From positions 836,180 to 900,179 of the forward strand of contig LIHN01000001.1 in NCBI GenBank assembly GCA_001314545.1: a stretch of DNA of 64,000 bases. Direction: 5' to 3'. Made by a program: the position numbers and the translations under genes. Source of the stretch: Bacteroidetes bacterium HLUCCA01. GTDB lineage: Bacteria > Bacteroidota > Rhodothermia > Balneolales > HLUCCA01. Shown piece by piece: positions 1-64,000 of the stretch. The notes below the pieces were generated by a model. It was given only the letters and a program-made list of their open reading frames with translations, searched no databases and was not told where the DNA came from. Numbering within the stretch: position 1 is the stretch's first letter; each line of letters begins with the position of its first letter.

Positions 1-76
1 TTTTGGCCTATGTGCTGACCCGAATTTTACTGTCCTACAAGTATACTTTACTGATATTATTGCACATACAGAACCT

Positions 77-1468
77 ATGAGTGTTTCGCATAATCCCACT
101 GAGCAACTGTTCAAAGCCGTAGTACGGCATTTCAGGGATGCCATTTTAATTATCAAGACTCCGGACAAACACGAGGAAGACCCGGAGATTGTCTTTGCCA
201 ATGAGCAGATTACCGCGCTGACAGGGTTTACACCGGCTGAACTCGTAGGTCAGTCGCCGCGGCTGCTGAACGGACCGGACACGGATCCGGTCAAACTGGA
301 GCAGATTCACAAGGCCATCGTCAACCGCGAAACCTACAGCACCGAACTCAAAAACTACCACCGGAACGGGAAGTCATACTGGGCAGAAATCACGTTGACC
401 CCTATCTGCACGGATGACGGTATCTGTACCCACTACTTGTCTGTAAACCGGGACATCACCGAGGAACGGCGCGTCCGCAACACCCTGCTCATGCAGTCCT
501 CCGTACTCGATCAGGTTGAAAATGCCATTGTTGTACTTGACAAAGACCGTAAGGTCATCTATTGGAATGCGTCTGCCGAGCAGTTGTATCAATACAATGC
601 CGAGGAAATGATGGGCACCCGAAGCATCGGCAAGCTCACCTGGCCGGCCGACCGTCACATTACACAGAAAGCCATCCGTCAAATCCTCGCCAAAGGTCAG
701 TGGCAGGGCGAAATCCGGCTTCGCCGCAAAGACGGTTCGCACTTTCCGGCCCTGGTCAGCAACCGCATCCTGCTCAACGAAGACAAGGAAATCATCGGTT
801 ATATAGGCGTGAGCACGGATATTACCTACCAGAAGCAGATTCAGTCCGAGCTGGAAGACTCCCTGCATGAAAAAGAGGTACTCCTTAAAGAAATTCACCA
901 TCGGGTAAAAAACAACATGCAGGTGATCTCCAGCCTGCTTTTCCTGCAGTCGATGCAGTCTGACGATCCCCTCGTACAGGAAATACTGGTTGAAAGTCAG
1001 AACCGGGTGCGGTCGATGTCGATGGTACACGAAAAGCTGTACCGGTCCACGAATTTATCGCGTATTGCCTTTGACGACTACATCCTGGAGCTGACCAGCG
1101 ACCAGATGAATACCTGGGTTGGGAAAAACTCCGTCATTGAAAAGCACTTCGACCTGGACTACGTCGAAATTGACATCGACAAAGCCATTCCCTGTGGTCT
1201 GCTGATCAATGAACTCATCAGTAACGCATTGAAACACGGTCTGAAAAACCACACCACCGGCAATATCTGGCTGTCTTTGAAAAAACAGGACGATGTAGTG
1301 CGCATCACCGTGGCCAACGACGGGAATCCGCTGCCCGATGGATTTACCCTGGAACACACCGAGACCCTGGGTATGCAGCTGATCGATTCGCTTACGCGGC
1401 AGCTGGATGGTTCACTCACCTTCCGGCAGCGACCGCACACCATTTTTGAGCTGGAATTCAGCCAGTAA
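77..1468 (+). CDS. PAS-PAS sensor histidine kinase (HisKA_2 type)
   Basis: A soluble sensor kinase of 463 residues with no membrane segment. Two PAS domains (about residues 12-130 and 135-255) precede a HisKA_2 phosphoacceptor helix with EIHHRVKNN (His at about 274/275) and an HATPase_c domain with the N-box LLINELISNALKHG and the G-box LGMQLID. HisKA_2 kinases usually phosphorylate stand-alone receivers, but none is encoded nearby, so the partner is unknown. The first PAS resembles LOV domains (GxxxRxLxGPDTD), yet the flavin-binding Cys of GxNCRFLQ is absent (GQSPRLLN), so blue-light photochemistry of the LOV type is not expected. The start is the first ATG after an AT-rich leader. It stands alone, with patatin downstream on the same strand. 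Confidence 0.9.
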   Translation: MSVSHNPTEQLFKAVVRHFRDAILIIKTPDKHEEDPEIVFANEQITALTGFTPAELVGQSPRLLNGPDTDPVKLEQIHKAIVNRETYSTELKNYHRNGKSYWAEITLTPICTDDGICTHYLSVNRDITEERRVRNTLLMQSSVLDQVENAIVVLDKDRKVIYWNASAEQLYQYNAEEMMGTRSIGKLTWPADRHITQKAIRQILAKGQWQGEIRLRRKDGSHFPALVSNRILLNEDKEIIGYIGVSTDITYQKQIQSELEDSLHEKEVLLKEIHHRVKNNMQVISSLLFLQSMQSDDPLVQEILVESQNRVRSMSMVHEKLYRSTNLSRIAFDDYILELTSDQMNTWVGKNSVIEKHFDLDYVEIDIDKAIPCGLLINELISNALKHGLKNHTTGNIWLSLKKQDDVVRITVANDGNPLPDGFTLEHTETLGMQLIDSLTRQLDGSLTFRQRPHTIFELEFSQ

Positions 1469-1502
1469 GCTGCCCGGCGGGTATTCCGGTGGCCGGTGAC
1501 AT

Positions 1503-1562
1503 GGCTTGTGTGGCTATAACAGGCTTTCGCAACTACAGCAGGCTTGTGTGGCTTTAGCAGAC
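1503..1562. repeat. Short direct repeat upstream of the patatin gene
   Basis: Two 22-base copies of GGCTTGTGTGGCT followed by (A/T)TA(A/G)CAG(G/A)C begin at 1503 and 1541, with a degenerate third partial copy just after. They lie between the kinase stop and the patatin start. No coding role is evident. Confidence 0.6.
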
Positions 1563-1673
1563 TTGCGTGGCGGGGCTGAAAACCAACGGCTACGCTTTTC
1601 CCGGTCCCGGGCACATAATTCTCCTGCCGAGTCCGTACTTTGTGCTTATAACCATCGCACAAATTCATACCTC

Positions 1674-2678
1674 ATGGCAAAGAAAATAGGACTAGCACTC
1701 GGCGCCGGATCGGCACGGGGGCTTTCGCTCATCGGCGTACTCAAAGCCTTCCGTGAATCGGGGATCCGGCCGGAATTTGTAGCCGGAACCAGTATAGGCT
1801 CCATGATGGGGGCGGTGTATGCGGCCGGAAACCTGGATGCCGTTGAGGAGCTCATGCGTCACATCACCCTGGGCAAAATGGCCAACTACCTGGACTTCAC
1901 CATTCCCCGGCAAGCGCTCATGGAAGGTGACAAGATCATGGGCCTCCTGCATGAAATCATCCCGGTGAGTGATTTCAGTGAGCTGGACATCCCCTTCAGT
2001 GCCGTAGCCTGCGACATTCACACCGGGCAGCAAGTCGTCCTCAGCTCCGGCGATGTACATACCGCGGTGCGAGCCAGCATCTCCCTGCCCGGAATTTTCA
2101 TGCCGGTACGGCACAATGATATGTGGCTGGTTGACGGCGGACTGGTCAATCCGGTTCCGGTAAGTGTGGTTCGGGAGCAGGATGTAGATCTGGTTATTGC
2201 CGTCGACCTGAACAATGATGTGCTGGATGCAAACGGTCGCAAAAAACTGAAGGCATCCGAAAAACAGGGTAAAGGAACCAAAAAAATTAAGGCCGAGTCC
2301 TCGCCGCAAGAAGCCTCGGACGTGCAGGCTCTTGTGGGTAAACACACACCCAACTGGATTATGGGCGCACTGGGCAGCCGGTTTAAGTCGATGGAGCGCT
2401 CGGTCAAAGACACCTTCGGCCGATGGATTGACGATGAAGACAAGGCGGAAAAAGCGGCCGGAAAAGGTCCCTCCATCTTTGATGCCCTCGCCTTCTCCAT
2501 TGATATCATGACTGTACAGATAACCCGTCGCAATTTCGAAACCCATCCGGCCGACCTGTACATCAATCCCGCAGTCGGGCACCTGGGTCTGTTCGCCTAT
2601 GACGAGGGCGGTCCCACCATCGATGATGGCTATGAACGGGCGATGCGGCTGATTGAGCAGGAAAAGCTGGCGGACTAA
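1674..2678 (+). CDS. Patatin-like phospholipase family protein
   Basis: A cytoplasmic 334-residue patatin-fold acyl hydrolase (RssA/YlbK type). The oxyanion loop GAGSARG (residues 10-16), the nucleophile elbow GTSIGS with Ser40, and the catalytic Asp in DGGL (Asp154) form the Ser-Asp dyad. A Lys-rich, probably disordered insertion follows at about 190-215, and the C-terminal 100 residues extend past the compact patatin fold. The frame is open further upstream, but the ATG at 1674 immediately precedes the first beta strand (MAKKIGLALG), and upstream codons are repeat-derived, so this start was chosen. The stop overlaps the convergent exchanger by 4 bases. The substrate cannot be told. Confidence 0.88.
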   Translation: MAKKIGLALGAGSARGLSLIGVLKAFRESGIRPEFVAGTSIGSMMGAVYAAGNLDAVEELMRHITLGKMANYLDFTIPRQALMEGDKIMGLLHEIIPVSDFSELDIPFSAVACDIHTGQQVVLSSGDVHTAVRASISLPGIFMPVRHNDMWLVDGGLVNPVPVSVVREQDVDLVIAVDLNNDVLDANGRKKLKASEKQGKGTKKIKAESSPQEASDVQALVGKHTPNWIMGALGSRFKSMERSVKDTFGRWIDDEDKAEKAAGKGPSIFDALAFSIDIMTVQITRRNFETHPADLYINPAVGHLGLFAYDEGGPTIDDGYERAMRLIEQEKLAD

Positions 2679-3622
2679 ACTAGCAGCCAGGCCAGATACC
2701 CCACATACGTGGCCAGCAGCAGCCCCCCCTCCAGTCGATTGATTTGATAGCCGAGGCGCATCATAGGCCAGATCAGCAGGGTCAGACCGAGCATCATCCC
2801 CAGGTCCACCAGCCCGAATCCGCTGCTGTCGAGCGGATGAATCAGGGCCGTAATCCCGAGAATACTCAGCAGGTTAAACACATTGGAGCCGATGATATTC
2901 CCCACGGCGATATCGGCTTCTTTCCTGATAGCCGCCACGGCCGAGGTGGCCAGTTCCGGCAGGCTGGTACCCACCGCCACGATGGTGATTCCTATCACCG
3001 CCTCGCTGATGCCCAGCAGCCGGGCAATCTGCACCGCGCCGGTAACCAGCATCTCTCCCCCCGCCACCAGCAATGCAAGTCCCAGGACGATGAGTCCCCA
3101 GATTTTAGCCGTACTCATTTCGGCGACGGTGGCATCCGGCTCCTCCACCAACTGATGAACCAGTTCTTCGGGCAGGGTGCGGGTGCGACGAATATTGTAC
3201 ACGATGTAGGCAATGAGTCCCGAAAAAAGTATCGCTCCTTCAATCCGGCCGATGCTGTCGTTGATGATGAACATGGAGGCGGCCAGGGTGATGCCAATCA
3301 TCAGGGGCACATCCATCCGAAGCAGTGATTTATGAATGAGCAGGGGACGAATGATGGCAGCCAGTCCCAGAATCAGGGCAATGTTGGCGATATTGGAACC
3401 GATGACGTTCCCGATGGCGATGGCGCTGTTTCCGGCAATGGTAGCACGAACGCTGACCACCAGCTCGGGCGCGCTGGTTCCGAATGCAACCACGGTAATA
3501 CCGACTATCAGGGGTGTGAGTCCCAGTTTCAGGGCCAGCGCACTGCTGCCGTCAACAAGTTTGGCGGCCCCGAAGGTAAGCAGGACAAAACCGGCAATGA
3601 GCAACAGAACAGGAATGAGCAT
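2675..3622 (-). CDS. Calcium/sodium antiporter (CaCA family, YrbG-like)
   Basis: An inner-membrane cation exchanger of 315 residues and about ten helices. It shows the two inverted alpha repeats of the CaCA family: GTSAPELVVSV in the first half and GTSLPELATSA in the second, each followed by a GNxxGSNxxN segment. The Pro-Glu in each repeat supplies ion ligands. Length fits the bacterial YrbG group. It probably exchanges Na+ or H+ for Ca2+; the sequence cannot fix the ion. It is monocistronic, convergent with the patatin gene, and preceded by a TAnnTTTG-type promoter box. Confidence 0.92.
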   Translation of the reverse strand: MLIPVLLLIAGFVLLTFGAAKLVDGSSALALKLGLTPLIVGITVVAFGTSAPELVVSVRATIAGNSAIAIGNVIGSNIANIALILGLAAIIRPLLIHKSLLRMDVPLMIGITLAASMFIINDSIGRIEGAILFSGLIAYIVYNIRRTRTLPEELVHQLVEEPDATVAEMSTAKIWGLIVLGLALLVAGGEMLVTGAVQIARLLGISEAVIGITIVAVGTSLPELATSAVAAIRKEADIAVGNIIGSNVFNLLSILGITALIHPLDSSGFGLVDLGMMLGLTLLIWPMMRLGYQINRLEGGLLLATYVGYLAWLLV

Positions 3623-3686
3623 GGCGTTGGGTAGAGGGTTCGGATCGATCGGGTTGTAACGGTAGAAAAACGGCAGAAAACGAGCA

Positions 3687-3694
3687 CAAAGTTA
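3687..3694 (-). promoter_or_regulatory. Candidate Bacteroidota -7 promoter box (TAACTTTG)
   Basis: On the minus strand TAACTTTG exactly matches the TAnnTTTG -7 consensus known for Bacteroidota sigma-A, about 65 bases before the exchanger start. A clear -33 TTTG is not seen; TTTA lies near the expected place. Confidence 0.4.
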
Positions 3695-3726
3695 CCGTTA
3701 TTCCGCATCCTTTAAAAAGCTCATCA

Positions 3727-6700
3727 TCACTTGATCAGCGTTATTTGCTGGTGAATCCGTTCAGAGGGCGTTGTGAGCTGAACCAGGTACACCCCGCTGG
3801 GAAGATGGGCTGCATCCAGCCGGAAAGTGTGTTCGCCGGCGGGAAAGTCGCCGCTGGCCAGGATGCTCACCGGCCTGCCCAGTACATCGATGACCTGAAG
3901 CTGAAGGGTGGTGGGCTGGTCCAGCCCGACGCGGATGCGGGTGGTGGCGTTGAAGGGATTGGGGTACGCCGATAACAACCGGGTTTGGTTGGGCATAGCG
4001 CTATCCTGCGTGGTTGCGGTCGATGTCAACGTTGTCCGTGTTTTCAGCCGGACATCTATCACAGCGCACCCGTCTGTGTCGGGACGAAGCAGGGCGGAAT
4101 CCAGCACCAGCGCGGCGTCTGGTGCAAGCTGGTGCTCGTTGTTACCGGCATCCCACAAGGTGAGCGTAACCGGCATGCTGCCACCCAGGCTGATTTCAGC
4201 GGGCGCATCGCCCGATATGCCGCAAAGCTTCAGCTGTGCCAGGGTGCCCTGCTCGAAATCAGCGGGCGGACGGACATCCCAGGCCAGATGGCGCTCGTCT
4301 GCAGTTGTGCGAGGCGATTCGTTGTGGATGGTCACCCGTGAGCTCAACTCCGGAGCGTTGACGGCCAGGGTTGCGGCGCGGTCGATATCCAGCAGGTCGT
4401 AGCCGGTGTGGGCACGGTCATCGGCAATGAATTTCAGGGTGGTGGACGGCGGTGGAGCTTCGCCCGGAGCGGTTGAGGGTTGGCGCACGGTTATGGTCGC
4501 GAAGGGAGCCGGTTCGCGATGTTTGCCGAATAAGGGCGGGGTTGCACCCTGCAAGAGCTGGTCGCGACGAAAACGGAGGGTGGCCGGATCAGCGCCTGCC
4601 TCGCGCTGCATGAAAAAGCCGGAGAACGGTGCAATATGGGCCGGACCATCACCCAAATCCAGTTCCGCGCTGAAATACACGAACCCGGAGGTGTCGCCGG
4701 CGGTGCCGGAAGCCGTGGAGGCATCCGGATTCCACAGGGCGATGCCCGGGCGAACCCCGGCGCTGGCGGTGTAGGTCTGCGCCCAGTCGAGCGTGGCTTC
4801 GTAGGGGTTACCCGCCAGGTACCAGTCACTCACGCCGGACAGGTCGATGTCGGTATTGCCGGTCGGGGCGCCGTGGGTAAACCAGGTACCCGGAAGCCAG
4901 GTCCGTTCGGGCAGTCCGGACGGGTTGTCGGGGTAGATGTAGAAGAGGTAGCCGCGACCGGCCTGGAAGGTGCCGCCGGAGGCCGGAACAGGTTCGTAGG
5001 TGGCCTTGGCGGCATCGAACTGCCACAGATTGGAGGTAGTTCCGGTGTAGGTGGACCAGGTTGCATCGGGGCCGCCCTGGGTGAAGAAGTAGGGGTTCAG
5101 CGATGCGTAGGGCAGGTCCGTGTACGGAGCGCTGATCACCCGCCACCCTGCCTCCGCCAGCGTAAACCTTCGCAGGTGCAGTTCGGCCGGCCCGGCAAAC
5201 AGGCTAAACGACTGTCCTTCAGCCGGGAGGGTACCCTTATGCTGCACGGTCACCGTATACGTGCCGGCCGGGGGAGCATCCACTACCACCATCTCCACCG
5301 GATCAACCACATTATCCCCGCGCGACGCCCCCGCCGAAGGCGCGTCCGGATCCAGCACCCAGGGCAGCCGCGTCACCCCATCCGGACCCGTAACCCGCAC
5401 ATCCAGATCGTGCTCCAGCACCGGGGTGCGATTATTCAGCACCGAAGGCGAGTCCGAAGTCAGGGGCGTGCCCGGCGGATCCGTCCAGGCCAGGGTCACG
5501 TGCAGAGGCGACCTCCCGTCGGAATGCAGGGTGTAGCTGCGGGTGCCACCGTTCGGCACCGTGCCCTCCACATGCAACACCTGCCCCGCACCCCGCCCCG
5601 CCGCCTCCAGGTAGCGCAAGGCTCCGCCCCCGTCCAGCAGTCCGAAGCCATAGTCATAGTCCGGACCGTCCGTGTCCCCCGCCGGTCGGGCGGTATGGAT
5701 AAACAAGGCCTTATACGTTGACGCCAGCGGCGCGCGCGACCAGTGGCGCTGATAGAGCTCCTGCACCAGCGCGGCGGTTCCGGCCGCCACGGCCGCCGCC
5801 GAAGAGGTTCCCCCGGCCGTGGTATAATCGGTGTCGGCGGCGGCCCCGGGCGTCACCTCCACACCGGACAGTGCCACCAATTCCGGCTTGACCCGCCCGT
5901 CATCGGCCGGTCCCCGACCACTGGTCGGGCTCAGGGTTACCGATCCCGGACCTTCATACCCGGTGCCCGTGAGCCCGGCGCTGCCCACGGTCAGTACGTT
6001 CTTCGCCAGTGAAGCATAGCTCAGACTGCCGCCGCTATCCCCATCCAGATTACGGACCGCATCGCTCACCTCCCACGAATCCGTGCCGTAGTTGTACACC
6101 CAATGGTCGACCGGCTGGGTGGCCGGACCAAAACCGTGCTGATTGCCGGCCGCTTTCACCAGCAGCAAGGCGGGATGGGCGTACGCCAGACTGTCCCACC
6201 GGGCCGAGCGCGGGGCATAGTACCCGAAAACATAATCCTCGGTGGCGGAGTAATCGGTGGTACCGGCCCAGGTCCAGGTCACATCGGGTCGCGCATCCGC
6301 ATCGATGGCCACCTCCAGCCATCCGGCCGAATAGGTGTAGGGATGAAATCCGATGCGCAGTCCCTCCCCCGCCGCGGTTGCCATGGATGCCACTTCACGA
6401 TCGCTTCCGGCGAGCCAGGCCTTCAGGCTTGCCGAGGGCGCCATGCCCCGGGCTTCGGCATCGACCCCGGCTGCCATCACCGTTCCGGCCATGTTGGTAG
6501 CGTGTTTGTTCGGCGAAAGGACGTCGGTCTCCTCGTAGGTAACCCGGGTGCCGAATTCCACGTGGGTAGTCCGGGGCGGACCCACATCCCACAAGCCAAC
6601 TGTAACGCCGCTTCCGCTGAGTCCCAGCTGCAGGAAGCCGCCGGTACGCGCCTCCGCAAGGCCCGATTGTCGGGCGAGGGATTCGTTGGCCGGCACGAGG

Positions 6701-7017
6701 TGATTGGTTAGCAGGGTCGGGGGCACCCGGTCGCAGCAGGGGTCATACCTCCCGGGTTCCGGGCGACCCGATTCCGGCAATAGCTGTGAAGACTGACCCG
6801 ATTCCGGCAACAGCTGCGAAGACCGACCCGATTCCGGCAGCGCCACCATCGCCACTCCCGCCGGGTCCTCCAGGTGCCACCCCGCCCGGGGCGTGTCCAT
6901 CGCAGACCGGGGCTCACCGGGACCCTCCGGCCACAGCCATACCCCTGCCAGCGCAAGCAGCAACGCTGCGATGGTGAGGCTGTACGCCGTTGTAAACCAG
7001 TGGTATTTGCCGGACAT
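3727..7017 (-). CDS. Subtilisin-like S8 serine protease with T9SS sorting tail
   Basis: A secreted protease of 1096 residues. An N-terminal hydrophobic segment (about 11-30) acts as signal or anchor. A short region of three 10-residue repeats (about 60-86) follows. The S8 catalytic domain (about 130-475) carries Asp144 (GLWDVG), His172 (KHATNMAGT), the oxyanion Asn292 (AAGN) and Ser405 (GGTSSAA). A P-domain/jelly-roll-like segment lies at about 480-610. From about 620 a beta-rich module starting GWRVISAP precedes the T9SS type A tail (about 1015-1096; YPNPFN, LPSGVY, final ITLIK). T9SS tails direct export across the outer membrane and surface attachment or release. The gene is divergent from the S9 peptidase at 7128, so both may serve extracellular protein digestion. 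Confidence 0.92.
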   Translation of the reverse strand: MSGKYHWFTTAYSLTIAALLLALAGVWLWPEGPGEPRSAMDTPRAGWHLEDPAGVAMVALPESGRSSQLLPESGQSSQLLPESGRPEPGRYDPCCDRVPPTLLTNHLVPANESLARQSGLAEARTGGFLQLGLSGSGVTVGLWDVGPPRTTHVEFGTRVTYEETDVLSPNKHATNMAGTVMAAGVDAEARGMAPSASLKAWLAGSDREVASMATAAGEGLRIGFHPYTYSAGWLEVAIDADARPDVTWTWAGTTDYSATEDYVFGYYAPRSARWDSLAYAHPALLLVKAAGNQHGFGPATQPVDHWVYNYGTDSWEVSDAVRNLDGDSGGSLSYASLAKNVLTVGSAGLTGTGYEGPGSVTLSPTSGRGPADDGRVKPELVALSGVEVTPGAAADTDYTTAGGTSSAAAVAAGTAALVQELYQRHWSRAPLASTYKALFIHTARPAGDTDGPDYDYGFGLLDGGGALRYLEAAGRGAGQVLHVEGTVPNGGTRSYTLHSDGRSPLHVTLAWTDPPGTPLTSDSPSVLNNRTPVLEHDLDVRVTGPDGVTRLPWVLDPDAPSAGASRGDNVVDPVEMVVVDAPPAGTYTVTVQHKGTLPAEGQSFSLFAGPAELHLRRFTLAEAGWRVISAPYTDLPYASLNPYFFTQGGPDATWSTYTGTTSNLWQFDAAKATYEPVPASGGTFQAGRGYLFYIYPDNPSGLPERTWLPGTWFTHGAPTGNTDIDLSGVSDWYLAGNPYEATLDWAQTYTASAGVRPGIALWNPDASTASGTAGDTSGFVYFSAELDLGDGPAHIAPFSGFFMQREAGADPATLRFRRDQLLQGATPPLFGKHREPAPFATITVRQPSTAPGEAPPPSTTLKFIADDRAHTGYDLLDIDRAATLAVNAPELSSRVTIHNESPRTTADERHLAWDVRPPADFEQGTLAQLKLCGISGDAPAEISLGGSMPVTLTLWDAGNNEHQLAPDAALVLDSALLRPDTDGCAVIDVRLKTRTTLTSTATTQDSAMPNQTRLLSAYPNPFNATTRIRVGLDQPTTLQLQVIDVLGRPVSILASGDFPAGEHTFRLDAAHLPSGVYLVQLTTPSERIHQQITLIK
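6765..6840 (-). repeat. In-frame 30-base tandem repeat in the S8 protease
   Basis: GACCCGATTCCGGCA recurs at 6765, 6795 and 6825, a strict 30-base period. It encodes 10-residue units of the form LLPESGRSSQ just after the N-terminal membrane segment. Copy number can change without a frameshift. Confidence 0.85.
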
Positions 7018-7127
7018 TCGGGTTAAAAACTTTTTACCGCCGCAGGTAGTTGCCGGTTTGGATTCAAGGGAAAATAACTGTTAGTTAGCAAAATTGTCTG
7101 CGTAACCTTAACACAACCGGGTCATTT

Positions 7128-9650
7128 ATGTTTGAACAGATTAGTCTGTCCGGCCGGCGATATGCCGGCGCGGTCGCCTTGCTTGTTTTTTTGTGGCTGC
7201 AACCCGTTGCACACACCACAGCATCCGCAGCTGCAATCCCGAACGGAACCCATGAAATAGCGGCCACAGCTCCGGCGCATTCCTTCGAGGCTCAACCTGC
7301 CCAAACCCGGGCCCAGTCCGACCCGGCCTTAGCACCCGCCACCGACACCACCCTCATCCAGCTGACCGACCTGCTCCAACTCTATCAGCTCGGCAGCGTC
7401 ACCTACGCCCCGGACGGCCGTCACATCGCCTTCAGCACAACCTCGGTCGTGGAACAAGACGACCCCCTCCGACCCTACACGTATCGCACACGCATCTGGC
7501 TGGTACCCGCCGATGGTAGTGCTCCGGCCCGGGCGCTCACCGGCGATCGCCAAAATGCCTCACAGCCCGCCTGGCACCCATCCGGCGAGCACCTGGCCTT
7601 CGTGCGTTCCGTTGACGGTCAGTCGCAGATCATGCTGCTATCGCTCAACGGCGGGGAACCCCGCGCCCTGACCAACGCCGAAAACGGAGCCTCCTCCCCG
7701 GTCTGGAGTCCGGACGGAACCCGGCTGCTGTTCTCCTCATCCGTTTCCATGGCCTCGCTGTTGTCGAGCACCGACTTCGCCGGCGGTCCGGGCTGGAGTA
7801 TCGAGCGGGGCGGACTGGATCAGGCCTCATCAACAACCGCATCTGGCGCCCGGGGCACCAACCACACAACCGGACAGGGCGGAAATAACGCATCCGGCGC
7901 TGCCGGAACGGGCTCAAACGGCGCGGCAGACAACAACGCCGCCGCTGAGCCCCAGCCCAATCCCGACGGCACCCTCGCTGAAATCCGTGCCTGGCTCCAC
8001 CAAAATGCCGCACAAGACAATCCACGCGTGCTGACCCGGCTGAATTTTCAGGGCGAAACCGACCTCGAGCCGGAAATGCGTTTTTCTCATCGCTATATCA
8101 TCGATGTCGATGTGGATGATCACAATGCCGCAGCGCAGTCGGGCACCGCTATCACAGCCGGCTATACGAGCTGGGGTGGCGGGAGCTGGAGCGCGGATGG
8201 TGCCCACGTCTACCTGCACACCTCCGCCGATATCCCCGTCGATGAGGAAGGTCGGGCCGCGATGGGGGCCGATGGACAGACCCACCCCGACCGACTCAAC
8301 CGAAACCGGATCTTCCGCGTGGCGACCGATGGAAGCGGGGAGATTACCCTCGTTGCAGACATGCAGGATTTCAGCGTGGCCAACCCGCAGGTATCTCCCG
8401 ATGGAACCCACATCGCGTTCACATCCTCCGACCAGCGCGACCTGGGCTACGCCCAGACGGAAATCCACGTCATGCGCATCGATGGAAGCAATGCCCGGGC
8501 GCTTTCCGCCAGCATCGACCGCTCGGCGGGCAACCTGCAGTGGTCGGACGACAGCCGGCAGGTCTATTTCACGGCCAACAGTGACGGAGGCACCCTGTTG
8601 TATCGGTCGGGGATAATCCCGGGTCGCGGACAGTCCACACCCACGGTGCAGTCGCTCAGCGTTGTAACGGAAGGCATCCGCAGCTTCGATATACGTGGCA
8701 ATCAGGTCGCTTTTGTGCGCACCGCCATCGAAAACCCCTTCGAGCTGTACAGCGCCCGACTGGCAACGGGCCGGAACGTCCCGGCTGACCGACTCTTGGG
8801 TGACCGCACCGTGCTGACCGATTTCAATTACCGCTGGCTGGAAGGCAAGCAGCTGAGTCGGCCCGTGCGCGGGGTGACCGACTCGGACGGCTTTCCCGTG
8901 GAGTACTGGATTATGGAGCCCACAGCGCTCGAGGCGGGGAAAACCTATCCCCTCATGCTCCAGATTCACGGCGGGCCGTCGGCAATGTGGGGACCGGGCG
9001 AGGCCTCGATGTGGTTCGAATTTCAGTACCTCGCCGCGCGCGGATATGGCATTGTCTACAGCAATCCGAGGGGTTCGGGCGGGTACGGCCGCGATTTTCA
9101 GTATGGCAACTACCAGGACTGGGGGTTCGGTCCGATGCGCGATGTGCTGGCCGCCACCGACCGGGCCATGGAGCTGGACTGGGTTGACACCGACCGGATG
9201 GTCGTTACCGGAGGTTCCTACGCCGGCTATCTGACCGCCTTTATCATCGGCCACGACCACCGGTTCAAAGCTGCCTTCGCCCAGCGCGGCGTATACGATC
9301 TGCATACGTTTTTAGGCGAGGGAAATGCCTGGCGACTGGTTCCGAATCATTTCGGTGGGTATCCGTGGGAGTCGGCCGAGGTGGACTCTGTACTGCGTGC
9401 CAATTCGCCCATGACCTATGTCGGGCAGATTCGCACGCCCCTGCTCATCAAGCATGGCGATGTGGACCTCCGCACGGGCGTCATCCAGAGCGAGATGATT
9501 TACAAGGCCCTGAAAATCCGCGGACAGGATGTGGAATACGTGCGGTATCCGCGCGCCAGCCACGAGATGTCGCGCAGCGGGGAGCCCCTGCACCGGCTGG
9601 ACCGGATTTTGCGAATTTATGAGTACTTTGAGCGCTATGTCGGCGAGTAG
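7128..9650 (+). CDS. S9 family prolyl oligopeptidase, exported
   Basis: An 840-residue serine peptidase with a signal peptide (hydrophobic to about 30, Ala-rich cleavage region), a WD40-like beta-propeller with repeated SPDGxxIAF-type blades, and a C-terminal alpha/beta hydrolase domain. The triad is Ser697 in GGSYAGY, Asp in HGDVDLR and His in RASHEMS. It cleaves peptides of oligopeptide size. At about 233-280 the propeller contains a low-complexity Gly/Asn/Ala/Thr-rich insert. Two amidohydrolase genes follow on the same strand, spaced 44 and 12 bases apart, ending in one terminator, so the three are probably an operon. Confidence 0.93.
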   Translation: MFEQISLSGRRYAGAVALLVFLWLQPVAHTTASAAAIPNGTHEIAATAPAHSFEAQPAQTRAQSDPALAPATDTTLIQLTDLLQLYQLGSVTYAPDGRHIAFSTTSVVEQDDPLRPYTYRTRIWLVPADGSAPARALTGDRQNASQPAWHPSGEHLAFVRSVDGQSQIMLLSLNGGEPRALTNAENGASSPVWSPDGTRLLFSSSVSMASLLSSTDFAGGPGWSIERGGLDQASSTTASGARGTNHTTGQGGNNASGAAGTGSNGAADNNAAAEPQPNPDGTLAEIRAWLHQNAAQDNPRVLTRLNFQGETDLEPEMRFSHRYIIDVDVDDHNAAAQSGTAITAGYTSWGGGSWSADGAHVYLHTSADIPVDEEGRAAMGADGQTHPDRLNRNRIFRVATDGSGEITLVADMQDFSVANPQVSPDGTHIAFTSSDQRDLGYAQTEIHVMRIDGSNARALSASIDRSAGNLQWSDDSRQVYFTANSDGGTLLYRSGIIPGRGQSTPTVQSLSVVTEGIRSFDIRGNQVAFVRTAIENPFELYSARLATGRNVPADRLLGDRTVLTDFNYRWLEGKQLSRPVRGVTDSDGFPVEYWIMEPTALEAGKTYPLMLQIHGGPSAMWGPGEASMWFEFQYLAARGYGIVYSNPRGSGGYGRDFQYGNYQDWGFGPMRDVLAATDRAMELDWVDTDRMVVTGGSYAGYLTAFIIGHDHRFKAAFAQRGVYDLHTFLGEGNAWRLVPNHFGGYPWESAEVDSVLRANSPMTYVGQIRTPLLIKHGDVDLRTGVIQSEMIYKALKIRGQDVEYVRYPRASHEMSRSGEPLHRLDRILRIYEYFERYVGE

Positions 9651-9694
9651 CCCCGATTTTATCCAAACCTAACACGAACACCAATACCGAAACC

Positions 9695-10996
9695 ATGATA
9701 CAAAAACTTAGTCTGCTGCTGCTGACCGTGCTGATGGGCACTGGTCTGGCCACGGCGCAGGAACGTCCCGTGGCCTTCACCGGGGCCACGGTCTACCCCA
9801 TCAGCTCCCCTCCCATTGAAAACGGCGTGGTGGTAGTGCACAACGGTGTCATCACGGCCGTAGGCGACGCCGGCACCCGCATCCCGTCCGATGCCGAGCG
9901 TGTAGATGCCACCGGCAAAATCATCATGCCCGGACTGGTTGATACCCACTCGCACATCGGGGGCGGCGACGGTGGTGACGGCACTTCGGCCATCCACCCG
10001 GATGTGCGCATTGTGGATGCCATCGATGTCTACAGCGATACCTTCCGCAAGGCCCGCACCGGCGGTGTAACCACCGTCAACGTCATGCCCGGCAGCGGCC
10101 ACCTGCTCAGCGGTCAGACCGTGTACCTCAAGCTGCGCGAGGCCAGCACCATCTATGACATGCTCTTCGACACCGATATCACCAACGGGATGACCGGCGG
10201 CATCAAGATGGCCAACGGAACCAACTCCCTGCGCAGCGCTCCCTTCCCGGGAACCCGCTCGCGCAGTGCGGCCATGATGCGCGACCTGTTCGTGCGGGCC
10301 CAGCATTACCAGCAGCAGGTAGCCCGTGCCGGGGGTGATCCGGACAAAATGCCCACGCGCGACTTGCAGATGGAAGCCATGGTGGAAGTCCTGGAAGGTC
10401 GACGCATGGTCCATTACCACACCCATCGCCATGACGACATCCTCACCATCCTCCGGCTCAAAGAAGAATTCGGTTTTCGCGTGGTGCTCCATCACGTAAG
10501 TGAAGCCTGGCGGGTGGCCGATGAGATCGCCGAGGCCGGCGTGGGCAGCTCCATTATTCTGCTCGATTCCCCCGGCGGGAAGCTGGAAGCCATGAATATT
10601 CGCATGGAAAACGGCAAAGCCCTGGAAGATGTCGGCGCCGATGTAGCCTTCCACACCGATGATAGTATTACCGATTCCCGCCTGTTCCTGCGCATGGCGG
10701 CCTTTGGCGTACGCGCAGGGATGTCGCGCGAGAAGGCGCTGGAAGCCCTCACCATTGCCGGGGCGCGCATGCTGGACATGGAAGACCGGGTGGGTTCGCT
10801 GGATCGGGGCAAAGATGCCGACCTGATCATCCTCAGCGGCGATCCCTTCAGTGTGTACACCTTCGTGGAGCAGACCTGGATTGAAGGCATCAAGGTGTAC
10901 GACCGCGCCGAGCCCGACCAGCGGGTGTTCAACACCGGCGGATGGGAAGTCTTCCGCGGCGAGTTTTTTGATCACTACAGCACCGATGCCAACTAA
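9695..10996 (+). CDS. Amidohydrolase family protein (metal ligands intact)
   Basis: An exported 433-residue metal-dependent hydrolase of the imidazolonepropionase/dipeptidase-like branch. A signal peptide ends near AQE (21-23). The small beta domain leads to DTHSH with His85 and His87, the first metal ligands. Further candidate ligands are the His cluster HYHTHRHDD, the HH of VVLHHVSEA, and the Asp pair in FHTDDS. The C-terminal GKDADLIILSGDP strand closes the composite domain. It lies 44 bases after an S9 peptidase, suggesting hydrolysis of N-acyl or cyclic peptide products in the periplasm. The substrate is unknown. No clear Shine-Dalgarno is present. Confidence 0.88.
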   Translation: MIQKLSLLLLTVLMGTGLATAQERPVAFTGATVYPISSPPIENGVVVVHNGVITAVGDAGTRIPSDAERVDATGKIIMPGLVDTHSHIGGGDGGDGTSAIHPDVRIVDAIDVYSDTFRKARTGGVTTVNVMPGSGHLLSGQTVYLKLREASTIYDMLFDTDITNGMTGGIKMANGTNSLRSAPFPGTRSRSAAMMRDLFVRAQHYQQQVARAGGDPDKMPTRDLQMEAMVEVLEGRRMVHYHTHRHDDILTILRLKEEFGFRVVLHHVSEAWRVADEIAEAGVGSSIILLDSPGGKLEAMNIRMENGKALEDVGADVAFHTDDSITDSRLFLRMAAFGVRAGMSREKALEALTIAGARMLDMEDRVGSLDRGKDADLIILSGDPFSVYTFVEQTWIEGIKVYDRAEPDQRVFNTGGWEVFRGEFFDHYSTDAN

Positions 10997-11008
10997 AGGA
11001 GTATGTTC

Positions 11009-12403
11009 ATGAATACATCGAAATCATTTTCTTCAAACCGCGGCGGTGCAAACAGTGACGCGCGGTCCGGGGCTGGTTCAGCCCAAAGCACATGTTCACA
11101 TTTTGTGATGTTCGGTTCACCTGTAACCGGAACGAAGTCCCGTTTTTCACAGCGCAGCTTCCGGGCTGCCGGGGTGCCTGCGGGTCTGCTCAGCACCCTG
11201 ATGCTGGTCGCGATGCTGCTGTTTTCGGGGGTCGATGACGTCCGTGCCCAGACCTATGCCATACAGGGCGACATCGTCTACACCATGGCCGGCGACCCCA
11301 TCACCAACGGCGTCGTGCTGGTAAGCGACGGGAAAATCGACCGGGTGGGTCCGGCCAACGCGGTGCGTATCCCTTCCGGCGTAGACATAGTACAGGCTCG
11401 GATCGTCACCCCGGGGTTCATCGATGCGCACTCGGTAGTGGGACTGGCCGGCGCGCTGAATTCCCCGCACGATCAGGATCAGCTCGAGCGGTCGAATCCG
11501 TTTCAGCCGGAGCTGCGGGCCATTGATGCCTACAACGCCCGGGAGCATCTGGTGGTGTATGTGAGCGATCAGGGCATTACCACCCTGCACACGGGTCACG
11601 GTCCGGGTGCCATTGCCAGCGGACAGACCATGATTGTCAAGACCAGCGGCGAAACCGTAAACGAAGCGCTGGTCGACTCCGTGACCATGGTGGCGTTCAC
11701 CCTCGGTCCGTCGGTGAGCCGGAATTACAGTCAGGTAGGCTCGCGTTCGCGCACCATCGCCATGCTTCGGGCGGAATTTATCAAAGCCCAGGAGTACAAG
11801 AGCAAGGTCGACCAGGCCGGGGGGGATCCGGCGAAGATGCCGGCCCGGAACCTGAAAATGGAGACCATGATGGCCGTGCTGAACGGGGAGATCCGCGCTA
11901 TGATCACCGCCCAGCAGGTCACTGAAATCCTGGCCGCGCTGCGACTTCAGGAAGAATTCGGGTTCGACCTCGTGCTGGATGGGGCGGCCGAAGCCTACCT
12001 GGTGCTCGACCAGATCAAAGCCGCCGGCGTTCCGGTGCTGCTGCATCCTCCGATGGTCCGCACTACCGGTGAGACGGTGAATGCCAGCTGGGAGACCGCT
12101 GCCGAATTGCACGAAGCCGGGATTCCCTTCGCGTTTCAGGCGGGTTTCGAAGGCTATGTGCCCAAGACGCGCATTGTGCATTACGAAGCCGCCATCGCCA
12201 TAGCCAATGGTCTGCCCTACCTGGCCGGACTGGAAGCCATCACCATCGGCTCGGCCCGAATTCTGGGCATTGACGATCGCGTGGGCTCGCTGGAGCGGGG
12301 CAAGGATGCGGATATTGCCCTGTTCAACGGCGACCCGTTCGAGTTTCTGACCAGCACCACCGGGGTGATGATCAACGGACAGTGGGTGGTAGAGCCGGAG
12401 TAA
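11009..12403 (+). CDS. Amidohydrolase-like protein lacking metal ligands
   Basis: A 464-residue paralogue of the preceding enzyme. The ATG at 11009 was chosen over 11003 because AAAGGAG ends 7 bases before it. The N-terminus is unusually long (about 50 residues) before a hydrophobic signal segment ending near VRAQ. The fold is kept from start (GDIVYTMAG) to end (GKDADIALFNGDP), but the metal ligands are gone: HSH is HSV, the HTHRH cluster is ITAQQV, LHH is LDG, and HTDD is QAGF. It is therefore probably a non-catalytic partner or a binding protein. Twelve bases separate it from its active neighbour, implying co-expression. Confidence 0.85.
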   Translation: MNTSKSFSSNRGGANSDARSGAGSAQSTCSHFVMFGSPVTGTKSRFSQRSFRAAGVPAGLLSTLMLVAMLLFSGVDDVRAQTYAIQGDIVYTMAGDPITNGVVLVSDGKIDRVGPANAVRIPSGVDIVQARIVTPGFIDAHSVVGLAGALNSPHDQDQLERSNPFQPELRAIDAYNAREHLVVYVSDQGITTLHTGHGPGAIASGQTMIVKTSGETVNEALVDSVTMVAFTLGPSVSRNYSQVGSRSRTIAMLRAEFIKAQEYKSKVDQAGGDPAKMPARNLKMETMMAVLNGEIRAMITAQQVTEILAALRLQEEFGFDLVLDGAAEAYLVLDQIKAAGVPVLLHPPMVRTTGETVNASWETAAELHEAGIPFAFQAGFEGYVPKTRIVHYEAAIAIANGLPYLAGLEAITIGSARILGIDDRVGSLERGKDADIALFNGDPFEFLTSTTGVMINGQWVVEPE

Positions 12404-12443
12404 GCGGTTCAAATCGACCGCGCTTCTGCAGATTTTCGTGGGT

Positions 12444-12492
12444 AGCCTGTCGCTCCAATGCTTTGGTAATGCGTAGCGACAGGCTTTTTTTA
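12444..12492 (+). terminator. Rho-independent terminator after the amidohydrolases
   Basis: AGCCTGTCGCT (12444-12454) pairs perfectly with AGCGACAGGCT (12475-12485), followed by a run of seven T. It ends the S9 peptidase-amidohydrolase operon. Confidence 0.92.
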
Positions 12493-12553
12493 TGGCTGGT
12501 ATTGATCAGTGATGAGTCCGCGGGGCAATCGGGTTGGGATGGGCATAAAACCC

Positions 12554-12594
12554 CGGATTGAGCCAACCATATAACACGGATTGAGCCAGCCATA
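12554..12594. repeat. Two-copy 18-base direct repeat
   Basis: CGGATTGAGCCAACCATA and CGGATTGAGCCAGCCATA begin at 12554 and 12577 (period 23, one mismatch). The second copy abuts the A-run of the minus-strand terminator. Confidence 0.7.
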
Positions 12595-12632
12595 AAAAAA
12601 CCACCCTGCTTTGGCAAGCCGCGGCAGGGTGG
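12594..12632 (-). terminator. Orphan rho-independent terminator (minus strand)
   Basis: CCACCCTGC (12601-12609) pairs with GCAGGGTGG (12624-12632); on the minus strand the stem is followed by seven T (A-run at 12594-12600). On the plus strand no T-run follows, so it acts on minus-strand transcripts only. Confidence 0.85.
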
Positions 12633-12710
12633 CACTTCTCAGGTAGCATTGACAGTTGCAACTAAGCAACTGCACTTTCAATAACTAGTGAAAGTTGTGA
12701 ATCGTTCACA
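12594..12710 (-). ncRNA. Candidate small structured RNA
   Basis: Read on the minus strand, four hairpins follow each other. TGTGAA pairs with TTCACA (12696-12710) and ACTTTC with GAAAGT (12674-12695). CAGTTGC pairs with GCAACTG (12653-12672). The last is a strong terminator at 12594-12632. No minus-strand gene lies upstream to use that terminator, so a short independent transcript is the simplest reading. The 5' end and promoter are not identified. It was compared by eye with tmRNA, SRP RNA, 6S RNA and RNase P, and no hallmark was seen. Confidence 0.4.
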
Positions 12711-12879
12711 TTGAGCGCGATTTTCTTTTCTTCCTTAGGCGATTGCAGGGCATGAAGTTATCGTCGGGCCGGCGATTTGGGCTCCTTTTTTTCTGAAAAA
12801 AGAGGGGTTACAGGAGATGTAAAGCAACAAACTCCCCACCGTCTTTTGCGCATCAACCGGAGGTTTTCAAGACAGTTAC

Positions 12880-12966
12880 CCATATTTTATGACATAAAAA
12901 TCATAAATTTGCCTATATTTTATGACAAAAATGCGCTTTTTTTGCCTATTTTTTATAACATAAAAT
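12880..12966. promoter_or_regulatory. Three phased AT-rich repeats upstream of the ATPase gene
   Basis: Variants of TATTTTATGACATAAA occur in repeats starting at 12880, 12912 and 12945, that is 32 and 33 bases apart or about three helical turns. Each begins with CC(T)AT and contains all or part of the dyad TTTATG-A-CATAAA. The array lies about 80 bases before the ATPase start in sequence much more AT-rich than its surroundings. This looks like a multi-site operator or binding array. Confidence 0.6.
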
Positions 12967-13044
12967 AAAACAACATATTTATAACGCATTGTAATTCAAC
13001 AAATTAAGTAATAATAAAACACACCGACCCGACCCACCGATTTC

Positions 13045-14397
13045 ATGGAAATCCAACGCCACCTTTTACGCTTTCTTACTACATGGAGAACGTCAGCAGA
13101 ACGCAAACCGCTCATTCTGCGCGGAGCCCGGCAGGTTGGAAAAACAACGCTGGTGAACACCTTCGCCCAACAGTATCCCCGCAGCATAACACTCAACCTC
13201 GAACGTACGCAAGACCGTGCATTATTTGCGGCTACCGACGATGTTCGCCTCATCCGCGACAAGCTGTTTCTGGAGCATCAAATACAGCCCGATGAGCAGG
13301 TACTGCTATTCATCGATGAAATCCAGGAGTCGACCGAGGCAATCAAACTGCTCAGGTACTTCTACGAAGACCTTCCGGAGCTCCATGTCATCGCGGCCGG
13401 ATCCCTGCTGGAATTCGCCCTGGGAGCGGTGGCCAATTTCCCGGTCGGAAGAGTTCAGTTCCTGTGGATGCATCCGGTGAATTTCAGTGAATACCTGCTA
13501 ACCAAAAATCCATCCCTGCACAAAGAACTTCAACAAATTCCCGTGCGGGATGCGGCTCATTCCCTGCTTCTGCGTGAATTTCATGCGTACGCTATTGTCG
13601 GGGGGATGCCCGAGGCCGTGAAAAAAATCCTGGTTGACCAGAACATGGCCGGCATCGCATCCGTGTACTACAGTATATGGGAAACCTACAAGGCCGACAT
13701 CCCAAAATACGCCTCCGGCAAAACCGAACGGGAGAACATCGCCCTGATTTTGGATCATGCAGCCGGCTACATCGACCAGCGGGTCCGTTTTGAAAACTTT
13801 GCCAACAGCGGACGAAAATCCCGGGAAATTTCTCAAGCATTTCAGGCGCTGGACCGCGCTAAGGCGATTCAACTCCTGTATCCGGCTACACAAACGGAGC
13901 CTCCCCTCACACCCAACCTGCGCAGATCTCCCCGCCTGCAGTTTCTGGATACCGGTCTGGTTAATCATATCCTGAATATTCAGGGTAACATGCTGATCAT
14001 GGACGACCTCAACGCAGCCTACAAGGGTGCTATTATTCCGCATCTGGTAACCCAGGAACTGCTTTCTACACAAACCATGAGCATCAATAAACCCATGTTT
14101 TGGGTTCGGGAAAAAATCAGCGCATCCGCCGAGGTAGACCTGGTTGTAGTTAGGGGTGGTCTGGCCATACCCGTTGAAATCAAATCCGGTAAAAAAGGGA
14201 CATTACGTTCGCTGCATACCTACATTGAGATGACCCCACATAACCTCGCCATTCGCATGTACGCCGGACCGGTGCGTGTGGAACATCACACGACCAACCT
14301 GAACAGGAAACCATTTATTCTTCTGAATTTACCCTATTATTTAGGCACACAGCTTGAACAATGGGCCGACTGGTTCATCGAATCCTATGCACGTTAA
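13045..14397 (+). CDS. ATP-binding protein, AAA_14 plus DUF4143
   Basis: A 450-residue protein of the AAA-family ATPase group common in Bacteroidota, Chlorobi and archaea. Walker A is GARQVGKTT (Lys33), Walker B is LLFIDEIQES (Asp91, Glu92), and a sensor-1-like region AAGSLLEF follows near residue 120. The C-terminal DUF4143 domain ends with a PD-(D/E)xK-like core: EVDLVV, then a strand with VEIKSGK, suggesting nuclease ancestry. The cellular role of the family is unresolved. It is a single gene, preceded by the phased repeats and followed by a two-copy direct repeat. The AT-rich upstream sequence suggests acquisition by transfer. Confidence 0.9.
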   Translation: MEIQRHLLRFLTTWRTSAERKPLILRGARQVGKTTLVNTFAQQYPRSITLNLERTQDRALFAATDDVRLIRDKLFLEHQIQPDEQVLLFIDEIQESTEAIKLLRYFYEDLPELHVIAAGSLLEFALGAVANFPVGRVQFLWMHPVNFSEYLLTKNPSLHKELQQIPVRDAAHSLLLREFHAYAIVGGMPEAVKKILVDQNMAGIASVYYSIWETYKADIPKYASGKTERENIALILDHAAGYIDQRVRFENFANSGRKSREISQAFQALDRAKAIQLLYPATQTEPPLTPNLRRSPRLQFLDTGLVNHILNIQGNMLIMDDLNAAYKGAIIPHLVTQELLSTQTMSINKPMFWVREKISASAEVDLVVVRGGLAIPVEIKSGKKGTLRSLHTYIEMTPHNLAIRMYAGPVRVEHHTTNLNRKPFILLNLPYYLGTQLEQWADWFIESYAR

Positions 14398-14402
14398 ACT
14401 CA

Positions 14403-14488
14403 GTTCCTGAATCAAAAAAGATGAAATTACTGGATGCATACGTTACTACCTCGTTCCTGAATCAACAAACGATGTGGTACTGGATGCA
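14403..14488. repeat. 36-base direct repeat between ATPase and lipoprotein genes
   Basis: GTTCCTGAATCAA...GATG...TACTGGATGCA occurs at 14403-14438 and 14453-14488, period 50, with a handful of mismatches. It begins 5 bases after the ATPase stop and ends about 50 bases before the next start. Confidence 0.8.
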
Positions 14489-14539
14489 AACAATAATCCC
14501 TACCAATCCAATCGGTTAAATTCAAATCCTTCCTCCCCC

Positions 14540-15394
14540 ATGAAACAATATACTCCCCTGGTACTGGCCGCCGTACTCCTGTTTGCGATCGGCGGATGTT
14601 CCCTGCTGCAGCAAGCCGCCGGAACCGTGCAAATGCCGGAAGTCCGGTACGACTCGATGCAATTCTCCTCGGTGAACTTCGACGGACTGTCGATGAATTT
14701 CGGTTTCGAGGTGGATAATCCGAATCGACTCGCCCTGCGCGCAACGGGGTATGAGTATGCGTTTTCGGTGGAAGGAAGCGAGTTTCTGCAAGGCCGCAGC
14801 GATGCGGGACTGGAGCTGGCGGCCGGGTCGGCCCGGACGGTGCAGATTCCGGTGACAGTGGGATTTCAGGAGCTGTACAACACCGCCGGAGCGCTGGTCC
14901 GACAGGATAGCATCGCCTATGAGGTACGTACGGAATTTGTGTTCGACCTGCCCGTGCTGGGTCGGCGTTCGGTGCCGGCTTCGGCCAGCGGCTACCTGCC
15001 CGTTCCGCGTATGCCCCGCCTCGCCCTGGAAGACATCGCCGTGCGATCCGTCTCCTTTTCCGGCGCCGAAGTGGTGCTGCAGCTGCGCCTGGACAATCCC
15101 AACGCCTTCGGGATGTCGCTTTCAGGACTGGCCTACAACCTGAGTGTGGACGGTAATCAATGGGTCAGCTCGACCCTGCGCGAAACCATTTCCGTGCCGG
15201 CCAAAAGTTCACAAAACGTGAATATTCCGGTCCGACTGGACCTGACCCAACTGGGGCTCTCGGTGTACCGCATGCTCACCGGATCGCAGTCGTTCACCTA
15301 CGAGGTAGACGGCAACGGAATGGTCGACCTCGACCTGCCCTTCTTCCCCTCCACCGAGCTTCCGTTCAACCTCAGCGGCGATTACCGGTTCTGA
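14540..15394 (+). CDS. LEA14-like (WHy domain) lipoprotein
   Basis: A 284-residue lipoprotein. The ATG at 14540 begins a short signal with lipobox IGGC (Cys20); upstream in-frame codons run through the direct repeat and were rejected. Two LEA type 2 / WHy-like beta-sandwich repeats follow, about 35-150 and 160-280, each with the signature of an early D-N-P-N strand (FEVDNPNRLALRA and LRLDNPNAFGMSL). Such proteins sit in the cell envelope; the function of bacterial members is not settled, though desiccation or stress roles are proposed for the domain. It is not obviously in an operon. Confidence 0.82.
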   Translation: MKQYTPLVLAAVLLFAIGGCSLLQQAAGTVQMPEVRYDSMQFSSVNFDGLSMNFGFEVDNPNRLALRATGYEYAFSVEGSEFLQGRSDAGLELAAGSARTVQIPVTVGFQELYNTAGALVRQDSIAYEVRTEFVFDLPVLGRRSVPASASGYLPVPRMPRLALEDIAVRSVSFSGAEVVLQLRLDNPNAFGMSLSGLAYNLSVDGNQWVSSTLRETISVPAKSSQNVNIPVRLDLTQLGLSVYRMLTGSQSFTYEVDGNGMVDLDLPFFPSTELPFNLSGDYRF

Positions 15395-15424
15395 GGCAAG
15401 GGTAAAGCCGGTGCTACAGACCTC

Positions 15425-15454
15425 TTGACATTACTATGATATGTAATTACTTTG
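15425..15454 (+). promoter_or_regulatory. mazEF promoter with embedded dyad operator
   Basis: A perfect -35 TTGACA (15425-15430) is 17 bases from TACTTT (15448-15453). Inside the spacer ATTAC (15430-15434) and GTAAT (15443-15447) form an inverted repeat with an 8-base gap, positioned as expected for autorepression by the antitoxin. The antitoxin ATG follows about 20 bases downstream. Confidence 0.6.
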
Positions 15455-15475
15455 TATGCACATTAATATCCCGTC

Positions 15476-15733
15476 ATGAACACCAAACTCATATCCATCG
15501 GCAATTCCAAGGGCATCCGCATACCCAAAGCCATCCTCGAGCAGGCTGGACTGGAGGACGATATTGTCATGACAGTTGAAGACGGAGGGGTCGTCATTCG
15601 CCCGGCTGCGAATTCCAGGGCAAGCTGGGGTAAGGCCTTTAAAGAAATGGCTGAACATGAGCACGACATCCTCCTGGATGAGGACACAACCCCGTGGCGT
15701 GTAGACGGAGACGATGAGGAATGGCAGTGGTAG
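15476..15733 (+). CDS. mazE: MazE-type antitoxin (SpoVT-AbrB domain)
   Basis: An 85-residue antitoxin. Residues 1-45 form a swapped-hairpin AbrB/MazE DNA-binding domain (IGNSKGIRIPKAILEQAGL, then VVIRP). The acidic tail (DEDTTPW, DGDDEEW) is the usual toxin-neutralising extension. It overlaps the toxin gene by 13 bases, the classic antitoxin-first arrangement, and is preceded by a strong promoter with a dyad in its spacer. Confidence 0.9.
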   Translation: MNTKLISIGNSKGIRIPKAILEQAGLEDDIVMTVEDGGVVIRPAANSRASWGKAFKEMAEHEHDILLDEDTTPWRVDGDDEEWQW

Positions 15734-16065
15734 ACCGGAAAAAGGCGGTACATCGTTACGAGGTCTGGCTGATAGCGCTGGACCCGACTGTGGGCTCCGA
15801 AATGCAGAAAACACGGCCCTGTGTGGTCATTTCACCCGATGAAATGAACGAACACATCCGCACAGTGCTGATTGCTCCGTTAACTTCTTCCGGTAAACGA
15901 TACCCTACCCGCATACCGTTGACGTTTCAGGGCAGGAACGGCGAGATAGCTGTTGACCAGATCCGGACCGTTGACAAGTCGCGGCTCCTCAAACAGGTCG
16001 GGGATATCGACGCCCCGGTCCGGCAACAGCTCCATCGGGTATTGAATGCTATGTTCAGCCCTTGA
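15721..16065 (+). CDS. mazF: MazF/PemK-family endoribonuclease toxin
   Basis: A 114-residue toxin with family motifs: YEVWLIALDPTVGSE at the N-terminus, KTRPCVVIS (the conserved R-P in strand 2), VLIAPLTSS, and the C-terminal VDQIRTVDKSRL helix. MazF enzymes cut single-stranded mRNA at short sequences; the site here cannot be told. Translation is coupled to the antitoxin through the 13-base overlap. The 3' end overlaps the convergent MFS gene by 11 bases. Confidence 0.92.
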   Translation: MAVVDRKKAVHRYEVWLIALDPTVGSEMQKTRPCVVISPDEMNEHIRTVLIAPLTSSGKRYPTRIPLTFQGRNGEIAVDQIRTVDKSRLLKQVGDIDAPVRQQLHRVLNAMFSP

Positions 16066-17455
16066 GCCCGTAAATCCGCGTGGTGTGCAGCACGACCAGT
16101 CCCGCGGCGATGGTGCTGCCGACCGCCAGCTGGGCGAAACTCACCCCGCCATCCAGCAGGAGTCCGAACAGCAGCGGCGCCAGGGCTGTGCTCAGCACCA
16201 TGAACATCGTGAACAGGCTCCGGACCTGCCCGATCCGACCCACCCCGTACATTTCGGCGAGGATGGCATTTTTGAACACCATCCCGCTGCCTGTACTCAT
16301 CCCCGTACCGAACAGAAACACCGCCGCAGCGGGTAATCCGGGCACCAGCGCCAGTCCGAGGATGCCCAGGGCCATGGGAATCAGATGCACCACGAACAGC
16401 GTAGCCGTGTTGTATTTATCAGTCAGCACGCCGCCATACAGTCCGGCAAGGAGTCGGATAAAGCCATAGCCGGCAAACAGATAGGTATACGTGGCAATCG
16501 GCCAGCCGCGCGACTCCGCCATCAGATACTGGTAGAAAAAGAATCCGGTGACGGTAAAACTCAGGTAGAACGAGGGGAGCAGGAGCACATAAAAACGCGA
16601 TTCCTTGAGCATCTGCCAGTAGAAGGCCCGCTTGCCCATGGGGGCTTCGGCCGGTTTTGACGGGGACTGGCCGGTCGGGGCGGAGGCATGATCTGCATTG
16701 TGGGTGACCCCGGCAGCCAGACCGGAAGTTGTACCCGAAACGGGCTTACCGGCCCGGGAGGCGACTTCAGTTAGCCCGGGGGCGATGGGTTTCGTTGTTG
16801 TATCCATGCTGTCCGCCGTGCCTGCATCGCGCTGGTCGTGCTCATCCGACCGGTCCAGCACCGAGGCAATACCCGAGCGCAGCGCGTCCCACCAGGTCCG
16901 GCCCGGCTTCACGGCATCATCCGTGCCCGGCAGCGGCTTGCCGATGCGACCTTTCCCCGGCACATAGTCGAGTCGCTCGACCACAAACAAGGGCATCACC
17001 GCCAGCAGCACCAGGGTGAGTCCGGCGGTGGTCATCGCCCCCACCCGCCAGCCGAACGCGGCAATCACCGCCCCCACCAGAATCGGGAAAATCATCTCGC
17101 CCACCGAGTAGCCGAGGCTGGAAAAGCTCAGGGCTTTGCCGCGATCCCTGCTGAAATACCGCGACATCGTGCTCAGGGAGATGTGGCTGAGCAGGCCTTG
17201 TCCGGCCAGGCGGAGTCCGACCAGCGCCACGAACAGCACGGCCGGGTGCCAGGCCAGGGCCAGGACGACACAGGCCACCGCCAGCAGCAGCGTAGTCTGG
17301 ATGGTAAATGGTCGGATAGGTCGGTCGTCAATCACGTGGCCTACGCGCAGCATGATCACCGAGGAAATGACCGTTGCCAGGGCGTAGTACCCGCCGAAAA
17401 CCGAGTTCGAGAACGCCAGGTCGGCCAGGATGAACGGCACGAACAGGGAGATCAT
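16055..17455 (-). CDS. MFS transporter, start codon uncertain
   Basis: A 466-residue (as annotated from ATG) major facilitator permease with the loop 2-3 region GHVIDDRP and a long hydrophilic loop of about 100 residues between the two six-helix halves (about 195-290). Coding similarity to a first helix (FFFGFLLTFFSSFGQTF) continues upstream of this ATG in the same frame to about position 17520, but that open stretch, back to an in-frame TAA at about 17584, contains no ATG, GTG or TTG. Either an unusual start (ATT at 17518) is used, or a frameshift near the C-runs has separated an upstream ATG. Substrate unknown. Confidence 0.75.
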   Translation of the reverse strand: MISLFVPFILADLAFSNSVFGGYYALATVISSVIMLRVGHVIDDRPIRPFTIQTTLLLAVACVVLALAWHPAVLFVALVGLRLAGQGLLSHISLSTMSRYFSRDRGKALSFSSLGYSVGEMIFPILVGAVIAAFGWRVGAMTTAGLTLVLLAVMPLFVVERLDYVPGKGRIGKPLPGTDDAVKPGRTWWDALRSGIASVLDRSDEHDQRDAGTADSMDTTTKPIAPGLTEVASRAGKPVSGTTSGLAAGVTHNADHASAPTGQSPSKPAEAPMGKRAFYWQMLKESRFYVLLLPSFYLSFTVTGFFFYQYLMAESRGWPIATYTYLFAGYGFIRLLAGLYGGVLTDKYNTATLFVVHLIPMALGILGLALVPGLPAAAVFLFGTGMSTGSGMVFKNAILAEMYGVGRIGQVRSLFTMFMVLSTALAPLLFGLLLDGGVSFAQLAVGSTIAAGLVVLHTTRIYGLKG

Positions 17456-17777
17456 GAAAGTCTGGCCGAAGCTGGAGAAGAAGGTGAGCAGGAAACCGAA
17501 GAAAAACCGGTTCGAAATTTCGTTGGAGGAAGTGGAAGTAGGAGCGCAAAGCGGGGGTTGGGTTGGGGGTGATCGGCGCGGGCGTTACGGGAATTGCAGA
17601 CCGTACCGGCAACCTCAAATATACGCATTTTCGAAGGGGGGAATGTAGGGTGGAGTTATTCCGGGTTCTGCATCCCGCGGGTTATGTGCGGTTGGGGCGC
17701 TTCCAATCCCGGACAAAAAAAAGGCTGCAGGATGGAAATCCTGCAGCCCCCTGGTATCCGTGGCAATGGTATACCGG
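17456..17777. other. Gap between MFS gene and T9SS cargo
   Basis: The first 130 bases contain the missing N-terminal coding sequence of the MFS protein. The remainder holds a minus-strand terminator (17715-17748). Nothing else was seen. Confidence 0.6.
17715..17748 (-). terminator. Rho-independent terminator of the T9SS module operon
   Basis: GGCTGCAGGAT (17723-17733) pairs perfectly with ATCCTGCAGCC (17738-17748), and eight T follow on the minus strand. It lies 30 bases after the stop of the last large cargo gene. Confidence 0.95.
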
Positions 17778-20327
17778 TTATTTGACGAGCGTCATCCGTT
17801 TGGAGAGTACTTGTCCGGCCGCTTCGATGCGGTAGACGTACACTCCGCTCGACAGAGACGAGGCGTCAAAATTCGTAGTGTGGGTTCCGGCGCTCATCTC
17901 GCCGTTCACCAGCTCAGCAATTTGCTGTCCTAAAGTATTGTAAACCGCCAATCGGACCTGACCGTTCACCGGCAACGAAAAACTTATGGTCGTGGTGGGA
18001 TTGAACGGATTCGGAAAGTTCTGGGAGAGGCTCAGCTCCGCAGGAAGCTCCGAGGCGATTTCGGAGGAGGTGGAGGTAGGTGGAGCGAATCTCAGTTTAA
18101 ACTCGGAAGATTGTGCGCTGGCAACGAGGCTATTCTCGTCGGCAGGATTTCGTTTTGACATGGGGGCATCAAACGAAATTACAGTATCATCATTCAGCTC
18201 AATTACTTCTCCGGTAACCGTGTTGACAATACTCGCGGTGACATTACCGGGTAACTGCAATTCTCGCACGCTGATGTTAACACTGCCGCCAAGGGAGGTG
18301 TAATACCCGAGGGGATACTCAATAACCTCATCGAATTCAGCAGGCATAAAATTGATGTCGACTGACTTATCATCCACGATAGTGTATAACTGTGCTCCAA
18401 TCCCGCTCATTCCAGCAAACTGAACGGCATCCATCTGATCATACCCCTGACTTGCATTATGATCAAAGGTAATCCAGGCACTGTTAGAGAAAGTACCATC
18501 GTTGAAATCTAGGACCAGTCGAGGACGCTGCACTTCTTTGGCGTAGAATGTTCCGCCGGATGATTTTGCAGCAGCAGGGAAAGTGAGGGTTGAACCTGGA
18601 CCATCATACTCTATCCAGAAACCTTGAAATGGGGTGATGAGACCATTGAAATCACCAGAACCATCTGTGCGAGCAATGACATTATCTGTTGCAGGATCAT
18701 AAACCCACACTTTATCTGCTAAATCGGCACCCCTTGTCAAGTTATCAAATTGAATGGTCGCTGAAAAAGGGTTACCTGCTATAGCATATTGAGTCCCGCT
18801 AGTATGGGTTGGAGTGAAGGCAGTGCCTTCAGCGTTTTCAGCACCTTTGAAAGATAAGGTTTTTGGCCAGCCACTATTCGCTCCGCCAAAATCCGATTCA
18901 TAAACATAAACGGCATAACCTTGACCAGCTGTTACATTGGTATTAAATTCTGTTATGTTAGTTCTAACTAACGTACCACTGGTTGAACCGACGGATGCAA
19001 AAACATTGGGCGTTCCACCATCGTAATCCGCGCCAGTCCCACCCTGCGTCCAGATACCGCTAAGCCAGGAACTAAACGGAACGGTAGCAGGCGACGATAG
19101 AAGCCTCCAACCACGATACTGTTCAACCTCTTCAACCGTCTGGGTAGCTCTTGTTAGACTACGATTGAACTGAATACTACCAGTGCTATTGTACTCAATT
19201 GTAGAAGCATTAAGACCACTGCCACTTGGAACAACAAGGGTATTCCCTGCTGCAATATCCAACGTTCCAGTCACAGTAAGATTACCGTCAATGGTAACCG
19301 TGCCGCCGTCTTGAATTACCAAACCTTGAACCGTTCTGTCACCAGTTATTTCAAGTGTTGCACCATCCTGGACTTTAATAACAGAGTTAATTAGATCGGA
19401 CTGCAACTCTAAAGTTGCATTAGTATTGATTGTAGTTGAACCCGTGTAACTGTTGTTTTGATTAAAAATGACTTTGGTACCTGATTCACCACCCACAAGC
19501 ACCGAGTTCGAAGAAACAGTGCTCGTGCTATTAGCAGCTAAACCATCTGTTATTAGCCCAGGAGTAAAAGTATTTGTTCCAGTTAACCCATATCCTACCT
19601 GTATTGAACCACTATTTGTGATTGCCATATCCTTTGCAAATACGTCTTGTCTTGAGGTTCCATTCCAATCATCTTTGAGCCAAATTGCAATATGACTGAG
19701 ATTTAAGCCTGCATCCCCACCTAGCACAATGTCGAAGTTGTTATAATCAACAGAATTGGCGTTCATTCTAACATTAACAGTACTCTGGGAAGTTTTTGTA
19801 ATTTCAAAAGTGTAGTCAAATCTTGTGGTAGAGGAATTAAAATCAAAATTAGCAGGACCACTAGTAAAATCGGAGAGGAAATATTGATTATTAAGGCCAG
19901 TTTGTTGGACTGAAAGTCTTGAATTAGCTCTGCGATTATCGAAATTAATTGTACTTGGAACTCCAGTCACTAAAGCAAAACCTGTTTCACCTCTGACTGT
20001 AGTTGCATCAATTACAATAGTTAACTTGTCGCCTACCTGTAGGTTTCTAACTGCACCGGTATTGTCCCCGTTAACTTTTAATTCCCTATAGTTTACCGTA
20101 AACCCTGATTCCCAAGATGCGAACATTCCTAAGCCAGTACCACTAAGTGCATCAAAGATTCCAGCAGAACCATCTTCTCCTCCTACACTCGAAGTCTCGT
20201 AGTACGAGGTGTTAACAGTAAAATCAACAGTTGTTTGCCCTGTAACCTCACCCGTCCATGCACCAAATAGGAATACGGTAAGGAACATTACCACCCCTTT
20301 ATACAAAAATTGCTTAGTCTTTTTCAT
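17778..20327 (-). CDS. Large T9SS-sorted surface protein, autotransporter-like repeats
   Basis: An 849-residue secreted protein. The ATG at 20327 gives a normal signal peptide (MKKTKQFLYKGVVMF..., cleavage near VTGQ) with GGGGGAA as ribosome site; the longer frame upstream overlaps the small gene and was rejected. After a beta-rich N-terminal domain, residues about 290-400 are Thr/Asn/Gly-rich and resemble the beta-ladder of autotransporter passengers (SYTGSTTINTNATLELQ). From about 403 comes the GWRLLSSP module shared with two other cargoes here. The T9SS tail is at about 770-849 (FPNPFNPTTT, LSSGVYVY, MTLVK). The gene lies 10 bases after a tiny membrane-protein gene. Its first two thirds are visibly more AT-rich than neighbours. 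Ligand unknown. Confidence 0.88.
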   Translation of the reverse strand: MKKTKQFLYKGVVMFLTVFLFGAWTGEVTGQTTVDFTVNTSYYETSSVGGEDGSAGIFDALSGTGLGMFASWESGFTVNYRELKVNGDNTGAVRNLQVGDKLTIVIDATTVRGETGFALVTGVPSTINFDNRRANSRLSVQQTGLNNQYFLSDFTSGPANFDFNSSTTRFDYTFEITKTSQSTVNVRMNANSVDYNNFDIVLGGDAGLNLSHIAIWLKDDWNGTSRQDVFAKDMAITNSGSIQVGYGLTGTNTFTPGLITDGLAANSTSTVSSNSVLVGGESGTKVIFNQNNSYTGSTTINTNATLELQSDLINSVIKVQDGATLEITGDRTVQGLVIQDGGTVTIDGNLTVTGTLDIAAGNTLVVPSGSGLNASTIEYNSTGSIQFNRSLTRATQTVEEVEQYRGWRLLSSPATVPFSSWLSGIWTQGGTGADYDGGTPNVFASVGSTSGTLVRTNITEFNTNVTAGQGYAVYVYESDFGGANSGWPKTLSFKGAENAEGTAFTPTHTSGTQYAIAGNPFSATIQFDNLTRGADLADKVWVYDPATDNVIARTDGSGDFNGLITPFQGFWIEYDGPGSTLTFPAAAKSSGGTFYAKEVQRPRLVLDFNDGTFSNSAWITFDHNASQGYDQMDAVQFAGMSGIGAQLYTIVDDKSVDINFMPAEFDEVIEYPLGYYTSLGGSVNISVRELQLPGNVTASIVNTVTGEVIELNDDTVISFDAPMSKRNPADENSLVASAQSSEFKLRFAPPTSTSSEIASELPAELSLSQNFPNPFNPTTTISFSLPVNGQVRLAVYNTLGQQIAELVNGEMSAGTHTTNFDASSLSSGVYVYRIEAAGQVLSKRMTLVK

Positions 20328-20337
20328 AGCTTCCCCC

Positions 20338-20532
20338 TCACTCCTGGCTTCGGTTGCGTAACTTTTTCCAGGCGTAGGCGCCGCCGGCGGCGGCGAGGAT
20401 GCCGAGGCCTCCGAGGGGAGCCTGATCGGGCGCATCGGGAAGTCCGGGCGGCTGGGCCTGAACGAGTTCGGGCACCATGAAGAGCAGCGTGAAGACAACG
20501 ACTGCAGCGAAGAAGACGATGAGATTTTTCAT
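20338..20532 (-). CDS. Small protein with C-terminal sorting-like tail, copy 1
   Basis: A 64-residue protein: signal peptide (1-27), a short Pro-rich mature part, then PDAPDQAPLGG, a small-residue hydrophobic helix (LGILAAAGGAYAW) and a basic end (KKLRNRSQE). This tripartite end looks like the PID-CTERM-type putative sorting signal of short Bacteroidota proteins (recalled, not checked). It starts at the ATG at 20532 and its stop is 10 bases before the large cargo start, so they are translationally linked. A sister gene at 23892-24098 has the same architecture. Role unknown; an accessory or anchor for the cargo is only inference. Confidence 0.8.
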   Translation of the reverse strand: MKNLIVFFAAVVVFTLLFMVPELVQAQPPGLPDAPDQAPLGGLGILAAAGGAYAWKKLRNRSQE

Positions 20533-20718
20533 GACTGTATCTGTTCGTTTTTGGTTGTTTAGTTGTAAATTGGTTTTCGCAGACACCCCGGCGACACACT
20601 AAGACCGGAGTAGTCATCGATTCGTATTTTCTTTATTCACCGCATCCGAAGGGTAACCCGTCCGGAGCATCGTACCCCGGGGCAAGCAGCATCGACCGCC
20701 GCACCGGCTCATTACGTT

Positions 20719-23700
20719 CTATTTAATCAAGGTCATCCTGCGGGTGATGGTCTCGGCGCCGGCCGTGAGCCGGTACAGATACACGCCCGATCCCAGCGCA
20801 GAGGCATCAAACGATACCTGGTGCGACCCGGCCGCGCGAACCTCGTCTACCAGCACCGCCACCTCGCGACCCAGCAGGTCGTACACACTCAGTCGCACAT
20901 CGGCCCCCGCCCCAACCGAAGCCGGAACCGAATACCGGATGGTCGTGACCGGATTGAACGGGTTCGGATAGTTCTGCTCCAGCGCAAACGCCTGCGGGAG
21001 CGACGGATCGGCGTCGATACTGGTAGTCTGACCAGGCTCGACCTTCAATCGAAACCGACTGCTTCCGTCGAGGGTGACCACCTCCGGAGTAAGCCCGTCG
21101 GCAGCGCGCTTGGCCATGGCACCGGACGCCTCCAGCTCCAGCGCGATTTCCTGCCCGCCGTTCAGCGCCCACGACGCACCGGTCTGGTCGTCCACCAAGG
21201 TGACGGTCCACCCCTCCGGCAGCGACCAGTCGGCCGTTCGCAACACGAAACTGCCCGACCGGGTAACCTGCATATCCATCGGCAGGGTCACAGCCTCGCC
21301 GGTGATCGGCAGGTGGTTGATTTCAAGCCCGCTTCCATCGCGCGCATAGGTCTGCATGAGGGCGTAATCGGCCGAAAACGGATACAATTTGAAGGCATCA
21401 CGCGGGTCGAGGCCGTCGGAAGCCCGTGCATCATCGGAGAAATGCACCCAGGCCGTGGAATACAGCCCCTCGCCGACCAGCTCCAGGGAAAGCACATGCT
21501 CCTGTGCGGGGACCTCCTTGCCGCGGAAGATCGGGTTGCCCCCAACCAGGTCGGCCTCCTTCATAGTCAGGCTCGCATCGGCAGCATTGGTATGAACCAG
21601 AAACCCCTGAAACGGCGCGATCCGGTAACTGCCGAGGCTCCCCGCCGTTCCGTTCCAGACGCGGAACACCCCGACGGTCGACTCCCCGACCTCGTTATCC
21701 ACATCCTCCGCTGCCTCGCCGGCAGGCTCATAATCGTACACATAAACCACCTCCGTGAGCCCGGACCGCGTGGTGGCGTTAAAGTCGAGCGTGCCCAGGT
21801 AGGGGTTGCCCAGCAGGGCGAATTGACCGGACGTTGATGGCAACGCAGGACTCACATTCCCGGTTCGTGCCGCGCCCTGCAGGGTCACGAATTTCGGGAA
21901 GCTGCCTTCCGTGCCGGGGGTGTCATCGCGATACACACCCACCGCAAAACCCGTCCCTGCCGCCGGCGCATCCGAGGCGTTGGCGATGCTCACATAATCG
22001 CTGCCGCTGAGCACGCGCACATTGGAATTCGCCGTGCCTACGTCCGGGTAGTTCGATCCGCTGAATCCCTGGGTATGGAGTCCGCCGAGCAGCTGGGTGT
22101 AGGTCGCCCCGGTAACGGGACTGCTGAGCAGTCGCCATCCCTGGCTGCCCGAGAGGGTGTACATGGCGTAGACCTCGCCGCTGGGGTATTTCAGGGCGGA
22201 ACCGAAGGTCACATCGCCCGCACCCGGACTATCCGTTCCGAAACCGATGTTCACGCTTTCGTTCGATAAAAATCCATTGGTTGCATTCATGTAGGTCGTC
22301 ACAAAAGCGAACTCCACGGCATCTTCGGCGCCGAGTCCGAGGTTGGTTTTAGAGAACGACAACGAAATGGTGGCGTCGGTATTGGCTTCCAGGGTTCGAT
22401 TCACCGGCGTAACGTAGGTGAGTCCGTTATCGCCGATGGCGCCTGTAGCCGGTATGGACCAGAGCCCGCCAAAGGTGAGGTCGACCGCCAGGGCATGGCT
22501 TGCCTGAAATCCGCCCGGGAAGCGAAGCGTCGAAGCATTATCGCCCGCGGAGGAAATGGCCCGTCGGAGCCCATCCGCCTGATCGTTCACCTCGCCATCG
22601 ATGATATTTCGTCCGGCAGCGCCCGTTGCGATGTACATGACGAAGGCATCGTTAAAGTTTCCATCGCCCTTGACGATGCGAACCTGGATATCGGTTCCGT
22701 TATCGCCAATCTGGATCGATCCGGTGCCGATGACCCCGCCGAAACTGCTGAGTTTGTTGCCGGCGTAGGTTCGGGTGAGGCTGAGGGTAGTGAAAGAGAC
22801 GGTATCCGACCACTCGCCCGTTTCATCATCCGCGTTCTTGCCCCGCACGCGTACGTAGTAGGTAGTTCCGAAATCCAGCTCGGTTTTGAAAGCATACTGG
22901 TCGTCGGAGGAGGTGACGGTGGTGGACGAGTCGAACGCGTCATCGGTACTAATCTCCACCTCATAGCTGGAGGCATTGTCGGTATCGTTCCAGTCGAGCG
23001 TGCTGTTGAGCAGTACCCCGGTAGCGGCGGCCGTGGGAGCGCTGATCACCGGCTTGGCCGGAAGGGCGAGCTTCACGTTGAAGCTGTAGCTGGATCCGGA
23101 GTCGTTGTTGACCCGGATCGAGCGCATGTCGTAGAACTCGGCCGTTTGTTCTGCTATGATGGCGGTATTGTCCAGGCTGGACGACATCACATAGTAGCTG
23201 TAGGTCTTGTTCGCCTCAACGTTGGAGAAGGTATGCGTTGCGGTGGTTCCGGTAAAGGACAGCTGGGCTACCTGGCGGTCGTCAGATCCGGTCACAGTGT
23301 AAATCAGGTAGACAAACTCATCGGCGGCGGGCGCTGCCGAAGTTGTGACGGTCACCGTTACATCATCACCGGCGCGGACGGTCGAGGCCGCGTCATTCGT
23401 GACGCTGGCGATGGTTACCGGCATGGCCGAAGTTTCCATGAAAATGGCGTCGGTAGCGGCGTAGCCATTGTCCTTGAAGTTGACCGTGTAGAACTTGCCG
23501 TTGGTTAAGGTGATGGTGTTGTTGTCAGGATTACAAGAACCACAGTAGCTAATACCCGTTACTAGAGAATTTGTGGTAAATCCTGAACCTGCCCATTGAT
23601 TTCGCCATGGATCTTCGAAATCAGTGCCCGTAAACGTACTGGCAAACTTAAAATTTTGTGAACCCGTAGTTCCTGTAAATTCAAAACTGGTGGACCAAAC

Positions 23701-23877
23701 TAACGTGCTTCCTTTGGTAGAGCGCTGCAAATCAAAATCACCACCCATGCCGGTTGTGTTGGTGAAGCCATTCCAGTCGCCTGGCATACGAAGCCCATCG
23801 TCCGCGTTAATCTGCCCCATCGCCATAGCGGGAGCTGCCAGCAGGAATAGCGTCAGTAAATAACGATTCAAGTTCAT
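20719..23877 (-). CDS. Large T9SS-sorted protein with FnIII domain
   Basis: A 1052-residue secreted protein starting at the ATG at 23877 (GAGGAGG ribosome site; clear signal peptide ending MGQ). The N-terminal 140 residues resemble a starch-binding-like beta domain found in surface glycan proteins (weak). An Ig/FnIII-like domain follows at about 145-240 and a clearer FnIII at about 276-366. A beta domain leads to the GWRLLSSP module from about 579, and the T9SS tail occupies about 965-1052 (YPNPFNPVTT, LGSGVYLY, MTLIK). It follows a tiny membrane-protein gene by 14 bases. With the amylase upstream and a shared operator, a role in alpha-glucan capture is inferred. Confidence 0.88.
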   Translation of the reverse strand: MNLNRYLLTLFLLAAPAMAMGQINADDGLRMPGDWNGFTNTTGMGGDFDLQRSTKGSTLVWSTSFEFTGTTGSQNFKFASTFTGTDFEDPWRNQWAGSGFTTNSLVTGISYCGSCNPDNNTITLTNGKFYTVNFKDNGYAATDAIFMETSAMPVTIASVTNDAASTVRAGDDVTVTVTTSAAPAADEFVYLIYTVTGSDDRQVAQLSFTGTTATHTFSNVEANKTYSYYVMSSSLDNTAIIAEQTAEFYDMRSIRVNNDSGSSYSFNVKLALPAKPVISAPTAAATGVLLNSTLDWNDTDNASSYEVEISTDDAFDSSTTVTSSDDQYAFKTELDFGTTYYVRVRGKNADDETGEWSDTVSFTTLSLTRTYAGNKLSSFGGVIGTGSIQIGDNGTDIQVRIVKGDGNFNDAFVMYIATGAAGRNIIDGEVNDQADGLRRAISSAGDNASTLRFPGGFQASHALAVDLTFGGLWSIPATGAIGDNGLTYVTPVNRTLEANTDATISLSFSKTNLGLGAEDAVEFAFVTTYMNATNGFLSNESVNIGFGTDSPGAGDVTFGSALKYPSGEVYAMYTLSGSQGWRLLSSPVTGATYTQLLGGLHTQGFSGSNYPDVGTANSNVRVLSGSDYVSIANASDAPAAGTGFAVGVYRDDTPGTEGSFPKFVTLQGAARTGNVSPALPSTSGQFALLGNPYLGTLDFNATTRSGLTEVVYVYDYEPAGEAAEDVDNEVGESTVGVFRVWNGTAGSLGSYRIAPFQGFLVHTNAADASLTMKEADLVGGNPIFRGKEVPAQEHVLSLELVGEGLYSTAWVHFSDDARASDGLDPRDAFKLYPFSADYALMQTYARDGSGLEINHLPITGEAVTLPMDMQVTRSGSFVLRTADWSLPEGWTVTLVDDQTGASWALNGGQEIALELEASGAMAKRAADGLTPEVVTLDGSSRFRLKVEPGQTTSIDADPSLPQAFALEQNYPNPFNPVTTIRYSVPASVGAGADVRLSVYDLLGREVAVLVDEVRAAGSHQVSFDASALGSGVYLYRLTAGAETITRRMTLIK

Positions 23878-23891
23878 GTGCCTGGCCCTCC

Positions 23892-24098
23892 TCAATTCTG
23901 GTTTCGTTGACGGAGCTTGTTCCAGGCGTAGGCACCACCGGCTGCGGCAAGCAGACTGAGCCCTCCCAGGGGCGCCTGGTCGGGCATACCGGGTAACATG
24001 GGCGGCGGCGGCGAACTCTGCGCATAGGCAACCAGTCCGGTTGCGCACAGGATGACGAGCAGCATAGCAATACTACGGAGTACAGAACGGATTCGCAT
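23892..24098 (-). CDS. Small protein with C-terminal sorting-like tail, copy 2
   Basis: A 68-residue paralogue of the 20338-20532 gene: signal peptide (1-27, ending AYAQ), SSPPPPMLPGMPDQAPLGG, hydrophobic LSLLAAAGGAYAW, then NKLRQRNQN. The stretch from PDQAPLGG to AWxKLR is nearly identical in both copies while the rest differs, so this tail is the constrained part. It is the first gene after a LacI-type operator and sits 14 bases before the next large T9SS cargo. Function unknown. Confidence 0.8.
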   Translation of the reverse strand: MRIRSVLRSIAMLLVILCATGLVAYAQSSPPPPMLPGMPDQAPLGGLSLLAAAGGAYAWNKLRQRNQN

Positions 24099-24487
24099 GA
24101 CCTGATTTTTTGGGGTGTGACTATTCGACAATCCACTGAAACCCGTCATCATTATGCAGACCAATCCCACCCCCAAGGCGACGATCCTGCTGCATTGAGA
24201 CTATTTCAGCAAAAGAAGACAATATTGACCGGGCTTTAAGACCCTGTGAACACGAGGCGCTTCAAACAACCTGGCCAGAAGAATAAGCAGAATGAAAGCG
24301 CTTACATTTTCGGAAGATACTACTTTTTTTTATTACCTGCAAAACACTCAGAAAAGCGGTTACAGCATTCTAATATTGTTAAAAACCGCGGAGCAAGGAA
24401 CAATCCCAGCACGAGCCACCCCAGACATCGTACAGTTTTCATAGTGCGTTGGTTTTTGCGACCGGGGGGCACTCCCCCGGCCCGTCC
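24099..24487. other. Intergenic region with operator, between amylase and module
   Basis: It contains the LacI-type operator at 24292-24307 and, just after the amylase stop, a GC hairpin (about 24463-24481, CCGGGGG pairing with CCCCCGG) without a T-run. The rest is AT-rich leader for the small gene. No additional gene is supported. Confidence 0.55.
24292..24307. promoter_or_regulatory. LacI-type operator, site 2
   Basis: ATGAAAGCGCTTACAT matches the palindrome upstream of the amylase at 15 of 16 bases. It also fits the general LacI/CcpA-family operator form (TGWAARCGYTWNCW). It lies about 195 bases before the small gene that heads the T9SS module. The regulator is not in this window. Confidence 0.7.
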
Positions 24488-27400
24488 TTATTTCACGAGG
24501 GTCATTTTCCGGGTGATAACCTGTCCTCCGGCCTGCAATCGGTAGACATACATGCCGGTCGACAACGCCGTGGCGTCAAAATTGACAGTGTACCGCCCCG
24601 GGGGAACATCGCCGCTGACCAGCACGGCTACCTGTCGGCCGAGCATATCGTACACGGCGAGGCGTACCATCCCGGCCGACTCCCCGGCGGGAATATCGTA
24701 CCGGATGGTGGTGGTGGGATTGAAGGGATTGGGATGATTCTGGTGCAGAGCCAGCTCCACGGGCAGTCCGGTTCCCTCTTCATCGATGGAAACTACGGTG
24801 CGGGTGGTAAACTCGCGTACCTCGCTCCACGGACCGGTTCCGCTTTCGTTGCGGGCACGAACCCGCCAGAAATACCGCCGGTCGCCGCTGAGCTCCAGTT
24901 CCGCGGTGGTTTCTTCGGTGAAGACCACCCCGGCAAAGGCGAAGAAGAACTGGGTGGTCGACACCTGCAGGTGGTAGTCGGCCGCTCCATCCACCTCCGA
25001 CCAGGTAAAGATGGTGGGCACCCCGACATCCAGCTGTCCGTCAGCCGGACCCAGCAGCACCGGGGCTTCGGTCGGGACCGGAACCGCCAGACCGGTGGTG
25101 AAACTTCGGGTAGCACTCCACGGTCCTTCGCCGGAGCTGTTGACCGCGCGAACCCGCCAGATGTAGGTGGTCTCGGGATCAAGGGCGCCCGCGGGCACAT
25201 ACAAGGTGTCGTTGATGACCTCGATGAGGATGGGATCTGTACCAAAATCATCGGTGGCCGCCTGGTGGTCGGGTCGCCAGCGGTCCGGGACCGGATCAAC
25301 GGTCGTCATCCGCGCCGCCTTGGCCGGCTCGGTGGACGGACGGGCCAGCTGCAGGCTGTACCACGAGGCCCCGGCCGTGGCATTCCAGCTCAGCTGCGGT
25401 CGCAGCGCCTGATCGGTGGTCCCATCCTCCGGCGCCGCCAGCTCGGTGATGCCGGGCACGGGCTGGGCTTCGCTGCTGTTGACCGGCAGCCAGGCGCTGT
25501 GAAACGGTCCGCCCTCAGTCAGCGACGTGAAGTCGATATTGAACCCGAAATTCTCGAAATCGTCGGCATCGCCCACGGCGTCACCGGGTACCAGCACGTT
25601 GGAGAAGTAGGCGGTATTGGAGGCGATGAAGCCAAAGCCCCGTACCTCGCCGGCCTGCACATCGCCCAGGGCCGACCGCGCGATGGCGATTTCCAGTCCG
25701 TGGCGCGACAACTCCTCGGTGCTCATGGCATAGCGGATACTTCCGGCGGGGAAGACCTCATCGGTGGCAGGTCCGGCAGCAGCGCTCCCATCGCCCTCGG
25801 GCGAATCGCCCGGAGCCGCGACCAGCATGCCGGCCGGGGTGGCAGCGGTGTAATCGGCCACACTCAGCACGGCGCGACCACCCTGGGCGCCGAAGAGGGC
25901 AAATCCATAATCGACCTCAAAATCCATCGCAAACGCGTCCTGAGTCGGATCACCGGTGTTCAAAAGGAACTGGGCCCCGGCCACGCTACCCAGGGGCTGA
26001 CCGGCTGCAACACCCGTTCGCTCGCTGAAATCCAGAAACAGCCCGATGCCATCGCCATCGGTGAGCGGCACCCGACCTTCCACAAAGATATACAGGGTGT
26101 CAGCGGTGTCGGCGAAGCGCAGGGCCCGCACGTCTTTGCCCAGTCCGAACCCGCTGTTGGCGTTTTGCTTGACGGCCATGGTGCGCCAGGCCGACTCCCC
26201 GGCTACCCCGTCGAGGCGATAGGGCCAGGCGCCGAGGGTATCGGCTACCTCAATCTGAAAGCTGATCCGGTTGTCGGTGGAGTCCTGATCCAGCCCGTAA
26301 TCGATGCGGGCCGTGGCCTGGTAGGTGCCGATGGAGTCCAGGGTGAAGGCGGGGAAACGCAGGGTCAGCGCGTCACCGGCTTCGATGCGGTCCACGGTGA
26401 GGGTGTCCTGCCGGACGGTGTCGCCGCTGAAGCTAAGCTCCCACAGCACGGGCACGTTGGTCTGGGAGAAATCCGAGCGATTGGCGATGCGCACCCGGGG
26501 CTGCACCTCGTCGCCGACCAGGTAATCGGTGCCGGGCGACTCCACGGCCGACATCTCCAGGTTGATGGTTTCATCGAGGGTGTATTCGATGGGCACCAGC
26601 ACGGCGTAGGAGGAGGCTTGCGTGGGGATGAGCACCCGACCGTCATCAAAGACCTCGAATTCGCCGGGGATGGTACCGCTGAGGTCGTACAGTGTGCGAC
26701 CCGCCCAGGGTTTGACCGTCACCCAGACGTCGATGTCGCGCTGGCTGTGTTTGTTGATGGCCACGATGAGGCCGGTGTCCCCGCCGGTGCCGGTGCGCTC
26801 GGCAACATAGACGTGACGCGGATCATCGCTGGCATCGCCCGGCCAGAAGGGTTGCTGAAAATCGCCGCTGGCGTCCACATAGGCGGTGAGAATGCGCAGG
26901 TCGCCGCCGGAGAACTGGCTGCGGATCTGTACGAGGCGGTTGATCTGATCGCGCATGCCGTAGTGGAAGTAATCGCGCCAGAAGACCTGGGCGTAGCCGG
27001 GATGGGTGAGCATGTGGGCGTAGGCCAGCATTTTGTTGTTGATGACGGGTTCGTGTCCGTACTGGGTGACCTCGCCCTGGTAGTTGGTACGGTCGAAGTC
27101 GTGGTTGTCTACGAAGGTGACGATGCGGTTATAGTCCACCCCGTTGTGCATGAGTCCGCGACTGTGCAGGGTGCGGATGTCAAAATTATCGCCCGCATCG
27201 GACATCTCCTTGTAGGTGAAGCGCAGGTTGAAATCGAAGATTGCTCCCTGGGTGGAGGTGCCGCCGATCTGGTTGAGGTAGGTCTGCAGCCGGCCGATGT
27301 CGCCATCGTAGAGTTCGTGTACGTGGAAGGCGTTTTGGGTGCCCGGCTGCGACATGAACCGTTTGAGGTATTCGGGATGGATGCCTTTGACGAAATCGAA

Positions 27401-28213
27401 GCGGAAGCCGTCGAACCCGATTTCGTTGATGAGCCAGTCGCCCCAGACCATCAGGGAGTCGCCCATGGGCAGGTTGCTGCCGTCGCCGTCATGCAGGGCT
27501 ACATCGTACCCGAAGTTGTTGATGTAGAGCTGGTGGAAGCCGCCGAGCTGGTTGGTGGCGAAGAAATCGCCGGTGTTGCCGGGGTTGCGCACGGCGTTGG
27601 GGAAGAAGTAGGTGCCGCCCTGCCCTTCCGGCCAGGCGATGCGACCCGATCCGTGGGTGAGGGGGAAGGCGGTGAAGGTGGAGTCGCCCCCGGGGGAGTA
27701 CAGGGAGCCACCGGAGCGGTCGGTGTACCATTCTCCGTAGGGGTTGGCTTCCAGGCTGCCGCCGGAGCGGTGGTTGAGGACTACATCGGCGTAGACCTTC
27801 ATGCCGTTGGCGTGGTAGCGCTGGATGGCGGCCTGCAGTCCGGCGCGGGTGCCGTAGCGGGTGGCGATGAAATTCCCCAACCCGGAGGTGCGGTCGCCCG
27901 GGGCGCTGTCGAACTCACCGAGGTCGTAGTAGTCGTACGGGGTGTAGCCTACGTCAAAGGCACCGGCTGCGCCTTTGGAGGGGGGCGGGAACCAGATGCT
28001 GGAGAAGCCGGCGCGGGCCAGGGCATCGGAGTAGTGCGCCAGGGAGTCGTACCAGACGGCGCCGGGAGTGGCATCCCAGTAGAAGCCCTGCATCATGGTG
28101 CGTTCCTGGGCCTGCACCGGGGCAGGATGCAGGGTGAGCTGGACGAGGGCGAGCAGTGCCAGTGCGATGGCGGCGGCGGTTTTGGAGGTTGAGTCAGGGT
28201 GGGCTACGGTCAT
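24488..28213 (-). CDS. Extracellular alpha-amylase (GH13) with FnIII and T9SS tail
   Basis: A 1241-residue secreted amylase. The signal peptide ends near VQAQ (36). The GH13 barrel (about 38-450) has region I DVVLNH (143-148), region II with nucleophile Asp273 (FRFDFVKG), acid/base Glu300 (HVHELYD), and region IV FVDNHD with Asp372; so the active site is complete. It is followed by a domain-C-like beta region, a CARDB-like domain (about 541-658), a CBM9/DOMON-like domain (about 661-904), two FnIII domains (about 918-1043 and 1040-1137) and the T9SS tail (about 1155-1241; HPNPFNPTTT, MTLVK). It hydrolyses internal alpha-1,4-glucan bonds at the cell surface. A palindromic operator lies 90 bases upstream, and the same operator precedes the downstream T9SS module. 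Confidence 0.95.
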   Translation of the reverse strand: MTVAHPDSTSKTAAAIALALLALVQLTLHPAPVQAQERTMMQGFYWDATPGAVWYDSLAHYSDALARAGFSSIWFPPPSKGAAGAFDVGYTPYDYYDLGEFDSAPGDRTSGLGNFIATRYGTRAGLQAAIQRYHANGMKVYADVVLNHRSGGSLEANPYGEWYTDRSGGSLYSPGGDSTFTAFPLTHGSGRIAWPEGQGGTYFFPNAVRNPGNTGDFFATNQLGGFHQLYINNFGYDVALHDGDGSNLPMGDSLMVWGDWLINEIGFDGFRFDFVKGIHPEYLKRFMSQPGTQNAFHVHELYDGDIGRLQTYLNQIGGTSTQGAIFDFNLRFTYKEMSDAGDNFDIRTLHSRGLMHNGVDYNRIVTFVDNHDFDRTNYQGEVTQYGHEPVINNKMLAYAHMLTHPGYAQVFWRDYFHYGMRDQINRLVQIRSQFSGGDLRILTAYVDASGDFQQPFWPGDASDDPRHVYVAERTGTGGDTGLIVAINKHSQRDIDVWVTVKPWAGRTLYDLSGTIPGEFEVFDDGRVLIPTQASSYAVLVPIEYTLDETINLEMSAVESPGTDYLVGDEVQPRVRIANRSDFSQTNVPVLWELSFSGDTVRQDTLTVDRIEAGDALTLRFPAFTLDSIGTYQATARIDYGLDQDSTDNRISFQIEVADTLGAWPYRLDGVAGESAWRTMAVKQNANSGFGLGKDVRALRFADTADTLYIFVEGRVPLTDGDGIGLFLDFSERTGVAAGQPLGSVAGAQFLLNTGDPTQDAFAMDFEVDYGFALFGAQGGRAVLSVADYTAATPAGMLVAAPGDSPEGDGSAAAGPATDEVFPAGSIRYAMSTEELSRHGLEIAIARSALGDVQAGEVRGFGFIASNTAYFSNVLVPGDAVGDADDFENFGFNIDFTSLTEGGPFHSAWLPVNSSEAQPVPGITELAAPEDGTTDQALRPQLSWNATAGASWYSLQLARPSTEPAKAARMTTVDPVPDRWRPDHQAATDDFGTDPILIEVINDTLYVPAGALDPETTYIWRVRAVNSSGEGPWSATRSFTTGLAVPVPTEAPVLLGPADGQLDVGVPTIFTWSEVDGAADYHLQVSTTQFFFAFAGVVFTEETTAELELSGDRRYFWRVRARNESGTGPWSEVREFTTRTVVSIDEEGTGLPVELALHQNHPNPFNPTTTIRYDIPAGESAGMVRLAVYDMLGRQVAVLVSGDVPPGRYTVNFDATALSTGMYVYRLQAGGQVITRKMTLVK

Positions 28214-28302
28214 GACGAAGAATTTGGTCCCGTGGAGGGAGGTAGGTTGAAATTGATATCGCTGCGAAAATCGGGTCGCATCCGCTGTGCAGTTACCTTG
28301 TG

Positions 28303-28318
28303 ATGTAAGCGCTTACAT
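28303..28318. promoter_or_regulatory. LacI-type operator, site 1
   Basis: ATGTAAGCGCTTACAT is a perfect 16-base palindrome, about 90 bases before the amylase start. The central CG and flanks fit LacI-family operators controlling sugar genes. A near copy lies at 24292-24307. Confidence 0.8.
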
Positions 28319-28387
28319 AATATCTCTGTTAAATTTGAAAAGTCCAAACCCTGGCGTTCGATATTACGTGGTGGCGCGCGCGGCGGC

Positions 28388-28532
28388 GGCAGTCCGGCAG
28401 GAAATGGCGTTGGAGCCTGCTCGGTCCGGGAGCGTACACGGCCAGAAACGGGAGCGCGCGCGGTGGCGGGCAGTCCGGCAGGAAATGGCGCCGGAGCCCG
28501 CGCGGTCCGGGAGCGTACACGGCCGTAAACGG
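28388..28532. repeat. Two-copy 64-base direct repeat
   Basis: Copies at 28388-28451 and 28469-28532 (period 81) share GGCAGTCCGGCAGGAAATGG, then GGTCCGGGAGCGTACACGGC, with few differences. It lies between two divergent promoters. No similar unit is seen elsewhere in the window. Confidence 0.85.
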
Positions 28533-28591
28533 CAGCAAACCGGACTGCCCGGCTTTAACCCTGGCATACGTCAAATTAGCCGGTATGCGTC

Positions 28592-28620
28592 TTTACCGAT
28601 GTCGACGAAACTGCTATATT
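28592..28620 (+). promoter_or_regulatory. Promoter of the Crp/Fnr gene
   Basis: TTTACC (28592-28597) is 17 bases from TATATT (28615-28620). The expected transcription start falls within a base or two of the ATG at 28628 and no Shine-Dalgarno is present, so the message could be leaderless. Confidence 0.5.
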
Positions 28621-28627
28621 GCCACCC

Positions 28628-29341
28628 ATGAAAGCACCCGACCGAAATCCCCGATGCGAAAACTGCCGTTGTCGCATGGATAACCTGTTCAAAAGCCTCA
28701 ACGATGAGCAGGTACGGGCTATGAGCGCGAACAAACGCAGCAAAATATACCGTAAGGGCGAGCTGATTTTCCGCGAGGGCGACCATGCCGCGGGACTCTT
28801 CTGCATCAGCAGGGGCAATATCAAGGTCTTTAAAACCGGCAGTGAGGGCCGCGATCTCATCGTCCGGCTGGCCCGCAGCGGCGATGCCATCGGCTACCGG
28901 GCGCTGATCAGCCGCGAGCCCTACTACGCCTCGGCGGTGGCCCTGGAAGACGCCCAGATCTGTTTCGTGCCGGCCGAGGAGTTCTTTCGCTACATCGGCG
29001 ATAATCCATCCTTTACCATGGAGCTGATCCAGACCCTTAGTCGCGACCTGCGACTGGCCGAGGAGCGCATTCTCCGGCTGGCTCAGAAAACGGTGCGGGA
29101 ACGCCTTGCCGACGCGCTGACCCTGCTGCTGGATACTTTCGGCGCCGACCCGGCCGATCCGCACATGGTCAATGTACACTTGTCGCGCGAAGACTTCGCC
29201 TCCCTGGTGGGCACCGCAACGGAAACCGTAATCCGGCTCATCTCCGACTTCCGGACCGAAGGTCTCATCGAAACCCCGGGCAAACGTATTCGCATCCTGG
29301 ATGAAAAAACACTGCGGCAGATAGCCGGTCACACAACCTGA
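28628..29341 (+). CDS. Crp/Fnr-family regulator, possible Fe-S sensor
   Basis: A 237-residue regulator. The N-terminus carries Cys10, Cys13 and Cys15, then a cyclic-nucleotide-binding-like beta roll (about 40-120), dimer helix (about 125-155) and a winged helix HTH (about 180-225) with LSREDFASLVGTATETVIR as recognition region. Cys112 (EDAQICFVP) aligns with the fourth cluster ligand of E. coli FNR, so a [4Fe-4S] cluster sensing oxygen or NO is possible; the C-x2-C-x-C spacing differs from FNR. The ATG at 28628 is preferred to an upstream TTG. It is single, with a kinase gene 413 bases downstream. Confidence 0.88.
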   Translation: MKAPDRNPRCENCRCRMDNLFKSLNDEQVRAMSANKRSKIYRKGELIFREGDHAAGLFCISRGNIKVFKTGSEGRDLIVRLARSGDAIGYRALISREPYYASAVALEDAQICFVPAEEFFRYIGDNPSFTMELIQTLSRDLRLAEERILRLAQKTVRERLADALTLLLDTFGADPADPHMVNVHLSREDFASLVGTATETVIRLISDFRTEGLIETPGKRIRILDEKTLRQIAGHTT

Positions 29342-29754
29342 ACCCCTGCACTTCGCCGGTCGGCAACCCGCACAATCGCGGTCACCCAAACAGTGCACAG
29401 CACCAGAACAGCCCGCAGCCCGCACAATCGCGGTCACCCAAACAGTGCACAGCACCAGAACGGCCCGCACAATCGCGGTCACCCAAACAGTGTACAGCAC
29501 CAGAACGGCCTGCAGCCGCGAAAATCCTCCCCCGGCAGACCCGCGACTCAGACCCGCGCCTAAGCTCATAAATAGTCTTCGCCAATCTGCGCGAAAACCG
29601 TTATATTATTCAGTGCAGCCTAGTTTTCGACAGGTCATTTATAGCGTAGCCATGACCGTCGATAATGCATTAATCCAGCGGGTTTGGGACCCGGTTCCTT
29701 GCAAAGCACCGGTTAACCCGCACTAATTGTCCGCTATTGGGAAGGCAAGAAAGC
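29342..29754. other. Intergenic region with tandem repeats
   Basis: A three-copy repeat fills 29367-29510. Beyond it the sequence turns AT-rich, with TTATATTATTC near 29611 as a possible -10 for the following kinase. No gene was seen. Confidence 0.5.
29367..29510. repeat. Three-copy tandem repeat downstream of the Crp/Fnr gene
   Basis: The unit contains CGCACAATCGCGGTCACCCA, then AACAGTG(C/T)ACAGCACCAGA, and starts at about 29367, 29419 and 29464 (periods 52 and 45; the longer has 7 extra bases). Copies differ at only a few positions. Confidence 0.85.
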
Positions 29755-32700
29755 ATGTCGGGAAAAAACGGGGAAAGCAGCAACTCAGGGGATAAACCAG
29801 AAGAGCAGCAACAACAAACTACGATCAGGAAATCAGCCGGAACCGGTGCAGCTCGCACGCAGTCCGAGATGGCAGAAGCAGATTCAGCCGGTTCAGGGGC
29901 TCCCCACAAGGAACCCTACCCCGCTGCCGATCAGCAGCCCGAACCCAAGCAAACGGTCATTGCCGTTGGCGCATCCGCGGGCGGACTGGAAGCACTCAAG
30001 GAGTTTCTGGCCTCCCTGCCTTCCGACATCGGCAATGCATCGGTGATCATTGCCCAGCATCTGAGTCCTACCCACAAAAGTATGATGGTACAGCTGCTGA
30101 GCAAAGACGCCCGTTTGTCGGTGGCCGAGGCCATCCACGAGCAGCCGGTTGAGCCCAATACCGTGTACATCACCCCGCCCGATAAGCAGATTATCATCGC
30201 CGGCGGGCGAATCCGACTGCGCAAACCCGACGCGGGTGTGGGCCCCAAACCCAGTGTGGATACCCTCTTCTACAGCCTGTGCGACCAGCAGCTGTACAAC
30301 GCCATCGGGGTAATTTTATCGGGCACCGGTACCGATGGCGCCGCCGGGAGCAGGGCTATCAAGGAGTGCGGCGGTTACGTGCTGGTGCAGGATCCGGCCA
30401 CGGCCAAGTATGACGGTATGCCTCAGGCAACCATTCAGACCGGGATGTATGACGCCGTACTGGCCCCCGAACAGATGGGAGCCTACATCCTTCGACACCT
30501 GCATGACGGTCCCGAGCCCCTCGCCCAGGACACCGAGTCGATCAAGACCGATGAGCACCTGGAACGCATTTTCGAAATGCTCAGCGACCGTACCGGGACC
30601 AATTTCATGCACTACAAGCGGGCAACCATCGCCCGAAGGCTGAAAAAACGCCTGGAAGCGCTCAAAATACGCGATATCCCCTCCTATCTGGCCTACCTGG
30701 AAGCCAATCCGCCGGAACTGGATGTGATGTTTCAGTCGATCCTCATCGGCGTAACCGAATTTTTCCGTGACAACGAGGCCTTCGAGGTCCTAACCCGACA
30801 CCTCCACCAGCTGCTCAGCGAGAAGTCCCTGCAGGATCCGGTCCGGGTCTGGGTTCCGGGCTGCTCCACCGGTGAGGAAGCCTACAGCATAGCCATCATC
30901 ATCCACGAATACTACGGCCGCTCCGGTGACGACCAGCGCATCCAGATCTTCGCCACCGACATTGATGAAGACGCCGTGCGTAAGGGTCGAACCGGAATCT
31001 ACTCCAGGGAAGCCCTGAAAAATATGCCGGAGGCGTACGTAACCAAGTACTTCCGCAAACGCAGCGACGGCACCTACGAACTGGATAAATACATACGGTC
31101 GATGGTGTTGTTTTCCAAGCATGATATCACCCGAAATCCACCCTTCCTCAAGCTGGACCTGATTTCCTGCCGGAATCTGCTCATTTATTTCGGGGATGTG
31201 CTGCAGAAGCAGGTCATGCCGATATTTCATTATGCCCTGAACAGCGAGGGGCTGCTGTTTCTGGGTAAATCGGAGACCGTGGGGCAGTTCAGCGACCTGT
31301 TCGGCACCCTGGATGCCAAGTCGAAGCTGTTTGCCCGGCGCGTTGGCCGCAACCAGAATCCCATCAAATTTGCCACCTTCCAGCATTTCCGCAAACCCCT
31401 GGCATCGCGCGATCATGTGCAGCCCCAGCGGGTCCGGGAGATGACCGTGGACGAGATGGTCCGCGAGACCCTGTTCAACACCTATGAGCACCCCTATGTG
31501 GTCATCGACAGTGAATACAATATTGTGGAGAGCAACGGGGATGTGCGCCTGTACCTGAGCCTGCCCTCCGGCAGCATGCAGTCCAACCTGCTGCGCATGA
31601 TGAACCACGAACTTCAGATTGAGGGTCGGTCGGTGATCAGCAAGGCCATCACCACGATGGAGACCGTTCGCAGCAGTATCCGCAAGTTTCTGCTCTACGA
31701 GAAGGTGTACTACGTGCGGATTACCTGCAAACCGATGCTGTTCAAACGCCACGCTGAAAATCTGTTCATCGTCATTTTTGAACGACTGGACATTGAGGCG
31801 TTCCTGGAGAAGGGCGCCGTGGCCAGCGAGGGCGATCTGGTAGATAACCGCGTGCAGGAGCTGGAGCACGAACTGGCCATTACCAAGGAACACCTGCAGA
31901 CCTACATCGAAGAAATTGAAACCAGCAACGAGGAGCTGCAGTCGCTCAATGAGGAGCTTCAGAGCAGTAACGAGGAACTGCAGAGCAGCAATGAGGAGCT
32001 GGAAACCACCAACGAAGAGCTGCAGAGCACCAACGAGGAAATTCAGATTGCCTACAGCGAGCTGGATGCCTCCAAGAAAGAGGTTGACAGCCAGGAGCAG
32101 CAGCTTCGTCGTATAGAAAAAAACCAGCGGGCCCTGCTCAACAACACCCTGCAGGGTTTTTTGCTCATCGATAAAGACTATCGCCTGATTGAGTTCAACA
32201 AGACAGCCGAGAAGCTGGCGGTCCGCCTTTCAGGAAAGGCCCTGACCCCGGGCACCAATATTATGATGTTCGGCTCGTCTGAGAAGACCGCCTTCTGGCT
32301 GAATCTGATTAAAAAGGCATTCATGGGCGATGTGCTCAGCGGCGAGGTCAAGGAGACCGGCACGGATGGGGAAACCCTGTGGCTCAGTTATAATTTTACG
32401 CCTATTTACGGGGAAGAGAACACCACCGATGTGGTCTCGCTGGGGCTCATCGACATTACCGACAAGAAAACCTTCTCTCAGCGTCTGAGTTACACCGAAC
32501 GACTCCTGCACTCCATCTTTGACACCACCAGTGCGGGTATCTGCATCACCGATGAGATGGGTCGCTATGTGGATGTGAATGCCAAATACTGCGATATCTA
32601 CGGTTATTCGCGCGATGAACTCATCGGTCAGTCGTTCACAACGGTGGTCCCGCCCGAGTATCATGATACCCTGCAGGAGCTGCACGACCGGTTTATTGCC

Positions 32701-33882
32701 GGTGAGAAGGAGCTGGATGCCGAGTGGGTGGTAGAGCGTAAAGGCGGTCGGCGTATTGATGTATTTGCCACGGCCCGGCTGCTGGAGTACGAAGATGGCA
32801 GCCGATTCAAGATTACCTCGGTGCATGATATTACCGAAAGCAAAAAGTATGAGCATATTGCCAATGTCACCCAGGAGAAAGGCCACATCGGTGGCTGGGA
32901 GCTGGACCCGCTTACGCAATCGCTGATCTACACGGTGGAAACGGCCGCGATATTTCAGGTGAATCCGGACGAAGAGCCCTCTCTGCAGGAAATGTACGAG
33001 GTCTTCAACGATGAAGGGGCGCTGGCGCTTGAACGTGCCGTGGAAAACGCGTTGGAAAAGGGCAAGCCTTTTGATGTTGAAATTCAGGCCGGTATTGATG
33101 TGGAACGCTGGATCCGCATCACGTGCAAGCCTATTGTGGTGCATAAACGGACCATCAAACTTTTCGGAACGGTGCAGGATGTGACGGCGCGGCGGAATTA
33201 CGAGGCGGCCCTGATCAAGAACAACGCCGATCTGAGCAAAGCGGAGGCTATGCTGCGTACTTCGCTGAAAGAGAAGGAAGTCCTCCTCGCTGAAATCCAT
33301 CACCGGGTGAAGAACAACCTGGCCGTTGTGTCATCGATGATGCAGCTGCAGCTCATGGAGGAATCCGACGAGGTGGTCACCGCCAAACTGCTGGACAGTA
33401 TCTCGCGGATCGGCACCATGGCGGCCATCCATGAAGACCTGTATTCTACTACCGATTTCTCGGCGGTAACCTTCACGAATATTGTAGGTAAGCTCACCGA
33501 TAGCGTGAGCAGTCTGCTTCAGGGCGACCGCAATATATCGGTGCAAACCGAGCTGGAGGATCTCCGCATGGATATGAATCATGCCATTCCGGCGGCGCTG
33601 ATTCTCAACGAGGCGATTACCAATGTGTATAAACATGCCTTTGGCGGTCGCGACGGCAAGCTGCTGGTGCGGGTCAAACTCATGCGCGATCGGGTGCTGG
33701 TGCAGGTGGAAGATGATGGCAGGGGACTGCCTGACAACGTTTCGCTGGATGCTACCGAGTCGTTGGGTATGCAGCTGATTCGCACACTGACCGAGCAGCT
33801 GGAGGGCACAAGCCGGTATGAGCGGCTGGATAAGGGCACCCGGTTTACCCTGGACTTCCCGGTGGGCACGCCGGCCGAGTAG
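29755..33882 (+). CDS. CheB-CheR-PAS histidine kinase
   Basis: A cytoplasmic 1375-residue multidomain signalling protein. A disordered N-terminus (1-65) precedes a CheB methylesterase domain (about 66-245; Ser74 in GASAGG, His102 in QHLS, Asp in SGTGTDG). A CheR methyltransferase follows (about 265-520; VPGCSTGEEAYS), then a PAS-like segment, a coiled coil of NEELQSxNEELQ heptads (about 701-787) and three PAS domains (about 790-1150). A HisKA_2 helix with EIHHRVKNN (near 1180) and HATPase_c end the protein. Such proteins are known in many phyla; the CheB-CheR part probably modifies protein carboxylates, and the kinase part signals to an unlinked receiver. The ATG at 29755 has GGAAGG upstream; the earlier TTG was rejected. 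Confidence 0.92.
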   Translation: MSGKNGESSNSGDKPEEQQQQTTIRKSAGTGAARTQSEMAEADSAGSGAPHKEPYPAADQQPEPKQTVIAVGASAGGLEALKEFLASLPSDIGNASVIIAQHLSPTHKSMMVQLLSKDARLSVAEAIHEQPVEPNTVYITPPDKQIIIAGGRIRLRKPDAGVGPKPSVDTLFYSLCDQQLYNAIGVILSGTGTDGAAGSRAIKECGGYVLVQDPATAKYDGMPQATIQTGMYDAVLAPEQMGAYILRHLHDGPEPLAQDTESIKTDEHLERIFEMLSDRTGTNFMHYKRATIARRLKKRLEALKIRDIPSYLAYLEANPPELDVMFQSILIGVTEFFRDNEAFEVLTRHLHQLLSEKSLQDPVRVWVPGCSTGEEAYSIAIIIHEYYGRSGDDQRIQIFATDIDEDAVRKGRTGIYSREALKNMPEAYVTKYFRKRSDGTYELDKYIRSMVLFSKHDITRNPPFLKLDLISCRNLLIYFGDVLQKQVMPIFHYALNSEGLLFLGKSETVGQFSDLFGTLDAKSKLFARRVGRNQNPIKFATFQHFRKPLASRDHVQPQRVREMTVDEMVRETLFNTYEHPYVVIDSEYNIVESNGDVRLYLSLPSGSMQSNLLRMMNHELQIEGRSVISKAITTMETVRSSIRKFLLYEKVYYVRITCKPMLFKRHAENLFIVIFERLDIEAFLEKGAVASEGDLVDNRVQELEHELAITKEHLQTYIEEIETSNEELQSLNEELQSSNEELQSSNEELETTNEELQSTNEEIQIAYSELDASKKEVDSQEQQLRRIEKNQRALLNNTLQGFLLIDKDYRLIEFNKTAEKLAVRLSGKALTPGTNIMMFGSSEKTAFWLNLIKKAFMGDVLSGEVKETGTDGETLWLSYNFTPIYGEENTTDVVSLGLIDITDKKTFSQRLSYTERLLHSIFDTTSAGICITDEMGRYVDVNAKYCDIYGYSRDELIGQSFTTVVPPEYHDTLQELHDRFIAGEKELDAEWVVERKGGRRIDVFATARLLEYEDGSRFKITSVHDITESKKYEHIANVTQEKGHIGGWELDPLTQSLIYTVETAAIFQVNPDEEPSLQEMYEVFNDEGALALERAVENALEKGKPFDVEIQAGIDVERWIRITCKPIVVHKRTIKLFGTVQDVTARRNYEAALIKNNADLSKAEAMLRTSLKEKEVLLAEIHHRVKNNLAVVSSMMQLQLMEESDEVVTAKLLDSISRIGTMAAIHEDLYSTTDFSAVTFTNIVGKLTDSVSSLLQGDRNISVQTELEDLRMDMNHAIPAALILNEAITNVYKHAFGGRDGKLLVRVKLMRDRVLVQVEDDGRGLPDNVSLDATESLGMQLIRTLTEQLEGTSRYERLDKGTRFTLDFPVGTPAE

Positions 33883-33930
33883 TTTCACCCAGCGCCGCTC
33901 CGGCCCGGCCAGCGGCGGACTCCGGCGGCC

Positions 33931-34053
33931 TCATCACTATTGACCGCCGTATCGTGGCTCTGCAAAGGCTGTATCGCCCGGCAGCGAGGTTAGTCATCAT
34001 TGTTGACCTCCGCATCGCGGCTCTGCAAAGGCTGCAACGCCCGGCAGCGAGGT
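33931..34053. repeat. Two-copy 60-base direct repeat
   Basis: Copies at 33931-33990 and 33994-34053 share TCATCA(C/T)T(A/G)TTGACC, GGCTCTGCAAAGGCTG and CGCCCGGCAGCGAGGT. They lie between the convergent kinase and SDR genes. No hairpin with a T-run was found there. Confidence 0.85.
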
Positions 34054-34089
34054 CCGGCGACGTTGCCTGGTACGCCGCCCGGCCCTGCC

Positions 34090-34866
34090 TCACCCGAACA
34101 GCCCGTCGATGGCACCTCCATCGTGGCTGATGGTTTGTCCCGTTACAAAAGCCGCATGCGGCGAAAACAGCCAGGCCGCCAGGGTGGCCAGTTCCTCGGC
34201 CTTGCCCATGCGTCCGACCGGAATACCGGCTTCCATCGCTGCGCGGGTTTCATCGTACGACTTCCCGGAATGCCCCCGATTCTTTTCGATGAGGCGTTCA
34301 ATGGCGGGCGTGTCGTGGGAGCCGGGAGCAATGACGTTGACCGTAACCCCCTTCGGGGCGATTTCCGTGGCCAGGGACTTGGCAAAGCCCACCACACCGG
34401 CGCGCATGGCGTTGCTCAATGACAAGACCGGGATGGGCTGCTTAACCGTGCGCGACTCCAGGTACAAAATCCGGCCATAGCCTTTTTCCACCAGCATGGG
34501 GGCCAGCCGGAGCGTGAGATCGATTTTCCAGCGCATGACCAGCTGCCAGGCCACATCCCAGTCGTCCATGGTAGTTTCCAGCGGGGTTCCGGTTGGCGGT
34601 CCCCCGGCGTTGATCAGCGCTCCGTGCAGTCCGTTCCGTCGGGCGTCTTTTTCAATAGCGTCCAGGGTCTCGGTGTGCAGCACGCTGCCCTCAATAAGGG
34701 TAGTCTGGTCCGACCAGGCGCTGAAGGCGTCGCGCATCAGTTCACCGCGGCGGGCAACCACCACGATGCGGGCACCCTCGCGCAGGAGTTGTCGGGCAAT
34801 GGCGCGGCCGAGTCCGCTGCTCGCGCCGGTTATCAGAAATCGCTGTTGATCAAGTTCGAGGTTCAT
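34090..34866 (-). CDS. SDR-family protein lacking the catalytic Tyr and Lys
   Basis: A 258-residue Rossmann protein. The nucleotide site TGASSGLG (13-20) and NAG (86-88) are intact. At the place of the canonical YxxxK the sequence is LSLSN (148-152), so both Tyr and Lys are missing; Ser138 is kept. This matches the known ketoacyl-reductase-like SDR subgroup (cd05344 type) with a divergent active site. Substrate and activity are uncertain. It follows the lactate permease gene by 12 bases, so the two are probably co-transcribed, hinting at hydroxy-acid metabolism. Confidence 0.85.
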   Translation of the reverse strand: MNLELDQQRFLITGASSGLGRAIARQLLREGARIVVVARRGELMRDAFSAWSDQTTLIEGSVLHTETLDAIEKDARRNGLHGALINAGGPPTGTPLETTMDDWDVAWQLVMRWKIDLTLRLAPMLVEKGYGRILYLESRTVKQPIPVLSLSNAMRAGVVGFAKSLATEIAPKGVTVNVIAPGSHDTPAIERLIEKNRGHSGKSYDETRAAMEAGIPVGRMGKAEELATLAAWLFSPHAAFVTGQTISHDGGAIDGLFG

Positions 34867-34878
34867 AGAAAACGGGGT

Positions 34879-36384
34879 TTATGCGTTAAGGTACAGCAAC
34901 AGGCTCGCTCCGGCAGCCAGGGCGGCCAGCACTACAAATCCGATGGCAACTACAACATTGTTCCGGATAATGGCGGGCAGTCCTTCCTGCATGTTGACCA
35001 CGGCCAGGACCGCTACAATATTATGGATGGCAATCATATTCCCGGCTGCTGCGCCGGTAGCCTGCAAGGCCACGACCAGAACCACGGGCAGATCGTTGTA
35101 CATCGCCGCTGACGACTGCACCGCGCCCAACATGAGATTCGAGACGGTGGCGCTGCCGGCTATGAAGGATCCGAAGGCACCAATCAGCGGGGCGAAGAGC
35201 AAATATACGTAACTGGTACCGGAAAACAGGGAGGCCACATACTCCGGAATCCCTCCCCTGCCGGTCAGCTCGCTGGTAATGATGAGCTGGGCGAAGGCCA
35301 GGGTGGGCAGGAGCACGAGCAGCGCCGGAATCGCCTTGCCGAAGGCCTCGAACGCTTTCCGGTTGGGTGTTACCGTGTAGGCGATGAAGAATGCCACCAG
35401 AATGAGCACGCCGGGGGTGTAGGCGCTGAGACCGTGCGCCACATCGGTTGTGAAAGACAGGGTAGCGCCCAGGGAGCGCAGCAGGTCGCCAAACCCCAGC
35501 ATATTCGACCTCGAGGCAAAGAGCAGGGTCACCACCAGCGCGTAGGGAAACAGGGCGCCGAGGGCGGGCTTTACCGGGGGCAGCTGCTTCTTTTCTCCGA
35601 AGAAATAGCCGCCCCGGAGCAGGAGCATCATGGTAAGCAGTCCGACCGCGGAACCGATGACCGAGGGGAGCTCGGGACCGCTGTACAGGGCGGTGAGCAA
35701 AAATGGCAGGCTGAATGCAGCGCCGGATGCCAGGGCAAAGCGTACGTAGTTTGCCGTGAGTCGCTGTCCGGTGAAATGGCCGTGGACGAAGAGCATAGCC
35801 AGGGGAATAAACAGGGCGACAAAGGCGGTGATGATACCGGTGGTGGCCGTAACTGCCGCCAGATCGATTCCGGGCACGGCGCTGGCCACGCCCACCACAA
35901 TGGTGGTTCCGAAGGCGCCGAAAGCCACCGCGGCGCTGTCGGCCATGAGGGTGAGTATCACGGCCAGCAGGGGTTTGACGCCCAGCACCACCAGCAGGGG
36001 CGCGGCGATGGCGGCCGGGGTGCCGAATCCGGCCACACCTTCCAGAAAGGAGACAAAGAACCAGCCGATGATGATGACATGAATGCGTTCATCGGTGGAA
36101 TAGGCTTTGAAAAACCGCTCGAGGTCGTCCAGTTTTCCGGTGTGCTTGAGCAGGAAAAACAGCAGCATCACGCCGATGATGATCAGGAAGAGCTCCAGCC
36201 CGATGACCAGTCCTTTCAGGGAGGCCCCGAGGAGCAGGTGGAGGTCGGCCTGCCAGAAGAAATACAGCAGGCCTGCGGTGAGCACGTATACGGCGAGCAT
36301 GGTTTTTGCGGCGCTTACTTTTTGGATGAGGAGCAGGTAGGTGAGTACCAGAAACGGAAGTAACGATACCAGGGTCAGATTCAT
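34879..36384 (-). CDS. lctP: L-lactate permease family transporter
   Basis: A 501-residue integral membrane protein of about 12-14 helices with LctP-family signatures: FLEGVAGFGTPAAIAAPLL in the first half and an equivalent SFIAGSATVSNLMLG in the second, plus the C-terminal QATGAAAGNMIAIHN. The family imports lactate or glycolate with protons. It is somewhat shorter than the usual 540-560 residues. It heads a likely two-gene operon with the SDR downstream. Confidence 0.9.
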   Translation of the reverse strand: MNLTLVSLLPFLVLTYLLLIQKVSAAKTMLAVYVLTAGLLYFFWQADLHLLLGASLKGLVIGLELFLIIIGVMLLFFLLKHTGKLDDLERFFKAYSTDERIHVIIIGWFFVSFLEGVAGFGTPAAIAAPLLVVLGVKPLLAVILTLMADSAAVAFGAFGTTIVVGVASAVPGIDLAAVTATTGIITAFVALFIPLAMLFVHGHFTGQRLTANYVRFALASGAAFSLPFLLTALYSGPELPSVIGSAVGLLTMMLLLRGGYFFGEKKQLPPVKPALGALFPYALVVTLLFASRSNMLGFGDLLRSLGATLSFTTDVAHGLSAYTPGVLILVAFFIAYTVTPNRKAFEAFGKAIPALLVLLPTLAFAQLIITSELTGRGGIPEYVASLFSGTSYVYLLFAPLIGAFGSFIAGSATVSNLMLGAVQSSAAMYNDLPVVLVVALQATGAAAGNMIAIHNIVAVLAVVNMQEGLPAIIRNNVVVAIGFVVLAALAAGASLLLYLNA

Positions 36385-36477
36385 GGGTGTAGATGATTAA
36401 AACCGGCATACGGTGCAGGTATGCCTGCGTACGATGATTGGTGCTAACGGGGTAATCGGGGTAATCGAAGCTACGGG

Positions 36478-37473
36478 TTATCGGGGCGACATGATAAACT
36501 CCAGCGGAATATGCACCCGCTCGGCCCAGGAGGGTTCACTGTGCGCCGCCCCCTCGAACTTATACGAAACGAAATCGGCACCCTCCCGGAAGCCCGCCTC
36601 CCGCATGAGCGCGTCCATCTCCAGCTGAAACGGTTCATAAATAGCGTCCAGCGTTTCGGTTCCGTAGTCGAAGTAGAACCGATGGTTCCCGTCGGGCGCC
36701 GGAAGGTTGGCCCGGAGCCAGTCGAAAAACGGTCCGGCGAAGCGATTATCCGGATTTTCCATCATGATCGGCCAGTGTGTACTCACATTGCCTGCGGCTC
36801 CGAATACCTCTGGATAGCGGGTCAGGGCGTAGAGCGAGATGAGTCCGCCCATACTGGATCCCATCACGGCCGTGTGATCCGGACCGCTGTTTACCGGATA
36901 GGAATCACGGATAAACGGCAGGAGTTCTTCAACCAGAAAGCGGAGGTAGGCGTCGCTGTGTATGCCCCCGGCGCCGCGACCTTCATCCAGCTGTGCCTTA
37001 ACCGAATCGGGCAGGGCATTGTAGGCGGCCTGTGGATAATACTCCCGGAATCGGCGGTCGGTATTCCAGACGCCCACCACGATAAACGGCCCGGTAAATC
37101 CATTGTCGATGAGTCCCTGCGCGGCCACATCCACATGCCAGACGTGCCCTCCATACCCCAGAGCGGGGTCGAACAGGTTCTGCCCGTCGTGCATGACCAG
37201 AACATTGTAGCGCAAATCGGCCCGGGGATCGAATCCCTCGGGCACCCATACATCGACATGCCGGGACGGAACAAATTCCGAGGTAAATTCGGCATGCCGG
37301 ATGACCCGACCGGTGGTAGGTGTCGGTGTTTTGGTCGCGCCACTGAGCTGTGGGTTTGCCTGTGAACGATGTTGCTGGCTGTCTGGCCCACAGGCCGTTA
37401 TGAGCAGGAGTACCAGGATACTCAGGGGATATTTTAACAATCCGTGGCCGATGTTTAATCTATATTCAACCAT
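36478..37473 (-). CDS. Esterase (Fes/EstD-like alpha/beta hydrolase) lipoprotein
   Basis: A 331-residue lipoprotein with lipobox ITAC (Cys28). The fold is that of the enterochelin-esterase-like family: VMHDGQNLFDP near residue 90, the nucleophile Ser207 in GSSMGG, the acid region DYGTETLD and His in AAHSEPSW. Family members hydrolyse siderophore, feruloyl or formyl esters. No iron genes are nearby, so the substrate is open. It is divergent from the S9D-like peptidase over 90 bases that contain the palindrome CAGGTACCTG (37511-37520). Confidence 0.87.
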   Translation of the reverse strand: MVEYRLNIGHGLLKYPLSILVLLLITACGPDSQQHRSQANPQLSGATKTPTPTTGRVIRHAEFTSEFVPSRHVDVWVPEGFDPRADLRYNVLVMHDGQNLFDPALGYGGHVWHVDVAAQGLIDNGFTGPFIVVGVWNTDRRFREYYPQAAYNALPDSVKAQLDEGRGAGGIHSDAYLRFLVEELLPFIRDSYPVNSGPDHTAVMGSSMGGLISLYALTRYPEVFGAAGNVSTHWPIMMENPDNRFAGPFFDWLRANLPAPDGNHRFYFDYGTETLDAIYEPFQLEMDALMREAGFREGADFVSYKFEGAAHSEPSWAERVHIPLEFIMSPR

Positions 37474-37563
37474 AGTAAAAATCTTAGACGTTGAGCCCCG
37501 GAACAGGTGTCAGGTACCTGCCCGGGACTCCCGCAAGGTACATAAACTCAAACCAAAGAAACC

Positions 37564-40002
37564 ATGCAAAAAAGCAATTCCATCTCCTTTTTGATTCCGA
37601 TATTGGTCTTCACGTTGTGGCTGCTGCCCGGCGTAGTATCAGCCCAGGACACCTACATGATGCCGCCGGCCGAAGTGGCCGCCCTGGTTGACGCCCCGTC
37701 GGCGCCGTCGCTGCGCATCGCTCCGGACAACAGCTACATGCTCCTGCTCCACTCGCCCGGGGTGGCCTCCATCGAAGACCTCGCCCAGCCCGAGCTCCGA
37801 CTGGCAGGCTATCGGATCAATCCCCGCACCAACGGTCCCAGCCGATCCGGCTACAGCACCCGCATCACCATCAAAGATCCGTCCAACCTGCGGGAGCGGG
37901 ATATTGCCGGTCTGCCGGAAAACGCCGTCATTCAGAACGTAAGCATTGCCCCTGACAGCCGGCACATCGCCTTCACTCTGACCCGCACCAACCATATCGA
38001 GCTGTGGGTTGCCGATGCCGCCTCGGCGCGTGCACGCCGATTGGGCGAGGTCCACATCAACAATACCTGGCCCGGCACCCCGTTTGAATGGTCGCCGGAC
38101 AGCCGGTTTATCCTCGCCCGGACCATCCCCGCTGACCGCGGTCCGGCCCCGCAACCCCCGCTGGCTCCGGCCGGACCGGTCGTTCAGGAAGCCACCGGAG
38201 CTCCGGCACCGGCCCGTACCTTCCAGGATCTGCTGTCCAGTCCCCACGATGAAACCCTGTTCGACTACTACTTCACCAGCGAACTGACCCGCGTGAACCT
38301 GAACGGCAGAACGCAGTCGTACGCGGACGCGGCCATCTACACCCGGACCAGTTTCTCTCCGGACGGCCAGTACCTGCTGCTCACCCATCTGCAGCGACCC
38401 TACTCCTACACCGTACCCGGCAGCCGGTTCCCCAGCATCACCGAGGTACGTGACCTTCGCGGCAATCCGGTCGCAGTAATCACCGAGCAACCCCTGCTGG
38501 ACAACATCCCCATCGCACCGAACTCCACCTTTGAAGGTCGACGCAGCATTACCTGGCGGAACGACGCCCCCTCCACCCTCTTCTTCGTAGAAGCGCAGGA
38601 CGGCGGCGATGCCCGAACTGAAGCCCCCATCCGCGACATCGCCTACCTGCTGGAGGCGCCCTTCACCGGACAGCCTACCGAACTGGTGAGGCTGGAAACC
38701 CGTTATGCCGGCGTAGCCTGGGGCCGGGACGACCTCGCGCTCATCAGCGAGACCTGGCGTGCTACCCGCAGCACCAAAACCTGGCACGTACAACCGGGCA
38801 ATCCCGGTGCGCAGGCCCGCATGGTCTTCGATCTTAACTACGAAGACCGCTATGGTAATCCCGGATCGCCGGAGTTCGTGCTCAACGATTTCGGGCAGCC
38901 GGTTCTGCACATCTCCCCGGATGGCACTGAAGTATTCATGACCGGCATCGGTGCCTCGCCGGAAGGGAATCGGCCGTTTCTGCGCGCCATGCATGTCGAG
39001 ACCCTGGAAATGCGGGAGCTGTGGCGATCGGAGGCCCCCTACTTTGAGCGGGTTGCCGCCATTGCCGATCGCGGCGCCACCCGGATTTTCACCCTGCGGG
39101 AGTCGGTCAACGAGCCACCCAACTATTTCGAGCGGAACCTGGCCGACGGAAGCATCCGTACCCTGACCGAATTCCCCCATCCAACCCCGGATCTCATCGA
39201 TGTTCCCAGCGAATTCGTGCAATTTGAGCGGGCCGACGGACTGCCCCTGAGCGGACAACTGCTGCTGCCCGTAGGCTACGATGCCGAACGTGATGGTCGC
39301 CTCCCGCTGGTCATCTGGGCGTATCCGCGTGAATTTGCCAGCGCCGCCGCGGCCGGACAGATCACCGACTCGCCCTACCGGTTCAACAGCATCAGTTATT
39401 GGGGTCCGCACTTCCTGGTCACCCAGGGCTACGCCGTACTGGCCAATGCCGCCATGCCCATCGTGCCCCCCTCGCCCGATGTGGAGCCCAACGATTCCTT
39501 CATTGAGCAGCTCACGCTCAACGCCGAGGCCGCCATCGATTTCGTGGTGGATCGCGGTATTGCCGACCGGAACCGGGTTGCCGTGGGCGGACACTCCTAC
39601 GGCGCTTTTATGACCGCCAACCTGCTGGCCCACACCGACCTGTTCAAAGCCGGCATCGCCCGCAGCGGCGCGTACAACCGGAGCCTGACGCCCTTCGGAT
39701 TTCAGGCGGAGCCCCGGAACATTTGGGAAGCACAGGATATTTACATCACGATGTCGCCTTTCTTCCATGCCCATCAGCTGAAAACACCCATTCTGTTCAT
39801 TCATGGCGAGGCGGACAACAACTCCGGTACCTTCCCGATTCAGAGCGAGCGGATGTTTGCTGCAGTACGGGGAACCGGCGGCACAGCCCGGCTGGTCATG
39901 CTTCCACACGAAAGTCACGGCTACCGCGCCAGGGAGTCGCTCATGCACATGCTCTGGGAGACCATCACCTGGCTGGACACCTACGTGAAGAACGCGGAGT
40001 AA
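37564..40002 (+). CDS. S9 prolyl oligopeptidase, glutamyl endopeptidase-like (S9D)
   Basis: An 812-residue exported peptidase. The signal peptide ends near VSAQ (28). A beta-propeller half (about 50-530) precedes the hydrolase domain with Ser678 in GGHSYGAFM, Asp in HGEADNNSGT and His in PHESHGYRARES. The GGHSYGAFMTANLLAH signature and HGY(R/S) end are typical of the S9D group that includes plant chloroplast glutamyl endopeptidase. It probably degrades peptides in the periplasm. Translation starts without a Shine-Dalgarno, in an A-rich leader. It ends before a clear terminator. Confidence 0.92.
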   Translation: MQKSNSISFLIPILVFTLWLLPGVVSAQDTYMMPPAEVAALVDAPSAPSLRIAPDNSYMLLLHSPGVASIEDLAQPELRLAGYRINPRTNGPSRSGYSTRITIKDPSNLRERDIAGLPENAVIQNVSIAPDSRHIAFTLTRTNHIELWVADAASARARRLGEVHINNTWPGTPFEWSPDSRFILARTIPADRGPAPQPPLAPAGPVVQEATGAPAPARTFQDLLSSPHDETLFDYYFTSELTRVNLNGRTQSYADAAIYTRTSFSPDGQYLLLTHLQRPYSYTVPGSRFPSITEVRDLRGNPVAVITEQPLLDNIPIAPNSTFEGRRSITWRNDAPSTLFFVEAQDGGDARTEAPIRDIAYLLEAPFTGQPTELVRLETRYAGVAWGRDDLALISETWRATRSTKTWHVQPGNPGAQARMVFDLNYEDRYGNPGSPEFVLNDFGQPVLHISPDGTEVFMTGIGASPEGNRPFLRAMHVETLEMRELWRSEAPYFERVAAIADRGATRIFTLRESVNEPPNYFERNLADGSIRTLTEFPHPTPDLIDVPSEFVQFERADGLPLSGQLLLPVGYDAERDGRLPLVIWAYPREFASAAAAGQITDSPYRFNSISYWGPHFLVTQGYAVLANAAMPIVPPSPDVEPNDSFIEQLTLNAEAAIDFVVDRGIADRNRVAVGGHSYGAFMTANLLAHTDLFKAGIARSGAYNRSLTPFGFQAEPRNIWEAQDIYITMSPFFHAHQLKTPILFIHGEADNNSGTFPIQSERMFAAVRGTGGTARLVMLPHESHGYRARESLMHMLWETITWLDTYVKNAE

Positions 40003-40175
40003 CCTCGCGTTATGTGCCGGCGATAGCCGGTTCATGCAATTAAACCCCGCCTGTTGACCGCCTGCCTAAACCGGATGCTGTCGGCGACGGGGACTCAACC
40101 GGGCGCCTCATGTCCCGGGGCCGCTGCCGGTAATAACGCCAGCACCCCGATTAGGGCCCGCTCCCCATGCTGACG

Positions 40176-40208
40176 GGGGATTCGCACACGCGAATCCCCT
40201 TTTTTTTG
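40176..40208 (+). terminator. Rho-independent terminator after the S9D-like peptidase
   Basis: GGGGATTCGC (40176-40185) pairs with GCGAATCCCC (40190-40199) around a tight loop, followed by eight T. Confidence 0.95.
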
Positions 40209-40265
40209 TTTGAGGGCCAAGGTGCGTAACTTACAGCACTGCACACACTCACCAGCTCCGATCCT

Positions 40266-42728
40266 ATGAAAAAATGGCTTCCGGCGGTAATCAGCCTCAC
40301 CCTTACCGTCGCCCTCATCCTCACCCTGAATACCCGCATCGGGATGATTCCCCCGGCAGCGGCTTTCCTGAATCCCTTGCAGGGCGTGTGGCAAAATGCC
40401 CTGATCAGCGACATCCCCGCCGAGGCGGAGTTGCCCCTGGACGGCGTCAGCGCACCGGTCCGCGTCATCTACAACGAGCGCGCCGTACCCCATATCTTCG
40501 CCGAAAACGACCGCGACCTCTACTTCGCCATGGGCTTCACCATGGCCCGGCATCGCCTGTGGCAAATGGAGTTTTCTACCATGGCCGCCGCCGGTCGCAT
40601 ATCCGAAATTGTTGGTCCCGCCGCACAAGACTACGACAGCCATCAGCGGCGTATCGGTATGCTCTGGGGGGCTGAGCGCATCAACAGCTACATGATGCAG
40701 GACCCCAAAGCCGCCGAAATTCTGCAGGCCTACAGCGAGGGCGTCAACGCCTGGATCGACCAGCTCACGCCGGCCACGCTGCCCCTGGAATACAAGCTGC
40801 TGGACTACACCCCCTCGGCATGGTCGCCCGAGATGACCGCCATCTTCTACATGAACATGAACCAGACCCTCACCAGCGGCACCAGCTCCTATCAGCTCAG
40901 TACCATGATGTCCCTGCTGGGTCGTGACGTGACCGAAATCCTGTTCCCGGACCTCCCGCCCCTGCTGGAACCCATCATCACCCCCGGCACCGAGTGGCCG
41001 TTTGAAGGAAGCGGTCGGGAGCCCGGCGATGTGAACTTCCTGCCGGAGTTTCTCAGCGCTGCCACGGCAACGGCCATCGGCGAGCGTGATCCGTCTATTG
41101 GCAGCAATAACTGGGTGGTTGACGGCAGCAAATCCGCCTCCGGCGCCCCCATCCTGGCCACCGACCCTCACCTGACCCTTAGCCTGCCCGCCATCTGGTA
41201 CGAAATCCAGCTCACCGCCCCCGGCATCAGCTCCTACGGCGTCACCCTGCCCGGCGTGCCCGGCGTCATCATGGGATTCAACGACCACATCGCATGGGGC
41301 AATACCAACACCGGATGGAAGGGATTCGATATTTTCGAGGTGGAATTGAATCCTGAGCGCACCCACTACTACCACGACGGACAGTGGAAACCGCTGACCT
41401 ACCGGCTGGAAGAAATTCACATTCGCGGCGCCAACACCCGCACCGATACCGTCTACTACACCCATCACGGTCCGGTAGCCTATCAGAACCACGAAACGGG
41501 CTACGATGAGGATGTTCCCCTGGGCCATGCCATCTCCTGGATTGCCCACCAGCCCACCAATCCGGTCGAGGCCTTCTACATTATCAATCGGGCCGAAAAC
41601 CTGGACACCTTCCGTGACGGACTCAGCCTGCTGGGCGGTCCCACCCAGAACTACGCCGCGGCCAGCGTGGAAGGCAACATCCTTATGCAGACCAACGGGT
41701 TTCATCCGCTGCGCTACCCCGGACAGGGCAAGTATCTGCTGAACGGACGGAATCCGTACAACGACTGGAACGGATTCATTCCCTTCGAGGAGCTCCCCTA
41801 TGAGATGAACCCAGCCCGGGGGTTTGTCAGCTCCGCCAACCAGCACACCACCGATGCCGCCTACCCCCACTGGCTGGGCTGGCGATTCGCCACGGAGGCC
41901 CGCGGCACCATCATCAACCGCACCCTGGAGCGACTCACCGGCATCACGCATCAGGATATGATCGACCTGCAGCTCAACAGCGACAACTACCGGGCGCAGC
42001 GCTGGCTGGATGAAATGCTGGCCGCCACACGAACCTACCTGCGCGAGCAGCAGCCTGAAATGCCCGAAGCCGCCAGCTACCTGCTCAACCGGCTGGACGG
42101 GTGGAATCGCATCAACGAGGCGGGCAGCATGGAAGCCCTGGTATTCAACACCTGGACCCGGGAGGTCCGCCATGCCCTGTGGAAACCCCTTACCGATGGG
42201 TACCAGGGTGATGCCCCTACCCGCGAGCCCGACCTTACCATAACCCTGGAAACCCTGTTCGGCCGGTGGCATCCCGAGGTGTACATCGAACTGACGGGGG
42301 AACGTCCGAACGCGCCGCAGCTGCTGGCCCGCAGCTACCTGGCCGCCATCGACACCCTGCTGATCCGCTACGGCGAACCCGGGGAAAACTGGGCCTGGTG
42401 GCAGGAAAACGGGTCGACCATCGACCACCTGCTCGGCATTGAAGCCCTCAGCATGCCCCGGCTGCAGAACGATGGCAGCTCGGAGTCGCCCAATGCCATC
42501 CGCGAAGAACATGGTCCCTCCTGGCGGATGGTGGCCGAGATGACCCGCCCGGTCCGGGCCTGGGGCGTGTACCCCGGCGGACAAACCGGTAATCCCGCCA
42601 GCGCCGGGTATACCGCCTTCATAGACGACTGGCAGCACGGTCGGCACTATGAACTGCGAAAATTCGATTTCTGGGAGCAGGCCGTTGTTCATGGTCAGTC
42701 GGCCCTCACCCTTCAACCCAACCGGTAA
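40266..42728 (+). CDS. Penicillin acylase family protein
   Basis: An 820-residue Ntn-hydrolase precursor. An N-terminal hydrophobic segment exports it. The alpha part (to about 279) is followed by the autocatalytic cleavage site and nucleophile Ser280 in GSNNW, the start of the beta chain; the downstream DPHL, GxPG(V)xMGFN and NTN motifs of the family are present. Members hydrolyse amide bonds of acyl side chains such as beta-lactams or acyl-homoserine lactones, so it may act on quorum signals or detoxify; the substrate cannot be told. It heads a tight operon (4- and 5-base gaps) with a membrane protein and an isocitrate dehydrogenase. Confidence 0.92.
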   Translation: MKKWLPAVISLTLTVALILTLNTRIGMIPPAAAFLNPLQGVWQNALISDIPAEAELPLDGVSAPVRVIYNERAVPHIFAENDRDLYFAMGFTMARHRLWQMEFSTMAAAGRISEIVGPAAQDYDSHQRRIGMLWGAERINSYMMQDPKAAEILQAYSEGVNAWIDQLTPATLPLEYKLLDYTPSAWSPEMTAIFYMNMNQTLTSGTSSYQLSTMMSLLGRDVTEILFPDLPPLLEPIITPGTEWPFEGSGREPGDVNFLPEFLSAATATAIGERDPSIGSNNWVVDGSKSASGAPILATDPHLTLSLPAIWYEIQLTAPGISSYGVTLPGVPGVIMGFNDHIAWGNTNTGWKGFDIFEVELNPERTHYYHDGQWKPLTYRLEEIHIRGANTRTDTVYYTHHGPVAYQNHETGYDEDVPLGHAISWIAHQPTNPVEAFYIINRAENLDTFRDGLSLLGGPTQNYAAASVEGNILMQTNGFHPLRYPGQGKYLLNGRNPYNDWNGFIPFEELPYEMNPARGFVSSANQHTTDAAYPHWLGWRFATEARGTIINRTLERLTGITHQDMIDLQLNSDNYRAQRWLDEMLAATRTYLREQQPEMPEAASYLLNRLDGWNRINEAGSMEALVFNTWTREVRHALWKPLTDGYQGDAPTREPDLTITLETLFGRWHPEVYIELTGERPNAPQLLARSYLAAIDTLLIRYGEPGENWAWWQENGSTIDHLLGIEALSMPRLQNDGSSESPNAIREEHGPSWRMVAEMTRPVRAWGVYPGGQTGNPASAGYTAFIDDWQHGRHYELRKFDFWEQAVVHGQSALTLQPNR

Positions 42729-42732
42729 TCTT

Positions 42733-43338
42733 ATGTTGATCCTCATCATTACAGCCGTACTGGCGGTCCTCCTTCAACTCATTCTCCCCTGGTGGAGTGC
42801 CCCGCTGGCCGCCTTCATGGTAGCCGTTTCCTTTCAGCAGGGGGCCTTCCGTGCTTTTCTGAACGGATTTCTGGCCATTTTCCTGGTCTGGAGCCTGACA
42901 GCAGCCGGCATCAGCATTTATAACGACGGGGTATTGGCCGAACGGTTGGCTGGCCTGTTTTCGCTCCCCTCCGGCTGGATGGTCGTTCCCCTCACCGGTC
43001 TCATCGGCGGACTTCCGGCAGGTATGGCGGCTCTGACCGGAAACCTGATTCGCAAAGCCTGGAAACAACCCACGGATGCGGTGGATAACACAACCGGGGC
43101 GTCGTTGGCAGCGCAGCCAACCGGCCCTGCCGTGTTAAACCCGGAGGCAGCAGAAGCAATATCCGGGCTGAACCCTCCTTCGCAGACCGCGGATTCCCGG
43201 ACAGGCGGTCAACCCTCTTCACGTGGGACAGGCTCCCCGGCGAGCGCCGACCATCACAAGGAAACCGGTCGTGAGACCGACCCCGCCAATCCCGCTGAAT
43301 CCGATTCAACCCACGACGAATCCTCATCCAAAAAATAA
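42733..43338 (+). CDS. Hypothetical membrane protein
   Basis: A 201-residue protein with four hydrophobic segments in the first 115 residues (about 2-22, 28-35, 40-60, 80-108) and a hydrophilic, Ser/Asp/Pro-rich, probably disordered tail. The ATG at 42733 lies 4 bases after the acylase stop, so translation is coupled. No family recognised. The operon position suggests some link to the acylase, but nothing in the sequence shows it. Confidence 0.75.
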   Translation: MLILIITAVLAVLLQLILPWWSAPLAAFMVAVSFQQGAFRAFLNGFLAIFLVWSLTAAGISIYNDGVLAERLAGLFSLPSGWMVVPLTGLIGGLPAGMAALTGNLIRKAWKQPTDAVDNTTGASLAAQPTGPAVLNPEAAEAISGLNPPSQTADSRTGGQPSSRGTGSPASADHHKETGRETDPANPAESDSTHDESSSKK

Positions 43339-43343
43339 CCAGC

Positions 43344-44348
43344 ATGCATAACGTAGTACTCATCTCCGGCGACGGCATCGGCCCTGAAATCACCTCCGCA
43401 GTACAGCAGATTCTCACCGCTGCCGGAGCTCCCGTCAACTGGATACCGGCCCGGGCCGGCATGGGTGCGTATAAAGAGCTCGGCAACCCCCTGCCCGAAG
43501 AAACCGTCAGGTTGATTGATGAACATAAAGTAGCGCTGAAAGGCCCGCTGGAAACGCCGGTCGGGGGCGGATTCCGCTCGATCAATGTAACCCTGCGTCA
43601 GCAGTTTAACCTGTTCAGCAACATCCGACCGGCCAAGAGCCTGCCCGGCATTCACTCCCCGTTCACCCACGTAGACATGGTTATCTTCCGGGAAAATACC
43701 CAGGGATTGTACATCGGTCAGGAGCGCTGGGTGGGGTCCGGCGAAACGCATGCGGAATCCATCGCTGTGGTAACGCGCAAGGCCAGCGAAAACATCCTGC
43801 ATGCCGCATTTCAGTATGCGCAGAAGCACGGATTCAAGAAAGTGGCCGCCGTTCACAAGGCCAACATCCTGAAACTCTCCACCGGACTTTTCCTGAAAAT
43901 TGCCCGGGAAATTGCCCCACAGTACCCGGATATCCAGTTCCGCGACGTGATTGTTGACAATATGGCGATGCAGATGGTGATGCGGCCCGAGCAGTTTGAC
44001 GTGGTGGTAACCACCAATCTGTTCGGCGATATCCTCAGCGATCTGGCCTCCGGTCTGGTGGGCGGACTGGGGCTGACGGGTTCGGCCAATATTGGTCCGG
44101 AACATGCGATGTTCGAGGCGGTTCACGGCTCGGCGCCGGATATTGCCGGACAGCGGAAAGCCAACCCTACCGCTATGCTGTTTTCGGCGCTCATGATGCT
44201 GGAACACCTTGGAGAAAAGGAAACAGCCGACCGTATTCGTCGGGCGGTGATGGAGGTGCTCAAGGATCTGCCGGAGGCCTGCACACCGGATATCGGCGGG
44301 AAGGGCGATACGTTTACCTATGCCGATGCCATCTGCCTGAAACTCTGA
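43344..44348 (+). CDS. NAD-dependent isocitrate/isopropylmalate dehydrogenase family
   Basis: A 334-residue beta-decarboxylating dehydrogenase. Substrate motif SINVTLRQQFNLFSNIRPAKS, ENTQGLYIG, the catalytic Lys region KANILKLSTG, metal-binding TTNLFGDILSDLASG, and the coenzyme region HGSAPDIAGQRKANPTA are all present. The Ser-Asn of SINVTLR (rather than the isopropylmalate dehydrogenase pattern) and the overall length favour NAD-type isocitrate dehydrogenase. A role in the TCA cycle is expected. It ends the acylase operon, an odd partnership. Confidence 0.9.
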   Translation: MHNVVLISGDGIGPEITSAVQQILTAAGAPVNWIPARAGMGAYKELGNPLPEETVRLIDEHKVALKGPLETPVGGGFRSINVTLRQQFNLFSNIRPAKSLPGIHSPFTHVDMVIFRENTQGLYIGQERWVGSGETHAESIAVVTRKASENILHAAFQYAQKHGFKKVAAVHKANILKLSTGLFLKIAREIAPQYPDIQFRDVIVDNMAMQMVMRPEQFDVVVTTNLFGDILSDLASGLVGGLGLTGSANIGPEHAMFEAVHGSAPDIAGQRKANPTAMLFSALMMLEHLGEKETADRIRRAVMEVLKDLPEACTPDIGGKGDTFTYADAICLKL

Positions 44349-44531
44349 GGCGGCGGAGGGGCCCATCCGACTCCGGGTGGGCGGATTCGGTCTATGGCGA
44401 CATTAGACGGCGGCGGGAGGCATCCGGCCCGTGGGCCCATCGCCCCCCCTGGAGGCAGTGCATCCTATGGCGGCGACAGGCAACTGCGTGAGGCGGCAGC
44501 TTGCGGGCTTGCATCGTGTACCGTTGGTGAG

Positions 44532-45113
44532 TTACAAACCCACGATTTCCGCGTAGCCGGTGTCGGTATCGTAGAATGCGAAGGTGGCCGGTCCGCCCAG
44601 GCCATTGACCGTACCCGGATTGATATGCAGGGTCTGAGGTCGCAGAAACTCAATGGAAGACGGACGATCCTCCGGGTCTTCCTCGCGTTCCACGTGGCGG
44701 TGCAGGGCTTTCCCGTATTCAAAAACGGGATGGTGCCAGACCTTATTCACCGACTGATGGGTATGACCGGTGACCACCACATCGTACAGTCCGCCGCGCA
44801 GCAGCGATTCGGTAATTTCGGGCTGGGTGCCATGATACATTGCGATGCGTTTACCATCAAATTCATGGCTCATGAACTCGCCGTGCAGATGGGCTCCGAT
44901 TGAATGAAACTTCTGCTGGATACGATAATGGTCGCCGTCGTTATTGCCGAAAATCCCGTGCAGCTCCCAGTTTTCAAACATGGGAATCATAAACGGAGCG
45001 CAGTAATCTCCGGCGTGCAGCACCACACAAGCCTTCAGATTGCGCAGCATCGACAAGGCGATGCGGGTGTTCACCTGATGATCGTGGGTATCTGATAGTA
45101 TTCCGATTCGCAT
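44532..45113 (-). CDS. YfcE/MJ0936-family metallophosphoesterase
   Basis: A 193-residue calcineurin-like phosphodiesterase with ordered metal motifs: SDTHDH (7-12), GD(Y) in LHAGDYC, GNNDGD, and GHTHQS, ending with INPGTV. Family members cleave phosphodiesters such as bis-p-nitrophenyl phosphate analogues; physiological substrates are mostly unknown. The gene is separated from ketopantoate reductase upstream by 213 bases. Confidence 0.92.
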   Translation of the reverse strand: MRIGILSDTHDHQVNTRIALSMLRNLKACVVLHAGDYCAPFMIPMFENWELHGIFGNNDGDHYRIQQKFHSIGAHLHGEFMSHEFDGKRIAMYHGTQPEITESLLRGGLYDVVVTGHTHQSVNKVWHHPVFEYGKALHRHVEREEDPEDRPSSIEFLRPQTLHINPGTVNGLGGPATFAFYDTDTGYAEIVGL

Positions 45114-45326
45114 GATGGCAGGATTTGGGATTAATACTCATGATTTTGGGCGGGTCCGAGGCGCCGGCCGGCCTATCGTGTAACGCGTGAGTGTAAAAAC
45201 AACTCCGGCTGTGACACCGGCCGGCTAACTGAATGAGCCTGAGAACAACTCCGGGCCCTTGCGCCGTACCCTGCAGACGGGTGCAGCCATCGGGGAAACG
45301 CTTATGCAAGGTCCGCCGCTGCGGAA

Positions 45327-46235
45327 TCACATATCAAGTCCCCGGTACAGCGCATCGAGGGTTTCATAAACCGGCGTGGGCACCCCGTTTCGCCGACCGG
45401 CACGCACAACCGCACCGGTAAAGGCATCCCATTCCAGACGTCGGCCACGCTCACGGTCCTGATACGTCGACGTGCGAAAGGCGCCGAGTTTGCGCCCCTC
45501 CGCGATGACATCCTCCACATCGGATTTCTTCAGATCGATGCCCTCGGCGTGGGCCACCGTCAGCAGTTCCTCTCCCATACGATGCATGAGCGCAACCAGC
45601 TGCTCATCCCGGTACAGATCGATGACCGTTTTGTGCAGCAACCCCGTAAGCACGTTATGCACCGCGTTCCAGGTAAATTTCACCCAAACCGCGCGACGAA
45701 TATCAGGGGGAACGAGGTAGTCGATGCCGGCTTTGTCAAGCAGGGTTTTCAGCGCCTCTACCCGGGATGTCGACCGACCGTCATCCTCCCCGAAAACCAG
45801 CTCAGCGAAGCGGGTTTGTCGGATGCTGCCGGGTTCCACCACCTCGGCATTCATCCTGCAGTAGCCCCGCAGCACACGTTTCGCACCGAATGCCTCCACG
45901 AGTTTATCGTGATTCTCAATTCCGTTCTGAATGCCCAGTATCAACGTTTCCGGTCCGATGATGCCACGTAGTTGCTCAATGCCGCCATCGGTGTCAAAGG
46001 ATTTCACGGCGAAGAAAATATAGTCCGGGTGCGAGGTAAGATCGCCAACAGCGTCGCTGGCTGTCAGCGTATGGGTACGGGTTCCCTGCACCGACTCCAG
46101 GGTGAGTCCGCGGGTACGGATAGCATCCAGGTGCGGGCCACGGGCCACCAGTTCAACCTGGTGACCTGCCTCAGTCAACCTCGCTCCGTAGTAACCACCG
46201 ACTGCGCCGGCGCCCATGATCAGAAACCGTGCCAT
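45327..46235 (-). CDS. panE: 2-dehydropantoate 2-reductase
   Basis: A 302-residue NADPH-dependent ketopantoate reductase of pantothenate/CoA synthesis. The dinucleotide motif GAGAVGGYYG (8-17), VKSFDT, the QNGIEN segment, the catalytic Lys region WVKFTWNAVHN and the C-terminal EWDAFTGAVVRAGRR are conserved. It starts 1 base after the stop of the DUF3347 lipoprotein gene, so it may be transcribed from the copper operon. The family contains paralogues of unclear function, so the pantothenate role is likely but not certain. Confidence 0.88.
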   Translation of the reverse strand: MARFLIMGAGAVGGYYGARLTEAGHQVELVARGPHLDAIRTRGLTLESVQGTRTHTLTASDAVGDLTSHPDYIFFAVKSFDTDGGIEQLRGIIGPETLILGIQNGIENHDKLVEAFGAKRVLRGYCRMNAEVVEPGSIRQTRFAELVFGEDDGRSTSRVEALKTLLDKAGIDYLVPPDIRRAVWVKFTWNAVHNVLTGLLHKTVIDLYRDEQLVALMHRMGEELLTVAHAEGIDLKKSDVEDVIAEGRKLGAFRTSTYQDRERGRRLEWDAFTGAVVRAGRRNGVPTPVYETLDALYRGLDM

Positions 46236-46236
46236 A

Positions 46237-46797
46237 TCAGATACGCTCTACAACCGATCCGCAGTTCAGCATGCGGTCGCCATGGTAGGGATTCATCACC
46301 CGCTCCTCTTTGCTGAGCCAGTCGGCCGATCCGCCGCGAACCATAGGACAGGTTTGCCGGTAGATGACGTTTTCGAACGGACCGTAAGCCTTGACCATTT
46401 CGATGTAGGCGTTGGATACGGTCTCAAAGTGGAGCCGCTGGGTTTCCACATCGGCTTCATCCACAATCAGTGCCGCTGCTTGTCCGGCCTGAACACCCTG
46501 ACCGTTCCACAAGGCAGCCGCATCGGCATTCAGGTCCCCGGTGCTGACCGACTCAATCCGGGATGCCAGCTCGGCAGCCAGTTCCCCGGCCGTGGCGGCA
46601 TCGGTTTCAACCAGGGCATCTTTGAGCTGGAAATACGCATCCAGGGTTGCATCAAAGGACGATTTGAAGGCATCGCTGGTCTCCACCCGGGCGGTCGTCG
46701 GCTCGCTCGCGGTTTCAGCGGAGGGCTGCTGCTGGGTTGTGTTGCCGCAGGCCGTAAATAAAACGACGGTTAACAGAGCAGGAATAAGGTTTTTCAT
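46237..46797 (-). CDS. DUF3347 lipoprotein
   Basis: A 186-residue lipoprotein (lipobox FTAC, Cys17) with one DUF3347 domain (about 42-180): a helical segment FDATLDAYFQLKDAL and the Cys-containing end YRQTCPMV...NPYHGDRMLNCG. The same domain, with a matching end (YQQYCPMA...NPYLPETMLGCG), closes the CusB protein at 47613. DUF3347 is commonly associated with copper efflux in Bacteroidota, and Cys/Met/His in these motifs suggest metal binding. It probably acts as a periplasmic metal carrier or accessory for the efflux pump. Confidence 0.85.
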   Translation of the reverse strand: MKNLIPALLTVVLFTACGNTTQQQPSAETASEPTTARVETSDAFKSSFDATLDAYFQLKDALVETDAATAGELAAELASRIESVSTGDLNADAAALWNGQGVQAGQAAALIVDEADVETQRLHFETVSNAYIEMVKAYGPFENVIYRQTCPMVRGGSADWLSKEERVMNPYHGDRMLNCGSVVERI

Positions 46798-46954
46798 AGG
46801 TTGGTAAGGTATTGTGAGTTATGCAGTTAATGTAGGAAAATTGAGGGTGAAATGTGCAGAAAGCGTGGGTGGAAGCGTGTCCAAAATAACCGGTGTGGCC
46901 AGTGACCCGGGCGAATTTCGGCCGGATTGAGTTACAACGGCGTGGACCACGTTT

Positions 46955-47063
46955 GTCAACCCGATATTACACGAAAACCACACTGTCTGATACGGCCCGC
47001 CACCGTTGATCCGATACGGCGCGCGATGGTCAACCCGGCGTGGCGCGAAAACCACACCGCCGG
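46955..47063. repeat. Degenerate direct repeat between DUF3347 and DUF417 genes
   Basis: GTCAACCCG...CGAAAACCACAC occurs at 46955-46989 and 47029-47063, with nested copies of GATACGGC(C/G)CGC between. Unit about 35 bases, period 74. No terminator is seen. Confidence 0.6.
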
Positions 47064-47064
47064 T

Positions 47065-47544
47065 TCAACCCGGTGTGGCACGCAGTCCGCCGCCCCGCAC
47101 GGTAGCGCCGATAACCAGCGCCGCAGTAATCACAATGAAATTCTTCAGGATGTACTGGCCCTCAATGGTCAGCACCAGCGGAAACTGGGCAAAAACGACA
47201 TCCGGCATGATCACAATGGGTGAAAACGTGCCGGCCATCTGCACATACAGCAGCAGAATGGTAAAGCGCATGTATTTTGGCAGGAGCATGCCCACACCGA
47301 TGAGCACCTCCCAGGCCGCCAGCACAGGCAACCCCATGGAGGCGGGAACCAGTCCGAAGGTGAGGATTTCAATGGACGATCCGGCCAGCTGCTCGGCCGG
47401 ACTCGCACCGGGAAAGAATTTGAGTCCGCCGAACCAGATAAATATCAAGGCGATACTCCATCGCAGCAGCTTGATTCCGTTATCAGCCATCCAGTTGGTC
47501 AGGGGAATGTCGATGCGCTCATAAATACTTTTGAATACGTTCAT
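47065..47544 (-). CDS. DUF417/DoxX-like membrane protein
   Basis: A 159-residue inner-membrane protein with four helices; the ATG at 47544 follows an AT-rich leader, and upstream codons in the frame have no hydrophobic or family character. The motif RWSIALIFIWFGGLKFFPGASPAEQLAGSS near residue 25-50 (read in parts) is typical of the DUF417 (YkgB/RclC) family linked to oxidant stress. It lies 68 bases after the CusB gene, within the copper operon, though family members are not known copper proteins. Confidence 0.85.
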   Translation of the reverse strand: MNVFKSIYERIDIPLTNWMADNGIKLLRWSIALIFIWFGGLKFFPGASPAEQLAGSSIEILTFGLVPASMGLPVLAAWEVLIGVGMLLPKYMRFTILLLYVQMAGTFSPIVIMPDVVFAQFPLVLTIEGQYILKNFIVITAALVIGATVRGGGLRATPG

Positions 47545-47612
47545 TTTATTTTGTTTTAATACTTTTTGGGAATACAGTGTACCCCGAAAAACATCGTCTG
47601 TCGGGCAGGCGT

Positions 47613-49499
47613 TCACCTCCCGACCACATCCAGGACCTCCCCGCAACCCAGCATGGTCTCGGGCAGATACGGGTTGCGGATTTGCTGCCCGGCCGACAAC
47701 CACGTGGCGCCGGTGTCATTGAAGGCCATGGGACAATACTGCTGATAGATGACGCCATCAACGCCCAGGGCCAGGGCGGCCTGATAGAGCACCTCGCTGA
47801 TTTCGAAGAGCCGGGTACGCTGCTGTTCGATGTCGGCGCTGGCCAGCCAGTTGAGCATCCCTCTGCGCAACGACTCCCGGTAGGTCAGCCAGGCCGTGGC
47901 GGCATCACCCGACAGGTCACCCTCCTCGAGTGCCCGGATGCCCTCGGCAAGCGCTGTAGCCGCCTCATAGGCCGCATCGGCATCGGAGGCAACCAAAGCA
48001 TCCTTGGCCTGCAGATAGGTGGTCAAAAGCGCGGTGAAGTCGCGCCGGAAGGCGGGCGTTCCCGCAGCGTGATTGGGGGGCTGGTCTGCGGCCTGGGCGG
48101 CAGCACCGGCACCCCCGACGGACTGCCCTGCGGAGGTGATGGCGCCGGAGCCTGACATCACCGTGGAAACCATCCCTACAGACGATGCAGCGGTGGTTGC
48201 GCGGGCCGATGTGGTGCGCCGGTTCATCATCGATACCTTGTCACGAAGCTGAAACTCCGCATCGACCGTGAACACGCCGTTGCTGACTACCCTTTCGTCC
48301 TGACCGAGTCCATCCAGCACCACAAAACGGTCGCCGAATCGCGGACCCAGTTCCACTTCGCGACTTTCAAAAGCAGGGGCTTCGGCCTCCGCCACGTCCA
48401 CATACACCAGGGAGCGGGTACCGGTCCATAACACTGCCGATGCAGGCACAGTCATGACCGGCTGCCTGTCCGGTGATTCCGCCAGGACCACGCCGCTCAC
48501 CAGCATATCCGGCTTCCAGATGGCATCGGCATTGTCCGTTTCAAGGCGGATCCGCACGGTCCGGCTGTCGGGCTGCACTACCGGGTCGACCCACTGCACC
48601 CGGCCGGCAAAAGACCGGCCCGGATGCGCCGGACTGCGATACGCTACCACATCGCCTGCCTTTAGCCAGGACAGGTCCTGCTCCCGGGCCTCGAAATCCA
48701 TCCAGACACGCGACAACGATGCGATTTCGTACAGCACGGCACCCCGATCTACAAAGTCATTTTCAGCCACCCCACGGACTGTGAGTATCCCGGAGGAAGG
48801 AGCCAGGATGGCGATTTCACGCTGGACCGCACCGCTGGCTTCCAGCTCCGCGATTTGCCCGGGCGTGAGTCCGAAATAGCGAAGTCGCGAACGGGCTGCT
48901 TCCAGCATGCGCTGCGAACCTAATTCAGGCTGCGCCAGCACATCGAGCAGCTCCTGTTGTGCCGTAACAATTTCGGGCGACCATACCTGAAGCAAGGGCT
49001 CCCCCCTGCGCACAGATTGCCCTACGGCAGCCACATACTGGCGGGTAATCCGTCCCGGGGTGGCGGCCGTAACCACCGAACGTTGTTCCTCCGGAATCAC
49101 TACGCGACCCGGCAGCCGGATTTCCCGCACCGGTACCTGCATGGTCACCGGGGCCGTAATGATTTGGGCCAGTGCCACCGCCTCCGCCGTCATCGACAAG
49201 GTAAATGCATCTTCCGCCCCCCCTGCCGCAGCCGGGGTCAGATCCATGCCGCAGAGCGGACAGCTGCCGGGTTCATCCGAGCGGATCTGCGGGTGCATAG
49301 AACAGGTCCATACGGTTTGCTCATCGGCAGGACCGTGGTTGTGACCGGCGTGGGGGTCGGCCGGGGCGCTTGCTCCGGCACCGGCAGACGGGTCATCGTG
49401 ATCATGCCCCCTGCCCCCGAATAGCAGGGCGCCGAGCACCAGGCCCGTGAGCAGGAGTGCTGTGTAACGAACTATCGGTTTATTCAGGTAGGTTTTCAT
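47613..49499 (-). CDS. cusB: CusB-type RND adaptor with metal-binding and DUF3347 domains
   Basis: A 628-residue periplasmic adaptor. An N-terminal anchor (about 11-30) and His-rich segment (HDHDDPS, HAGHNHG) lead to a heavy-metal-binding domain (CSMHPQI...CPLCGMDL, about 65-95). The barrel-sandwich, lipoyl and beta-barrel domains of membrane fusion proteins follow (about 110-430). DUF3347 closes the protein (about 495-625). It links CusA to the outer-membrane channel and may pass Cu+/Ag+ to the pump. The ATG at 49499 is used; it overlaps the TolC-type gene by 20 bases. Confidence 0.92.
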   Translation of the reverse strand: MKTYLNKPIVRYTALLLTGLVLGALLFGGRGHDHDDPSAGAGASAPADPHAGHNHGPADEQTVWTCSMHPQIRSDEPGSCPLCGMDLTPAAAGGAEDAFTLSMTAEAVALAQIITAPVTMQVPVREIRLPGRVVIPEEQRSVVTAATPGRITRQYVAAVGQSVRRGEPLLQVWSPEIVTAQQELLDVLAQPELGSQRMLEAARSRLRYFGLTPGQIAELEASGAVQREIAILAPSSGILTVRGVAENDFVDRGAVLYEIASLSRVWMDFEAREQDLSWLKAGDVVAYRSPAHPGRSFAGRVQWVDPVVQPDSRTVRIRLETDNADAIWKPDMLVSGVVLAESPDRQPVMTVPASAVLWTGTRSLVYVDVAEAEAPAFESREVELGPRFGDRFVVLDGLGQDERVVSNGVFTVDAEFQLRDKVSMMNRRTTSARATTAASSVGMVSTVMSGSGAITSAGQSVGGAGAAAQAADQPPNHAAGTPAFRRDFTALLTTYLQAKDALVASDADAAYEAATALAEGIRALEEGDLSGDAATAWLTYRESLRRGMLNWLASADIEQQRTRLFEISEVLYQAALALGVDGVIYQQYCPMAFNDTGATWLSAGQQIRNPYLPETMLGCGEVLDVVGR

Positions 49500-50826
49500 A
49501 GGTCGATGAGGTTTCAAAAAGCGAGTTTAACCGGGTTGCCGCGATATTTCGGTCGCGCAGGGCCGTTTCCAGGGCAATGACATAGGTAACCGAGCGCCGA
49601 CGGGAAGCAATGACCTGGTCCAGGTCGGTTCTGCCGCCGCTGTAATCCAGCAGCACCAGGTCGGTCAGTTCCCTGCTGCGGGGGACCAGCTCGGTGCGGT
49701 ATAATTCCACCCGGGCATGGGCTTCCCCGTAGGCGGACAGGGCAGCTGCGTGGTCGCTCCGGAGGCGTTGTTGTACGGCGTCCCGACGATGGGCCGTTGA
49801 GCGGGTCTCCGCACGGGCCTGTTCGATGCGGGCTCGTACAGGTTTGCGCCAGACCGGCAACTGCAGCCGCACGCTGGCAACCACCGGGACCCGACCGGTC
49901 ATGCCCATCAGGTAGTTCGACCCCATGATCTCAGCGCCAACACCCAGCATCGGTCGACCCGCCAGACGGGCGCGTTCAACGGCCAGTTCACCGGCTTCAC
50001 CCAGCAGCGTTTGGCGAAGCACCTCGGGGTGACCGGTCCAATCGGTTTCCTCAGCCTGCATGAGCCCGGTGTCCGGCTGCAGATCGGTGCGACCTTCCGG
50101 CAGCTGCACTTCAAGGTCCGAAGGCCGGCCAAGCAAGGCATTGAAATCCGATTGTGCCCCCTGAAAACGGGCCCGGGCAGCCTGGATTTCAGCAGTGATT
50201 TCGAGACGTTCCATTTCCAGCAGCAGCAGATCGGAACGGGAGGCATATCCGTTTTCAAAACGCGAGGCGGTCACATCTTCCAGTCGCTCCACCCACTGCA
50301 GGTGTTCCGCGAGGTAGCCTTCCTGCCGGGAGGCCTGCAGCAAGGTAAACCAGGATCGTTTTACCTGCTCCTGCAAGGCAATGCGCGTACCTTCCAGGGC
50401 TTCCCAGCGGGCCCGGGCCAACACATCGGCATATTGCCGGTCTGCTGCGCGGGTTCCGGGCCAGGGAAACAGCTGCATCACCCCCAGCGCGGCCTGGGCT
50501 ATCACCCCATCGTAGGCTGCCGGATTCAGGTAGTAGGAAAACATGATTTCAGGGTCGGGCAGCCGGTCCAGCTGGTCGCCCAGGGTTCCCGCGGCCAGCC
50601 AGTCTTCAAAGGCTGCCTTCAGCGCAGGACTTTCCTGCAGGGCCTCATCCATGTACCCCTCCAGCAGGGAGTCGCCGGAGGCGGAGATGTATTCGGGCAT
50701 GGCGTAGGAGGACGTGATGACCACAGGGTCCTGCACGATGGCCCGGGAGCCCTGTGACCAGGCTGTTGCGACCGGTGCCAGGGCGATCAGCGTAACCATC
50801 GTGATGGGTTTATACAGACTATGCAT
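49480..50826 (-). CDS. TolC-family outer-membrane efflux protein (CusC-like)
   Basis: A 448-residue outer-membrane factor with signal peptide (cleavage near AWSQ) and two long helical coiled-coil repeats containing LRxxRP-like signatures of the OEP family (alternating long helices at about 55-215 and 255-430). The start is ATG at 50826, overlapping the CusA stop by 8 bases; a GTG 6 bases earlier is also possible. It forms the trimeric exit duct of the CusABC pump. Gene order A-C-B with overlaps indicates one transcript. Confidence 0.9.
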   Translation of the reverse strand: MHSLYKPITMVTLIALAPVATAWSQGSRAIVQDPVVITSSYAMPEYISASGDSLLEGYMDEALQESPALKAAFEDWLAAGTLGDQLDRLPDPEIMFSYYLNPAAYDGVIAQAALGVMQLFPWPGTRAADRQYADVLARARWEALEGTRIALQEQVKRSWFTLLQASRQEGYLAEHLQWVERLEDVTASRFENGYASRSDLLLLEMERLEITAEIQAARARFQGAQSDFNALLGRPSDLEVQLPEGRTDLQPDTGLMQAEETDWTGHPEVLRQTLLGEAGELAVERARLAGRPMLGVGAEIMGSNYLMGMTGRVPVVASVRLQLPVWRKPVRARIEQARAETRSTAHRRDAVQQRLRSDHAAALSAYGEAHARVELYRTELVPRSRELTDLVLLDYSGGRTDLDQVIASRRRSVTYVIALETALRDRNIAATRLNSLFETSSTYENLPE

Positions 50827-53800
50827 GTTCACTTACCGTTGCGTTAAGGGTTCGCTTGTGCTGCCATTCTTCGCGCAGGGCGTACAGAACAGGGACAACA
50901 AACAGGGTTATCAGCTGAAATACCATACCACCGAAGGCGGGTATAGCCATGGGAATCATAATATCGGCGCCCCGACCGGTGGAGGTCAGGATGGGCAGCA
51001 GGGCCAGCAGGGTGGTGGCCGTGGTCATCAGGCAGGGTCGGATACGGCGACTGCCGGCCAGAATGACGGCCTGATGAATGCGGCTGACCGCTCCATCGCC
51101 GGTATCCTTACGCTGCTCAGCCGTCTGGTCGAGGTAGGTGGCCATAACCACCCCATCGTCAACGGCAATACCGAACAGGGCGATGAATCCTACCCATACG
51201 GCTATGCTCAGGTTAACCGGGGCAATTTGAAAAAGTTCACGCATGGAGGTGCCGAACAGGCTGAAGTCCAGAAACCAGGGCTGACCGTAGAGCCACAGCA
51301 TCAGAAATCCGCCCGACCAGGCCACGGCGATGCCGGTGAAAATCATGAAGGTGGTGGCCGTAGAGCGGAACTGCAGGTAGAGCATCAAGAAAATGGAGAT
51401 GAGTACCAGGGGGATCAGAATCATGAGTCGCTCTTCGGCGCGGACCTGGTTTTCGAAGGTGCCTGCAAAGCTGTAACTGACCCCATCGGGCACGGGTAAC
51501 TGCCCCCGTTGAATGGCTGTGTTCAGGGCATCGCGGGCGTTGTTTACCGCGGTGAGTTCAGCAACATCATCCTGGCGGTCGAACAGCACGTAACTCACCA
51601 GGAAGGTATCTTCACTGCGAATTTCCATAGGTCCCTGCACGTAGTGGATTTCAGCGAGTTGTCCGAGGGGGATCTGCGCTCCGCCGGATGCACGGACCAG
51701 CACAGCCTGCAGCGCTTCCGGATTGTCGCGTAGCTCCCGGGCGTAGCGGACCCGCACCGGATACCGCTCGCGACCTTCAACGGTGGTGGTTACCGTTTCT
51801 CCGCCAACGGCGGCCTGCAGGGTCTGCTGTGCACGGGTGATGGAAATGCCGTACCGGGCCAGCTCCGAACGGTTCCATCGGACTTCCAGATAGGGTTTAC
51901 CCACGGTTCGATCGGCAAAAACGGCCTGGGATTTCACCCCGGGTACGGTTTTCAGCACCTCTTCCACCTGCAGGGCAAACGATTGTATGGTCTGCAGATC
52001 GGGTCCGCTGACTTTTACGCCCATGGGCGCGCGCATGCCGGTCTGCAGCATAACCAGTCGCGTCTCGATGGGCTGGAGTTTGGGCGCTGAGGTAACGCCG
52101 GGTATGAGGGCTGCCTCGGCAATCTCCTGCCAGATATCATCAGGCGTGCGGATTTCATCGCGCCACTGCCGGAAATAGCGACCACGCGGGTCGGGAATCA
52201 GCTCCCCGTTTTCGTCCCGCCGGAAGGTGCCGTCGCGACTTACACGGAAACGAAGCCGGTTCCCGTCGGCATCGGTGATGTATTCCGGCTTGTACAGGAT
52301 TACATTTTCGAACATGCTCAGCGGCGCGGGATCCAGGGCGCTTTCAACCCGCCCGATTTTACCGACCACTGTTTCTACCTCCGGGATGGATGCAACGCGC
52401 ATATCCATCGTGCGCAGCTGATCGATGATTTCTTCGGTGCCGGCATGGGGCATGGTGGTGGGCATGAGCAAAAACGATCCCTCATCGAGCGCCGGCATGA
52501 ATTCCTTGCCCAGACCGGGAAAGGTGTGATACAGGGTGCTGAATACGGATGTTGTGCGGATGTTCACCCCAAGCTGGTCGAAACCTCGGGCCAGGAGTCC
52601 GCCCCCGGACCGCTCAAAGCCCTGCCAGGACAAGGCACCGAACAGGAGGAGGAGTGCCGGTATCGACAAAAAAGCCGCCTTGTGGCGCAGACACCAGCCC
52701 AGCATGCGGGGGTACAGATAGATGAAAACACGAAACAGTCCCAATACCGCGCCCAACAGCAGCAGCACGAATAAAAAGTTCACAAATTGTGAACTTCCGG
52801 GCCCTAAGGGCAGCCAGTAGCTTCCCAGCAGCCAGGCCACGGCCAGCACCACAGCCAGATTCTGAAATCGCACGAGCCGGACTTCGGTAAACCAGGGCAT
52901 TGCCGATTTCAACCCGGGCAGGGACCGGTACAGTCCCGTAAGGCCGATGATGGCCAGGACCACTGCAGCCACACCACTGACGTAACTTCCTGCAAGAACG
53001 GCCGCTACCAGCAGAAACCCGTTCCAGACCCGCCTCGCCCAGTCCATCGAGAGCTTTCGTGTAAACAGCCAGTGAGCCAGCGGGGGCAGCAGCAGCAGGG
53101 TTACCAGGATAGCCGCAACCAGCGCAAAGGTTTTGGTAAAGGCCAGAGGTCGGAAGAGTTTCCCCTCAGCCGCCTCCATGAAAAAGACGGGCAGAAAGCT
53201 GATGATGGTGGTGCTGCCGGCGGTGAGGATGGCGCCACTGACCTCCCGGGTTGCCCGGAAGACCACCTCACGGGCCGACTCGCCGGACCCGGATTCCCGG
53301 AAGTGCCGCAGGATGTTTTCCGTGAGGATGATACCCATGTCCACCATCGTCCCGATGGCAATGGCAATGCCGGAGAGCGCCACAATATTGGCGTCCACGC
53401 CGGCATACCGCATCGCGATGAACACCATGAGCACCGCCGCGGGCAGCATGGCCGAGATGAGCATGGATGCGCGCAGGTGCATGACCATGGCAATGATCAC
53501 AATGATGGTGATGAGGATCTGCAGGGTGAGCGCTTCCTGCAAGGTACCCAGGGTCTCGCGGATGAGGGTGGAGCGATCATAAAACGGGACGATGGTCACA
53601 CGCGACTCCGTTCCGTCGGCCAGGGTTTTGACCGGCAGCCCCGGGGCGATTTCATCAATTTTGGCCTTCAGATTTTCGATGACCTGCATGGGATTGGATC
53701 CGTACCGGGCTACCACCACTCCGCCCACGGCTTCGGCCCCGGTCTTGTCAAGCATACCGCGCCGCTGCGCCGGTCCCAGCTGAACCATGGCCACATCGCC

Positions 53801-54625
53801 TACCCGCACCGGGGTATTCCGTCGCACATCGATGACGGCCTCCTGCAGATCTTCAATCGATTCCACCAGTCCCAGTCCGCGGACAATGTACTCTACCCGG
53901 TTCATCTCGATGGTTCGGGCGCCTACATCCAGATTGCTTTCGCGCACGGCCCGCACCACGTCCTCCAGTCCGATACCATAGCGCTGCAGGGCGTCAGGGT
54001 CAACGTCAATCTGATATTCCTGAACATACCCCCCGATGCTGGCAACCTCGGCTACCCCCCCGGCGGCTGAGAGGGCATACTTAACCAGGAAATCCTGAAT
54101 CGAGCGCAGTTCATGGGGATCCCATCCGCCGACAGGGTTTCCCTGCGGATCGCGACCTTCCAGGGTGTACCAGTAGATTTGTCCCAAAGCCGTGGCATCC
54201 GGACCCAGGGCGGGTTGCACCCCTTCCGGCAGGAGTCCGGCAGGCAGGGAATTCAGCTTTTCAAGAATACGCGAGCGACTCCAGTAAAACTCGACATCCT
54301 CCTCGAAAATGACATAGATACTGGAGAACCCGAACATGGAGGTACTGCGGATGGTGCGTACACCGGGTATGCCCATGAGGGCCGTCGACAAGGGATAGGT
54401 TATCTGGTCGTCAATGTCCTGCGGGGAGCGGCCGGCCCAGGGGGTGAACACGATTTGCTGATTTTCTCCGATATCCGGAATGGCATCCACCGCCACCGGA
54501 CTGGAGGGTAAAGGCAGGTTCCAGTTAAACGGCACGGTGACCAGTCCCCAGACGGTGAGCACAACCAGCAGGAGCACGGCGATGAGTTTATTGTCGAGGA
54601 AGAATCGAATCAGGGATAGTAACAC
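50819..54625 (-). CDS. cusA: CusA/CzcA heavy-metal RND pump
   Basis: A 1268-residue inner-membrane proton-driven pump of the heavy-metal RND class. Family markers include the N-terminal PDIGENQQIVFTPWAGRSP, SMFGFSSIYVIFEED, the TM4 acidic motif region GTMVDMGIILTEN, and the METs region MPTTMPHAGTEEI. It exports Cu+/Ag+ (the presence of CopA and HMA regulator favours copper). At about residues 528-640 it carries an extra hydrophobic block of roughly 110 residues between the two halves, making it longer than the usual 1040-1050. Start is GTG at 54625 with no obvious Shine-Dalgarno. Confidence 0.94.
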   Translation of the reverse strand: MLLSLIRFFLDNKLIAVLLLVVLTVWGLVTVPFNWNLPLPSSPVAVDAIPDIGENQQIVFTPWAGRSPQDIDDQITYPLSTALMGIPGVRTIRSTSMFGFSSIYVIFEEDVEFYWSRSRILEKLNSLPAGLLPEGVQPALGPDATALGQIYWYTLEGRDPQGNPVGGWDPHELRSIQDFLVKYALSAAGGVAEVASIGGYVQEYQIDVDPDALQRYGIGLEDVVRAVRESNLDVGARTIEMNRVEYIVRGLGLVESIEDLQEAVIDVRRNTPVRVGDVAMVQLGPAQRRGMLDKTGAEAVGGVVVARYGSNPMQVIENLKAKIDEIAPGLPVKTLADGTESRVTIVPFYDRSTLIRETLGTLQEALTLQILITIIVIIAMVMHLRASMLISAMLPAAVLMVFIAMRYAGVDANIVALSGIAIAIGTMVDMGIILTENILRHFRESGSGESAREVVFRATREVSGAILTAGSTTIISFLPVFFMEAAEGKLFRPLAFTKTFALVAAILVTLLLLPPLAHWLFTRKLSMDWARRVWNGFLLVAAVLAGSYVSGVAAVVLAIIGLTGLYRSLPGLKSAMPWFTEVRLVRFQNLAVVLAVAWLLGSYWLPLGPGSSQFVNFLFVLLLLGAVLGLFRVFIYLYPRMLGWCLRHKAAFLSIPALLLLFGALSWQGFERSGGGLLARGFDQLGVNIRTTSVFSTLYHTFPGLGKEFMPALDEGSFLLMPTTMPHAGTEEIIDQLRTMDMRVASIPEVETVVGKIGRVESALDPAPLSMFENVILYKPEYITDADGNRLRFRVSRDGTFRRDENGELIPDPRGRYFRQWRDEIRTPDDIWQEIAEAALIPGVTSAPKLQPIETRLVMLQTGMRAPMGVKVSGPDLQTIQSFALQVEEVLKTVPGVKSQAVFADRTVGKPYLEVRWNRSELARYGISITRAQQTLQAAVGGETVTTTVEGRERYPVRVRYARELRDNPEALQAVLVRASGGAQIPLGQLAEIHYVQGPMEIRSEDTFLVSYVLFDRQDDVAELTAVNNARDALNTAIQRGQLPVPDGVSYSFAGTFENQVRAEERLMILIPLVLISIFLMLYLQFRSTATTFMIFTGIAVAWSGGFLMLWLYGQPWFLDFSLFGTSMRELFQIAPVNLSIAVWVGFIALFGIAVDDGVVMATYLDQTAEQRKDTGDGAVSRIHQAVILAGSRRIRPCLMTTATTLLALLPILTSTGRGADIMIPMAIPAFGGMVFQLITLFVVPVLYALREEWQHKRTLNATVSEHA

Positions 54626-54881
54626 GATGTATTCGGGATGGATTTCCTTGCGGAAATAGTGGAACGGTTATCAGGGGGGCACCCCGGGCCACCGGTTTCG
54701 GGCATCGGGCCTCGAGCGCAGGGCCGGGCCGGAGGCAAGCCGGAAAACGGGTATACAGGGCTCTGGTCAGCCTCGCACTGCAAGGCCGGAGATTATTGCG
54801 GAACCGGTCGACTGATAGGGAAGCACAGCAGGTAGCGGCGCTTTGTGTATTCGGGTCCGGTGGGTTCCTGGGGAGGTGGGC

Positions 54882-55436
54882 TTAATTCAGGAACGATTGA
54901 TGCAGCACGAATAACGTTTGCGGGGGCTGCTGCAGGGCTTGATGATGCAGAATGCGGGTTACAGGCGTGGTGGCCGGGTGCGACTCTTCCAGGATTTCCG
55001 TCAGATGGACAAAAAGCGTTTCCGGTGTCGGGGCCGGTACAACCATACCTTGCGTTGCGAGGGCTTCCGGGGCAGATTGAACCTGACATCCGTCACAGGA
55101 ATCGCATCCGGCAGCTTGCGGATCGGAGGCAGGCAGCTGGTGACCGGAGCAGGTATGCGCAGCTGCGGAAGCTGCTGGAAGGAGGCTATGCTGTGCGTTA
55201 TCACGGGAATCTGTGCCGTCGTGGCAACCGGAACAGTGGCTTTGCTTGTCCGCATCGGCATCCGTCGGGACCGGCAGGTCGCTGGTACCGGAGCTGCAGC
55301 AGCTTTGCCCGGAACCGGCCGACATCGGACAGAACCAACCGGCACCTCCGCAGGAGGCAAAGGCTGACACGGAAGGCAGCAACAACAGCAGTACTGCCGC
55401 AAGTCGTGTGATATTATGTAGCCGGTTTGGAATCAT
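54882..55436 (-). CDS. Cys-rich exported protein
   Basis: A 184-residue protein with a signal peptide (about 1-25, ending SAFA) and ten cysteines in the mature part in clusters: CGGAGWFC, CC, HCSGC, TCSGH, CDSCDGC. A Pro/His-containing tail follows. No family recognised. Position between the copper promoter and CusA, and the CxxC clusters, suggest periplasmic metal sequestration or delivery. The ATG at 55436 is used. Opposite-strand frames exist but lack a signal or domain. Confidence 0.7.
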   Translation of the reverse strand: MIPNRLHNITRLAAVLLLLLPSVSAFASCGGAGWFCPMSAGSGQSCCSSGTSDLPVPTDADADKQSHCSGCHDGTDSRDNAQHSLLPAASAAAHTCSGHQLPASDPQAAGCDSCDGCQVQSAPEALATQGMVVPAPTPETLFVHLTEILEESHPATTPVTRILHHQALQQPPQTLFVLHQSFLN

Positions 55437-55488
55437 AGCAGCTAAGATAATCAAAATCCGGTAACTGCCCGTTCCGTTGTTGCCGGAA

Positions 55489-55563
55489 TTATGCGGTCAT
55501 CATCACAATGATAACCGCAAGGAGCAGTGCGAATTTCAGAACCGTCGTTTTCGATGTTTGCAT
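55489..55563 (-). CDS. Possible 24-residue membrane peptide
   Basis: The frame MQTSKTTVLKFALLLAVIIV followed by MMTA encodes one hydrophobic helix with a basic N-terminus. It sits between the cus promoter and the Cys-rich gene, 52 bases upstream of the latter. Only a weak ribosome site (AGG 13 bases before) is present. It may be a leader peptide or small membrane protein; chance cannot be excluded. Confidence 0.4.
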   Translation of the reverse strand: MQTSKTTVLKFALLLAVIIVMMTA

Positions 55564-55760
55564 GACAGAGACCTACAGGGTTGGAAGACAACATATCGGG
55601 GAAAACAGGACTGTACACATGTCATCATTCGTAACCGTCTGCCGGTTTGTTTTACCGGTCGCAGCGGGGCTTCATACTCAAACCTACATACATACGCTGG
55701 CGTACATTTGCCTGAGCAAGATGGCCGCCTTTCCCTACAGACATGTGGACAAGTTGTGGG

Positions 55761-55789
55761 AAACTAAGTATTTAACGCCGCTGTGTCAA
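55761..55789 (-). promoter_or_regulatory. Promoter of the cus operon
   Basis: On the minus strand TTGACA (55789-55784) is 17 bases from TAGTTT (55766-55761). This matches the arrangement of the mazEF promoter (TTGACA-17-TACTTT). Just downstream lie two overlapping direct motifs, GACA(TGTG)GACA, which could be a regulator site. The leader to the Cys-rich gene is about 320 bases. Confidence 0.6.
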
Positions 55790-55847
55790 GAGGTCTCGTC
55801 AGAATTTATTAACTATTTTTAATTTTACTTCTTTGAGGTATCGCTTT

Positions 55848-58196
55848 TCAGAATCGTTTGATGCGTAAACTGTTGGTGACCACACTAACTGAGCTGAGTG
55901 CCATGGCTGCACCGGCCACCATAGGATTAAGAAATCCCAATGCAGCGAGGGGAATACCCAGGGTGTTGTACAGGAACGCCCAGAACAGATTCTGCCGGAT
56001 TACACGAAGTACGTTTTTACTCAGCCGGATGCTTTCGGCCACGTTGTGCAGGTCGTCGCCCACGATGGTAATGTCAGAGGAGGAAACGGCCAGATCAGAG
56101 CCTCCGGACATGGCAATACCCAGGTCGGCACGGGTGAGTGCGGCAGCGTCGTTGATTCCGTCTCCAACCATGGCCACATCGCCATACTGCTGATATTTCG
56201 CCACAATATCCGATTTTCCGGTCGGGCTTACGCCGGCTTCCACATCGGTTATGCCCAATTTACGGGCTACGGCCAGGGCGGTTCGCTGCTGGTCGCCGGT
56301 GAGCATGACCACCCGGATTCCCTCCTGCTGCAAGGCCTTCACCACCGCGGCCGACTCCTCGCGGAGTTCATCTTCCAGTGCCAGCAGGGCGGTGAGTTTC
56401 CGGTCGCATAGCATAACCAATACGGTACGACCCTCCTGCTGCTGGGCGGCAATCTGCTCAGACCAGGTTTCGGTCTGCTCTTCGGAAAGTAAACGGACCG
56501 AACCGATTTCCACCGTCTGGCTTCCTACCAGTCCGCTGATGCCCACCCCGGCCCGGGTGCCGATAGACATGCCGTACTCGGGAGTTACGCCCTCGTCGCG
56601 GGCGGCCTTGAGGATACTTTTGGCGATGGGGTGGTCGGACCCCTGCTCTACGGATGCAGCCAGGCGCAGGACGTCCTCGCGGGTAACCGCTTTCGGGGGA
56701 GCCTGATTGGCCTTCTCCCCGTCGCCAGCTGCAGGCGATGGTCCTGAAACACCGTCACCGGCAAGAATCACTTCTGCCAAACGCATGGCTCCGGTAGTCA
56801 GCGTACCCGTTTTATCGAAGAGGATGGTTTTGACCGACCGGGCCTGCTCCAGGGTCACCGCGTCTTTGATCAGGATCCCCTTTTCCGCTGCACGACCGCT
56901 CCCGACCATGATACCGGTGGGTGTGGCCAGTCCCAGCGCACAAGGGCAGGCAATGACCAGCACGGCAACCATGTTCACCAGGGCCTGTTCCGGGGTTCCG
57001 TACACAAACCATAAACCGGCGGTAATCAGGGCAACCAAAATAACGACCGGAACAAACACCCCCGCCACACGGTCGACCAGCCGCTGGATGGGCGCTTTGG
57101 AGCCCTGCGCTTTTTTCACCGCTTCAATAATAGCAGCCAGGGCCGTTTCCTTGCCTACTTTGGTCGCTTTCATGGTGAACGTCTGCGAGGTATTTCGGGT
57201 ACCGCCGGTCACCGCATCGCCGGCCGACTTATCCACCGGTACGGGCTCACCGGTCATCATGGCCTCATCGACGGAGGTCGTACCCTCGGTGATCACGCCG
57301 TCAACCGGAACCGACTCATAGGCTTTGACTACCAGCAAATCCCCTTTCTTTACCTCTTTAAGCGGAATCGTGCGCACGTCATCTCCGTCACGAAGGTGGG
57401 CCGTTTTGGGTGCCAGTTCCAGCAGTCCGCGCAGGGTGTCGCGGGTCTGGTCTTTGGCGCGCTCCTCCATCCAGCGCCCCAGTAAAATCAGGGCTACAAT
57501 GACAGCGGCCGTATCGAAGTACACATCCGCCGGGGAAACCAGGCCCTCATCGGATCCAAAAAGTGCCGCCCAGGTGCTGAACAGAAAGGCCGACCCGGTA
57601 CCTACGGCTACCAGGGTATTCATATCGGCCCGGCCGTGGCGGGCTGCGCCCAGCGCGCGGGTAAAGAAGGATGATCCGGCGTAGAACAAAACCACGGCGG
57701 TAAGCCCGAGCTTGACCATGTTGACGGTAAACAGGTTTTGCTGTGTCCACTCCATCCAGGCGCCCCCGGTGATCATCGGTCCCATCTCCAGCACCATGAC
57801 CAGCGCAGCCAGAGGCAGCGCCACCAGAAACTTGGTACGGAAGGAGGCGTTGGAAAGCGCATCGCCCCAGCCGAGTTTCTGCATGGTATCGGCATGGGCT
57901 TTCATGGGATCGGCCCCGGTATCGGATAACGCAGCCGGATCTTCACCGTCTGTTTCGTCCTCATCGCCCGCCAGTTCAGTCGCCTCGTAGCCGGCTTTTT
58001 CAATGGCACGGATCAGGGCTGCCGCCGATGCTCCTTCCACCTGAACACGGGCTTCTTCTGTGGCGAGGTTGACTTCGGCCTGTCGCACGCCGTCCACGCC
58101 CTGCATGGCCTTTTCAACGTGGGCAACACAGGAGGCACAGGTCATACCCCGGACGGATAACTGAATTTCGTTGGATTGGGTCGTTGGATTGCTCAT
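55848..58196 (-). CDS. copA: Copper-translocating P1B-type ATPase
   Basis: A 782-residue ATPase with one N-terminal HMA domain (Cys20 and Cys23 in GMTCASC), an acidic linker, eight helices, the actuator TGE (TGEPVPVDK), the transport motif CPC (417-419), the phosphorylated Asp461 in DKTGTLT, the SEHP-equivalent SDHP, and GDGINDAAAL. It exports Cu+ from cytoplasm to periplasm, where CusABC removes it. It is divergent from an HMA-AraC regulator, probably its activator, with 208 bases between. Confidence 0.95.
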   Translation of the reverse strand: MSNPTTQSNEIQLSVRGMTCASCVAHVEKAMQGVDGVRQAEVNLATEEARVQVEGASAAALIRAIEKAGYEATELAGDEDETDGEDPAALSDTGADPMKAHADTMQKLGWGDALSNASFRTKFLVALPLAALVMVLEMGPMITGGAWMEWTQQNLFTVNMVKLGLTAVVLFYAGSSFFTRALGAARHGRADMNTLVAVGTGSAFLFSTWAALFGSDEGLVSPADVYFDTAAVIVALILLGRWMEERAKDQTRDTLRGLLELAPKTAHLRDGDDVRTIPLKEVKKGDLLVVKAYESVPVDGVITEGTTSVDEAMMTGEPVPVDKSAGDAVTGGTRNTSQTFTMKATKVGKETALAAIIEAVKKAQGSKAPIQRLVDRVAGVFVPVVILVALITAGLWFVYGTPEQALVNMVAVLVIACPCALGLATPTGIMVGSGRAAEKGILIKDAVTLEQARSVKTILFDKTGTLTTGAMRLAEVILAGDGVSGPSPAAGDGEKANQAPPKAVTREDVLRLAASVEQGSDHPIAKSILKAARDEGVTPEYGMSIGTRAGVGISGLVGSQTVEIGSVRLLSEEQTETWSEQIAAQQQEGRTVLVMLCDRKLTALLALEDELREESAAVVKALQQEGIRVVMLTGDQQRTALAVARKLGITDVEAGVSPTGKSDIVAKYQQYGDVAMVGDGINDAAALTRADLGIAMSGGSDLAVSSSDITIVGDDLHNVAESIRLSKNVLRVIRQNLFWAFLYNTLGIPLAALGFLNPMVAGAAMALSSVSVVTNSLRIKRF

Positions 58197-58404
58197 GGAT
58201 GGTATCGTTATGAATATTTTCTTGTTTAATATGCCAAATACGGAACCGAAATGCGTTATAGCCTGACTTCAAACTTGTACAGAATTTCGTTAATTACGCC
58301 GCGGGTGGCCGGCGACTCCCCATCGTATGCGCGATTTTCCCGCACAAACCCTATATTGCAAGCATGAGCCCTTCTTCAGAAACAGCAAATGCCGGAACAC
58401 ACGC

Positions 58405-58971
58405 ATGACAACCCTCCACATCAAAAATATGGTATGCGACCGGTGCATTGCCACCGCGCGTCGACTCCTGCTCGAGGAGGGCTATACCGTCTCGGAGGTT
58501 AGTCTGGGCAAGGCCGTAGTGCAGCAGGAGGCTCATGAAATCAATATGCCCCGCATTCAATGGCAGCTGCGCGACTTGGGTTTCGACCTCATCTACAGTC
58601 GGGAGGAGCAGCTGGTAGCGCAGATCAAAGCCGCTGTGCTGGCATATATCGACACCCTGGACGGTGGCAAGCAGCCACACAAGCTATCGGTGTTCTTGTC
58701 GGACGCCCTTGAAACCGGGTATCAGACCCTGAGTCGTACTTTTTCGGAGGTAACCGACGACACCATCGAGCAGTATTACATCCGCCTGAAAATTGAAAAG
58801 GTTAAGGAATGGCTGACCTACGAGGAGCTCACCCTCAGCGAAATTGCCTGGAAATTGGGGTATTCCAGTGTGCAGCATCTGTCTAACCAGTTCAAAAAAA
58901 CGACCGGCATGACCGTTCGGAAGTGGAAATCGCAGCAGGACCCCGACCGCCAGTCGCTCGACGAGGTCTGA
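58405..58971 (+). CDS. HMA-AraC family regulator (likely copper-responsive)
   Basis: A 188-residue regulator combining an HMA-like metal-binding domain (about 1-70; IKNMVCDRC with Cys11 and Cys14) and a C-terminal AraC DNA-binding domain (about 80-180) with two HTHs: LSDALETGYQTLSRTF and LTLSEIAWKLGYSSVQHLS. The ATG at 58405 starts the HMA strand directly. It is divergent from copA and is the only regulator in the copper island, so it probably senses Cu+/Ag+ through the CxxC and activates copA and perhaps cus. A TATATT box lies 48 bases upstream. Confidence 0.88.
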   Translation: MTTLHIKNMVCDRCIATARRLLLEEGYTVSEVSLGKAVVQQEAHEINMPRIQWQLRDLGFDLIYSREEQLVAQIKAAVLAYIDTLDGGKQPHKLSVFLSDALETGYQTLSRTFSEVTDDTIEQYYIRLKIEKVKEWLTYEELTLSEIAWKLGYSSVQHLSNQFKKTTGMTVRKWKSQQDPDRQSLDEV

Positions 58972-59047
58972 GTTACGGTTTTCCCCGCCGGCTGCCTTGA
59001 GCGGGCCGGGACCGGTTCTGCGTCATGCTCGTGCGCACCGGTCGTGC

Positions 59048-59226
59048 AGCCCTGCCAGGCCATACCTTGCAGCCCTACCCTGCCCCGAAATGCCTTACCC
59101 TGGTCGGCCCCCTGCCATGCCATACCTTTCAGCGCTGACCTGCCCCGAAATACCTTGCCCTGGTCAGCCCTGCCAGGCCATACCTTGCAGCCCTACCCTG
59201 CCCCGAAATGCCTTGCCCTGGTCGGC
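59048..59226. repeat. Three-copy 59-60-base tandem repeat
   Basis: Units starting at about 59048, 59108 and 59167 share GCCATACCTT(G/T)CAG, CCTGCCCCGAAAT and CCTT(A/G)CCCTGGTC. One strand is strongly pyrimidine-biased. Copies 1 and 3 are nearly identical, copy 2 diverges. Direct contiguity and absence of spacers exclude CRISPR. Confidence 0.9.
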
Positions 59227-59248
59227 CCTGCCAGGCCCTTCCACCTTA

Positions 59249-59285
59249 CAAAAAAAGCCCCGACAGCGTAACCATCGGGGCTTTT
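59249..59285. terminator. Bidirectional rho-independent terminator
   Basis: AAAAAAGCCCCGA (ending 59263) pairs with TCGGGGCTTTT (59275-59285); A-run and T-run flank the stem so it can act in both directions, for the HMA-AraC gene and for the S9 peptidase. Confidence 0.92.
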
Positions 59286-59335
59286 ATATGACACTTTCAG
59301 GCGTGAAACCCGCCTGACTACGGTACTGGCAACGA

Positions 59336-61315
59336 CTATTTCAGATGGGTATTGAACCAGTTGATCATGCGCAGGGTGTAGTCATAACGAGCCGTGGAAT
59401 TGGCATTTCCATGACCCTCACCCGGATACAGCACCAGCTGCAGCGGCACTTCCGGCTTGCGGACTTTAATATGACGGAAAAGCTCCAGCGACTGCGCAGG
59501 GTGCACGCGGGTATCTTCGGCACCGTGCATAATCAGCAGCGGAGTCTGAGCGCGGTCAACATAGTAAATCGGCGATCGCTCCAGTTTGTCCATCCAGTCG
59601 TCCCACAGGCGTTTGCGCGAGTGAACCAGATACAGCTCTTCGGGGATGTCGGAAGTACCCCACTTGGAGATGTTGTTACTGATCCCTACAAACATGACAC
59701 CGGCAGCAAAACGCTCCGAATAATAGGTACTCATCCAGGCGGTAGCATAACCTCCGTACGAGCCCCCGGTGACCCCAACACGGTCGGCATCCACCAGTCC
59801 GCGCTCAATGAGGTAATCAACCCCGTCAACCACATCGTCAAACTCCTTACCGGAAAGATCAGCCTGGCTGGAATAAATGAATTCTATACCCCGACCGGTA
59901 CTGCCACGGTAGTTCGGATAAAAGACGAAGTAGCCCTCAGCCGAACCGAAATGACCCGGTGTGGAGTAGCCGGTCAGCCAGCCGTCGCTGTAGTGCGCTT
60001 CCGGACCGCCATGAACTACCGTAATCAGCGGATAGGTTTGCCCTTCCTGATAATCCTGCGGATAATACAGCATCCCTTCGATATCAAATTCACCGTCGCG
60101 GGCGGTGTAGGTTACCACCTCAACCCGACCCAGATCTTTTTCTTCCAGCCAGGGATTGGAATTGGTGCCGCGCGTGAGGAACCCGTCACTGTACACAAAC
60201 ACCTCAGCCGGATGCTGATTGGTACTGCCGGTAAAGGCAATGGTACCGTTGTCGGCCACGGTGAATCGGGTCAGGTGCGCATTCGGCCGGTCGATGATAC
60301 GGTTGAAATTCGCACCGTTGGGCGCTACCGAACCGAATATGGTTTTCACACCCTGTGAGGCCAGGAAGTGAATGGTGTTTTCGTCACTCCAGCGCAGCTG
60401 CTCGAATTTGCCGAGGAATTCAGGCAGGATGTTCACGGGTGTTCCGCCTTCGGCACTGACCACCATAATACGACCGTCGATGGGGTCGTGGATGTCATGT
60501 CCGCCACGGTAGGCAATCTGCGTTCCATCGGGCGACCAGTGGATCTCGGAGATTTTGCCCTCGTTGTCGATGGTGTTGAGTAACGCACGCGTGCGATAAT
60601 CCACAATATGAAGCTGCTTGAACATGATTTCATCGTCAACATTGGGGGTCGGTGCGATGGCCAGGGCAATTTTACTGCGATCCGGACTGAATTGCGCAAT
60701 ATACACGCTGCCGGGCAGGTCGATCATGTGGGGCTCATGCCCTTCACGGGCTACATTCTGGATGAAGGCTTTCGCATTGGGAATATTCTCTTCAAACAGA
60801 ATGGGCTGATAGGGCAGCTCCGATTCGGGCAGATCCAGCACTTCATTGGCCATGTACAGGATGTGGTTTCCATCGGCCGCCCAGCTGTATCCACGCATGG
60901 ATGTTTCGTGGCTGTGCAGGCGCACCGGATCGCCTCCGGTTACAGGGACTTCATACAGAGCGGTGGCATTGTCGCCATCACGGCGGGCTGTGAAACTGAT
61001 GGTTGCATGGCCCGGGCGGAACTGCACTCCGCCCACGTTACCGTCGGTAACCAGGGGGGTGGACTGCCCTGTGGCTACATCGTAGGCATACAGGTGTACG
61101 GACGAACGGCGGTTTTCCACGAGGGGATCTGCCGGTACCACCAGGGTGTAGGCGATGGTTTGTCCGTCTGGTGAGATGGCGGTCACACTTACATTCTGAA
61201 TTTTGGCGATGTCCAGCGGCGTGAGCCCGTTCTGGGCGCTCAGCGAGGATGCCAGCATAAAGACAAAGACCACCGTCAGTGCCAGTGCGGCACGGTATAA
61301 TCGGTCAAATAGCAT
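59336..61315 (-). CDS. S9 family prolyl oligopeptidase, exported
   Basis: A 659-residue peptidase of the acylaminoacyl/dipeptidyl-peptidase branch. The signal peptide ends near SLSAQ (28). Propeller blades (SPDGQTIAY, SPDRSKIAL, SPDGTQIAY) occupy about 40-390, then the hydrolase domain with Ser in GGSYGGY, Asp in HGAEDTRV and His in GEGHGN. The third S9 enzyme of the window; together with the subtilisin it suggests a protein-degrading lifestyle. Single gene with its own leader of about 170 bases. Confidence 0.93.
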   Translation of the reverse strand: MLFDRLYRAALALTVVFVFMLASSLSAQNGLTPLDIAKIQNVSVTAISPDGQTIAYTLVVPADPLVENRRSSVHLYAYDVATGQSTPLVTDGNVGGVQFRPGHATISFTARRDGDNATALYEVPVTGGDPVRLHSHETSMRGYSWAADGNHILYMANEVLDLPESELPYQPILFEENIPNAKAFIQNVAREGHEPHMIDLPGSVYIAQFSPDRSKIALAIAPTPNVDDEIMFKQLHIVDYRTRALLNTIDNEGKISEIHWSPDGTQIAYRGGHDIHDPIDGRIMVVSAEGGTPVNILPEFLGKFEQLRWSDENTIHFLASQGVKTIFGSVAPNGANFNRIIDRPNAHLTRFTVADNGTIAFTGSTNQHPAEVFVYSDGFLTRGTNSNPWLEEKDLGRVEVVTYTARDGEFDIEGMLYYPQDYQEGQTYPLITVVHGGPEAHYSDGWLTGYSTPGHFGSAEGYFVFYPNYRGSTGRGIEFIYSSQADLSGKEFDDVVDGVDYLIERGLVDADRVGVTGGSYGGYATAWMSTYYSERFAAGVMFVGISNNISKWGTSDIPEELYLVHSRKRLWDDWMDKLERSPIYYVDRAQTPLLIMHGAEDTRVHPAQSLELFRHIKVRKPEVPLQLVLYPGEGHGNANSTARYDYTLRMINWFNTHLK

Positions 61316-61483
61316 GGATCTGGGATTGGGTTAATGGTTTTTCCGAAAAACGTCAGTCTGGCATCTCTGACCCTAAGCCGGTTGCGAGACTACCTGTGGA
61401 ATATAGGAAATCCGAGGGATACTGCCGCGAATAAGCGACCAGCAGCCGGTAAAATTATGCCCTGCCGGGCCTGCACGCTGTGC

Positions 61484-62242
61484 TTAAAAAAAACGGATTT
61501 TGAGATGGGCCGGTGGCTCTGTAAGCGGTGCTTCAGGTGCCGGGATTTCATCGGAAGGAATAAAGGCAGGACGATTTACGCACAGAATGGTTCGTTCCGT
61601 GTCGGTAGGATTATCGTAGCGGTGCACAAAGCTGTGCGGCCAGAAATGCGCAAGTCCAGCAGCAAGCGGCTTTCCCTGCAGCAGCAGTCCGTCGCTCAGC
61701 GCCATCTCGGCCTCAGCCATCTGCTCATGGTAGTGAGCCGGAATATGCCCCCCGGCGGGAATACGCAGTCGGTACACGCCGCAGTCGGTGCTTTCATGCA
61801 CGAGGTCGACCTTGCCGAAGCCATTGACCTCCAGACCGATACGGATATCATCGCGCGTTCGCAGCACAGTCAGCCCGGGAATGGCTTCACTTTTGAGCGC
61901 CGAGGGTTTACGCAGCTGCAGACGGACCGCTTCAACCCGTGCCTGCTCCCGGTCGGCCGGCGGGTCTGCCAGTAAATAGGCACACAGCGCCTGCGCCGCG
62001 GTTTCAAGCAGGCGAAAATGGCAGGCTTCCAGCAGAAACCGGATTTCCCCATACACCCGTGAGTAATCTACACTCCGAACCAGACTCGCATCATCGCCGG
62101 CCTGCGCTGTTTTCAGATACAAATCCACATCCACCAGCAAGGTTTGTCGCTCGTGGCGTTCGTGGCGATGGATACCGATGAAGCATGGAACCGACATGCC
62201 ATGGATGGAGATGATATCAAATTTTTCGGCGGAAAAGTTCAT
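61484..62242 (-). CDS. Dihydroneopterin aldolase fused to a cupin domain
   Basis: A 252-residue fusion. Residues about 6-132 form a FolB-type dihydroneopterin aldolase: GIHRHERHERQ with Glu28, VDYSRVY, FRLLETAAQ and RKPSAL with Lys112 keep the catalytic Glu and Lys. Residues about 145-235 form a single cupin: GGHIPAHYHEQMAEAEM (metal-binding His and Glu candidates), SDGLLLQG, and a second motif WPHSFVHRYDNP. The aldolase acts in folate synthesis; the cupin could bind metal and regulate or act on a pterin. Start at ATG 62242. Nearby DHFR-like and SDR genes on the same strand support pteridine chemistry. Confidence 0.85.
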   Translation of the reverse strand: MNFSAEKFDIISIHGMSVPCFIGIHRHERHERQTLLVDVDLYLKTAQAGDDASLVRSVDYSRVYGEIRFLLEACHFRLLETAAQALCAYLLADPPADREQARVEAVRLQLRKPSALKSEAIPGLTVLRTRDDIRIGLEVNGFGKVDLVHESTDCGVYRLRIPAGGHIPAHYHEQMAEAEMALSDGLLLQGKPLAAGLAHFWPHSFVHRYDNPTDTERTILCVNRPAFIPSDEIPAPEAPLTEPPAHLKIRFF

Positions 62243-62380
62243 GACAGAGGATGGATATGTAACGAGGAGCTACGTTTTCAGGAAGTGTAAACCGGGTTAG
62301 GTGAGGACCAGAACCACCGGAAAGGCCCGGGTTAACTGAACAGCATCGTGGCCTGTTGCGCAGGACTCAACCAGGCGCAT

Positions 62381-62947
62381 TTACCCATGCAGCAGATCAA
62401 ACAGGGCGATTTCACAGCGTGCTTTCCGGTCGAATCCGGTAGCCCGGGCGTAGCATTCAATCACAGCTTGTGCCTGCTCCCAGGTATCCACGCCTACCGC
62501 TTCAAACTCAACACAACGTGCTGTTCTGGAGCCGGACCTGGCCAGATAATGAACAATTTCGCAGTCGGGAAAGTCGAAAATATCTACCCGTTTGTGTATG
62601 CCGAATTCCCCGGGCTCACCAAAACTGCGCAAAAACGTGCGGATCGCTTCCTTTTGGGAGGCCGGATTTTCAAGGGCGAGGTTGACTTCAACGCGGTTAC
62701 GGGTATCGCCGCCGTACGACTTCACGGTGAGTTGCTGAATTTCAGCATCGTGTCGGTGGCGATAAATAAAGTCGGGACGTTCAGCGAAGGTGAAGTAGGT
62801 ATCGGTAACGTCCAGATGTTTTTCTACCGGCGAGCCCAGGGCCCGGAGGGTTGTGAAAAAATGTTCGGCATCAAAGTGGTCATCCAGCAAATACTTGACT
62901 TCAAATTCCTTGAATTCGGCTTTGACGTTCTGAAGGGTGGGTTGCAT
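62381..62947 (-). CDS. CYTH domain protein
   Basis: A 188-residue protein with the CYTH/triphosphate tunnel fold: FEVKYLLDD in place of the usual ExExK, TDTYFTF, YRHRHD, QLTVKSYGGDTRNRVEVNL, and CVEFEAVG. Alternating charged residues line the tunnel. Family members hydrolyse or cyclise triphosphate compounds (adenylate cyclase class IV, thiamine triphosphatase, tripolyphosphatase). The activity cannot be told. It lies 138 bases before the aldolase-cupin gene on the same strand. Confidence 0.82.
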   Translation of the reverse strand: MQPTLQNVKAEFKEFEVKYLLDDHFDAEHFFTTLRALGSPVEKHLDVTDTYFTFAERPDFIYRHRHDAEIQQLTVKSYGGDTRNRVEVNLALENPASQKEAIRTFLRSFGEPGEFGIHKRVDIFDFPDCEIVHYLARSGSRTARCVEFEAVGVDTWEQAQAVIECYARATGFDRKARCEIALFDLLHG

Positions 62948-63154
62948 GAGGCAGGTTGGTTGATTTTTATTGAATCCTAAGCTACGAAACCCCGATGAGG
63001 CCCGCCGGGTTCACGACCGGTTAAAATACCCGCTGCCCGGGTCAGACAATCCGGGACAGGTGTACCGGGGCAGCGAGGTTACCCCGAAGCCGGTATCCGG
63101 GGGCGATGTTTCCTGATTTGGGCCTGCCGGCGCCGTGGAGAACCGGTGCGCCCA

Positions 63155-63802
63155 TCAAATCACTTTGTAGTGAATAAAGACCAGGTCTTTGTCTGAGCAT
63201 ACGTGGTGCAGTCGAAAATGAACCAGGTCGGTCAGTCCGGTCTGTACGAGGGGAACCGCGTCGGGTCGGGCCACCAGCACCGGGCACACAGTAAGAATGA
63301 GCTCATCAACCACCCCGGCATCATAAAACATGCGATTGATTCCGCCCCCGCCCAGCAGCAGCACCCGTCTGCATCCTGCATCGCGCAGCGCGTTAACCGT
63401 GGCCAGTACCGGAGCGTGTACATTGGCCTGCTCGTTATAAACAATATTCCGAACCCGTTCGGCGCGGGAGTCGTCAGGAAACTCAAGCTCACCGGATGAA
63501 ACCAGCCAACGCTCGGCGTACGACTGCTTCCAGAATATATGGTCGGGCGGTATACCCTTATTGGTCAAAGCTACCCAAATCGGGTACGTACCGTCTTCCC
63601 GGGCCTGTTCAATCACACCTCCGCCGGCTTTCAGGGTACTGGCCCCCAGAATGACCGCATCGGCGCTGCGGATGTGACGAAGCAAATTCTGCCAGTCGGT
63701 TTCGTTGGAAAAACCCTGCATGTGGCGTTCGGCATCGGTCTGATCCGGATGCACGGCCACATATCCGTCAACCGACGCGGCCATAATGTTGATAATGCGC
63801 AT
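63155..63802 (-). CDS. Dihydrofolate reductase / RibD C-terminal family reductase
   Basis: A 215-residue protein of the RibD C-terminal (DHFR-like) fold: N-terminal strand IINIMAASVDGYVA, ADAVILGASTLKAGG, the nucleotide site LLLGGGGINRMFYDAGVVDEL and the end VCPVLV. It probably reduces a pterin, folate or riboflavin intermediate with NADPH. It lies 38 bases downstream of a truncated SDR gene and near FolB, so a pteridine role is favoured over riboflavin. Confidence 0.87.
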   Translation of the reverse strand: MRIINIMAASVDGYVAVHPDQTDAERHMQGFSNETDWQNLLRHIRSADAVILGASTLKAGGGVIEQAREDGTYPIWVALTNKGIPPDHIFWKQSYAERWLVSSGELEFPDDSRAERVRNIVYNEQANVHAPVLATVNALRDAGCRRVLLLGGGGINRMFYDAGVVDELILTVCPVLVARPDAVPLVQTGLTDLVHFRLHHVCSDKDLVFIHYKVI

Positions 63803-63840
63803 GCTAAATAAAAATCACAATCGTTCGAATTTCAGGCGGG

Positions 63841-64000
<160 letters not shown>

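Follow-up and report, generated by a model that had tools for sequence, protein, structure and literature searches.

Two adjacent genes of Bacteroidetes bacterium HLUCCA01, here called ORF1 and ORF2, encode proteins of the same amidohydrolase fold, one with an intact metal site and one that has lost most of it. We consider it likely that they are the catalytic and the non-catalytic subunits of a single exported hetero-oligomeric amidohydrolase, in which the dead copy is an obligate partner. Genes of the two types stand side by side in bacteria of many phyla and are sometimes fused, so the dead copy is probably required by the live one. A physical complex, activation, export and the cleavage of a substrate that resembles an amide or a peptide are inferred parts of this picture.

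Gene arrangement and neighborhood

The window, that is, the whole 64,000-nucleotide stretch of DNA that was analysed, carries the tandem amidohydrolases at the positions proposed by an earlier sequence-only reading. Both lie on the plus strand, six bases apart, and an S9 peptidase gene on the same strand ends 44 bases ahead of ORF1 (Table 1). ORF2 is unusual in the length, roughly 60 residues, of what precedes its hydrophobic segment (11003-11251), and translation may in fact begin at 11012 or farther downstream; judged by eye, Shine-Dalgarno spacing favors the ATG at 11012. None of 200 shuffled sequences was as stable as the hairpin that follows ORF2, which is absent from the list of a pattern scan limited to loops of 3-8.

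Table 1. Positions in the window of the two genes, their sequence motifs and adjoining features.
Feature	Position	Strand	Remark
S9 peptidase upstream of ORF1, local operon neighbor outside the conserved unit	7128..9650	+	PF00326
ORF1, catalytic amidohydrolase subunit (proposed), 433 aa	9695..10996	+	PF01979/PF07969 above cut-off; nearest solved structure 3ooq, E 1e-60
ORF1 probable signal peptide, first 22 residues	9695..9760	+	translation read by eye
ORF1 HxH ligands H85 and H87, end of strand 1	9947..9955	+	
ORF1 HTHRH (H242-H246), strand 5 ligand region	10418..10432	+	
ORF1 HH (H266, H267), strand 6 ligand	10490..10495	+	
ORF1 HTDD (H320-D323), strand 8 Asp	10652..10663	+	
ORF2, ligand-less amidohydrolase-fold subunit (proposed), 466 aa (463 aa from ATG at 11012)	11003..12403	+	35% identity to ORF1
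ORF2 hydrophobic stretch, probable signal peptide after long N-terminal extension	11186..11251	+	read by eye
ORF2 HSV (H143-V145), remnant of HxH	11429..11437	+	
ORF2 ITAQQV (I301-V306), at the place of the ORF1 strand 5 ligand	11903..11920	+	
ORF2 DG (D326, G327), at the place of ORF1 HH	11978..11983	+	
ORF2 QAGFEGYVPK (Q379-K388), signature in place of HTDD	12137..12166	+	E383, Y385 invariant
Probable transcription terminator 3' of ORF2, hairpin plus T-run	12445..12491	+	fold z-score -4.28

The operon with the S9 peptidase, which the sequence-only reading had also pointed out, is a local one. A peptidase of the window's type adjoins the pair at only three of the 80 best-matching loci (L037, L038, L068; the count leaves out a weak 33-bit match in L049), and we therefore place it outside the conserved unit. 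Nor did these 80 loci contain any other conserved third gene beside the pair, the biggest common flanking family being ABC ATPases (7/80) and the remaining common families coming mainly from Pontibacter loci. S9 peptidases do lie beside both amidohydrolase sets of the source genome (the second set is described below), a hint of peptide breakdown, but they are not kept elsewhere.

Other parts of the window hold a second S9 peptidase-like frame (37564-40002; PF00326) and, at 24449-28213, two long open frames that overlap on opposite strands. Domain matches in the latter region (alpha-amylase, Por secretion tail) are confined to the minus-strand frame, and the plus-strand frame is thus probably spurious.

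Fold and metal-ligand sites

Aligned with each other, the two proteins share 35% identity over 407 columns (E 7e-69), and ORF2 has the same fold as ORF1; the sequence-only reading had noted that its fold-forming segments remain. Both proteins exceed the Pfam gathering scores of the amidohydrolase superfamily profiles PF01979 and PF07969, and the best solved relative common to both is 3ooq from Thermotoga maritima (E 4e-44 for ORF2; Table 1 for ORF1). In a structure search with the model described below, 3ooq came out far ahead of other amidohydrolases among the matches listed, the ORF2 half superposing on it with a Z of 52.4 and an rmsd of 1.8 over 376 residues. Scores against two narrower families lie well below their cut-offs: 73.5 bits (ORF1) and 44.7 bits (ORF2) for the NCBIfam Xaa-Pro dipeptidase model NF051886, with a cut-off of 500 bits, and 63.4 and 34.6 bits for imidazolonepropionase HutI (TIGR01224), with a cut-off of 298 bits.

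Amidohydrolases hold their metals with an HxH motif, two further histidines and an aspartate. This set is complete in ORF1 (H85, H87, H242, H267, D322), as befits a catalytic member, and among 99 distinct ORF1 relatives each of the five is kept in every sequence with letters at the site; at strand 5, we take H242 rather than H244 to be the ligand. The counterparts in ORF2 are H143, V145, T302, G327 and E383, the last sitting two residues past the place aligned with D322 owing to an insertion. The sequence-only reading held that all metal ligands had been replaced. The changes that it listed are present (HSH to HSV, HTHRH to TAQQV, HH to DG, HTDD to QAGF), but the first His of HxH stays, so that four of the five canonical positions are replaced and H143 is the sole canonical ligand left, which sets ORF2 apart from catalytic members.

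The same loss runs through the ORF2 family. At the sites of ORF1 H87, H267 and D322, the His, His and Asp, respectively, occur in none of 103 distinct sequences, while the site of H242 is His in three and replaced in the other 100. The first His of HxH is kept in 66 of the 103, the other 37 having Arg there. Opposite H244, not taken as a ligand here, 50 of the 103 have His. Ligand loss is graded, as the site is partly preserved in some of the divergent second copies. One such copy, from an acidobacterium (L135), has retained the strand 5 and strand 6 histidines and has lost HxH and the strand 8 Asp.

Linkage of the live and dead genes

A scan of named genomes gave 554 confirmed ORF2 relatives, the best 80 of which were kept as the loci set. 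Among its members are Balneolales, Rhodothermales, Chlorobi, Ignavibacteriales, Calditrichaceae, Chitinophagaceae and Pontibacter, together with Planctomycetota, Acidobacteria, Verrucomicrobia and a gammaproteobacterium. The live gene lies directly upstream on the same strand in 76 of these best 80; in three of the exceptions the dead gene stands at a contig start (L063, L088, L116), and in the fourth (L109) other genes are upstream and a live copy is present on another contig of that genome. Linkage is tight without being absolute, as one genome (G065) has its live and dead genes on different contigs. For relatives within the order Balneolales, ORF1 is immediately upstream at 28 of 29 loci, and the 29th begins at a contig end.

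Because a set made up of the best 80 of 554 relatives is biased, and because seven of the rows L008-L036 are nearly identical to another row of that group, we turned to evenly drawn phylum samples of 148 Bacteroidota, 149 Planctomycetota and 119 Acidobacteriota genomes. In all three, each ORF2-type gene comes right after an ORF1-type gene of the same orientation, in 38 of 38, 21 of 21 and 15 of 15 cases, respectively (74/74 pooled, with one Acidobacteriota case cut by a contig end), and the gaps between the live and dead matches are 68-434 bases. A search of the 148 Bacteroidota genomes with the live profile found 39 positives, namely the same 38 and one genome (G046) whose live gene is cut by a contig end; in this sample we saw no clear case of an ORF1-type gene lacking its ORF2. 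Presence and absence of the two genes thus agree in 147 of the 148 genomes (Fisher p 1e-34, uncorrected for shared descent). Most genomes of each phylum sample have neither gene. The live-then-dead order is kept in all pairs counted, and the dead protein is far from occurring alone in most genomes, a pattern that would have spoken against the pairing.

Divergent relatives, fusions and phylogeny

Several weaker matches in Planctomycetota and Acidobacteriota at first appeared to be live genes without a partner (e.g. G195, G246, G408, G368, G361, G415), but their DNA shows live/dead tandems or fusions. Tandems with the ligand-bearing copy first and the degenerate copy second are found in Planctomycetota (L121, L122, L126, L127, L128) and in Acidobacteriota (L133, L135-L137, L139-L141; in L135 the contig end truncates the first copy). 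In addition, there are eight natural live-dead fusions in a single frame, all with the live half first, of which four are from Planctomycetota (L117-L120, 851-933 aa) and four from Acidobacteriota (L132, L133 and L134, 835-844 aa; L138, 1264 aa). Solo-like rows are limited to L123, L125 and 3ooq, the first two having no partner within the approximately 1.3-2.4 kb examined on each side. These solo 3ooq-like relatives indicate that proteins of this fold can also do without a partner.

Further sets of such genes occur. Contig 16 of the source genome has a second amidohydrolase set (L007:6192-10488), made up of a 995-aa protein, degenerate in its N-terminal domain and live in its C-terminal one, and an overlapping 438-aa dead copy, next to which an S9 peptidase lies on the other strand (10674-12863). 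In a planctomycete (G061), several further amidohydrolase matches stand in a row on contig 36 at about 14130-25520, and an acidobacterial locus (L133:2169-9867) has a run of four single amidohydrolases that ends in a fused one, live and degenerate copies alternating.

A tree of 56 rows, computed after exclusion of the ligand columns, separates a live from a dead group, with L123, L125 and 3ooq outside the pair. The dead group, including the degenerate N-domain, has support of 92/98, and the live group has 100/96 without one long row (L128_1) and 87/65 with it, so that support at the base of the live side is weak. On inspection of the topology, the subgroups mirror each other on the two sides (main clade, fusion class, divergent/contig-16 class). 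This tree is most simply explained by a single old duplication and loss, after which the two copies descended together.

Conserved residues of ORF2 and the predicted pair

The reading frame of ORF2 is open and under purifying selection, and the gene is not decaying. By a rough Nei-Gojobori estimate against the nearest relative, dN/dS is 0.063 for ORF2 and 0.10 for ORF1, and the mean top-residue frequency is 0.67 in the ORF2 family (110 rows) against 0.70 in the ORF1 family (106 rows). The dead paralogue is kept under selection with the live one, as in prozyme-type systems.

Residues that never vary in the ORF2 family include D141, H199, K213, R353, E383, Y385 and E447, and H348 is found in 109 of 110 rows. 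E383 and Y385 are present in all 103 distinct main-clade sequences and in all four C-halves of the planctomycete fusions; H199 occurs in none of these four and H348 in one, and neither is kept in the divergent second copies. In the AlphaFold2 (AF2) model, the strand assignments put H196 and H199, H348, and E383 at the C-terminal ends of strands 2, 7 and 8, respectively, or immediately beyond them. As to whether alternative ligands have been restored in ORF2, which the sequence-only reading had named as a possible objection, no alternative set is kept across the whole dead clade, although the main clade has a conserved polar set (H196, H199, H348, E383) that may yet supply ligands. We regard E383-x-Y385-V-P-K, located where the live copy has its Asp, as the first candidate for a contact with the partner or a gate.

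The stop of ORF1 and the start of ORF2 are in frame, so a read-through translation of the pair can be folded as a surrogate heterodimer. With an input alignment of fused pairs with single ORF2 rows trimmed, AF2 modeled the 879-aa read-through pair with a mean pLDDT of 88.2 and a pTM of 0.86, the linker (400-493) being mostly below a pLDDT of 50 (disordered), and a planctomycete pair reached a pTM of 0.83. Two independently placed halves would, by our own estimate, give a pTM near 0.5, which argues that the relative placement of the halves is predicted with confidence. However, AF2 may be placing two paralogous amidohydrolase halves in the homodimer interface of the family, and since a paralogue pair may borrow that interface, the models support a heterodimer and do not prove it. 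The sequence-only reading's proposal of a live/dead heterodimer is thus favored by adjacency, natural fusions and a confident placement, with the complex itself a prediction.

Origin, function and alternative explanations

We propose that an ancestral enzyme similar to 3ooq underwent an old tandem duplication, after which one copy would have kept the metal site and the other lost it while keeping the barrel. The dead copy probably then became an obligate structural or activating partner, by analogy with prozyme-type paralogues. Most likely, ORF1 would work outside the cytoplasm on a substrate of amide or peptide type, which it would hydrolyse, and ORF2 would hold ORF1 in an active assembly or gate it.

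Other explanations can be offered. The invariant H199, E383, Y385, R353 and K213 and the nearly invariant H348, with H196, H199, H348 and E383 modeled around the barrel mouth, would suit an ORF2 that is not dead at all, its mouth having been rebuilt in the main clade into another binding or catalytic site (H196, H199, H348, E383, Y385), with the two proteins acting, together or apart, in two linked steps. We think this unlikely, as H199 and H348 are missing from the divergent second copies and from the fused C-halves, apart from H348 in one of these, and a few conserved residues without a known geometry are weak grounds for a site. A further reading, tentative though somewhat less doubtful, is that the pairs form a class of exported two-subunit amidohydrolases with deep conservation in several phyla. 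Its pseudo-subunit would have remodeled the former metal pocket, through E383-x-Y385-VPK and, for the main clade, H199/H348, to give either a new site for a ligand or for regulation or an element by which the active site of the partner is completed or gated.

It is also conceivable that the two proteins act separately in one pathway, their adjacency reflecting co-regulation and descent of a duplicated operon. Pathway genes commonly cluster in operons, and in one genome the two genes are unlinked; against this stand the eight natural fusions in two phyla, the pTM of both models, the live-then-dead order and the lack of any other pathway gene kept beside the pair, all of which make separate action very improbable. 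That ORF2 is a decaying relic of the duplication would account for its missing ligands, but the intact frame, the low dN/dS, a conservation close to that of ORF1 and retention across many phyla exclude this reading in practice. The catalytic and non-catalytic subunits of one enzyme therefore remain our preferred explanation. One practical consequence is a warning for annotation, as both genes match the same amidohydrolase families and one has no metal site; another is that the live protein may be inactive when expressed alone.

Comparison with known systems

The closest solved relative of both proteins is 3ooq, whose locus name we take to be TM0814 and to which the ORF2 half is so similar in fold; it differs from ORF2 in that its ligand residues are present, and from the pair in that it groups with the solo rows. 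In the open-access papers searched, among which subscription papers are mostly missing, we found no mention of TM0814 or 3OOQ, nor any multi-phylum live/dead pair of amidohydrolase paralogues with natural fusions. Live-plus-dead heterodimers are formed by M16 peptidase pairs, to which the sequence-only reading likened ORF1 and ORF2; the theme is alike and the fold is unrelated.

Enzyme/pseudoenzyme pairs are already known, as is an inactive subunit from the amidohydrolase superfamily. In the aspartate transcarbamoylase of Pseudomonas, the pseudo-dihydroorotase (pDHO) is an inactive homologue of an enzyme of this superfamily and is needed by its partner (PMC7053772), which offers a parallel for the proposed role of ORF2. 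The partner of pDHO, in class A2 ATCase, is aspartate transcarbamoylase, whereas that of ORF2 would be an active paralogue of the same fold next door, and no further gene is common to more than 7 of the 80 loci. In trypanosomatids, AdoMetDC/prozyme and deoxyhypusine synthase are described as pairs in which a dead paralogue activates the live enzyme in a heteromer (PMC5201418, PMC3663545). These pairs have other folds, and activation, demonstrated in trypanosomatids, is for ORF1/ORF2 a proposal by analogy.

The pair described here is found as adjacent genes and as natural fusions, with solo relatives that include a solved structure (3ooq), and it appears to be older than the divergence of several phyla. 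To our knowledge, live/dead enzyme pairs are mostly known from single lineages. The apparent multi-phylum age, the adjacent and fused forms and the solo relatives with 3ooq make ORF1/ORF2 well suited to studying how a cell comes to depend on a dead paralogue beside the live one.
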